A DNA stretch of 36,237 bases from an uncultured Anaerolineales bacterium (lineage in GTDB: Bacteria > Chloroflexota > Anaerolineae > Anaerolineales > UBA4823), in assembly GCA_937928795.1 (NCBI GenBank), contig CALFWB010000076.1:1-36237 (forward strand), given 5' to 3'. Below the pieces are notes generated by a model. The model worked only from the letters and a program-made list of their open reading frames with translations. It was not told the origin of the DNA and searched no databases. Below, in pieces: positions 1 through 36,237 of this stretch. Each line of letters begins with the position of its first letter. The stretch's first letter is position 1. The translations under genes and the position numbers were made by a program.

Positions 1-407
1 TGTGGAATATTGCGGCGATCTATAAAATCCCGTTGGCGGACTTGCTTGCCATGAACGGTCTCACCGAAAATTCGTTTATTTATCCCGGCGATAAAATCCT
101 GATCCGGAAAGCAGAAATTACCCCGACCGCTGAGGCAACAATCCTCCCGACCGTTACGCTCACCGCGACGGTCGAACCTAGGACACCGACCGCAACGGCG
201 GTCTTACTGATGAGTGGTGCGCCGTCTGCGACATTGCTCGCTCCTCAACCGAGTGCAGTCATAGAGAGCACAGTTGCGGGGCAAAGCCCACCTTCTCAAT
301 CCTCTGGCGAAACAAAATTGAACCTTTTACCCATGCTGATTGCGGCATTGTTTCTTGCGGGTGGAACTTTGATCCTTTTGGGAACTTTAGCACGGCCAAG
401 GGGATAG
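1..407 (+). CDS. LysM-domain membrane-anchored protein, C-terminal part (5' end outside window)
   Basis: The reading frame is open from the first bases of the window, so this is the 3' end of a longer gene. The visible start of the frame (WNIAAIYKIPLADLLAMNG, then a YPGD turn followed by KILI) is the second half of a LysM fold, which binds peptidoglycan or related glycans. After it comes a Thr/Pro/Ala-rich linker of about 60 residues, typical of an extracellular spacer, and a hydrophobic C-terminal segment (LPMLIAALFLAGGTLILLG) ending in a short basic tail (ARPRG), consistent with a single membrane anchor with its C terminus in the cytoplasm. The full domain count and any catalytic domain lie upstream and cannot be seen. 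A TTG in frame at position 33 is not a credible start because it would cut the LysM domain. Confidence 0.75.
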   Translation, partial: WNIAAIYKIPLADLLAMNGLTENSFIYPGDKILIRKAEITPTAEATILPTVTLTATVEPRTPTATAVLLMSGAPSATLLAPQPSAVIESTVAGQSPPSQSSGETKLNLLPMLIAALFLAGGTLILLGTLARPRG

Positions 408-420
408 AATGGACATAAAA

Positions 421-552
421 TCATCGAGCGTGGGGGGGACACGCTCGATGACCTAAGGAGGTCCACCGGGAGATTTCAATATGGGGGGGACATACTGAAA
501 CCCTAGCCGGGGAAGGACACCTGAAATACCAATAAAAGGGAGGGCAGGTGTC
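421..552. repeat. Three consecutive hairpins, two with identical G-rich loops
   Basis: This block lies between the convergent ends of the LysM gene and the NYN gene. Hairpin 1 has perfect 12-bp arms at 421-432 and 440-451 with loop GGGGGGA. Hairpin 2 has 10-bp arms at 474-483 and 491-500 (one mismatch) and the same GGGGGGA loop. Hairpin 3 has 8-bp arms at 516-523 and 545-552 with a 21-nt purine-rich loop containing GGGAGGG. The 11-mer TGGGGGGGACA occurs at 431 and again at 482. None of the stems is followed by a T-run, so they are not standard intrinsic terminators. They could be a structured small RNA, a 3' UTR element or a mobile repeat. The rest of the 408-625 gap shows nothing else. Confidence 0.6.
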
Positions 553-625
553 TTATATGGATAATATACACTAAATTTGTCGAAATCGCATTAAAATAAG
601 ATTAGAATTGTCCGATTTATGGGGG

Positions 626-1108
626 CTATTTTTTGCCTTTATTCTTGAATAATCCAAGCCACCTTTCAACCTCATCCGAGTCTAATTCAGCTAAACCGCC
701 CTTTTCTGGATATGTAGTTTCGGTCGCCATATTGGATCGTTTCAGTTGGCGCGCAAATTCATTGGAGGAGAGGATTTTGGCGCGCACTGCTTTTGCCATC
801 GCTTGCACTTGACGGTCAGAACTGACCACCGTCCAATTGCGGGCTTCCTTGCCTAAGCGGTGTAAGCGTTCAAAGATCGCTTGATCGGCGCTTTTGCCAG
901 AGCGGGTGAAATAGGCGGTTAGCCGCCCGTAGGTTCGGGCGCGTGGAACGCCTGGCGGGGCGTTATCAAAATAAACCTCAGCGATGCGGCCATGACGGTT
1001 GCAAAAATCTTGCAGGAGTTCGATCAGGCGTTGTTCGTCATCCAACTCTGCTAGGCTTATATCGGGCATTTGACCAATGAGGTTATGACCGTCGATAATA
1101 TAGGGCAT
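626..1108 (-). CDS. YacP-like NYN-domain RNA endonuclease (DUF901 family)
   Basis: 160 residues, the usual size for stand-alone YacP/Rae1-like proteins. The N terminus IIDGHNLI carries the first acidic residue of the NYN (PIN-like) active site. YFDNAPPG near residue 46, SADQAIFERL near residue 93 and VVSSDRQVQ near residue 114 supply the other conserved acidic positions of this metal-dependent fold. In Bacillus, Rae1 cleaves mRNA on the ribosome; a similar role here is inferred from family only. It is a single-gene unit on the minus strand, convergent with the LysM gene and divergent from pheA. The Shine-Dalgarno sequence before the ATG is weak (AAGG about 14 nt upstream), suggesting low expression. 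The C terminus is Lys-rich. Confidence 0.8.
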   Translation of the reverse strand: MPYIIDGHNLIGQMPDISLAELDDEQRLIELLQDFCNRHGRIAEVYFDNAPPGVPRARTYGRLTAYFTRSGKSADQAIFERLHRLGKEARNWTVVSSDRQVQAMAKAVRAKILSSNEFARQLKRSNMATETTYPEKGGLAELDSDEVERWLGLFKNKGKK

Positions 1109-1196
1109 GATGGGATTCTAGCCTTGCGACACCGTTCCGTCAAGTTTCCATCTTGATCGGTAAGTCGGACATCTGTGCCCCTACTGCTTACTTTTC

Positions 1197-1224
1197 TTGC
1201 TCTAGCTTCTGCGAGCCGTACAAT
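1197..1224 (+). promoter_or_regulatory. Candidate sigma-70-type promoter for pheA
   Basis: TTGCTC at 1197-1202 and TACAAT at 1219-1224 are separated by 16 bp. The -10 matches consensus at five of six positions and the -35 only at the TTG. It lies about 125 bp upstream of the likely pheA start. Confidence 0.4.
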
Positions 1225-1348
1225 GCAGTTCACGTTTACATAGGTCTATCCAAAAGAAACGATGGGACAACCCTTTACAGAATGGAAAAGAGATGCTTCA
1301 ATTACAGTGGAGACCGATGATCCCAAAATTAACAAAGGAGATTTCCCT

Positions 1349-2176
1349 ATGAAAGTAGCCTACCAAGGCGCCCCTGGCGCATACTCTGAAGCAGCCATCT
1401 TTGAAATATTCGGGAACCAAGTCCAAGCTGTTCCCTGTGAGACTTTTGAGGAAGTCTTCCAAAAGGTTGAAACCGACCAAGCCCAGCGGGGAATGTTACC
1501 CATTGAAAACTCGGTCACCGGCAGTATCCATCGCAATTACGATTTGCTGCTTGAACATCAACTGGTTATCGTGGGTGAATATCCTCTGCGCGTGCATCAC
1601 TGCTTAATCGGCTTGCCCAATGCAGAGCTGAAGGATATCCGCAAAGTGATTAGTCATCCGCAAGGCATTGCCCAATGCGAAAAATACCTGCGCTCCCTTG
1701 GAGTCCATACGGAAGCAGTCTATGATACCGCCGGCAGCGTGAAAATGGTGAAAGAAAGCGGTGATCCAAGTTTGGCAGCGATTGCCTCTAACTGGGCAGC
1801 TCAAATCTATGGAATGAAGATCTTGCAAGAGGGCATCGAAGATAACCAAGCTAATTACACCCGTTTTTTGGTCTTGGCGCGCCAAGCCATCCAACCCGAA
1901 GGAGAAGCCAAAACCTCGATTGTGTTCACCTTGCGCAATATCCCCGGGGCGCTTTTTAAAGCTTTAAGCGTCTTCGCCTTGAGAGATATAGACCTGACCA
2001 AGATTGAATCGCGCCCTTTGGTCGGAACGCCGTGGGAGTACCTGTTTTACATTGACTTTCGGGGTTCAATTGCCGAAGAAAAAGTGCAGCACGCTCTTGA
2101 CAATTTGTCCGAATATGCCCTGAGCTTGCGCGTGCTTGGTTCGTATCCTCGCTTGGGGAACGAAAAATCATCCTAG
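1349..2176 (+). CDS. pheA: Prephenate dehydratase
   Basis: Converts prephenate to phenylpyruvate in phenylalanine biosynthesis. The ATG at 1349 is chosen because AAAGGAG lies just upstream; the frame is open 29 codons further up to an ATG at 1262, but that extension is not family-like. The 275-residue product has the prephenate dehydratase fold: YQGAPGAYSEAA at the N terminus, the ENSVTGS segment that lines the substrate site, SHPQGIAQCEKYL, and the hallmark NYTRFLVL. An ACT regulatory domain follows (SIVFTLRNIPGALFKAL, then KIESRPLVGTPWEY), containing the GALF and ESRP motifs that bind phenylalanine, so feedback inhibition is expected. There is no chorismate mutase domain, so this is the monofunctional type. 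It stands alone, with the cytochrome gene 34 bp downstream. Confidence 0.92.
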   Translation: MKVAYQGAPGAYSEAAIFEIFGNQVQAVPCETFEEVFQKVETDQAQRGMLPIENSVTGSIHRNYDLLLEHQLVIVGEYPLRVHHCLIGLPNAELKDIRKVISHPQGIAQCEKYLRSLGVHTEAVYDTAGSVKMVKESGDPSLAAIASNWAAQIYGMKILQEGIEDNQANYTRFLVLARQAIQPEGEAKTSIVFTLRNIPGALFKALSVFALRDIDLTKIESRPLVGTPWEYLFYIDFRGSIAEEKVQHALDNLSEYALSLRVLGSYPRLGNEKSS

Positions 2177-2210
2177 AGACATCACTGAGAAAAGCGGAGG
2201 ATAGATATCC

Positions 2211-3917
2211 ATGCAAAATACCTCCAAAGCGCTGATTTTACTTTGTTTGTTGTTGGCCGCCTGTCAGGGAACATCGCCCTCTTCACCGTCTACGACAAAC
2301 AATCCTGAGGTTGCTGCTTCAGAGAAACTGCCTTTCCCATTTATAGCGGATGAACGAAAAACGACTCTCAGCGCAGCAAGCAATGAGTGGTTTGCAACTG
2401 CGGCGACCTGTGTACCTTGTCATCAGAATATAAAAACCGCTGCAGGAAGTGATTTTTCACCAGCCGAGCGCTGGCGGGCGTCAATCATGGCAAATTCTGC
2501 CCGTGACCCGTACTTCCGCGCCAGTGTTGCCTTTGAGATCGAAAATTCGCCGCAATATGCAACCGAAATTCAGGAAAAGTGCGCCACTTGTCATACCCCC
2601 ATGGCGCACTTTAGTGCGCTTGCCAGAGGGCAATCGATATCCCTTGTTGGTGATCAGAGCGTGTATGACTCACATCATCCCGATTATTCTTTAGCGTTAG
2701 ATGGAGTCTCTTGTACAGTTTGCCACCAAATCCCACCCGCCGAAGGGGCAAACTTGCGTCACAGCGGCGATCAGGCGATTGACTTGACTACCCCCTATGG
2801 TCAGAGGGCTTTATATGGGCCTTTCCCGATGTCACGCCAGAGCGTTTCGATTATGGTCGGTGCTTCGGGGTATGAGCCGCTTGAGAGCGAGCATATCCGC
2901 CAATCCGCTTTTTGCGCCACTTGCCATGAGCTTTACCTGAGTTATGTCCAAGCCGATGGCACCCTTAGTACTGACACCTTTGCGGAGCAGACTCCCTTTA
3001 GTGAATGGTTAGCGTCGGACTACGCAGATCGGCGCACTTGCCAAGATTGCCATCTAACGCGCGCCGAAGAACAAATCGCCATCTCGAATGTCACCCCTCA
3101 AAACCGTTATCCGGGCGTTTCAAAACACAATTTTCTCGGTGGGAATGTCTATATGCTGAGTTTGCTCAACAATTTCGCCAGCGACTTGAGCGTTGAAGCC
3201 GATTCAAGTCATTTCCGTGAGGCGATTGTTGAGTCTCTCGATTTCTTGCAATCGCGCACAGCGACCTTAGAAATCTCAAATCCGCAAATCGAAAAGGGTC
3301 AGTTAACTTTTGACATTTCTGTCTCCAACTTGAGCGGGCATAAATTTCCAACCAGCTTTCCATCCCGCCGCGCTTGGTTGCACATCACCGTCACGGATGC
3401 TTTGGGAAAACTCGTCTTTGAGTCAGGTCAGTATGATGAACAAGGAAAGATTCTCGAAAACGACAACGACTTAGACCCGAAGCGCTTTGAACCGCATTAT
3501 GAGCACATCTCTGCTTCGCAAGAAGTACAGATTTACGAAAGCATCATGCACACTGTATCGGGCGAGGTGACTACCCTCCAACTTCGTGCAGCCGGATATG
3601 CCAAGGATAACCGTCTCTTGCCGTTGGGATTTGATAAAGCTAACGCAGCAGCCCATGTAGCGGTCATCGGAGACGCCCTGAAAGACCAAGATTTTCTTGC
3701 GGGCGGCGACAACCTGAGTGTGCAAGTGGACGTCAGCCAAGCTCAAAGCCCTTTCCTCATCCAAGTTGAATTGCTTTACCAAACCATTGGCTACCGCTGG
3801 GCACAGAACGTTCTGGCAGCTTCTAATCCGCTGGCACTGGAATTTGCGCGCTATATGCAAGGGACACCAAACCTTCCCGTTCCTGTCGCCTGGCAATCCA
3901 TCGAGGTCTCTGAGTGA
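2211..3917 (+). CDS. Pentahaem c-type cytochrome lipoprotein
   Basis: 568 residues. The N terminus is a lipoprotein signal with a lipobox ending LLLAAC at Cys18, so the mature protein should be lipid-anchored outside the membrane. Five CXXCH haem c motifs are present: CVPCH near 67, CATCH near 124, CTVCH near 168, CATCH near 236 and CQDCH near 276. Spacing and context resemble the cytochrome c554-type multihaem fold. The haem-free C-terminal half (from about residue 360, SGHKFPTSFPSRRAWLHIT onward) is the beta-rich module often attached to bacterial multihaem cytochromes. The likely role is extracytoplasmic electron transfer; partner and substrate cannot be told. The start has GCGGAGG upstream. 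No cytochrome maturation genes are in the window. Confidence 0.85.
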   Translation: MQNTSKALILLCLLLAACQGTSPSSPSTTNNPEVAASEKLPFPFIADERKTTLSAASNEWFATAATCVPCHQNIKTAAGSDFSPAERWRASIMANSARDPYFRASVAFEIENSPQYATEIQEKCATCHTPMAHFSALARGQSISLVGDQSVYDSHHPDYSLALDGVSCTVCHQIPPAEGANLRHSGDQAIDLTTPYGQRALYGPFPMSRQSVSIMVGASGYEPLESEHIRQSAFCATCHELYLSYVQADGTLSTDTFAEQTPFSEWLASDYADRRTCQDCHLTRAEEQIAISNVTPQNRYPGVSKHNFLGGNVYMLSLLNNFASDLSVEADSSHFREAIVESLDFLQSRTATLEISNPQIEKGQLTFDISVSNLSGHKFPTSFPSRRAWLHITVTDALGKLVFESGQYDEQGKILENDNDLDPKRFEPHYEHISASQEVQIYESIMHTVSGEVTTLQLRAAGYAKDNRLLPLGFDKANAAAHVAVIGDALKDQDFLAGGDNLSVQVDVSQAQSPFLIQVELLYQTIGYRWAQNVLAASNPLALEFARYMQGTPNLPVPVAWQSIEVSE

Positions 3918-4326
3918 GTCAAAAGCGTCCGGATTTGTTCAGACGGCCATAATCCGCAGATGACACAGATGACGCAGAAATCCATAGTCCTCGCCTTTTG
4001 ACCTGCGGTTAAGTGGTTAAGAGAATCCTAAATAAGAGCAACTGTTGGTGAGTTGCTTCTATTGTCCCCATTGCCCCTAGAGACTATCCTCAGATACGTG
4101 TCCACGCAAAAGTTGTAGGACAACTCATTGAGTTGTCCTACAAAGCAATGTTGCCAACACCTTTTGAGTGCACATCTCAGATACTCATCTCACGCAATGA
4201 GATTTGGAGTACAATTTGGATAGCCTAATCTCTTAAGGTAATGCTCTCTATACCCTGTCATCTTTGAAATTAAACCGCATTCCCTTGCTTTGGGTTAGAG
4301 TTTAGCTTGTTTGGATAAGGATCAAG
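3918..4326. other. Intergenic region with two hairpins
   Basis: About 410 bp with no supported gene. It contains a microsatellite-like stretch (CGCAGATGACACAGATGACG, 3956-3975), a small hairpin with arms AGCAACT 4037-4043 and AGTTGCT 4051-4057, and a near-perfect 31-bp palindrome at 4113-4143. I could not identify a convincing promoter for the downstream sensor gene. A short open frame running past the cytochrome stop in another frame is not supported. Confidence 0.6.
4113..4143. repeat. 31-bp near-perfect palindrome
   Basis: Perfect 15-bp arms at 4113-4127 (TTGTAGGACAACTCA) and 4129-4143 flank one central T. As RNA it would be a long stem with a minimal loop; as DNA it is a symmetrical site. 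There is no T-run after it. It could be a protein-binding site or a remnant of a short mobile repeat. Confidence 0.65.
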
Positions 4327-7300
4327 GTGGCGAAACATTTCGGTAGTTCACCCTATCGGGTTCTGATCATTGAAGATGAGCCGGCTTTGCGTGGGGGGGT
4401 GGCTAATATACTACGAGAGACTTCGATGGAGGTCATTGAATCTCCTACCATTCAAGATGCTCTTACCCGAATTAAGTCCAATCAACCGCAATTGATCCTG
4501 CTCAGCGACACCTTGCTCCATGCCCAAAGTGGTGAGTTGGGAAGGCTTTTCAGAGAGGAAGCGAGCCCAAGACGTCCGTTGATCGTCTTGCTGGGAACTT
4601 CAGAGACCTCCTCCGAGACACAGGCTGGGGGATTAGAGTGCGGAGCCGATAGTTATATCCTGCGCTCGATTCCCATGCGGGAATTTGTCGCTCGGATCGA
4701 AGCGCTTGCCAATCTTCAATCCATCGAGGAAAAAGCCAATTACCTCAACCGCGTCTTGCGTGCTATTCGCGATATCAACCAGTTGATCGTGCGCGAGAAA
4801 GACCGGCACAGATTGCTCCAGAAAACTTGCCAAATCCTCACCGAAAGCGGCGATTACTCCACCGCTTGGATTGTGACTTTTTCCAACAACGGCAAAGTTG
4901 CGATGGTTGCCGAATCGGGCTTAGGTGAAGATTTTGAGGAAATGCACCAGCAACTGCTGCGAGGGCAACTATCCTCGGTAGAAAGACAAGCGTTGCAGCA
5001 AACGGAAGCGGTTCTGGTTGAGGACTTGCATTCTTTGGGGAGCGATTATCCATGGTTGCCGCATCAGGGACAGGCAGCAATGAGCGTATCTCTGCGATAT
5101 GGGGAACGAGTGTACGGCGTGCTGACGGTCTGCCTGCCAAAGGAATTCACGGGCGAAACTGAAGAGCACTCTCTGATTGAGGAGGTTGCCAGCGATCTTG
5201 CTTTTGCCCTGTATAACCTTGATCTGGAAGACAGCCAAGCCAAGATCGCCGCCGATCTGCGGGATTCAGAGGAAAAATATCGTTTGCTTTCAGAGACCAC
5301 GCCGGACATTATCCTCGTCCATGACATGCAAGGCAGGATTCAATATGTCAACCGAGCTGGGCTGGATTTTGCCGGTTTTACAGCCGAACAGGTCATCGGG
5401 CGCCGAATTATTGACTTTATCCCTGCGGAACACCTCTCTGAAATCGAAAAACGACGGGAGGGGCGTTTATCCGGCGAGTTTCAAACTTTCCGATATGAAA
5501 TTGAATTTATTAACCGGGTTGGTAAACGCGTGCCGATGGAGGTGTACTCCACTCCTTTTCAGCGCAAAGGCAAGGCAAGAGAGGTCCTAATTGTAGCTCG
5601 CAACATTTCCGAGAGAAAGGCGGCTGAGCGTCAAGTTCAAGAGAGCCGCCGGCAGCTTGCCACTTTGATAAACAACCTCCCCGGCATTGCGTATCGCTGC
5701 AAGAATGATCCAGAATGGACGATGGAATTTATCAGCGACGGCTGTTTGGATTTGACCGGCTATCGTTCGGATGAGTTGGTGGGCAACCAAAATCGCTCCT
5801 TCGCCAGCTTGATCCATCCCGAAGACCGCGCTATGGTTTGGGAAAGCGTCCAGAAGGGCGTTGCTGAACGAAAGCCCTTTCAGATGACCTACCGCATTAT
5901 CACGGCTGAAGGCAAAGAAAAATGGGTCTGGGAGAAAGGCGAGGGGGTTTTTGACGCAAGCGGAACGTTGATCGCTTTGGAGGGTTTTATCTCCGATATT
6001 AGCGAGAGGGTAGATTATGAAAGGAATCTACAACTCAGGATGGAACAGTTGGATGCCCTCTCACAAGCTTGTCAAATCGTAACTGCTTCCCTTGATCTGG
6101 ATCGGGTGTTACAAGAAATCATTGCTTTGGCTAAACGGCTCACTCAAGCGGATTACGGTGGAATTGTTTTGGTAGATGAAGCCGGTCATGTCGGCCAACA
6201 TGCCGAAGACCATGTGGGTTATTCTTCCTTGCGATATAGCCTTCGACTCGATGGCATTACCCATTGGGTTTTACGCAACCAGAAGATAGCCATCGGCGAC
6301 TCTGTTTCCGCTGATGGTTCGATTGAGCCTCCGCTCGGAGATGGGGCACCGCAAACCGTCAATCCTGCCCTGATCGCAGCCAAGATTCGTTCTTTCATCA
6401 GCTTGCCTTTGATCATCAAGGGTGAAACGCGAGGGGTATTGCATTTGTACAGCAAATACCCTTCAGCCTTTCGCCAATTAGAGGCTTTATTGATCGCCTT
6501 TGCCAGTCAAGCCGCAATTGCCATCGACAATGCTTACCAATTTCAAGCTGCGCAGCAGCGGCTTGAGCGATTGGTCTCAATGCGCCAAATTGATCAAGCC
6601 ATCAATAGCAGCCTTGATTTGCCCCTAACCCTTGACATCCTGATCGGACATGTCCTGACTCAGCTCAAGGTGGATGCGGCCGCTGTGCTTCTCTATCGCT
6701 CCGAGACCCAAAGTTTACATTTTGTTGCCGGTCAAGGTTTCCGAACCACTGCCCTCCAGCACAGTGAAATCCGCCTGGGGCATGGCTTGGCCGGTGTAGC
6801 CGCTCTGGAGCGCAGAATCGTCTCGATCACAGACCGCAAAGAGTTGATCAAGGTTTTTGCCCGATCCCCACATTTTGAAGACGAAAGTTTTCAAGTTTAC
6901 CTCGGTGTGCCTTTGATCGCCAAAGGAGAGGTTATTGGGGTCTTGGAAATCTATAACCGACGGCCGCTGGATCCCAGCCCTGAGTGGATGGCGTTTTTGG
7001 AAGCCCTAGCCGGACAAGCGGCGATTGCAATTGAGAACACTCGCCTTTTCAACGACCTGCAAAACACCAACCTGCAACTCCTGCAAGCCTATGATGCCAC
7101 GATTGAAGGGTGGGCAAAAGCCTTAGAATTTCGCGACACGGAGACGGAGGGTCATAGCCGCCGCGTCGTTGAACTGACTCTGAAGCTTGCCCGTCGTTTG
7201 GGCGTCGAAGAGCAGCAATTAACCGTCATCCGGCGCGGGGTTTTGCTGCATGATATCGGTAAGATGGGCATTCCGGATGCGCTGCTCCAAAAAGCCGGGC

Positions 7301-7647
7301 CTCTGGATGAAGACGAATGGAAACTGATGCGTCAACATCCCTTGTTTGCCCGACAAATGCTAGAAAATATTCCCTTCTTGCGGTCTGCTTTGGATATCCC
7401 CTATTACCACCACGAAAGATGGGATGGAAGTGGCTATCCGCGCGGCTTGAAAGGGGACCAAATCCCTCTAGCTGCCCGTATCTTTACTGTGGTAGATGTT
7501 TGGGATGCGTTAACCAACGACCGCCCCTATCGGAAAGCCTGGAGCAAAAAACAAGCCCTAGCTTATTTGATCGAACAAAAAGGCAAACACTTTGACCCTA
7601 ACATTGTCGATGCTTTTTTAGCTATCCTGCGGGAGGAGGAATTCTAA
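4327..7647 (+). CDS. Multi-sensor HD-GYP phosphodiesterase (REC-GAF-PAS-PAS-GAF-GAF-HD-GYP)
   Basis: 1106 residues, GTG start. Domains in order: response-regulator receiver (about 5-125), GAF (about 140-300), PAS (about 315-430), PAS (about 435-560), GAF (about 575-730), GAF (about 745-890) and HD-GYP (about 930-1095). The HD-GYP part has HDIGK near 975 and HHERWDGSGYPRGLKGDQIP near 1027, so the metal and c-di-GMP residues look intact and c-di-GMP hydrolysis is expected. The receiver keeps the EDE acidic pair and an Asp with correct spacing to the following Gly, but the usual Lys-Pro near its end is Arg-Ser, so phosphorylation switching may be altered. No transmembrane segment is apparent, so signals are probably cytoplasmic. 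No histidine kinase is adjacent. It is convergent with the methyltransferase gene. Confidence 0.88.
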   Translation: MAKHFGSSPYRVLIIEDEPALRGGVANILRETSMEVIESPTIQDALTRIKSNQPQLILLSDTLLHAQSGELGRLFREEASPRRPLIVLLGTSETSSETQAGGLECGADSYILRSIPMREFVARIEALANLQSIEEKANYLNRVLRAIRDINQLIVREKDRHRLLQKTCQILTESGDYSTAWIVTFSNNGKVAMVAESGLGEDFEEMHQQLLRGQLSSVERQALQQTEAVLVEDLHSLGSDYPWLPHQGQAAMSVSLRYGERVYGVLTVCLPKEFTGETEEHSLIEEVASDLAFALYNLDLEDSQAKIAADLRDSEEKYRLLSETTPDIILVHDMQGRIQYVNRAGLDFAGFTAEQVIGRRIIDFIPAEHLSEIEKRREGRLSGEFQTFRYEIEFINRVGKRVPMEVYSTPFQRKGKAREVLIVARNISERKAAERQVQESRRQLATLINNLPGIAYRCKNDPEWTMEFISDGCLDLTGYRSDELVGNQNRSFASLIHPEDRAMVWESVQKGVAERKPFQMTYRIITAEGKEKWVWEKGEGVFDASGTLIALEGFISDISERVDYERNLQLRMEQLDALSQACQIVTASLDLDRVLQEIIALAKRLTQADYGGIVLVDEAGHVGQHAEDHVGYSSLRYSLRLDGITHWVLRNQKIAIGDSVSADGSIEPPLGDGAPQTVNPALIAAKIRSFISLPLIIKGETRGVLHLYSKYPSAFRQLEALLIAFASQAAIAIDNAYQFQAAQQRLERLVSMRQIDQAINSSLDLPLTLDILIGHVLTQLKVDAAAVLLYRSETQSLHFVAGQGFRTTALQHSEIRLGHGLAGVAALERRIVSITDRKELIKVFARSPHFEDESFQVYLGVPLIAKGEVIGVLEIYNRRPLDPSPEWMAFLEALAGQAAIAIENTRLFNDLQNTNLQLLQAYDATIEGWAKALEFRDTETEGHSRRVVELTLKLARRLGVEEQQLTVIRRGVLLHDIGKMGIPDALLQKAGPLDEDEWKLMRQHPLFARQMLENIPFLRSALDIPYYHHERWDGSGYPRGLKGDQIPLAARIFTVVDVWDALTNDRPYRKAWSKKQALAYLIEQKGKHFDPNIVDAFLAILREEEF

Positions 7648-7684
7648 GACGCCCCAGTACACCGATGTCTACATTCACCCCAGA

Positions 7685-8572
7685 TCAGCGAAAAACGTAG
7701 ATTCCTTTGTGGATTTCCCACCTTTGACCACAGTTCAGACACACCGTTTGGGTGGAATGCTCTTCAAATCGGTTGCCGTGGCATTGGGGACAAGCAAAAA
7801 ATCCGTTGGGCAGTGCAGGAGCCTTGTCACCAACGGCTTGGGCTAAGGCGAAGACGCTCGGGCTAAGTTGCCACCAATTGCCGCTGGGCTGGACAAGGCT
7901 ATCGAAAGCGACCAAAATCTTGAGCGGAATGGTCTTTTTTAGAAGCCCTAGCCGAAAATGAGAGACCGTCAATTGACGTTTGAGGGCAAAGTCACTTTCT
8001 TCCAACCACTGGCGGATTGCCCGTGGATGAAAGTCGAAGTTCAGCTCTGCAAATTCGATGGGGTCAAGGTCGAAGGGACTCCATTTCTGTCGCCCCAGCA
8101 GGTAGCGCAGGATGGCTTTTAAGTTTTGTTTGTTGGCATACTCCAACAAGAAAAAACCGCCATCTTTTATAACTTGCCGAACCTGTTGCAGGGCTAGTTT
8201 GGGTTCGGCAAGGTGGTGCAAGGTGCGGATCATGGTCACCGCGTCGAATAAGCCTGCCACAAAGGGCAGGTTATAGGCATCGGCAGCAACGTAGAGGTAG
8301 CGCTCGTTTTTGCCTAAGCGGGCTTGGGCTTGTTCTAATTGGCTGATGGAATAATCCAGTAGTACAATGCGTTGATAGGTGCGATAGCGCGGGGTGTTGC
8401 GCCCGGCGCCGGCGCCGATTTCAAGCAACCAATCACCGGGCTGGTTCAACAAACGGCGAATCGCAATGGCTTCAACTTGGTCTTCATAGGCTCTCTCCCC
8501 CTTGTCCCAGAAGACCTGCTGATAATCGGAGCCTTCGTAATTGCAAATCGGCGGGTGAGAGGGATGACTCAC
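7685..8572 (-). CDS. SAM-dependent methyltransferase with C-terminal Trm112-like zinc ribbon
   Basis: 295 residues. [15 protein letters not shown] near residue 50 is the glycine-rich SAM-binding motif I of class I methyltransferases; LDYSISQ and [13 protein letters not shown] match motifs II and IV/post-motif. The C-terminal 35 residues hold CPQCHGN and CLNCGQRW, two CXXC pairs of a zinc ribbon resembling Trm112/UPF0434 modules. The start is GTG, whose bases overlap the stop of the upstream UDP-glucose dehydrogenase gene (GTGA), so the two are translationally coupled. The substrate is unknown; coupling to UDP-glucuronate synthesis suggests a sugar or cell-surface polymer role, which is inference only. 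Confidence 0.75.
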
Positions 8573-9876
8573 TGGTCGTTATATCCCCTGCCTAGGCCTC
8601 GGTAACGAAAGCCCAATTGTTTCATGATTTGTGGGTCATAGATGTTCCGTCCATCGACGATGATCGCTCGTTTCATGGCATTCTTGATGCGCAGCAGATC
8701 GAGTTGCTTAAATTCGTTCCAATCGGTAACGACAATGAGAGCATCACAGCCTGTGGCTAGTTCATACGGATCGTTGCACATTTCCACATTCGGTAGGATC
8801 GTGCGCGCCACGGGCATGGCGACCGGATCATAGGCGCGCACGCTGGCGCCGGCTTTGGTCAAGAGATCGGCGATGGTAACTGAAGGCGCATCGCGCATGT
8901 CGTCCGTGTTGGGTTTGAAGGATAAACCCAGCAAGCCGATCACCGCCCCTTGTAAATCGCCTACCAATTCGCGCAGGCGCTTGACAGCCAGACGACGCCG
9001 ATCGTCGTTGATTTCCATAACAGCCCGCAGCAATTGCGGATGACGACCCTTTTCTTCCGCCATATAAGCCAACGCTTTGACATCTTTGGGAAAACAGGAG
9101 CCACCGTAGCCTAGTCCGGCGTCTAAAAACATTGCCCCAATGCGTTTGTCGTATCCCATGCCAACGGCAACTTCTTTAACATCCGCACCGAGGGCTTCGC
9201 AAATATTGGCGATCTCGTTAATAAAGGAGATTTTGGTTGCCAAAAAAGCGTTGGAGGCGTATTTGATCATCTCGGCGGTGCGCAGGTCGGTGATCATAAT
9301 CGGAGCACGTAGAGGCAAATGGAGTTGAGCGACTTTCTCCGCCGCTTCCCGATCGGTTGAGCCCAATACAGTGCGGTAGGGTTGCATGAAGTCGGCAATG
9401 GCTGAACCTTCGCGCAAGAACTCTGGGCAGGAGACCACGGAAAAAGGAATTGGCTCTTTCTGATGTTGGCGGATGATGTCGGCCGTCCAGTCGCCGGTAC
9501 CGACCGGTACGGTGGACTTATTGATCACAATCAGCGGAGCGGTCATGTTTTCGGCGATGCTGCGTGCCGCCTGGGCGACATAGCGCAGGTCGGCTTCGCC
9601 ATCTACCCCAGAGGGCGTGCCAACCGCAATAAAGACAAACTCGGTGCCATTCAATGCTTCAGGATAGGAGGTGGTAAAGCCTAATCGCCCGGCTTTGACA
9701 TTGCGCTCAACCAGTTCCTCAAGTCCCGGCTCATAAATCGGCATGATCCCGTTTTTTAACCCCTCAATTTTTTCTTCGTTGATGTCAAGGGCGATTACGC
9801 GGTTGCCCAAATCAGCAAAACAGGCGGCGGTGACCAATCCAACATAACCAACCCCGATAACACAAATTTGTTTCAT
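8569..9876 (-). CDS. ugd: UDP-glucose 6-dehydrogenase
   Basis: 435 residues from the ATG at 9876, chosen over a TTG two codons upstream because GAGGAG lies 7 nt before it. Catalyses the NAD-dependent four-electron oxidation of UDP-glucose to UDP-glucuronate, a precursor of surface polysaccharides. Seen: N-terminal Rossmann motif [23 protein letters not shown], the [12 protein letters not shown] segment, and the catalytic-cysteine motif [14 protein letters not shown] near residue 255. The C-terminal UDP-binding domain includes [16 protein letters not shown]. The length and motifs fit the Ugd/TuaD group; other UDP-sugar or GDP-mannose dehydrogenases share the fold, so exact substrate is likely but not proven. 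First gene of a two-gene unit with the methyltransferase. Confidence 0.88.
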
Positions 9877-9914
9877 TCGCAATCTCCTCGCAATGAAATT
9901 TTGGCTATTATCTT

Positions 9915-9944
9915 ATCATAAGTTGCTTCCCTATTTTTGTTCAA
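9915..9944 (-). promoter_or_regulatory. Candidate promoter for ugd-methyltransferase unit
   Basis: Reading the minus strand, TTGAAC (9944-9939) and TATGAT (9920-9915) are 18 bp apart, about 40 bp upstream of the ugd ATG. The -10 matches consensus at five positions and the -35 at four. Confidence 0.45.
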
Positions 9945-10050
9945 GGTTAGCGCTCGAAACAAACCATTGTTCGGCAAGTGTTGCTATATCACTGTCGAAC
10001 TCTTGTCCACCTTTGGATGAGCGTCATAATCTGGGGATGACCTCTGTCAC

Positions 10051-10079
10051 TTGCAAATTCCCCAAAAATAATCTAATAT
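10051..10079 (+). promoter_or_regulatory. Candidate promoter for the Rrf2 gene
   Basis: TTGCAA (10051-10056) and TAATAT (10074-10079) with a 17-bp spacer. The AT-rich stretch around 10070-10095, with the TATATATGAGATAAAT tract, overlaps the expected transcription start and is a plausible autoregulatory operator. The 12-mer CTTGCAAATTCC here recurs in the DeoR-gene promoter at 30865. Confidence 0.5.
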
Positions 10080-10125
10080 ATATGAGATAAATTGTATCCA
10101 GATAACCTAAAAGGGAGTAGGAGAA

Positions 10126-10536
10126 ATGCAAATTACGCGACAAGCTGATTACGCTGTTCGAGCGGTAACTTTCTTGGCTCGTCTTGGCGCCGATCACCGC
10201 GCTGCCACAAGCACAATTGCTCAAGAACAACAAATTCCGCCTTCTTTCTTGGCGAAGATTGTTTCTCAGCTTTCAGTGGCTGGTTTGTTGACCACGTCCC
10301 GCGGTGCGAGAGGAGGCGTGTCACTGGCACGAGCGCCCGAAGATATTTCCCTCTTAGAGGTGGTTGAGGCGATTGATGGGCCAATTATGCTCAACGAATG
10401 TGTGGGAGATAGCGGCACTTGCAAATTTATTGACGACTGTCCCATGCATCCGGTATGGTGCGAAGCTCAACACGAATTGGTTCAAAAACTAAAAAACACA
10501 ACCTTTGATAAAGTGGTAAACGGAAAAAACAACTAA
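10126..10536 (+). CDS. Rrf2/IscR-family transcriptional regulator with Cys cluster
   Basis: 136 residues, preceded by GGAGTAGGAG. The N terminus (MQITRQADYAVRAVTFLARL) and the winged helix with RGARGGVSLAR are diagnostic of the Rrf2 family. Cys92, Cys99 and Cys105 fall in the loop where IscR and NsrR bind an Fe-S cluster, and Cys112 follows nearby, so sensing of iron-sulfur status, oxygen or NO is likely. Rrf2 proteins bind DNA as dimers and often repress their own gene. No isc, suf or cysteine-biosynthesis gene lies next to it, so the regulon is not obvious from context; the Fe-S-rich cluster at 18-30 kb is a tempting but untested target. Confidence 0.88.
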   Translation: MQITRQADYAVRAVTFLARLGADHRAATSTIAQEQQIPPSFLAKIVSQLSVAGLLTTSRGARGGVSLARAPEDISLLEVVEAIDGPIMLNECVGDSGTCKFIDDCPMHPVWCEAQHELVQKLKNTTFDKVVNGKNN

Positions 10537-10621
10537 CTGCTTTTGGGATTTGGGCAGGGAGGCAGGTGAGGAGCAAGTTAGCTCCTGCGGTGAGGAAAAG
10601 CTTATGGGTGTGGAGAGAAAG

Positions 10622-10652
10622 AAGTGACCGGCTGGATGGAAGCCGGTCACTT
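10622..10652. terminator. Bidirectional intrinsic terminator
   Basis: Perfect 12-bp arms AAGTGACCGGCT (10622-10633) and AGCCGGTCACTT (10641-10652) enclose GGATGGA. A short T stretch follows on the plus strand, and the arms begin with AA for the opposite direction. It sits between the convergent Rrf2 and amidohydrolase genes and can serve both. Confidence 0.75.
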
Positions 10653-10663
10653 TGCCTTGTCCA

Positions 10664-12508
10664 CTAGGGGGTGAATTCTTCGTCGCGGTACACTTCCTTT
10701 CCCTCGAAGAAAGTGAGTAGAACTTTTACTTGGTGGATTTGAGAAGCCGGGATTTGAAGGATATTTTGGCTTAAGACAATGAAATCAGCCTTTTTACCGA
10801 CCTCAATCGAACCAATTTGACTTTCTAAGAAGGTCGCATAGGCGCCGTTAATCGTGAAACTGGCGATCATCTGCTCGACACTCACGCGCTCTTGAGGGGT
10901 AAGCGGCGTATCAAAATCCCCTCCCACATAAATATCGCCTAAACTAGATGGGACGGTTCTAGTCACCCCGATTTCGATCGCATACAAAGGATTCGGGGGC
11001 CAAGAAACCGGGTAGTCGGAGGCTGAAGCGACCACAATTCCTTTATCGAAGTAGGTCTTCATGGGGTATTGGCGGTCGGCGCGCGCTTGACCAATGTACT
11101 CAACAGCTTGGGTATAGTAGGTGTCGACAACGAACCAGTAGGGTTGGGGAACAGCAACCACCCCCAGTTCAGCCATGCGGTCAATGTCGGTTGGGTTGAC
11201 CAATTGCAAATGGGTGATGATGTTGCGGGCATCCCGTTGTCCGTTTTGCTGGCGGGCATATGCAAAGCCATCTAAGGTGATGCGGGTGGACGCATCCCCG
11301 ATGGAGTGCACGTGAATCTGGATGCCTGCTCGGTCGAGTGCAGCGCAAACCTGATTATATTTCTGAGGGTCCCATAATAACTCGCCGCGCGAGTTAGGCA
11401 GGTGCAGATAGGGTTCTTCAAGGTAGGCTGTGCTTCCCTCCAAAACGCCGTCCATGAAGATTTTTGCTCCAATCACCTCGAAATAGCCGCCCTTTTCTCT
11501 TTCAATTAACTGTTTGATCTCGTCCACTTTTGAAAGAGGGTCTTCGGGATTGATCCCGGCAGCGGTGGGAAAACGAATGGTCATTTTGCCCGAAGCGTCA
11601 AATTCATGTAGGGCTTTGAGCGCCTCTTCTATGCCGCCGGGTAAAGAGGGGATATAAACGGTCGTGATTCCAAGGGAGTGGGCAAAATCTTGGAAATACT
11701 CCAGCCCTTCCAGATACTGTTCCACCGTATAGGGTGGAATCACATCCGCCACGAGGTCCATAGCCGTTTCGCGCAGGGTTCCGCTGGGGTTGCCATTGGC
11801 ATCGCGTTCGATCACACCGCCGGCGGGGTCAGCGGTGTCTCGGGTGATGCCAGCCAATTCGAGGGTTTTGCTGTTCACCCAAACGCTATGGTAATCTTCA
11901 GAATAAAGCACAGCCGGGATGTCTGGCACAACCTCATCGAGCATTGCCGTCGTTGGCCCCTGAGCACCGAAAACGTTGTTGATCCATCCCGCTCCTTGCA
12001 AAGCTTTGATGTCTGGGTTCTCAGCCAGGAAATTGCGGATCGTTTGTTGGTATTTTTCTACCGAGTCGATGCCGTATAGAGAAACCTCATAGATATCTGA
12101 AACGCCTGAAGTGGCGTGGGCGTGGCTATCCACAAAGGCTGGCAGCACCATGCGACCCTGCAGATCGATAATTTGGGTGTTGGCGCCGATGTATGCTTGA
12201 ACTCCCTTGTTATCGCCGACGTAAATGAATTGATCTCCCTTTACCGCGAGGGCTTCAGCGATGGTGCGGTCTTTATCTACGGTGTAGATAAAACCATTTT
12301 GCAAGACGAGGTCGGCTGCTTCAGAGGGCTGGGCACCGCCGAGTGGCGTGGGGGTTAGCGTGACGATGGGGCGGGTAGGGGGAATTTCCGTTGGTGGGGG
12401 CGGGTTGGTTGGTTCTGACGGCATCGCTGGGGGTGGCGTGGCACTTTGGCAGGCATTGAGGACAAGACTGAGCAAAAGCAGGATGGTCGGTAACCTGAAC
12501 GGTTTCAT
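10664..12508 (-). CDS. Lipoprotein amidohydrolase, YtcJ-like (Amidohydro_3)
   Basis: 614 residues. The signal sequence ends in a lipobox LNAC at Cys20, followed by a Pro/Thr-rich linker of about 40 residues, so the enzyme should be tethered outside the membrane. The catalytic part begins with DLVLQNGFIYTVDKD and has the metal motif FVDSHAH, a second metal His in IHVHSIGDAS, and the late Asp in SASDYPVSWPPNP. The C-terminal KADFIVLSQNIL is the usual amidohydrolase beta-sandwich return. Family members hydrolyse amide or ester bonds in varied small molecules; the substrate here is unknown. A GAGAGGAG ribosome site precedes the ATG, and a minus-strand TATAAT lies at 12596-12591 without a good -35. 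Confidence 0.82.
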   Translation of the reverse strand: MKPFRLPTILLLLSLVLNACQSATPPPAMPSEPTNPPPPTEIPPTRPIVTLTPTPLGGAQPSEAADLVLQNGFIYTVDKDRTIAEALAVKGDQFIYVGDNKGVQAYIGANTQIIDLQGRMVLPAFVDSHAHATSGVSDIYEVSLYGIDSVEKYQQTIRNFLAENPDIKALQGAGWINNVFGAQGPTTAMLDEVVPDIPAVLYSEDYHSVWVNSKTLELAGITRDTADPAGGVIERDANGNPSGTLRETAMDLVADVIPPYTVEQYLEGLEYFQDFAHSLGITTVYIPSLPGGIEEALKALHEFDASGKMTIRFPTAAGINPEDPLSKVDEIKQLIEREKGGYFEVIGAKIFMDGVLEGSTAYLEEPYLHLPNSRGELLWDPQKYNQVCAALDRAGIQIHVHSIGDASTRITLDGFAYARQQNGQRDARNIITHLQLVNPTDIDRMAELGVVAVPQPYWFVVDTYYTQAVEYIGQARADRQYPMKTYFDKGIVVASASDYPVSWPPNPLYAIEIGVTRTVPSSLGDIYVGGDFDTPLTPQERVSVEQMIASFTINGAYATFLESQIGSIEVGKKADFIVLSQNILQIPASQIHQVKVLLTFFEGKEVYRDEEFTP

Positions 12509-13182
12509 TGGGTTCTCCTCTCTCTATAAAATTGTAAGAATCGGCAAAATATTGATAAATCTATCGCCGATAGTGACCATGTATAAGTGGATTATATCCT
12601 GATTCACTTGTTAAGGTTCTTTTTTATCAATAATTAAAGTATAAAGGCGCTAAGATTCTGAAGATGACTTCGTTTTTGTAATGTAACCCGAATTCGGGGC
12701 AAACTTACAACCTCAATATATCACTTCGAGCAACGGACCTTTGTATGTCACTTCGAGCGAAGTGAGAAGTCTTGGCGGGCCTTGTCGAAGATGTCTCACT
12801 GCGTTCGACATGACAAAGGGGAGCTTTCGACGCGCCCCCATGTCCCTTCAAGCGAAGTGAGAAGTCCTCAAGATTTCTCCTCGCTGCGCTGGTTGAAATG
12901 ATAAGTGCGTATTCCTCGCTGCGCTGGTCGAAATGACGAATGCGAATGCTTCACCGCAATCGTCGAAATGACCAATGCGAATTCCTAACCTCTACTCACG
13001 GTAACTTAATTTGCTCAATCGCTCAAAAACTGCAGGTAGCCAAGATTTCGCAGAAAAATTCAAAAAAAGTGAACTCATTCCTTCTGGTTGTGTCGGATGT
13101 TTTATAATGAGCTTGTCCCAAAAAATTTTATAGTAGCAGTTTGAGGAGTTGGGACTCTGAATCCGAATCGTTGGGAGGTATC
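12509..13182. other. Intergenic region with repeats and hom promoter elements
   Basis: A gap of about 670 bp between divergent genes. Roughly 12690-12990 is occupied by degenerate inverted and direct repeats listed separately. Nearer hom, TATAAT at 13103-13108 is a perfect -10 hexamer, but no convincing -35 lies 16-18 bp upstream. GGGAGG at 13174-13179 is the hom ribosome site. No open frame in the region looks real. Confidence 0.6.
12739..12982. repeat. Degenerate MITE-like inverted and direct repeats
   Basis: Built from copies of CTTCGAGCGAAGTGAGAAGTC and its complement. Unit 1 (12739-12818) is a long imperfect hairpin opening with CTTTGTATGTCACTTCGAGC and closing with TTCGACATGACAAAG. Unit 2 (about 12839-12903) is similar. 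A 20-bp direct repeat, TCGAAATGACNAATGCGAAT, follows at 12928-12947 and 12963-12982. Such GTCATTTCGAGC-type elements are spread through several bacterial genomes as non-autonomous repeats; no transposase is nearby. Confidence 0.6.
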
Positions 13183-14211
13183 ATGAACACAATCCGCTTA
13201 GCTATGATTGGGTTAGGAAATGTGGGACAAGGTTTCCTGACCATTCTGAGCGAACAGAAACCATCCCTTGAAGCCCGCTACGGGCTCAACTTTTCGGTGG
13301 TGGCGGTCAATGATCTCCGCATGGGCAGTCTCGCGGATGTAAGAGGTGTATCGGTCCAAGATTTGCTCACTGCCGCCGCCAAAGGGGATTTGAGCGCGTT
13401 AACTGCTACGGAAAAGGGCCTATCCGTGGAGGAGATGCTGGATCGGGTGGATTACGATGTACTGGTGGAGGCAAGTTACACCGACTTGCAGAGCGGAGAG
13501 CCAGCCACCACGTATATTCGCAAAGCCTTATCTTCCCGCAAGCATGTGATTACCACCAATAAGGGCCCGATTGCGTTGCACTATGCCGAATTGCAGTCCT
13601 TAGCTGAGCAAAATGGGGTGCAAATTGGCTTTGAGGGAACGGTGATGAGCGGAACGCCGGCGATCTTCTTGGGGATGAACTGGTTAAAAGCGGCGGAAAT
13701 CCAGCGCATTCAAGGCATCTTCAATGGCACAACCAATTTTATTTTGACCCAAATGGAAGCAGGAAAAGAGTACGCCGAGGCTTTAGCAGAAGCGCAACGC
13801 TTAGGCTATGCCGAAGCTGACCCAACCGGAGATGTCGAGGGATATGATGCAGCCGGCAAAGTCGTGATCCTCTCAAGCGTCTTGATGGGAAGGCAAATAT
13901 CACTCAAGGATGTTGAGCGGCAAGGGATTACTCATCTAACCCTGAACGATATTCAAAAAGCCCAAAGTGAAGGTAAACGCTGGAAGTTAATCGGTACAAT
14001 TGAGGCTTCTGAAGGTACAATAAAAGCAAGTGTGAAACCGCTGCCCTTGCCTTTATCCAATCCGCTTTCCCAGGTGATGGGGGCAACCAATGCCATTACT
14101 TATATGACCCGTTATCTTGGTGAGGTCACGTTGGTTGGAGCGGGGGCTGGTCGCCTTGAAACGGGGTATGCCTTGCTGGCAGACCTGCTCTCCATTTACC
14201 GAAAGGAATGA
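13183..14211 (+). CDS. hom: Homoserine dehydrogenase
   Basis: 342 residues from the ATG at 13183, chosen for the GGGAGG just upstream. Reduces aspartate semialdehyde to homoserine on the way to threonine and methionine. Seen: Rossmann motif MIGLGNVGQGF, ITTNKGPIALHYAEL with the conserved Lys, FEGTVMSGTPAI, the FNGTTNFILTQM motif, and the catalytic-region segment AEADPTGDVEGYDAAGK with its Glu/Asp and Lys. The protein stops after the catalytic domain, with no ACT domain, so it lacks that route of threonine feedback. It is followed by panB after 28 bp and the aminotransferase, suggesting one aspartate/pantothenate-related transcription unit. Confidence 0.9.
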   Translation: MNTIRLAMIGLGNVGQGFLTILSEQKPSLEARYGLNFSVVAVNDLRMGSLADVRGVSVQDLLTAAAKGDLSALTATEKGLSVEEMLDRVDYDVLVEASYTDLQSGEPATTYIRKALSSRKHVITTNKGPIALHYAELQSLAEQNGVQIGFEGTVMSGTPAIFLGMNWLKAAEIQRIQGIFNGTTNFILTQMEAGKEYAEALAEAQRLGYAEADPTGDVEGYDAAGKVVILSSVLMGRQISLKDVERQGITHLTLNDIQKAQSEGKRWKLIGTIEASEGTIKASVKPLPLPLSNPLSQVMGATNAITYMTRYLGEVTLVGAGAGRLETGYALLADLLSIYRKE

Positions 14212-14239
14212 CATCTCAATTTTCCAGAAAGGACCTGAA

Positions 14240-15097
14240 ATGACCGAACGTAAGAAAATTACTCTCCCCTATCTTTTTCAGAAGGCTCAAGAAGGTGAGC
14301 CGATCAGTTGGCTGACTTGCTATGACTACCCCACCGCCTATTTGCAAGAACAAGCCGGGGTAGAGATGATTTTGGTCGGTGATAGCCTAGGAATGACCAT
14401 GTTGGGTTATGACACAACCCTGCCCGTCACGATGGATGACATGATCCGTCACGCCGCTGCGGTGCGGCGCGGTGCTCCGACAGCCTTTGTGGTTGGGGAT
14501 ATGCCGTATATGTCCTACCAACCTAGTGATGAGATTGCCGTTAAAAACGCCGGGCGCTTTATGGCAGAAGCCGGCTGTGACGCCATCAAGCTCGAAGGTG
14601 GGCAAGCCATGGCGCCGCGCATTCGGGCTATTGTGGATGCCGGCATCCCGGCTATCGGACATCTCGGCTTAACCCCTCAATCCGTTTCGGCTTTAGGTGG
14701 ATTTCGCCTCCAGGGAAAATCGGCCGCTCTGGCGAAGAAGATCGTCGATGACGCCAAAGCTTTGGAAGAAGCGGGAGCGTTTGCCATTTTGCTGGAGATG
14801 GTGCCCGATCGTTTGTGCAAGATCATTACCGAGCGGGCAAAGAACACGCTCATCTTCTCCCTAGGCTCCGGTCCTCACGCCCACGGACAGTTGTTGATCT
14901 ACCACGATATGTTCGGTTTATATCCCAAATTCAAACCGAAAATGGCGAAGGTCTTTGGCAATGCTGGCGAAGTGATTCTAAATGGGTTGAAGCAATATGT
15001 CAATGAAGTGAAGTCACAAACCTTCCCGGCGCCGGAAAACTGGTTTGGTATGCCCGATCAGGAATACGAAGAGTTGCTCAAGATGTTGGGGGAGTGA
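14240..15097 (+). CDS. panB: 3-methyl-2-oxobutanoate hydroxymethyltransferase
   Basis: 285 residues. The ATG at 14240 is used because AAAGGA precedes it and the protein then starts as the family does; the longer open frame overlaps hom. Transfers a hydroxymethyl group from methylene-THF to 2-oxoisovalerate to make ketopantoate, the first step to pantothenate and CoA. Motifs: SWLTCYDYPTAYLQEQ, ILVGDSLGMTMLGYDTTLPV with the metal-binding Asp, DMPYMSY, IKLEGGQAM, IGHLGLTPQS and LEMVPDRL with the catalytic Glu. It consumes the same one-carbon carrier that the MetF cluster downstream handles. panC and panD are not in the window. Confidence 0.93.
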   Translation: MTERKKITLPYLFQKAQEGEPISWLTCYDYPTAYLQEQAGVEMILVGDSLGMTMLGYDTTLPVTMDDMIRHAAAVRRGAPTAFVVGDMPYMSYQPSDEIAVKNAGRFMAEAGCDAIKLEGGQAMAPRIRAIVDAGIPAIGHLGLTPQSVSALGGFRLQGKSAALAKKIVDDAKALEEAGAFAILLEMVPDRLCKIITERAKNTLIFSLGSGPHAHGQLLIYHDMFGLYPKFKPKMAKVFGNAGEVILNGLKQYVNEVKSQTFPAPENWFGMPDQEYEELLKMLGE

Positions 15098-15100
15098 ACT

Positions 15101-16282
15101 TTGTCTCTTAGCGAAAAGCTCTTTGGATTTGCCAAGCGGACTTCCCATCTGTGCCCAGAGGGGGCTTATCATGTCCTCGGTCGTGCCCTGCAGATGGAGA
15201 AAGAGGGCCGTGAAATTATCCATTTTGAAATCGGGCAGCCGGATTTCGCCACCTTTGAAAATATCTGCGAGGCAGGGGTCAAGGCGATTCGCAGTGGCAA
15301 AACACGGTATACGCCGCCAGCCGGCATGATGGAATTGCGTGAGGCACTCGCCGCCGATGCCGGCCGGCGGCGGGGAATCTCAATTTCTCCCCAAGAAGTG
15401 GTGGTCAGCCCGGGTGGAAAACCCAATCTTTTCTTCCCTACTCTAGCCTTAGTCGAGGAAGGGGATGAAGTGATCTACCCCGATCCGGGCTTTCCTACCT
15501 ATGAGGCAATGATTCGGGTTGCGGGCGGAATCCCGCGTGCGGTTCCGCTGGTGGAGGAGGATGATTTTTCGCTCGATTTAGAGATCTTTGATCGCCTGAT
15601 CAATGCGCGCACGAAATTGATCATCTTGAACTCACCCAATAATCCTACGGGTGGGATACTCGATCAAGCGACCTTGGAGCATATTGCCGCCCAAGCGCAG
15701 CGTTATGATTGTTGGGTGATGTCCGATGAAATCTATGCCCGTTTGGTTTATGACGGGCAGATAGCCTTCTCCATCGCTGCCCTGCCGGGCATGAAAGAGC
15801 GCACCATCCTCGTGGATGGCTTCTCCAAGACATATTCGATGACCGGCTGGCGCTTAGGTTATGGAATCATGCCTGCGGCGTTGGCGCAGCAAGTCGAGCT
15901 CCTGCTTACCCATTCGATCGGGGCGACTGCGCACTTCACTCAATACGCTGGCTTAGAGGCAATTTGCGGCCCGCAAGAAAATGTGGAGTCTATGGTAGCC
16001 GAGTTTCAACGCCGACGGGAGGTGATGGTTAGCGGGCTGAATGCCATCCCCGGTTTTCGTTGTCGCAAGCCACAAGGAGCCTTTTACGCTTTTCCTAACA
16101 TACGCGAGACGGGCATGAGCTCGGCTGAGCTGGCCGATTTCTTATTGGAAAAAGCTGGGATCGCACTGTTGCCGGGTTCAGCTTTTGGGCAATATGGTGA
16201 AGGCTATCTCCGCCTTTCGTATGCCACTTCGATTGAAAAGATTACAGAAGGATTGAGGCGCATCAGGGAGGCTTTGTCTTAG
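15101..16282 (+). CDS. PLP-dependent aminotransferase, class I/II (aspartate aminotransferase-like)
   Basis: 393 residues with a TTG start 3 bp after panB and GGGGGAG upstream, so translation is probably coupled. Fold-type I signatures: FEIGQPDFATFENI, RYTPPAGMMELREALA, ILNSPNNPTGG (the Asn that contacts PLP), SDEIYARLVY, and the PLP lysine in DGFSKTYSMTGWRLGYG near residue 240. The Arg that binds the substrate carboxylate is in the YLRLSYA stretch near the C terminus. Similar to the subgroup I gamma aspartate/prephenate aminotransferases, but substrate cannot be fixed from sequence. Its place after hom and panB fits amino-acid or 2-oxoacid metabolism. Its stop overlaps the convergent NUDIX gene by 4 nt. 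Confidence 0.88.
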   Translation: MSLSEKLFGFAKRTSHLCPEGAYHVLGRALQMEKEGREIIHFEIGQPDFATFENICEAGVKAIRSGKTRYTPPAGMMELREALAADAGRRRGISISPQEVVVSPGGKPNLFFPTLALVEEGDEVIYPDPGFPTYEAMIRVAGGIPRAVPLVEEDDFSLDLEIFDRLINARTKLIILNSPNNPTGGILDQATLEHIAAQAQRYDCWVMSDEIYARLVYDGQIAFSIAALPGMKERTILVDGFSKTYSMTGWRLGYGIMPAALAQQVELLLTHSIGATAHFTQYAGLEAICGPQENVESMVAEFQRRREVMVSGLNAIPGFRCRKPQGAFYAFPNIRETGMSSAELADFLLEKAGIALLPGSAFGQYGEGYLRLSYATSIEKITEGLRRIREALS

Positions 16283-16740
16283 GAATATTGGCGGAGTTCG
16301 TGTTCGACCAGTTTCCCGTTCTGATAGACGAATTTGCCAGTGAAGAATCCGGGTTGGTCTAACAAGGGCAAAAACAGGCGGTCGCCCTCCCAAAGCGGTA
16401 AGTTGAGCAGTTGGTTGTTTTCGATCCAGGCGAGGTTCCCTTCACCAGAGTCGGTGAGGTTGCCTTCAAACTCTTCACAGACGAAGACAAAGGCATACCA
16501 GTCTTCATTGTTGGCAAATTGAGGGAAGGTCAGAAAGCCTTTGAGTTGAAGCCTCTTAGCCCGTATGCCGGCCTCTTCGTACACTTCACGAGCGACACAT
16601 TCTTCGGGAGTTTCGCCGGGTTCGAATTTACCGCCTAAGCCGTTCCATTTACCCTGATGGATATCGTTTTGCTTTTTGACGCGATGGATCATCAGCGTCT
16701 TGCCGTCTTTGCGGATGTAACACAAGGTGGCAAGTTTCAT
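16279..16740 (-). CDS. NUDIX hydrolase, MutT/8-oxo-dGTPase-like
   Basis: 153 residues from the ATG at 16740; a GTG nine codons upstream is possible, and neither has a strong ribosome site. The NUDIX box is complete: GGKFEPGETPEECVAREVYE followed by EAGI fits GX5EX7REUXEEXGU. KLATLCYIRKDGKTLMIHRV and NDIHQGKWNGLGGKF resemble small MutT/MTH1-type proteins that hydrolyse oxidised purine nucleotides. The nucleotide substrate is therefore inferred. It follows the ferritin gene on the same strand, so an oxidative-damage theme is possible, but a hairpin separates them. Confidence 0.85.
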   Translation of the reverse strand: MKLATLCYIRKDGKTLMIHRVKKQNDIHQGKWNGLGGKFEPGETPEECVAREVYEEAGIRAKRLQLKGFLTFPQFANNEDWYAFVFVCEEFEGNLTDSGEGNLAWIENNQLLNLPLWEGDRLFLPLLDQPGFFTGKFVYQNGKLVEHELRQYS

Positions 16741-16753
16741 GGGAGCGTTTTTT

Positions 16754-16810
16754 AAGAGACGTTGCACAGAATGTCTCTATCTCCGATCAACCTTTCGGGC
16801 AACGTCTCTT
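16754..16810. repeat. 12-bp inverted repeat between ferritin and NUDIX genes
   Basis: Perfect arms AAGAGACGTTGC (16754-16765) and GCAACGTCTCTT (16799-16810), with a 33-nt spacer. It follows the ferritin stop on the minus strand, so it may form a 3' hairpin of that transcript. The expected U-tract on the minus strand is absent (A-run instead), so termination is doubtful; processing or binding are alternatives. Confidence 0.5.
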
Positions 16811-16826
16811 CTTGTGTGCAGCGTTT

Positions 16827-17327
16827 CTACTCTTCTTCGGCTTCGCGCTTGCCCAATTCGTGGTCGAGCATCAAAACTGCGGTGCCGTGCGCTTCGATCA
16901 TCTTGAGCTTTTCGATGATCTCGGTGGCGTTCTTTTCTTCCTCAACCTGCTCTTCGATAAACCATTGCAGCATCACTTGGCTAGGATAGTCCTTTTCCTT
17001 CAAGGCAAGCTCATAAAGATCATGGATATTCTTGGTGACTTTTTGTTCGTGGGCTAGGACCTGCTCGAAGGCTTCGAGGTTGGAATTCCAGCTTGAAGGA
17101 GGCTGGTCGATGGCTTTGAGGGCGACCGTGCCGCCACGCTCGATGATAAAGTCAAAGAACTTCATGGCATGTCCCAGCTCCTCTTGGGCTTGGATGCGCA
17201 GCCAATTGGCAAAGCCACTGAGAGTTTTGCTCTCGAAATGGGCTGCCATAGAAAGATAGAGATAAGCTGAATAGAGCTCGTTTTTGATTTGTTCGTTCAT
17301 TGCGTCTTGCATCGCTTGGGGGATCAT
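16827..17327 (-). CDS. ftnA: Non-haem ferritin
   Basis: 166 residues, ATG with AAAGGAG 8 nt upstream. Stores iron as a 24-subunit cage after oxidising Fe(II). The ferroxidase ligands align with E. coli FtnA: Glu17, Glu50, His53 (EELGH motif), Glu94, Gln127 and Glu130. The segment YSAYLYLSMAAHFE and the four-helix length are typical. There is no haem-binding Met pattern of bacterioferritin that I can identify. An iron store is apt for a genome region with so many Fe-S proteins. The tail is acidic (GKREAEEE). Confidence 0.93.
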   Translation of the reverse strand: MIPQAMQDAMNEQIKNELYSAYLYLSMAAHFESKTLSGFANWLRIQAQEELGHAMKFFDFIIERGGTVALKAIDQPPSSWNSNLEAFEQVLAHEQKVTKNIHDLYELALKEKDYPSQVMLQWFIEEQVEEEKNATEIIEKLKMIEAHGTAVLMLDHELGKREAEEE

Positions 17328-17395
17328 GGTTAGTTCTCCTTTTCTGAAATTTTATCTCCTAAACAGGGGAAACTAGATTTTTATTCTGTAATTCG

Positions 17396-17404
17396 ATTGT
17401 ATCA
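17396..17404 (-). promoter_or_regulatory. Candidate extended -10 promoter for ferritin
   Basis: On the minus strand, TGATACAAT (extended -10 TGN plus TACAAT) lies about 70 bp upstream of the ferritin ATG. No clear -35 is seen upstream of it. Confidence 0.4.
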
Positions 17405-17490
17405 CGGCAACCCTAAAAAAACAGTTGCTCAGGCGCATTTTGATGGATTTCTAACAGTTTCTGTGGAGGGTTAGGTAGAGATTGAGCCGC

Positions 17491-17720
17491 AAATTCACGC
17501 CAATGAACGCGAACTCATAAGAATATCCGCGAATGAACGCGAATGGACGCGAATTCATATGAATTTCCGCGAATTCACGCGAATAAACGCGAATGAACGC
17601 GAATAAACGCGAATGGACGCGGATGAACGCGAATAAACGCGAATGGACGCGAATAAACGCGAATGGACGCGAATGGACGCGAATGGACGCGAATGAACGC
17701 GAATTCATACGAATTCACGC
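17491..17720. repeat. 10-bp-period tandem repeat array
   Basis: About 23 contiguous units of exactly 10 bp with consensus GAATGAACGC. Main variants are GAATGGACGC, GAATAAACGC, GAATTCACGC and GAATTCATAC. The central units (about 17581-17700) are the most uniform and the outer ones diverge, as expected of an array growing from the middle. The period equals roughly one DNA helical turn. It lies between the divergent ferritin and hdrA genes. A minus-strand open frame through it is a low-complexity by-product. Confidence 0.85.
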
Positions 17721-17919
17721 AAATTGTGCAAATTTTTTGCGTCAAACGGGAGATTAGCGGATTAGGATTCGAGATGGTTTTATGCAAGGTTGTGCTTATC
17801 CTAACCCGGAATGGGTATTATTCTCTTGCCGTCAGAAGCAAAGCGGACGTGTCATAACGTTTGCGATGAATGTCATATTTTCTTTTCAAATCCTTTGACA
17901 ACAACTTTTGCCAACCTAG
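17721..17919. other. Upstream region before hdr promoter
   Basis: About 200 bp between the repeat array and the hdr promoter. No RNA gene was recognised. An open frame beginning at 17811 and running to 18080 crosses the promoter and leader and looks unlike any known protein, so I do not call it a gene. Confidence 0.5.
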
Positions 17920-17948
17920 TTGACAAGGTGTTCAAGGCTTGCTACAAT
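17920..17948 (+). promoter_or_regulatory. Strong promoter of the hdr-met cluster
   Basis: TTGACA (17920-17925), a perfect -35, and TACAAT (17943-17948), one mismatch from consensus, are separated by 17 bp. It is the best promoter match in the window. Expected transcription start is near 17955, giving a leader of about 140 nt before hdrA. Confidence 0.75.
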
Positions 17949-17954
17949 GAAATT

Positions 17955-18104
17955 AGCTTCATTGACCCGTCATCGCACCAATTCAGGCAATCCCTGATTG
18001 GTCGAGAGGGTTTCATTGAAAAATCCATTGCCATCGCCCGATCTGAACCGATCAGGGAGGGTGTGGTTTTTTATTGGTAGGTTACAGGCAAGTTGCAACC
18101 TACC
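17955..18104 (+). promoter_or_regulatory. Structured leader with possible attenuator
   Basis: Hairpin A: ACCAATTCAGG (17977-17987) with CCTGATTGGT (17993-18002), one bulge. Hairpin B: CCCGATC (18037-18043) with GATCAGGG (18050-18057), followed 9 nt later by T6 (18067-18072); the stem can extend by CCA/TGG pairing to reach the T-run. The CCCTGAT of hairpin A (17992-17998) is also perfectly complementary to ATCAGGG of B (18051-18057), so A and B can be exchanged for a third pairing. Hairpin C: GGTAGGTT (18076-18083) with AACCTACC (18097-18104) encloses a possible TTG start. No known riboswitch consensus was recognised. Confidence 0.4.
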
Positions 18105-21100
18105 GTCACTGGAGCGATGGCAGTCCGCAAGTCTTTTCGTCAGCCAATTCGTCCCAGACCAGCTTCAGCGATGGTGATTGGAGGTGGGATTGGGGGTATG
18201 CGCGCCGCCCTCGATTTGGCTGAGGCGGGGCTGAAGGTTTACCTTGTTGAGCAGACTCCTTGTTTGGGCGGGCGAGTTGCCCAATTGGGTTTTATGTTCC
18301 CGCAGCACGATTGTGTCTTATGCCGCGGCACTGCGGATCATGGCTATGGTTGTACACGCCCTTCAATTTCTCCCGCATATATTCAAAACAATCAGCATCC
18401 CAACATCGAAATTCTGACTCTGACCCGCGTGGTCGATGTTGCCGGGCAAGCCGGCGATTTTACCGTCTCGCTGCGCCAAGAACCGCGCTATGTCGATAGC
18501 TCTCGTTGCATTAATTGTGGTTATTGTGCGCAGGTTTGTCCGATTGAGTTGCCCGATTCTTATCAACGCGGCTTGACGCTGCGCAAGGCGGCTTACAAGG
18601 TGGCGGCGCGGGCGACGCCGGATGCCTATGTGATCGATTACGGTCCTTACTGTGAAGATTGCGGAAAATGCGTCGAGGTTTGTCCAACGGAGGCGATCAA
18701 TCTTCAGGAGCAACCGCGTCTGTTGACCGTTGAAGTTGGAGCCATTATCTTGGCACTTGGTTTTCAAGTTTTCAACCCAAGTGGCTTAGAAGAATTAGGC
18801 TTTGGCCGTTATGTAAACGTGCTGGAAGCGATGCAATACGAACGCTTAGCCAGCCGTTCGGGACCTACCGAGGGCATCATTCAAAGACCCTCTGATCATA
18901 AAAAGCCACGCTCTATCTTATGGTTGCAGTGCGTTGGCTCCAGAGATCAAGAGAACACTTACTGCTCCTCTATCTGTTGTATGTTTGCGACCAAGGAAGC
19001 TATCCTCGCCAAACAACGTTTGGGAAAAGAGGTGCAATGCACTGTCTTTAACATGGATGAGCGGGCATTTAACAAAGAGTATAGTCGTTATTTTGCCCGA
19101 GCGCGCCATGAACATGGCATTCGTTATGTGCATTGCCGTTTGTCAGGTATCTACGAAGACCCACAAACCAAAGACTTAATCGTTCATTACGCCACGCCCA
19201 ACGGCAAAAAGGTCAGCGAACGCTTTGAGATGGTGGTTTTAGCCACCGGACTGCAACCCTCTGGCGCTGCCAGGGAATTAATCTCGATTTTGGGCATTGA
19301 GCAAAATGAGTTTGGCTTTTGTCAGACGGATAAATTTATGCCCTTGCAGACCTCTCGTCCGGGAGTGTTTGTCTGTGGGGCGTTCTCTTCGCCCAAAGAG
19401 ATCGCCGAGACCATTCTGGATGCCAGCGGAGCGGCTGCGGAGGTGATGCGGCTGTTGAATGACCGCTTGAATGCCTATCGCTTCTCGCACGAAGCGCCTT
19501 TCCTTGCCAACGAAAGTTTTCCACCCGAACGGGATGTCAGCGGCGAAGCGGCGCGGGTGGGGGTTTTCACGTGTACCTGTGCCGGCACCTTGTGTGAGAC
19601 CCTCAACCTTAAGGCGATCACCCAGCAAGCTGCCGCTTGGGAGGGGGTCAAGGTGGCTGAATTGCTTGATTTGGCTTGTTTCCCTCATGGGCTACAACAC
19701 ATCCAAGCTGCGATCCAAGAACAAAATTTGAACCGGGTTGTGATCGGGGCTTGCAGCAACCGCACGCACGACTCGCTCTTCCAGAAGACCATCCGCGCCG
19801 CAGGGTTAAATCCCTATCTGCTGGAGGTTGTTAATCTTCAACAGCAATGCAATGGTGTGCACCGCTCGCAGACCGAGTTGGCAAACCGCAAGGCGCGCGA
19901 GTTGTTGCGTATGGCTGTCGGACGGGTGAGCTTAGCTAAGCCGCTTCATAAAGAGAAGCATGTTTGTTATCCGTCTGCTTTGGTGATCGGCGGCGGGGTG
20001 GCCGGCATGATGGCTGCGTTGGCGATCGCGGATAGTGGTTATGATGTGCACTTAGTTGAGCGTTCGGAAATGCTCGGCGGGAGCCTGCTGAATTTGTATT
20101 ACGTAGCCGAAGGCTATAACCCGCAGCGGCTTTTGCGAGACTTGGTCAATCGGGTGCGCGCTCACACCCGCATTCAGGTATACACCCGCACAGAGGTCAT
20201 GCGTCATCGCGGGCATGTGGGTGACTTTCGTTCGGAACTCCAAACCTCCCTGCCGGATGGTCGGTCGGTTTACACGCAGATCCGCCATGGTGTGACGGTG
20301 GTGGCTACCGGCGGACGGGAAGCGCATGAACATGCTTGGTTGCAATTGCCCGGCGTCATCACCCAACGTGAGCTTGAAGAGATGATCATCCACGAGCCAC
20401 AGAAGGTGGCAGGATGGAAGAGCGTTGTGATGATCCAATGTGTGGGCAAAGACGGGATGGCGGATTATTGTTCGCGGGTATGCTGTACCAATACGATGAA
20501 AAATGCCATTCGCTTGAGATTGTTTAATCCAAATTGTCAAGTTATTGTTCTATATCGCAATATCGTTACCTATGGTTTCCGCGAAAAGTACTACACCGAA
20601 GCGCGCCAACGTGGTGTGCTGTTTATTCGTTGGTCAGACGATCAGCCACCAGAAGTGTTGCTCGATGAGCAAAGCGGCAAACCGCTGGTGCGCGTAAAAG
20701 ATTTGGCTTTAGACCGCTGGTTGGAAATTGGCGCCGATGTGGTACCGCTGAGTGTTTCGGTTGTGCCTGCCGATGGAAGCGAGACTTTGGCGCGCAAATT
20801 GCGCGTGCCGCTCTCCAGCGAAGGCTTTTTTGAAGAAGCTCAGTTGAAGTTGCGCCCGATGGACTTTATGCGCGAGGGCATTTTCCTCGCCGGCATGGCA
20901 GCCTATCCAAAATTTATTGAAGAGAGCATTAGCCATGCCTTGGCAGCGGCCGGTCGCGCTTTGACCTTGCTCACTCAGAAATCCCTTTATCTTGGCGGTG
21001 TGGTGGCTCAGGTTGATCCGCAAAAGTGCGTTGGATGTCTGACCTGTACGCGGACTTGCCCCTTCGGCATCCCGCAGGTGGTGCAGCCCACCGAGTGGAG

Positions 21101-21350
21101 CGAGATCAGCGGCGAGCAAGCTGGAGAGATGCTTTATGCCGATTTGCCCTCCCGCCATCAATATCCGCGTAGCGGTGTTGGCGGCCTGGGAGGGGCGGCC
21201 TTTATCGATCCGGCTCAATGCCAAGGCTGCGGCACTTGTACAGGAGAATGCCCAGCCAATGCGATCCAGTTGGTGCATTACACCGACGAACAAATGATGC
21301 TGCGTCAGATTCAAGGGCTTGGAGCATGGTTGAGCGAACCTATTCACTAA
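18093..21350 (+). CDS. hdrA: HdrA-like flavin/Fe-S subunit 1 (tandem HdrA form)
   Basis: Up to 1085 residues. The start is uncertain: TTG at 18093 lies in a hairpin loop, ATG at 18117 has GGAG only 2 nt away. Order: FAD domain with VIGGGIGGMRAALDLAEAG near 28; an inserted ferredoxin with two clusters (Cys139/142/145/149 and 187/190/193/197); return of the thioredoxin-reductase fold (YCSSICCMFATKEA); the classical HdrA N-terminal domain (GVFTCTCAGTLCETLN, about 488); a second FAD domain (VIGGGVAGMMAALAIADSG, about 628); and a C-terminal ferredoxin (CVGCLTCTRTCP, CQGCGTCTGECP). HdrA carries the electron-bifurcating flavin in methanogen complexes. The usual CAMCTISPK-type motif is replaced by CVLCRGTADHGYGCTRPSIS. 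First gene of the cluster; electrons likely pass to or from ferredoxin and the MvhD-like partner. Confidence 0.85.
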   Translation: MQPTVTGAMAVRKSFRQPIRPRPASAMVIGGGIGGMRAALDLAEAGLKVYLVEQTPCLGGRVAQLGFMFPQHDCVLCRGTADHGYGCTRPSISPAYIQNNQHPNIEILTLTRVVDVAGQAGDFTVSLRQEPRYVDSSRCINCGYCAQVCPIELPDSYQRGLTLRKAAYKVAARATPDAYVIDYGPYCEDCGKCVEVCPTEAINLQEQPRLLTVEVGAIILALGFQVFNPSGLEELGFGRYVNVLEAMQYERLASRSGPTEGIIQRPSDHKKPRSILWLQCVGSRDQENTYCSSICCMFATKEAILAKQRLGKEVQCTVFNMDERAFNKEYSRYFARARHEHGIRYVHCRLSGIYEDPQTKDLIVHYATPNGKKVSERFEMVVLATGLQPSGAARELISILGIEQNEFGFCQTDKFMPLQTSRPGVFVCGAFSSPKEIAETILDASGAAAEVMRLLNDRLNAYRFSHEAPFLANESFPPERDVSGEAARVGVFTCTCAGTLCETLNLKAITQQAAAWEGVKVAELLDLACFPHGLQHIQAAIQEQNLNRVVIGACSNRTHDSLFQKTIRAAGLNPYLLEVVNLQQQCNGVHRSQTELANRKARELLRMAVGRVSLAKPLHKEKHVCYPSALVIGGGVAGMMAALAIADSGYDVHLVERSEMLGGSLLNLYYVAEGYNPQRLLRDLVNRVRAHTRIQVYTRTEVMRHRGHVGDFRSELQTSLPDGRSVYTQIRHGVTVVATGGREAHEHAWLQLPGVITQRELEEMIIHEPQKVAGWKSVVMIQCVGKDGMADYCSRVCCTNTMKNAIRLRLFNPNCQVIVLYRNIVTYGFREKYYTEARQRGVLFIRWSDDQPPEVLLDEQSGKPLVRVKDLALDRWLEIGADVVPLSVSVVPADGSETLARKLRVPLSSEGFFEEAQLKLRPMDFMREGIFLAGMAAYPKFIEESISHALAAAGRALTLLTQKSLYLGGVVAQVDPQKCVGCLTCTRTCPFGIPQVVQPTEWSEISGEQAGEMLYADLPSRHQYPRSGVGGLGGAAFIDPAQCQGCGTCTGECPANAIQLVHYTDEQMMLRQIQGLGAWLSEPIH

Positions 21351-21880
21351 CCCAACCCAGTGCCGTGGTCGATAAAACGGCCATGGCAGATTTTGAGCCG
21401 CAAATCACCGCTTTTTATTGCATCTATTGCGGTTACATGGCTGCCGATACGGCTGGGATTCTCCACGTTCAATACCCGGCGAATATCAAGTTTGTGCGCA
21501 TGCCCTGCACTGGCAAGACCGATGTTCGCTATATTTTGGAAGCCTTCGAGCAAGGGGCTGATGGGGTCTATATCGTGGCTTGCCCGATTGGCAATTGCCA
21601 CCACGTGCGCGGCAATGAACGCGGCTGGGCAAGAGTCAGACGGGCAAAGAAAATCCTTGATGAAATCGGTTTGGGTGGCGAGCGGCTGGAGATCTTTTTC
21701 ATGTCGGGCAGCCAAGGGGCTTCGTTTGCCATTGCTGCCCAAACGATGACGGATAGAATTCGTCAACTGGGCCCAAACCCGATCAGACAAATGGTGAGGG
21801 AAGATCGGGGCAGGGTTGAAGAGGATGTGGATGAGGAGGTTGATTTTCGGGGCAGAAAACCGAAAAAACGAGATGGATAG
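21326..21880 (+). CDS. mvhD: MvhD-like [2Fe-2S] subunit 1
   Basis: 184 residues from the ATG at 21326, which overlaps hdrA by 25 bp and has AAGGG 8 nt upstream; the ATG at 21383 (165 residues) fits family N termini equally well. MvhD links HdrA to an electron donor through a [2Fe-2S] cluster. The conserved cysteines are visible in AFYCIYCGYMAADTAG, VRMPCTGKTD and ACPIGNCHHVRGN, and the LGPNP motif is near the end. It has a charged C-terminal tail (EEDVDEEVDFRGRKPKKRDG) absent from the second copy. No hydrogenase subunits MvhAG are nearby, so it probably bridges HdrA to another partner within this cluster. Confidence 0.85.
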   Translation: MVERTYSLTQPSAVVDKTAMADFEPQITAFYCIYCGYMAADTAGILHVQYPANIKFVRMPCTGKTDVRYILEAFEQGADGVYIVACPIGNCHHVRGNERGWARVRRAKKILDEIGLGGERLEIFFMSGSQGASFAIAAQTMTDRIRQLGPNPIRQMVREDRGRVEEDVDEEVDFRGRKPKKRDG

Positions 21881-21899
21881 CGAGGCGAGGTAGATTGCC

Positions 21900-24800
21900 A
21901 TGAGCGATATGCCGAAGGAGGAAGAGCGTATCTCAGCCGAAACGGATGCTAGCCCGGTGGGGGCGGTGATGGTGGTCGGGGGCGGCATTGCCGGGATGCA
22001 AGCTGCCCTCGATCTTGCCGATCAAGGGTTTAAGGTGTATTTAGTTGAAGCCAAGAGTGCCATTGGGGGCAAGATGGCTCAATTGGATAAAACCTTTCCG
22101 ACCAACGATTGTGCCATGTGTACCATCTCGCCAAAGTTGGTCGAAACGGGGCGGCATCCCAATATCGAAGTGATGACCCTAACCCAAGTGGTCGACCTGC
22201 GTGGGGAAGCGGGGAATTTCACCGTCACGCTCCAGCGTGAACCGCGCTACGTCGATCCGACCAAGTGTGTGGCTTGCGGGGATTGCGAAAAGGTCTGCCC
22301 GGTCATCGTCCCAGATGGCTTCAACGAAAACCTAATCAAGAAACACGCCATTTATAAGTTATACCCCCAAGCCGTTCCGAATGCGTATGCCATCGAGAAG
22401 CGAGGCATCTCTCCCTGTCGCGATGCCTGTCCAGCGGGGCAACGCGCCCAAGGGTACATCGCCTTGATCCGCGAGGGACGCTATCAGGATGCCTTGCGGG
22501 TGATCAAGATGGATAATCCCTTCCCCGGCATTTGCGGGCGGATCTGCAATCACCGTTGCGAAACGGCCTGTAATCGTGGCTTGGTTGACGAACCGATCAA
22601 CATTCGGGCGCTTAAGCGTTTTGTTACGGACAAGGTGTATGCTGAGCCGCGTCAGGCGGTGGATCCAGCGCCTAGGATTTATCCACAGCGGGTGGCGATT
22701 ATCGGCGCCGGACCCTGTGGGCTGACCGCCGCGCAGGATTTGGTTAAGGCTGGCTATGGGGTTACTGTCTTTGAGGCAATGCCGGTGGCGGGAGGGATGT
22801 TGCGCTTAGGTGTCCCAGAGTATCGTTTGCCAACTTCGATTATCGAACGGGAGGTTCAGGATATTTTAGATTTGGGGGTAGAACTGCGCTTGAACACCCA
22901 GGTCAATAATCTGGATGACGTTTTTGCCGAGGGGTTTGATGCCGTCTTGATTGCGGTAGGGGCGCATGAGGGGATCCGCTTGCGCATCCCAGGCGCCAAT
23001 TTGGATGGTGTGTTGGTCAACACCCATTTTCTGCGCGATGTGCGTTTGGGGAAATACGTGGCGCGCAGCGAGGACGGTAAACCACTCGAAGTAGGGAAGT
23101 TGCAGTTAGGGAAAAACGTGCTGGTCCTCGGCGGCGGCAACGTTGCCGTAGATTGTGCGCGCACGGCGGTTCGCTTGGGTTCAAAGGTGGCGATGGCTTG
23201 CCTTGAGTCACGCGAGACGATGCCGGCACATCCCTGGGAAGTGCAGGCTGCGCAAGAAGAGGGAGTGCAAATCTATAACGATTTGACCTTTGAGCAGATT
23301 CTGGCGGACGAGAACGGGCGGGCTTGTGGCGTAGAATGCATGCGCGTTGCCTCTTTCCATTTCGATGAAGCTGGCCGCCTGCATGTTGAAAAAATTCCCA
23401 ATTCAAATTTTGTCATCCCGTGTGATACCGTCATCTTCTCGGTGGGTCAACGGGCTGGTCTGGCGTTTATCCCTGCCGATGCCGGAGTGGGCATCACTCA
23501 AAAGCAGACGATTGCCATCAACCCCAACACCATGGCTGCCACTCGGCCGGGGGTCTTTGCGGCTGGCGATAGCGTTTCGGGCACGGCATTTGTGATTGAA
23601 GCGGTTGCCAGCGGTCATCGTGCGGCCGAGTCGATCATCCGCTATCTGCAAGGAGAGGCGTTGGAGAAACCGCCCAAACCAGAGTTGCCGGTGGTGCGTC
23701 TGAGCCAGCAAGAAATCGAGGAGCGCATTGCGCGTGGAGAAATCCGTCGTCAACGGCGGGTCCCCTTGCCGGAGTTGCCTCCCGAACAGCGTCGGGCCAG
23801 TTTTGAGGAAGTTGAAAGAGGATATGACGATGAAAGCGCTCAGGCAGAAGCGGCGCGCTGTTTGGCTTGTGGGGTTTGTTCGGAGTGCATGAGTTGTGTG
23901 TTTGCCTGCGGGGCGAAGGCAATTGACCATGATATGCCGCCCCAGCGGGAGGAAGTGCGGGTGGGGGCGGTGATCCTCGCGCCGGGCTATGAGGTTTACC
24001 GCGCCGAGCTTTCTGAGGAATTTGGCTTCGGACGGTATCCCAATGTCATTACCTCCTTGCAGTATGAGCGGTATCTCTCGGCTTCCGGTCCCACCTTTGG
24101 GCACATTCAACGACCTTCCGACGGAAGGCAACCCAAGCGGATAGCCTTTCTCCAATGCATTGGCTCACGTGATCAAAGCCATGATTATTGCTCGGCGGTG
24201 TGTTGCATGTATGCCACCAAAGAAGCCATCATGACCAAAGAACACCATCCGGAGATCGATATCCAAGTGTTCATGATGGATATGCGCGCTTTTTCCAAGG
24301 GTTATTGGGCATACTTTGAGCGCGCTGAGAAGAATTACGGGGTTCAATACACCCGCTGTCGGATTAGCTCTCTCAAAGAAGACCCGCTGACCCATAACTT
24401 GTCGATTACCTACCAAGATGAGGATGGGAACCTAGAGGCGCGGGAGTTTGATCTGGCTGTCCTCTCGGTTGGGATGGAAATCTCCGAAGCGGTGCGCAAT
24501 CTGGGACGGCGCTTGGGAATTGAACTGGATGAATATGGTTTCTGCCATACGGTGAAATTCAACCCGGTGCAAACCAGTCGAGCGGGGATCTATGCAGTTG
24601 GGCCCGTCCGTGAACCAAAAGATATTCCGGAGTCAGTGGTCGAAGCTAGCGGAGCGGCAGCCTGCGCAGCAGCCCAGTTGAGCCGGGCTCGCTTTCAGTT
24701 GACCCGCACGCCCGAATTCCCGCCCGAACGGGATGTGAGCGGTGAGGAACCGCGCATTGGGGTCTTTGTGTGTCATTGTGGCTCGAACATTGGAGGATAT

Positions 24801-26483
24801 TTGGATGTGCCGGCAGTGACCGAGTATGCGCGTCACTTGCCCTTTGTTGTCCATGCAGAGGACAATCTCTATACCTGTTCACAAGATAGCATTCGCCATA
24901 TCACCGAGCAAATTAGGGAACAAAATTTGAACCGCGTTGTCGTGGCTTCCTGCACGCCGTTGACCCATCAGCCACTCTTCCAAGATGTCTTGCGGGCTGC
25001 GGGTTTAAATCCCTATCTCTTTGAAATGGCGAATATCCGCAATCAGTGTTCCTGGGTGCATTCTCATGATTGGGAAACCGCTACCCAAAAAGCTTGTCAG
25101 TTAGTCCGCATGGCAGTAGCAAAAGCTGTGCATCTCGCCCCCCAAAAAACGGTATCTGTGTCGATTGAACACCGCGCCTTAGTGGTGGGAGGCGGGGTTA
25201 GTGGGATGGCGGCGGCTTTGAATTTGGCTGGGCAAGGCTTTGAAGTGCATCTGGTTGAGAAAGAAGCCGAGTTGGGCGGCAATCTGCGGCGAGTCTATAC
25301 CCCGCTCCCTGCCCTAGATCGGCGAGGAACTGTGGAAGCGCCGCAAGAACTCTTAAGATACTTGGTAAGCCAAGTCGAAAGTCAGGCGCGCATTCTTGTT
25401 CATACCCAAAGTCGCGTGGTGGATTTTAGCGGGTTCAGCGGTAACTTTCTGACCAAAATTGAAAGGCGTGATGGAAAGCGTGAAGAAATTCGCCATGGCG
25501 TGACGATTCTAGCTACAGGTGGACAGGAATATCGCGGCCCAGAATATGGTTTGGGCACTCATCCGGCTGTGATGACCCAGTTGGAACTGGAAGAGAAGAT
25601 TGCCCATGAACCGCAAGCTGTCCTTGCATGGAAATCGGTTGCGATGATCCTGTGCGTTGGTCCGGCGGAACAATATTGTAGTCGCATTTGCTGCACGGTG
25701 GCACTCAAGAACGCCATTGCGCTGAAAGAGATAAACCCTGAATTGCAGCTCGTTCTCTTTTATAAGGATATCCGCACCTATGGTTTTAAAGAGCGGCTCT
25801 ATACTCAAGCAAGGCAAAAAGGGATTCTCTTTATTCGCTACACCAGCGACCAACCCCCGCAAGTGATCGGTGAGAATAGAAGCCAAAGGATAGTCATTGA
25901 AGCAAAAGAACCTGCTTTAGGGCAAAACGTGCGTTTGTCGTTCGACGCATTGGTCTTGGCGATGCCGATTGTCCCCTCTGAAACTGCGCCTGAAATCTCC
26001 AAACTGTTTAAGGTGCCCCTCGGAAGCGATGGCTTCTTCCAAGAAGCGCATGTCAAACTGCGTCCGGTGGATGTATCGACAGAAGGGATTTACATTGCCG
26101 GCTTAGCGCATTATCCGAAATTGGTGGATGAGAGTATCATCCAAGCTCAGGCGGCGGCTTCGCGGGCTGGGCGGGTCTTGAGTCAGGAAGCCATCCTCGC
26201 CGGCGGTCGAGTGGCGGTGGTGGATGCGACAAAATGCACCGCTTGCCTAACTTGCGTGCGTATCTGTCCCTTCAACGTTCCACAAGTCAGAGCCGAGCTG
26301 AGCGGAGTCGGTGGAATTCAAGGAGCAGCCTATATCGAGCCATCGGTTTGCCAGGGCTGCGGCACCTGTGTTGCAGAATGTCCCGCTCGGGCGATCCAAT
26401 TAATGTATTTTACGGACACCCAAATCTTGGCGAAAATCTCGGCTTTGTTTGAAGCCGAAAAGGTGCAGAGATGTCTGGTGTGA
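21900..26483 (+). CDS. hdrA: HdrA-like subunit 2 with inserted GltD-like NAD(P)H:flavin module
   Basis: 1527 residues. The first FAD domain has VVGGGIAGMQAALDLADQG and the normal FPTNDCAMCTISPKLVE. Ferredoxin cluster 1 is Cys123/126/129/133. At about residue 170 the HdrA sequence breaks into a full GltD-like unit: N-terminal Fe-S motif (Cys173, 177, 212, 216, 220, 224), FAD Rossmann IIGAGPCGLTAA near 267, NAD(P) Rossmann LVLGGGNVAVDCA near 410, and AAGDSVSGT. It ends with a six-Cys motif (654-670) where ferredoxin cluster 2 should be. HdrA then resumes: YCSAVCCMYATKEA, N-domain GVFVCHCGSNIGG near 954, second HdrA FAD site GGGVSGMAAAL near 1096, C-terminal ferredoxin near 1446-1495. Three flavins are expected. 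Likely entry of NAD(P)H electrons into the complex. Confidence 0.88.
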   Translation: MSDMPKEEERISAETDASPVGAVMVVGGGIAGMQAALDLADQGFKVYLVEAKSAIGGKMAQLDKTFPTNDCAMCTISPKLVETGRHPNIEVMTLTQVVDLRGEAGNFTVTLQREPRYVDPTKCVACGDCEKVCPVIVPDGFNENLIKKHAIYKLYPQAVPNAYAIEKRGISPCRDACPAGQRAQGYIALIREGRYQDALRVIKMDNPFPGICGRICNHRCETACNRGLVDEPINIRALKRFVTDKVYAEPRQAVDPAPRIYPQRVAIIGAGPCGLTAAQDLVKAGYGVTVFEAMPVAGGMLRLGVPEYRLPTSIIEREVQDILDLGVELRLNTQVNNLDDVFAEGFDAVLIAVGAHEGIRLRIPGANLDGVLVNTHFLRDVRLGKYVARSEDGKPLEVGKLQLGKNVLVLGGGNVAVDCARTAVRLGSKVAMACLESRETMPAHPWEVQAAQEEGVQIYNDLTFEQILADENGRACGVECMRVASFHFDEAGRLHVEKIPNSNFVIPCDTVIFSVGQRAGLAFIPADAGVGITQKQTIAINPNTMAATRPGVFAAGDSVSGTAFVIEAVASGHRAAESIIRYLQGEALEKPPKPELPVVRLSQQEIEERIARGEIRRQRRVPLPELPPEQRRASFEEVERGYDDESAQAEAARCLACGVCSECMSCVFACGAKAIDHDMPPQREEVRVGAVILAPGYEVYRAELSEEFGFGRYPNVITSLQYERYLSASGPTFGHIQRPSDGRQPKRIAFLQCIGSRDQSHDYCSAVCCMYATKEAIMTKEHHPEIDIQVFMMDMRAFSKGYWAYFERAEKNYGVQYTRCRISSLKEDPLTHNLSITYQDEDGNLEAREFDLAVLSVGMEISEAVRNLGRRLGIELDEYGFCHTVKFNPVQTSRAGIYAVGPVREPKDIPESVVEASGAAACAAAQLSRARFQLTRTPEFPPERDVSGEEPRIGVFVCHCGSNIGGYLDVPAVTEYARHLPFVVHAEDNLYTCSQDSIRHITEQIREQNLNRVVVASCTPLTHQPLFQDVLRAAGLNPYLFEMANIRNQCSWVHSHDWETATQKACQLVRMAVAKAVHLAPQKTVSVSIEHRALVVGGGVSGMAAALNLAGQGFEVHLVEKEAELGGNLRRVYTPLPALDRRGTVEAPQELLRYLVSQVESQARILVHTQSRVVDFSGFSGNFLTKIERRDGKREEIRHGVTILATGGQEYRGPEYGLGTHPAVMTQLELEEKIAHEPQAVLAWKSVAMILCVGPAEQYCSRICCTVALKNAIALKEINPELQLVLFYKDIRTYGFKERLYTQARQKGILFIRYTSDQPPQVIGENRSQRIVIEAKEPALGQNVRLSFDALVLAMPIVPSETAPEISKLFKVPLGSDGFFQEAHVKLRPVDVSTEGIYIAGLAHYPKLVDESIIQAQAAASRAGRVLSQEAILAGGRVAVVDATKCTACLTCVRICPFNVPQVRAELSGVGGIQGAAYIEPSVCQGCGTCVAECPARAIQLMYFTDTQILAKISALFEAEKVQRCLV

Positions 26484-26932
26484 AGGAAGATACCCAGATC
26501 GTTGCTTTTTGTTGCCAATACTGCGCCTACGCCGCAGCCGATTTAGCGGGAGGGTTGCGCTTGCAATATCCGCCCGAGGTCAAAATTATCCAAATCCCCT
26601 GCACGGGCAAGATGGATATCTTATATGCCTTGCAGGCTTTTGAAGAAGGAGCCGACGCAGTGATGGTGGCGGGTTGTCTGCCGGGTGACTGTCACTTCTT
26701 GGAAGGAAACTATAACGCCATCCGCCGCGTTGAACGAGTTAAGGACCTCTTACGCATGATCGGCCTCGAGTCGCAGCGGATCAAGATGTTTCATATCTCC
26801 TCTTCGATGGCGAGCCAGTTTGTCAGAGCAGTGGAGGAGATGCTTGACGTTGTGGAGCAACTGGGCCCCAACCCATTGCGCGCAAACCATCCAGAAAATC
26901 CAAAGGAGATGATTAGCGAGGAGACGCGTTGA
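26471..26932 (+). CDS. mvhD: MvhD-like [2Fe-2S] subunit 2
   Basis: 153 residues; the ATG overlaps the end of hdrA copy 2 by 13 bp, so the two are translationally coupled as in copy 1. Cysteines are in AFCCQYCAYAAADLAGG, IQIPCTGKMD and AGCLPGDCHFLEGN; LGPNPLRA is near the C terminus. It is closer than copy 1 to canonical MvhD in length and in the AADLAG motif. Each MvhD follows its own HdrA, which argues for two dedicated HdrA-MvhD pairs, not a shared subunit. Confidence 0.88.
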   Translation: MSGVKEDTQIVAFCCQYCAYAAADLAGGLRLQYPPEVKIIQIPCTGKMDILYALQAFEEGADAVMVAGCLPGDCHFLEGNYNAIRRVERVKDLLRMIGLESQRIKMFHISSSMASQFVRAVEEMLDVVEQLGPNPLRANHPENPKEMISEETR

Positions 26933-26983
26933 ACTCCCGATCCATCCTATTGTGCTTGGTTTTTTTGATGTTGGAGGTGCGAA

Positions 26984-27664
26984 GTGATTATCGCCGAACA
27001 AAAACCGTTTGAAGAAATCAAGAGCTTGGTCGGAGCAGCCCAGAAAGTCCTTGTGGTTGGCTGTGGCACCTGTGTGACGGTCTGTTTTGCTGGCGGCTCG
27101 CGTGAGGCCGCTATTTTAGCTGCTTCCTTGCGCATGGCATCCAAGCTGAATGGCGATCCCAAAGAGGTCAGCGATGTCACCGTTCAACGCCAATGTGAAT
27201 GGGAATACCTGGATAGCATTGCCGAGCAGGTGAGTGCGGTCGATGTGGTGCTTTCTCTGGGGTGTGGCATTGGCGTACAGGCGATTGCTGAACATTTTCC
27301 TAAAACTTGGGTGGTGCCCGGCTTAAACACCGCATTTCTAGGATTGCCGGCCGAGCAGGGGGTATGGGTAGAGCGCTGTGCTGCCTGTGGCGATTGTATT
27401 TTGGGGTTAACCGCCGGGGTTTGCCCGATTGCGCGTTGTTCCAAGTCGTTGCTCAATGGGCCTTGCGGTGGCTCCCAAAATGGCCATTGTGAAGTCAATC
27501 CAGATATTCCTTGTGGCTGGCAGTTGATTTACGACCGCCTAAAAGCTTTAGGAAAACTCGAGATGTTGTATGAGATTCGTCCGCCGAAGAATTGGCGCAC
27601 CTCACGAGATGGTGGACCGCGCAAAATTGTCCGTCCTGACCTGCGCTTGAGCGAGGAGGAATAA
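26984..27664 (+). CDS. metV: MetV, methylene-THF reductase partner (MTHFR_C domain)
   Basis: 226 residues, GTG start with GGAGG 6 nt upstream. MetV binds MetF in acetogen-type methylene-THF reductases and carries Fe-S clusters that feed its flavin. Seen: LVVGCGTCVTVCFAGG near the N terminus, SLGCGIGVQAIAEHFP, and the Cys-rich C-terminal part CAACGDCILGLTAGVCPIAR, NGPCGG, GHCEVNPDIPCGW that defines the family. It is separated from metF by only 2 nt. In Moorella the metVF pair sits with hdrCBA and mvhD, as here. Confidence 0.9.
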   Translation: MIIAEQKPFEEIKSLVGAAQKVLVVGCGTCVTVCFAGGSREAAILAASLRMASKLNGDPKEVSDVTVQRQCEWEYLDSIAEQVSAVDVVLSLGCGIGVQAIAEHFPKTWVVPGLNTAFLGLPAEQGVWVERCAACGDCILGLTAGVCPIARCSKSLLNGPCGGSQNGHCEVNPDIPCGWQLIYDRLKALGKLEMLYEIRPPKNWRTSRDGGPRKIVRPDLRLSEEE

Positions 27665-27666
27665 AG

Positions 27667-28692
27667 ATGGCAGAAGCAATGGCATCTAATGGTTACGTAA
27701 GCGGCTCGAATTTGGAAAAGGTGCTGAGGGCTGGCCATTTTGCAGTGACGGCTGAGCTTGGTCCCCCTCAAAGCGCCGATGGTGAGGTCATCCGCAAGAA
27801 AGCCGGGCTGTTGCGCGGTTTTTGTGATGCGGTCAATATCACCGACAATCAGACGGCTATTGTGCGCATGTCCAGTATTGGAGCAGGGGCGATCTTGGTG
27901 AGAGAGGGGCTGGAACCGGTCATTCAAATGACCTGTCGGGACCGCAACCGTTTGGCGATTCAGAGCGATCTTTTAGGAGCTTATGCGTTGGGAATGCGCA
28001 ATGTGCTGTGTTTGACCGGCGATCACCAAACCTTCGGGAATCACCCGCAAGCCAAGAATGTCTTTGATATCGATTCGGTGCAGTTGATCCAGATGGTGAA
28101 GACTCTGCGAGATGAACGCGCCTTTCAATGCGGTGATCCTTTGAAGGGGAGTGAACCGCGCTTTTTCATTGGCGCTGCCGAATCGCCCTTTGCCGATCCG
28201 GTGGAGTTTCGCCCCTATCGGCTGGGGAAAAAGATCAAAGCCGGGGCAAATTTCATCCAGACCCAGTTGGTTTTTGATATCCCAGCTTTTGAAGCCTTTA
28301 TGGAGAAGGTTCGTTCACTGGGCTTGCATCAGCAAGCCTACATCCTTGCTGGAGTTGGCCCCCTAAAAAGCCCAGCCATGGCAAAGTACATGAAAGAAAG
28401 CGTGCCGGGCATTCTGATCCCGGATGAGTTGATTCAACGGCTGGAGGAGGCAGGCAAGCCTTGGGCGGGCAAGAGCAAAGATGAACTGACCAAAGAGGAG
28501 AAAAAAGCCCGCTCGGAGGCTTGGAAGCAAACCGGAATCGAAATTTGCATTGAACTCATCCAACACATCCTGCGGATTGAAGGGGTTGCCGGGGTGCATA
28601 TTATGGCGATCGAATGGGAAGAAGCCGTTGCGCCAATTGTCAAGGGAGCCGGTTTATATCCCCGTCCGGTTGTCGAGCCACTACCTGCCTAA
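27667..28692 (+). CDS. metF: Methylenetetrahydrofolate reductase
   Basis: 341 residues with GAGGAGG upstream inside the end of metV. Interconverts methylene-THF and methyl-THF using FAD. TAELGPPQSAD replaces the usual TxExxPP start with its catalytic Glu, followed by NITDNQTA, QMTCRDRNR (folate and FAD contacts), CLTGDHQTFGNHPQAKNVFD and KAGANFIQTQLVFD. The length is slightly above the minimal MetF because of an inserted helical stretch near residue 270 (GKSKDELTKEEKKARSEA). With MetV and Hdr partners it probably does not take electrons straight from NADH as E. coli MetF does. Confidence 0.92.
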   Translation: MAEAMASNGYVSGSNLEKVLRAGHFAVTAELGPPQSADGEVIRKKAGLLRGFCDAVNITDNQTAIVRMSSIGAGAILVREGLEPVIQMTCRDRNRLAIQSDLLGAYALGMRNVLCLTGDHQTFGNHPQAKNVFDIDSVQLIQMVKTLRDERAFQCGDPLKGSEPRFFIGAAESPFADPVEFRPYRLGKKIKAGANFIQTQLVFDIPAFEAFMEKVRSLGLHQQAYILAGVGPLKSPAMAKYMKESVPGILIPDELIQRLEEAGKPWAGKSKDELTKEEKKARSEAWKQTGIEICIELIQHILRIEGVAGVHIMAIEWEEAVAPIVKGAGLYPRPVVEPLPA

Positions 28693-28715
28693 AAGCGCAA
28701 AGATTGGAGTGCGTG

Positions 28716-30134
28716 ATGGAAACCGAGAAGATAGCCAGTCCGCCAATTGCCGAAATTCGACCGCATCTTGCCCGCCGCGTTGAACAGGAATTGGGGCAGA
28801 ATGTTTACCTGTGCTATCAATGCGTAAAATGCACCAGCGGTTGCCCGATGAGCGAATTTTTTGATTGGCAGCCGAACCAAATCATGCGGGCTTTGCAACT
28901 GGGGCAGGAAGACATTGCTTTGCAGAGCTTGACCCCTTGGTTGTGTGCAGCTTGTCAAACCTGTTCAACGCGTTGCCCTCAGGGGTTGGATATTAACGCC
29001 ATCATGGAATTCCTGACTCGCGAGGCTATCGCTCAAGGGATTAAACCCAAAGTTCCCGAAGTTGCCATCTTCAACCGCGCCTTCTTGCGCCAAGTGCGCA
29101 TTTGGGGACGGTTGTACGAACCGGGATTGATGGTTGAAATGAAATTGGCTAACTTGCGCAGTTTGTTTGATGACATCGGTCTATATACGCGCATGTTGCG
29201 GAAAAGAAAGGTTGGCTTTTTCCCGAAAATGGTGCGCCCGCTGCGCAAGCCCCGTCCCACCCAGATTGCTGCCCAAGCAATCGCTTATTATCCGGGTTGC
29301 TCTCTCCATTCAAGTGCCAAGGAGTTTGATGAGTCGGCCCGTGCCGTTTGCCAAGCCTTAGACCTTAAAATCGTCGAGCCAGATGGCTGGGTGTGTTGCG
29401 GTAGCAGCGCAGCCCATCGGGCTGATCCCGATCTCGCCTTCAAATTGCCCATGCAGAATCTCAAACTTTTTGAGCAAAGCGGCTTCAGCGAGGTGACCAT
29501 GCCCTGTGCAGCTTGTTACAACCGTCACCAAGCAGCGCTCTATGAGATGCGCCACCACCCCCAGCAACGTCAAATGCTTGAGAAAGAACTGGACTATCAC
29601 TTTCAAGATACGGTTCGGGTGACCACATTGGTTGAGTCCGTTTATGCTCATGCCACAGGGGTAAAAATAACCCAACGCACTAGGAAGCCTCTAAAGGGAT
29701 TGCGGGTCGCCTGTTATTATGGATGTTTGATGACCCGTCCTCCACGGGTGACCGGGGCTGCGCATGTGGAAAACCCGACCGAGATGGAGAGCCTGTTGGC
29801 TGCCGCTGGGGCAGAAGTGGTTGATTGGTCGTATAAAACAACTTGTTGTGGTGCGGCCCACTCCTTAACCCGACCGGAAATCGTCTGGAGCCTAAGTTCA
29901 AAACTGTTGGTCGAAGCTCAAAAAGCCGGCGCCGAAGTGTTGGCTGTGGCTTGTCCGCTCTGCCACACCAATTTGGATGCTCGTCAATTTCAGATGGAGT
30001 TAGAGAAACCTTTGCCTGTTTTGTACTTCACTCAATTGTTGGGCATTGCCTTTGCCTTAACACCTTCACAGCTTGGTTTGGAGAAAAACCTGACGGATCC
30101 GTTTCCGCTGCTTCGCTCCAAAGGGCTTATCTAA
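28716..30134 (+). CDS. hdrCB: HdrC-HdrB fusion protein
   Basis: 472 residues from the ATG at 28716 (GGAG 6 nt upstream). The N-terminal HdrC part has two [4Fe-4S] motifs, Cys33/36/39/43 and Cys77/80/83/87. A linker follows, then HdrB with two CCG domains: YYPGCSLHSS near 193, WVCCGSS near 226 and MPCAAC near 262; then CYYGCLMTRPP near 332, TTCCGAA near 376 and ACPLCHTN near 412. All CCG cysteines are present, so both noncubane-type [4Fe-4S] clusters known from HdrB could form. In methanogens HdrB reduces CoM-S-S-CoB; in this context it more likely passes electrons to or from MetVF. In many organisms HdrB and HdrC are separate. Confidence 0.9.
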   Translation: METEKIASPPIAEIRPHLARRVEQELGQNVYLCYQCVKCTSGCPMSEFFDWQPNQIMRALQLGQEDIALQSLTPWLCAACQTCSTRCPQGLDINAIMEFLTREAIAQGIKPKVPEVAIFNRAFLRQVRIWGRLYEPGLMVEMKLANLRSLFDDIGLYTRMLRKRKVGFFPKMVRPLRKPRPTQIAAQAIAYYPGCSLHSSAKEFDESARAVCQALDLKIVEPDGWVCCGSSAAHRADPDLAFKLPMQNLKLFEQSGFSEVTMPCAACYNRHQAALYEMRHHPQQRQMLEKELDYHFQDTVRVTTLVESVYAHATGVKITQRTRKPLKGLRVACYYGCLMTRPPRVTGAAHVENPTEMESLLAAAGAEVVDWSYKTTCCGAAHSLTRPEIVWSLSSKLLVEAQKAGAEVLAVACPLCHTNLDARQFQMELEKPLPVLYFTQLLGIAFALTPSQLGLEKNLTDPFPLLRSKGLI

Positions 30135-30195
30135 CAAAAAGCGCGCCTGATGACCCATTCTCGCTGCTCCGCTACAGGCTGAACGGAGAGCAAAA

Positions 30196-30768
30196 ATGTT
30201 TCTGATGGATCATCCGAAAGAAGCGATTGACCCGATCGAGGTAATGCAGGACTTGCTGGCAAAAACCTGGACGGAAATGTGCCGCTTGTACGATGTCTCG
30301 GCAAGTTTACCCGACATTTCACTGATCTTCGATCATGTGCAATTGAGCGATGCCTGTGTTGCTGCCGAGAAAATCCTCGTCAACTTGCTCCTCGAAGTTA
30401 TGGAATCAGTAGGGCGTTTTTCGCCGTTTTACCGCCAACCGCCACGCGCTTTTGGAGTGATGTCCTATCGCAACCCGCAAACCCAGCGTGTGGAATGGAT
30501 TTTGGCGCCAGAGGGGCAGCGGCGCTGGGAAGTAGCGTTGAATCAACTCGAATGGCTGCTCAGTCAATACGGAGGGATCTTCCGCGCCATGCTATTTGTC
30601 GAGGGATTGATGGCGCGCAGTACCCCAAGCGACCCGCAAGTCCTTGCCCATTGCCATTGTGAGCCGCCTCATACCATTCAGCTAAAACGATCGCTTGTCC
30701 AAAAAAAAGAAGTCATTTGCGATACTTGTAAGCAACCCTACGAAATGTACGAAGTCAACTCAAGATAG
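30196..30768 (+). CDS. Uncharacterised protein with C-terminal Cys motif, last gene of hdr-met cluster
   Basis: 190 residues, not recognised. The body (about 1-145) looks alpha-helical and soluble, with no signal peptide or membrane segment. The C-terminal 40 residues hold AHCHCEPP (Cys153, Cys155 with flanking His) and ICDTCKQPY (Cys175, Cys178), separated by a basic stretch, resembling a zinc ribbon or a small Fe-S site. The ATG lies 61 bp after hdrCB with no strong ribosome site and no terminator between, so co-transcription is likely. A role in assembly, regulation or as a subunit of the Hdr-Met complex is inference from position only. Confidence 0.7.
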   Translation: MFLMDHPKEAIDPIEVMQDLLAKTWTEMCRLYDVSASLPDISLIFDHVQLSDACVAAEKILVNLLLEVMESVGRFSPFYRQPPRAFGVMSYRNPQTQRVEWILAPEGQRRWEVALNQLEWLLSQYGGIFRAMLFVEGLMARSTPSDPQVLAHCHCEPPHTIQLKRSLVQKKEVICDTCKQPYEMYEVNSR

Positions 30769-30865
30769 GGGGTTTTGACCAGAAATTGGAAGAGGCGTCC
30801 TTTGCGGCAAGTTTTGCCGTGACGGAAATTGCACAAAATTGCTCATTATTGACTTGATCAAAAAC

Positions 30866-30894
30866 TTGCAAATTCCATCAAAATATTATATAAT
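30866..30894 (+). promoter_or_regulatory. Promoter of the deoR-type regulator unit
   Basis: TTGCAA (30866-30871) and a perfect TATAAT (30889-30894) with a 17-bp spacer. It lies about 58 bp upstream of the GTG start. The upstream small hairpin CGGCAA/TTGCCG (30805-30819) has no T-run. Confidence 0.7.
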
Positions 30895-30951
30895 GTTGGA
30901 AGTTTTTGTCTTTTTCTTTCATCTAATCCTTCAAAAGTAGGTTCTCAACTG

Positions 30952-31737
30952 GTGAGTAAACCCCTAATTCCAGCTCAACGGCGTGAAAGAATCCAGGCTT
31001 ATCTCGCTCTGCATCGCATTGTGCCTTCCTCTGAGTTGAGCCGCTTGTTGAAGGTCTCTGAAGCTACCGTGCGGCGGGACCTAGAGTGGTTGGAAAGAGA
31101 AGGCATTGTCGAACGAACCCACGGTGGTGCGATTCTGAGCCAGCGAATGCGCATGGAGCCGCAATATACGCAGCGCGCCGCCCGCAATATAGAAGAGAAA
31201 CGCGCCATTGGACTGCGCGCCATCTCCTATATCGAAGAAGGCGATATTGTTTTTATCAACAGTGGGACGACCACCACCCAAATGATCAAGCAAATTCCGC
31301 GGGATGCCAATATCACCGTCTTTACCAACAACCTCCAAGCCGCTCTCGAAGTCGGTGAGGTCGGCTATGAACTGATCTTATTGGGGGGTAACTTTCAGCC
31401 AACCTCGAATTCGGTTGCCGGTCGCTTTGCGGTCGAAATCTTAGATCAGGTCTATGCTAATAAAGCTTTTGTCAGTGTGGATGGAGTCAGCTTGCGCCAT
31501 GGTTGCACAGTCCCCTCTAGCATGGAGGCGGAACTGATCCGCAAGATGTTGGAACGAACGCAGGGAGTACGCACCCTTCTGGTCGATCACTCCAAGTGGG
31601 GTGTGGTGTCGAATTTCGAGGTAACCCGCTTGGATCAAATCCATCGTCTGATTACGGATGATGGCTTAGATCGCCATACGCGCGAAATGTTGGCAGATTT
31701 GCCAATTGAGGTGGTGATTGCGAACGTTCAGCGCTGA
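30952..31737 (+). CDS. DeoR-family transcriptional regulator
   Basis: 261 residues, GTG start; the ribosome site is weak. The N-terminal HTH (RRERIQAYLALHRIVPSSEL, then VSEATVRRDLEWLEREGIVE, RTHGGA) is the DeoR signature. The C-terminal sugar-phosphate-sensing domain has FINSGTTTTQMIKQIP, FTNNLQAAL, LLGGNF and LVDHSKWG. Such proteins usually repress catabolic or transport genes and release DNA on binding a phosphorylated metabolite. It precedes the phosphoesterase by 71 bp and the permease, so these are its most likely targets. Confidence 0.88.
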   Translation: MSKPLIPAQRRERIQAYLALHRIVPSSELSRLLKVSEATVRRDLEWLEREGIVERTHGGAILSQRMRMEPQYTQRAARNIEEKRAIGLRAISYIEEGDIVFINSGTTTTQMIKQIPRDANITVFTNNLQAALEVGEVGYELILLGGNFQPTSNSVAGRFAVEILDQVYANKAFVSVDGVSLRHGCTVPSSMEAELIRKMLERTQGVRTLLVDHSKWGVVSNFEVTRLDQIHRLITDDGLDRHTREMLADLPIEVVIANVQR

Positions 31738-31808
31738 GCTGTCGTTCTTGTTTATTGTTATCGGTTGGTTGTAGTGTTTCTTAACTTTTGTCTATTTGGA
31801 GGCATTCC

Positions 31809-32804
31809 ATGTCGTTCTTATTTAAGAAAAGCAAAAAGAACTTTACCCGCCTTTTCTATGCTACCGATCTGCATGGTTCGGAGCGCACGTATCGCAAATT
31901 TCTTAATGCGGGGAAGTTTTATGAAGCCAATGTCTTAGTCATGGGCGGGGATATTACGGGCAAGTTGCTTATCCCGATCATCAAAGAGGGCAACGGACGC
32001 TACCGCGCCACCCTACAGGGCACGGTTCATCATGTTGAGAGCGAGGAAGAACGAAAAAACTTGATCGATCGGATTGGCTTACTTGGCTTTTATTATAAGG
32101 TCATGGAGGAGGACGAATTTGACTCTTTGCAAGGGGACAAAGCTGCGGTGGAGCAGTTGTTTCACCAACTGGCGCGCGAGCGATTAGAAAGTTGGATTGA
32201 TTTGGCCGAGACACGCCTGAAAGGCAGCGGCATCCGCTGTTTCGTCACAGGGGGCAACGATGATGACCCAGAGGTGTTAGAAGTTTTGAAACGGGAAGGG
32301 ACGGAAGCCTTTGTGGCTTGTGAAGGTGAGGCGGTTTTTATTGACGACGATCACTGCATGATCAGTGTTGGTTACAGCACTCCGACCCCGTGGAATACGC
32401 CGCGCGAGGTCACCGATGAACAGTTAGGTGCTTACATCGAAGAGATGGTGAAGAAAGTGCCCGATATGAATAAAGCCATTTTCAACTTTCACGATCCCCC
32501 TAAAGATTCGACCTTGGATACTTGCCCAATGCTAGATTGGAGCACCGATCCGCCTACGCCGATTGTCAAAGCCGGACAAATCGTCATGCATGGCGCAGGC
32601 AGCCTTTCCGTGCGCCAAGCCATCGAGAAGTATCAACCGCTGTTAGGTTTGCATGGTCACATTCACGAGTCGCAGGGGGTGATCAAAATCGGGCGCACCA
32701 CCTGTCTTAACCCGGGCAGTGAGTATGGTGAAGGCATCTTACGCGGTTGTTTGGTGAACCTATTAGAAGGTAAAGTGGAAGGATACCAGATGACCAGCGG
32801 ATAG
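31809..32804 (+). CDS. Calcineurin-like metallophosphoesterase
   Basis: 331 residues from the ATG at 31809, preceded by TTGGAGG; a start at 31788 is possible but lacks a ribosome site. Metal-site motifs are in order: FYATDLHGSE (DXH) near 18, MGGDITG (GD) near 43, VTGGNDDDP (GND) near 150, NFHDPP near 220, and GLHGHIHES (GHXH) near 283. The roughly 100-residue stretch between the GD and GND motifs is long for the fold and probably helical. No signal peptide, so cytoplasmic. The substrate is unknown; it lies between a DeoR regulator and an amino-acid permease. Confidence 0.82.
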   Translation: MSFLFKKSKKNFTRLFYATDLHGSERTYRKFLNAGKFYEANVLVMGGDITGKLLIPIIKEGNGRYRATLQGTVHHVESEEERKNLIDRIGLLGFYYKVMEEDEFDSLQGDKAAVEQLFHQLARERLESWIDLAETRLKGSGIRCFVTGGNDDDPEVLEVLKREGTEAFVACEGEAVFIDDDHCMISVGYSTPTPWNTPREVTDEQLGAYIEEMVKKVPDMNKAIFNFHDPPKDSTLDTCPMLDWSTDPPTPIVKAGQIVMHGAGSLSVRQAIEKYQPLLGLHGHIHESQGVIKIGRTTCLNPGSEYGEGILRGCLVNLLEGKVEGYQMTSG

Positions 32805-32922
32805 CTGAAATTCAAAAGTTAACCGTAGGAGGTGAAACGCTTAGGATTCTTCGTGAATTTGTGCCTATATTTCGGAATATTTACTATCCTGATTCCTATA
32901 CCGAATTAGAAAGGAGCCAAAG

Positions 32923-34551
32923 ATGGCAACAGCGGTGGCAAAACCAGAAGTTTTCACCCGAAAAGCCTCAGGCTTGGTGCGGGTGATGTCTCCCTATTCA
33001 GCTTTTATTTATAACATTCTGACAATGGGATTGATCTTCCCATGGACTTATTTATGGGGTCCGGGTGCCTTGCCCGGTGGCAATCTGTTCTGGGGGATTA
33101 TTCTCGCCATGCTCTTTGAGGTGCCGATTGCCTTCACCTATGTTTGGCTATCCACTGCCATGCCCCGTTCAGGTGGTGATTATGTCTTTCAAAGCCGTGC
33201 GTTTGGCGGTTTCTGGGGATTTACCATCCTGATGTCGGGATTTGTGATCTGGATTCTGCAGTGGGTTGCTCTATCGGGATGGTTACTTTCTTACCTTGGC
33301 TTTGCACCGCTCTTTCTAGGTCTCGGTGCCACCCTATCGAACCCCTCCCTGTCTCAGATCGGCGTTTGGTTTACAACTCCATGGGGAATTATCATTGTTA
33401 GCATCTTGAATGCTCTCCTTTCCATGCTCTTGCTGGTTAGTGGCTTCAAGAACTATGTTAAGTTTCAGTATGTCATGTTCTATGGCATTCTGATTGCCTT
33501 TACAACCATGCTGGTTGTTTTGTTCACCACGCCTACCTCGCAGTTTGTGGATCGCTTGAACGCCTTTGCACTTGCTTCAGGCGGGGTTCCGAATTTCTAT
33601 CAGACAGCAAAAGAAGCCGCCCTTGCCGCCGGCATTGACTTGAATCCTCCTTTCAGTTTCTTCAATACCTTGATGATTGCGGCAATTGCCTGGACAAGCC
33701 TACAATGGGCAACCTATTCGGCCGAACAAAATGGTGAAATTAAGGATGCTCGCTCGTTCAAGAGCCAAACTTTTATTCTAGTTGGTTCCTTGATCGTGAC
33801 CGGCATTCTGTTGGCGCTCCTCGGCGTGGCTTTCCAACGCGTCGGTGGCACGGAGTTCCTATATATTGCCGGTGCAGGATACTGGTCTGGAGTTTCTGAG
33901 GCGACCATTAGCGGATTCTGGCTCTGGCCGAATATCCTAGCTGTGGCGCTAACGGCAAGCCCAATTGTCGTCATTTTGATCGGCATTGGCTATATTTTGA
34001 ACTCCTTCCAAATCGTTAATAACTGCTACATCGGGGTAACCCGCATCATGGTCGCTATGTCCCTCGACCGTTTGTTGCCGGCTTGGTTCTCAGAGGTGAG
34101 CGAGAAATTCCACACTCCGGTCAACGCTCACATTGCCTACTTCTTGGCAAGCATTCCGGTCATCTTGCTTTACAACCTCTATGGCGGTTGGGCTTCTTTG
34201 ACCTTAGGGGTTACTTTTGCCTGCGGATATGTCTTTGCCTCGAGCAGCCTAGCCGGAGCAGTTTTCCCCTTCCGGGCGAAAGAGATTTACGAAGCCTCGC
34301 CCGGCGCAAAATATAAGCTGGGCAACATCCCGTGGGTAACTATCCTCGGCGCGCTGGGGGCGATCTTTGGCTTTGGGATGGTTCTCAGCTATCTGTTGGT
34401 GCCTGCGCTTGGCTTAACCAGTCCCTTAGCTTATAGCGTGGTGTTTGGGATTATCATTTTCTCGGCTCTGTGGTACTTAATTGTCAAACGGGCGCAAAAA
34501 GCGCGTGGCATTGACGTGGATTACGCCTTCAAAGAGATCCCGCCCGATTAG
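32923..34551 (+). CDS. APC-superfamily amino-acid permease
   Basis: 542 residues with AAAGGAG upstream. About 12 hydrophobic segments are visible, starting after a 20-residue polar N terminus. The first helix has SAFIYNILTMGLIF and is followed by AMPRSGGDYVFQSRAFGGFW, the conserved APC loop between helices 2 and 3. VNNCYIGVTRIMVAMSLDRLLPAWFSEV is the usual loop after helix 8. Transports amino acids or polyamines, probably by cation symport; the substrate cannot be told. It ends the DeoR-phosphoesterase-permease unit, which closes at the terminator 20 bp downstream. Confidence 0.87.
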   Translation: MATAVAKPEVFTRKASGLVRVMSPYSAFIYNILTMGLIFPWTYLWGPGALPGGNLFWGIILAMLFEVPIAFTYVWLSTAMPRSGGDYVFQSRAFGGFWGFTILMSGFVIWILQWVALSGWLLSYLGFAPLFLGLGATLSNPSLSQIGVWFTTPWGIIIVSILNALLSMLLLVSGFKNYVKFQYVMFYGILIAFTTMLVVLFTTPTSQFVDRLNAFALASGGVPNFYQTAKEAALAAGIDLNPPFSFFNTLMIAAIAWTSLQWATYSAEQNGEIKDARSFKSQTFILVGSLIVTGILLALLGVAFQRVGGTEFLYIAGAGYWSGVSEATISGFWLWPNILAVALTASPIVVILIGIGYILNSFQIVNNCYIGVTRIMVAMSLDRLLPAWFSEVSEKFHTPVNAHIAYFLASIPVILLYNLYGGWASLTLGVTFACGYVFASSSLAGAVFPFRAKEIYEASPGAKYKLGNIPWVTILGALGAIFGFGMVLSYLLVPALGLTSPLAYSVVFGIIIFSALWYLIVKRAQKARGIDVDYAFKEIPPD

Positions 34552-34571
34552 TCAGCCTTGAAAGTTTCTGC

Positions 34572-34600
34572 AGGAGCTATCGCAAGATAGCTCCTTTTTT
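34572..34600 (+). terminator. Intrinsic terminator after the permease
   Basis: Perfect 10-bp stem AGGAGCTATC (34572-34581) and GATAGCTCCT (34586-34595), GCAA tetraloop, and a T6 run (34595-34600). A textbook rho-independent terminator. Confidence 0.93.
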
Positions 34601-34601
34601 G

Positions 34602-34610
34602 TGTTATAAC
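34602..34610 (+). promoter_or_regulatory. Extended -10 promoter, probably giving a leaderless mRNA
   Basis: TGTTATAAC (TGN plus TATAAC) ends 7 nt before the mazG ATG at 34618, so transcription should start at or next to the start codon. No ribosome site precedes the ATG. The position of the -35 falls in the upstream terminator stem and has no TTGACA-like sequence. Confidence 0.5.
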
Positions 34611-34617
34611 TGCAGGC

Positions 34618-36078
34618 ATGTTCAATTTAGCTGCAATAACCATTCTTGGATTAGGACCTGGCGACCCTAAGTTGCTCACCCGTCAAGTTTGGGAATTGCT
34701 GGGGCAGGTAAATGAGATTTACGTCCGTACCCAGCGCCATCCCGCTTTGGCGGGCTTACCAGCTCATCTTCAAATTCATTCATTTGATTATCTCTACAAC
34801 CGTGCCAGCTCATTTGAATCGGTCTATCAGCAGATCACGGAACAAGTTGTCCAACTCGGAAAGCGTTCTCAGGGTGTCGTTTATGCTGTGCCTGGCCATC
34901 CGTTTGTGGCGGAAGCAACCACGCCGGCAATTCTGAGCCTAGCGCGTCAGGAAGGCTTGAGCGTCCAGGTGCTCGATGGAATCAGTTTTATCGAACCCAT
35001 CCTGACCGCTTTGGAAATTGACCCTTTGCCGAACTTGTTGATCTTAGACGCCCTAGAGATTGCCGCCTCGCATGTGCCCCAATTTCCCCCTCATGTTCCT
35101 GTTTTGGTTGCTCAACTCTATTCCCGTCAAGTGGCTGCGGATGTCAAATTAACTTTGATGGAAGTCTATCCGCCGCATCATCCAGTCCGCTTGGTGCATC
35201 AGGCTGGAACTGCTTCCATGAAAGTAGAGGCGGTGGACCTTTATGAAATCGATCGCAGCTTCTCAATAGACTGGATGACTTCTTTATATCTGCCGGGCTT
35301 ACCACGCCAAACCTCGTTTGAAGCCTTTCAGGAAGTGGTCGCCCATTTGCGTTCCCCCGAAGGTTGCCCGTGGGATCGCGAGCAAGATCATCAAACCCTC
35401 AAGCCGTTCTTGCTCGAAGAGGCTTATGAGCTGGTGGAAGCAATTGATCGAGAGGATATTGCAGCGATGCAGGAAGAGCTTGGGGATTTACTGCTGCAAG
35501 TGGTTTTACATGCTCAAATCGCCAATGAAGACGGCGATTTTGGCATGAAGGATGTTTTATCTGGCATTCACCGCAAACTGGTCAACCGCCATCCGCATGT
35601 CTTCGGGGAGTTATCCGTCAAAGACAGCGGGGAGGTTTTACGCAATTGGGAGAAACTAAAAGCTGCAGAGCGACTCAAGAACGGCGAGGGGCAAAAAGGG
35701 CTTCTGGATGGCATCCCACGCGCTCTGCCAGCCTTGAGCCAAGCCCAAGAAATTCAACGACGCGCGGCGCGGGTGGGCTTTGATTGGCCTGTGATTGAAG
35801 GGGTACTCCAGAAGGTGGAAGAGGAATTACACGAACTGGTGGCGGCAAAGGGCACGAAAGATCAAACGGATGAGTACGGTGACCTTCTCTTTTCGATGGT
35901 CAATCTGGCGCGTTGGCTGAAGATTGATGCAGAAAGCGCCTTGCGGCAAGCTAACCAACGCTTTCGCCGGCGCTTTGCCCACATCGAGCAGCGTGTCAAG
36001 GAGCAAGAGAGAAGCTTAGGCGATTTAACCCTCGAAGAGATGGATGCCCTTTGGAACGAGGCAAAACGGTTGGGGTAA
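34618..36078 (+). CDS. mazG: YabN-like tetrapyrrole methylase-MazG fusion, nucleoside triphosphate pyrophosphohydrolase
   Basis: 486 residues. The N-terminal half (about 1-225) has TILGLGPGDPKLLTRQVWEL and VYAVPGHPFVAEAT, the SAM-binding signatures of the tetrapyrrole (corrin/porphyrin) methylase fold. The C-terminal half is MazG: RSPEGCPWDREQDHQTLKPF, LLEEAYELVEAI, EELGDLLLQVVLHAQIA with the metal-binding EEXXD-type residues, then NRHPHVFG, and a second MazG-like repeat (VEEELHELVAA, EYGDLLFSMVNLARW). It hydrolyses NTPs or non-canonical nucleotides to NMP and pyrophosphate. Whether the methylase half is active is unknown. Convergent with the TPR gene, 5 bp apart. Confidence 0.9.
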   Translation: MFNLAAITILGLGPGDPKLLTRQVWELLGQVNEIYVRTQRHPALAGLPAHLQIHSFDYLYNRASSFESVYQQITEQVVQLGKRSQGVVYAVPGHPFVAEATTPAILSLARQEGLSVQVLDGISFIEPILTALEIDPLPNLLILDALEIAASHVPQFPPHVPVLVAQLYSRQVAADVKLTLMEVYPPHHPVRLVHQAGTASMKVEAVDLYEIDRSFSIDWMTSLYLPGLPRQTSFEAFQEVVAHLRSPEGCPWDREQDHQTLKPFLLEEAYELVEAIDREDIAAMQEELGDLLLQVVLHAQIANEDGDFGMKDVLSGIHRKLVNRHPHVFGELSVKDSGEVLRNWEKLKAAERLKNGEGQKGLLDGIPRALPALSQAQEIQRRAARVGFDWPVIEGVLQKVEEELHELVAAKGTKDQTDEYGDLLFSMVNLARWLKIDAESALRQANQRFRRRFAHIEQRVKEQERSLGDLTLEEMDALWNEAKRLG

Positions 36079-36083
36079 AACTC

Positions 36084-36237
36084 TCACGGAGCTGCTCCCA
36101 ACTCGTTCAGTTGGTACAAGGCTGGCTCGAAATCGGGATGGTACTTGAGGGCAAGCTTGAAATCGGCGATTGCGCCGCCGCTATCTCCTAAGGCTTTCTT
36201 TGCCATGCCGCGCCAGTAGAAGCTTTCTTCGATGGCT
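36084..36237 (-). CDS. TPR-repeat protein, C-terminal end (5' part outside window)
   Basis: The minus strand is open from the window edge to a TGA at 36086-36084, giving 51 codons. The sequence AIEESFYWRGMAKKALGDSG, then GAIADFKLALKYHPDFEPA, is one tetratricopeptide repeat with the usual Trp/Gly/Ala/Tyr/Pro pattern, followed by a short capping helix (LYQLNELGAAP). It serves as a protein-interaction scaffold; nothing more can be said without the rest. Confidence 0.75.
   Translation of the reverse strand, partial: AIEESFYWRGMAKKALGDSGGAIADFKLALKYHPDFEPALYQLNELGAAP

Follow-up and report, generated by a model that had tools for sequence, protein, structure and literature searches.

The last gene of an hdr-met cluster in the window (the whole 36,237-nt stretch of DNA that was analysed) encodes a small protein, hereafter the target (30196-30768, + strand), of a family that appears to be undescribed as far as the libraries and searches used go. 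We tentatively propose, with slightly less than even confidence, that the target is a non-catalytic accessory, small and acidic, to a Moorella/Sporomusa-like, Hdr-type MetVF methylene-THF reductase, an enzyme complex of carbon dioxide fixation, and that it binds the HdrCB subunit and either stabilises or tunes that subunit. We infer the physical binding to HdrCB, the bound metal and the effect on stability or tuning. If this holds, genes annotated as "hypothetical protein" in the Anaerolineae would become a defined family whose proposed partner can be tested.

The gene cluster and its final gene

Upstream of the target, the gene order is hdrA, mvhD, a second, 1527-aa hdrA with a GltD-like stretch, mvhD, metV, metF and a fused hdrCB. 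The features are as follows, with the basis of each assignment in brackets.

18093-21350, +, hdrA1 (family matches)
21218-21880, +, ORF containing mvhD1, whose true start lies further in (sequence reading; blastp of relatives)
21900-26483, +, hdrA2, 1527 aa, with a GltD/NfnB-like stretch at about residues 171-655 (family match)
26471-26932, +, mvhD2 (FlpD family), Cys form (family matches)
26984-27664, +, metV, MTHFR C-terminal family PF12225 (Pfam)
27667-28692, +, metF (family matches)
28716-30134, +, hdrCB, HdrC-HdrB fusion, gene of the proposed partner (start picked by eye within the ORF 28614-30134)
30185-30188, +, GGAG seven bases ahead of the start codon, a likely ribosome-binding site for the target (read from the sequence)
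30196-30768, +, target gene, 190-aa protein with a probable helical body and a C-terminal Cys4 ribbon, final gene of the hdr-met cluster (ORF, relatives, alignments)
30652-30729, +, predicted Cys4 ribbon of the target, C153-x-C155 ... C175-x-x-C178 (invariant in 18/18 rows; fragment model)

Judged by its gene content, with metV, metF, hdrA, hdrC/hdrB and mvhD together, this is an Hdr-type MetVF methylene-THF reductase cluster, the complex and its activity being predicted. The acetyl-CoA synthase marker PF03598 is present in all 18 genomes that carry the target, whose setting is probably that of Wood-Ljungdahl Anaerolineae. Such a setting is already known from the passages on these clusters in PMC9430772 and PMC5736913; what is new is an additional, lineage-specific gene. 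The hdrCBA-mvhD-metVF clusters of Moorella thermoacetica and Sporomusa ovata likewise combine MetV, MetF, HdrA, HdrC/HdrB and MvhD in a Wood-Ljungdahl setting, as outlined in the relevant part of PMC9430772, and a fused hdrCB is reported in the corresponding part of PMC5736913 for the marine Chloroflexi single-cell genome DscP3. In contrast to the Moorella and Sporomusa clusters, the window exhibits HdrA and MvhD in two copies each, a GltD-like part in one of the HdrA proteins, another gene order and the extra target gene at the end. No target-like gene features in those two clusters as described in that part of PMC9430772, which counts against an accessory role. The same source, in its treatment of Hdr-type reductases, regards the electron route to methylene-THF, bifurcation included, as unsettled.

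The target ORF is an open frame of 190 codons with an ATG start, 61 nt after the hdrCB stop codon. The earlier sequence-only reading, which had the gene following hdrCB without a terminator, agrees with a simple scan of the gap, where no terminator-like site was found on the + strand; as the scan yields no more sites than shuffled sequence, it simply fails to contradict co-transcription. Among the relatives, hdrCB and the target lie on the same strand, with spacings ranging from overlap to approximately 100 nt. The dN/dS of the target is 0.07-0.10 in the three pairs, of ten, that gave a value, which shows purifying selection. Together with 17 relatives and 14 invariant residues in an 18-row alignment, these values place the ORF beyond chance and confirm it as a real gene.

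Family membership and protein features

With regard to known families, neither Pfam nor NCBIfam gave a match to the target above cut-off, a comparison of 15 members with Pfam and PHROGs gave no consistent match, and the best E-values of the profile against PDB sequences were chance-like (0.64 for the whole protein, 0.26 for the ribbon fragment). The initial statement that the protein has no recognisable family therefore holds for these four libraries. The target matches none of the HdrA, HdrB, HdrC, MvhD, MetV and MetF families and is accordingly none of the known subunits of Hdr-type methylene-THF reductases, and a literature search by words rather than by sequence found no paper naming it. 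Several weak Pfam matches (B12-binding_2, VMAP-M0, ExsD_C and others) were rejected, as they are below cut-off and common to at most two of the 15 members; B12-binding_2 (PF02607) scored 17.4 bits against a cut-off of 23 and was weak in two of 15.

Relatives were sought in overlapping Chloroflexota sets of 101, 396, 400 and 301 genomes. There are 17, all from Chloroflexota, which gives 18 genomes with the window's own. Ten were found among 100 related genomes, the window's own genome not being counted, and four credible ones besides its own among 396 genomes of the class, where the other two matches were a remnant in G402, not counted as a member, and a chance match in G444. The 400-genome sample of the phylum contained no relative besides the window's own, and the 301-genome sample of the order added three. 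Other phyla were covered solely by plasmids, where a search gave no homologue, and by a short-peptide scan for close relatives across 84,980 species genomes. The scan gave one match, the Anaerolineae MAG Nak19, probably the same genome as G004; this MAG comes from a sulfidic hot spring, according to the part of PMC6013643 that describes it. The weak matches in G444 (locus L028) and G887 (L170) were dropped as not credible, and G830 and G060, which are SprT-like proteins matching in the ribbon alone, were not counted. Loci L014 and L022 are the same stretch, which entered the alignments, trees and counts once.

The invariant residues in the 18-row alignment, in which the row from L175 is cut by its contig and leaves the N-terminus uncovered, are W25, P39, A57, R74, P82, G87, W101, L103, W111, C153, C155, P157, C175 and C178. 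The N-terminal two thirds thus exhibit invariant Trp, Pro, Arg and Gly residues, with no catalytic-looking conserved set. All 18 proteins are acidic (pI 4.55-5.84). The C-terminal HCHC...CXXC arrangement noted at first corresponds to residues 152-155 (HCHC) and 175-178 (CDTC). Its four cysteines (CxC...CxxC) are invariant, whereas its two HCHC histidines vary among the members, and the tail therefore looks like a Cys4 zinc ribbon, as predicted from the alignment. Beyond these four, the family has no conserved cysteine.

The CxC...CxxC spacing is that of zinc ribbons and rubredoxin-like Cys4 knuckles, including the C-terminal ribbon of SprT-like proteins. The family profile touches this ribbon in two SprT-like HExxH proteins (E = 8.8e-5 and 2.2e-4 for one genome), a match that is marginal because the search spanned 301 genomes. 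Unlike SprT-like proteins, the target exhibits no HExxH protease domain and does not match the Pfam SprT-like family, and its body is unrelated to theirs by sequence.

An AlphaFold model of the whole target from a two-row input was unusable (pLDDT 50.1, pTM 0.30). It hints at helices at 13-31, 52-72 and 105-140, and the helical body read from the sequence thus finds a hint in this poor model alone. The ribbon fragment gave a better model (pLDDT 70.6), and the Foldseek search was made with this fragment only; its best match (E = 1.0) and the best VIA match (Z = 3.4) were not significant, and no known fold is claimed or denied for the fragment. Many of these non-significant neighbours are, by title, zinc-binding modules such as RING domains and zinc-substituted rubredoxin; others are the ribbons of eRF1, SIRT2 and MCM, which we also take to be zinc-binding modules.

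Association with hdrCB and patchy distribution

The check proposed with the earlier reading, whether homologues always adjoin hdrCB or metVF, came out in its favour: hdrCB directly precedes the target in 17 of the 17 genomes whose contig includes the upstream side (the contig of G912 begins inside the target gene and was left out), and metV and metF lie upstream on the same contig in 16 of these 17, the exception being G057, where they are not on that contig. Neither a wide distribution without Hdr/Met neighbours nor a clear match to an unrelated family, either of which would have spoken against this association, appeared in the searched data. The genes downstream of the target are common to the window's genus alone, the first in the window encoding a DeoR-type regulator. 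In that genus, DeoR-type regulator, phosphoesterase-like, transporter-like and MazG-like proteins (30952-36078 in the window) follow the target in the same order in five of five genomes, as far as the contigs reach, with identities of 89-96% for the first three and 81-83% for the MazG-like protein.

Pairwise divergence of the target was compared with that of its neighbours in 14 rows and, with the genus reduced to one, in 10 rows; these are simple distances, and several of the HdrA2 rows are incomplete because a contig or a fetched stretch ends within them. The rho values (14 rows; 10 rows) were 0.64 and 0.57 with HdrCB, 0.41 and 0.04 with MetF, 0.45 and 0.12 with MetV, and 0.16 and -0.25 with HdrA2. 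For comparison, the known heterodimer MetV-MetF gave 0.74 and 0.77. Given HdrA2, the partial correlation between target and HdrCB was 0.62 in 14 rows, a value reached in 1 of 2000 permutations, and 0.55 in 10 rows (33 of 2000). The divergence of the target thus tracks HdrCB better than MetF, MetV or HdrA2, which is a pointer and not proof, as adjacency or shared exchange of the target and hdrCB would yield the same signal. No HdrCB alignment column separates 16 target-bearing rows from five without the target.

MetV occurs in 93 of the 396 class genomes and in 26 of 101 relatives, and 97 regions surrounding MetV matches in the class genomes were retrieved. A 64-row HdrCB tree was limited to rows that align over 330 residues or more at above 40% identity; in it, the target falls inside one clade of 20 rows, 15 with and five without it, and is found in none of the 44 rows outside. 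With nearer relatives added, the clade, which has 100/100 support and to which the target is confined, comprises 30 rows: 17 with the target, 11 without and two whose contig ends too soon. Presence and absence require six changes on the enlarged tree (bootstrap 5-8), whereas shuffled labels require 13 on average. The initial tree had suggested one gain and one loss, and the six changes weaken the interpretation of the target as a core subunit.

A profile search of 21 genomes lacking the target, 20 with MetV (two of them, G023 and G032, just 63-64% complete) plus G402, found no copy in the 20 and the remnant alone in G402, so the target is optional and not relocated. Relatives without it retain an HdrCB at 57-64% identity to that of the window. 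The target is therefore an optional accessory and not a core subunit; a single gain at the root of the clade was probably followed by several losses, in which HdrCB, MetV and MetF were retained. Three supported sister pairs with the target in one member and not the other (L021/L183, L174/L182 and L061/L066) offer a natural comparison with and without it.

In G402, a 157-bp scar of the target (L172, G402:C14, 9498-9654) adjoins a flank that is 91% identical up to that spot to G223, of the same genus. The 19.9-kb stretch read there shows no trace of the hdr-met cluster, and the genome keeps acetyl-CoA synthase. The scar appears to mark the loss of the whole cluster, which may be a single deletion and is thus weak evidence on the target.

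Possible functions of the target

In the proposed mechanism, the N-terminal two thirds would form a docking body, a single structural Zn(II) would sit in the CxC...CxxC ribbon at the C-terminus, and the protein would bind the HdrCB subunit and stabilise or tune it. This is suggested by the constant position behind hdrCB while the downstream neighbours change outside the genus, by the co-divergence with HdrCB and by the confinement to one HdrCB clade. Against it, the patchy presence shows that the complex manages without the target, a pattern that fits a chaperone or a passenger equally well.

The target could instead be a dedicated assembly chaperone that binds immature HdrCB, helps to insert or protect its Fe-S clusters and then leaves, being absent from the finished complex. 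The location and co-variation data apply here as they do to a stable accessory, and the Cys4 tail, the optional presence and the fastest divergence of the set would fit (mean identity over 16 rows of 0.41 for the target, 0.67 for HdrCB, 0.77 for MetF and 0.78 for MetV). However, the target exhibits no sequence similarity to any chaperone family in Pfam, NCBIfam or the PDB profile search, the conserved cysteines are limited to the four of the ribbon, and close homologues of HdrCB persist without it; we consider this role rather unlikely. An undescribed subunit or chaperone had been suggested from the sequence, and the tie to hdrCB is in keeping with this. A required subunit is not, since 11 of 28 scorable close HdrCB relatives have neither the gene nor a copy elsewhere. 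A lineage-specific extra subunit on HdrCB that alters how the Hdr module and MetVF exchange electrons (it might, for instance, lock an assembly state or bring in a partner) is unlikely; if it were real, lineages with and without the target would run the same enzyme in different modes.

It is quite improbable that the target is a passenger with another Wood-Ljungdahl role, merely sitting at the operon end as DUF3786, CooC-like, FolD-like and cyclodeaminase-like genes seem to do in sister lineages. The place behind hdrCB is indeed held in other Anaerolineae by various genes (DUF3786 and, by eye, CooC-like, FolD-like and cyclodeaminase-like ORFs), and the target is optional. Nevertheless, it was never found away from hdrCB (17/17), nor in any searched genome without hdrCB except as the G402 remnant, whereas DUF3786 occurs elsewhere in 13 of the 18 target genomes.

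The redox-responsive regulator also put forward from the sequence, in the form of a redox- or zinc-responsive operon regulator sensing through the ribbon, is very doubtful: the Cys4 tail and the operon end, a common place for regulators, speak for it, but no HTH or other DNA-binding family matched (Pfam and NCBIfam; 15 members against Pfam), the protein is acidic in 18 of 18 genomes, the adjoining DeoR-type gene is common to the genus only and close relatives have hdr-met clusters without the target, so a DNA-binding role is unlikely.

Other observations in the hdr-met loci

The DUF3786 gene (PF12654) is of similar size to the target and lies behind hdrCB in sister lineages, at four loci by Pfam (L065:7367-8020, L066:3798-4463, L067:3803-4456 and L068:1893-2627). 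A similar DUF3786-like ORF was seen by eye further on behind hdrCB in L178, L179 and L181, and a CooC-like ATPase near the DUF3786 gene in L067, L068, L179 and L181. DUF3786 looks like a Wood-Ljungdahl accessory. It was rejected as a functional stand-in for the target because both are present in 13 of 18 target genomes and exhibit no sequence or profile similarity.

The hdrA2 of the window (21900-26483) carries within its 1527 aa a GltD/NfnB-like NAD(P)H-binding stretch of approximately 500 residues, conserved in target-bearing relatives, suggesting that the protein contains its own entry point for NAD(P)H. In addition, a 568-aa protein at 2211-3917 gave borderline matches to multihaem cytochromes (MtrC/MtrF-like, 30.1 bits against a cut-off of 30).

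With regard to selenocysteine, TGA flags in MetV were dropped as candidates: the search pattern for the N-terminal motif matched in five of eight loci, the motif is intact in these five, and the TGA probably serves as the ordinary stop codon. The 2026 selenoproteome review (PMC13188914) associates selenocysteine-containing hydrogenase subunits, including MvhD/VhuD, with methanogens and sulfate reducers; the word Chloroflexota is absent from it. In the Anaerolineae, 59 of 90 hdr-met loci holding mvhD exhibit a single in-frame stop at VAG*LxGDCHY, which is TGA in all 59 (e.g. L016:6638-6640); the window's mvhD2 (26471-26932) has the Cys form at this position. The TGA-interrupted gene very likely encodes an MvhD that contains selenocysteine and belongs to a bacterial Hdr-MetVF cluster. 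SelB was found in 11 of the 11 queried genomes with the TGA form, and in 17 of all 18 queried.
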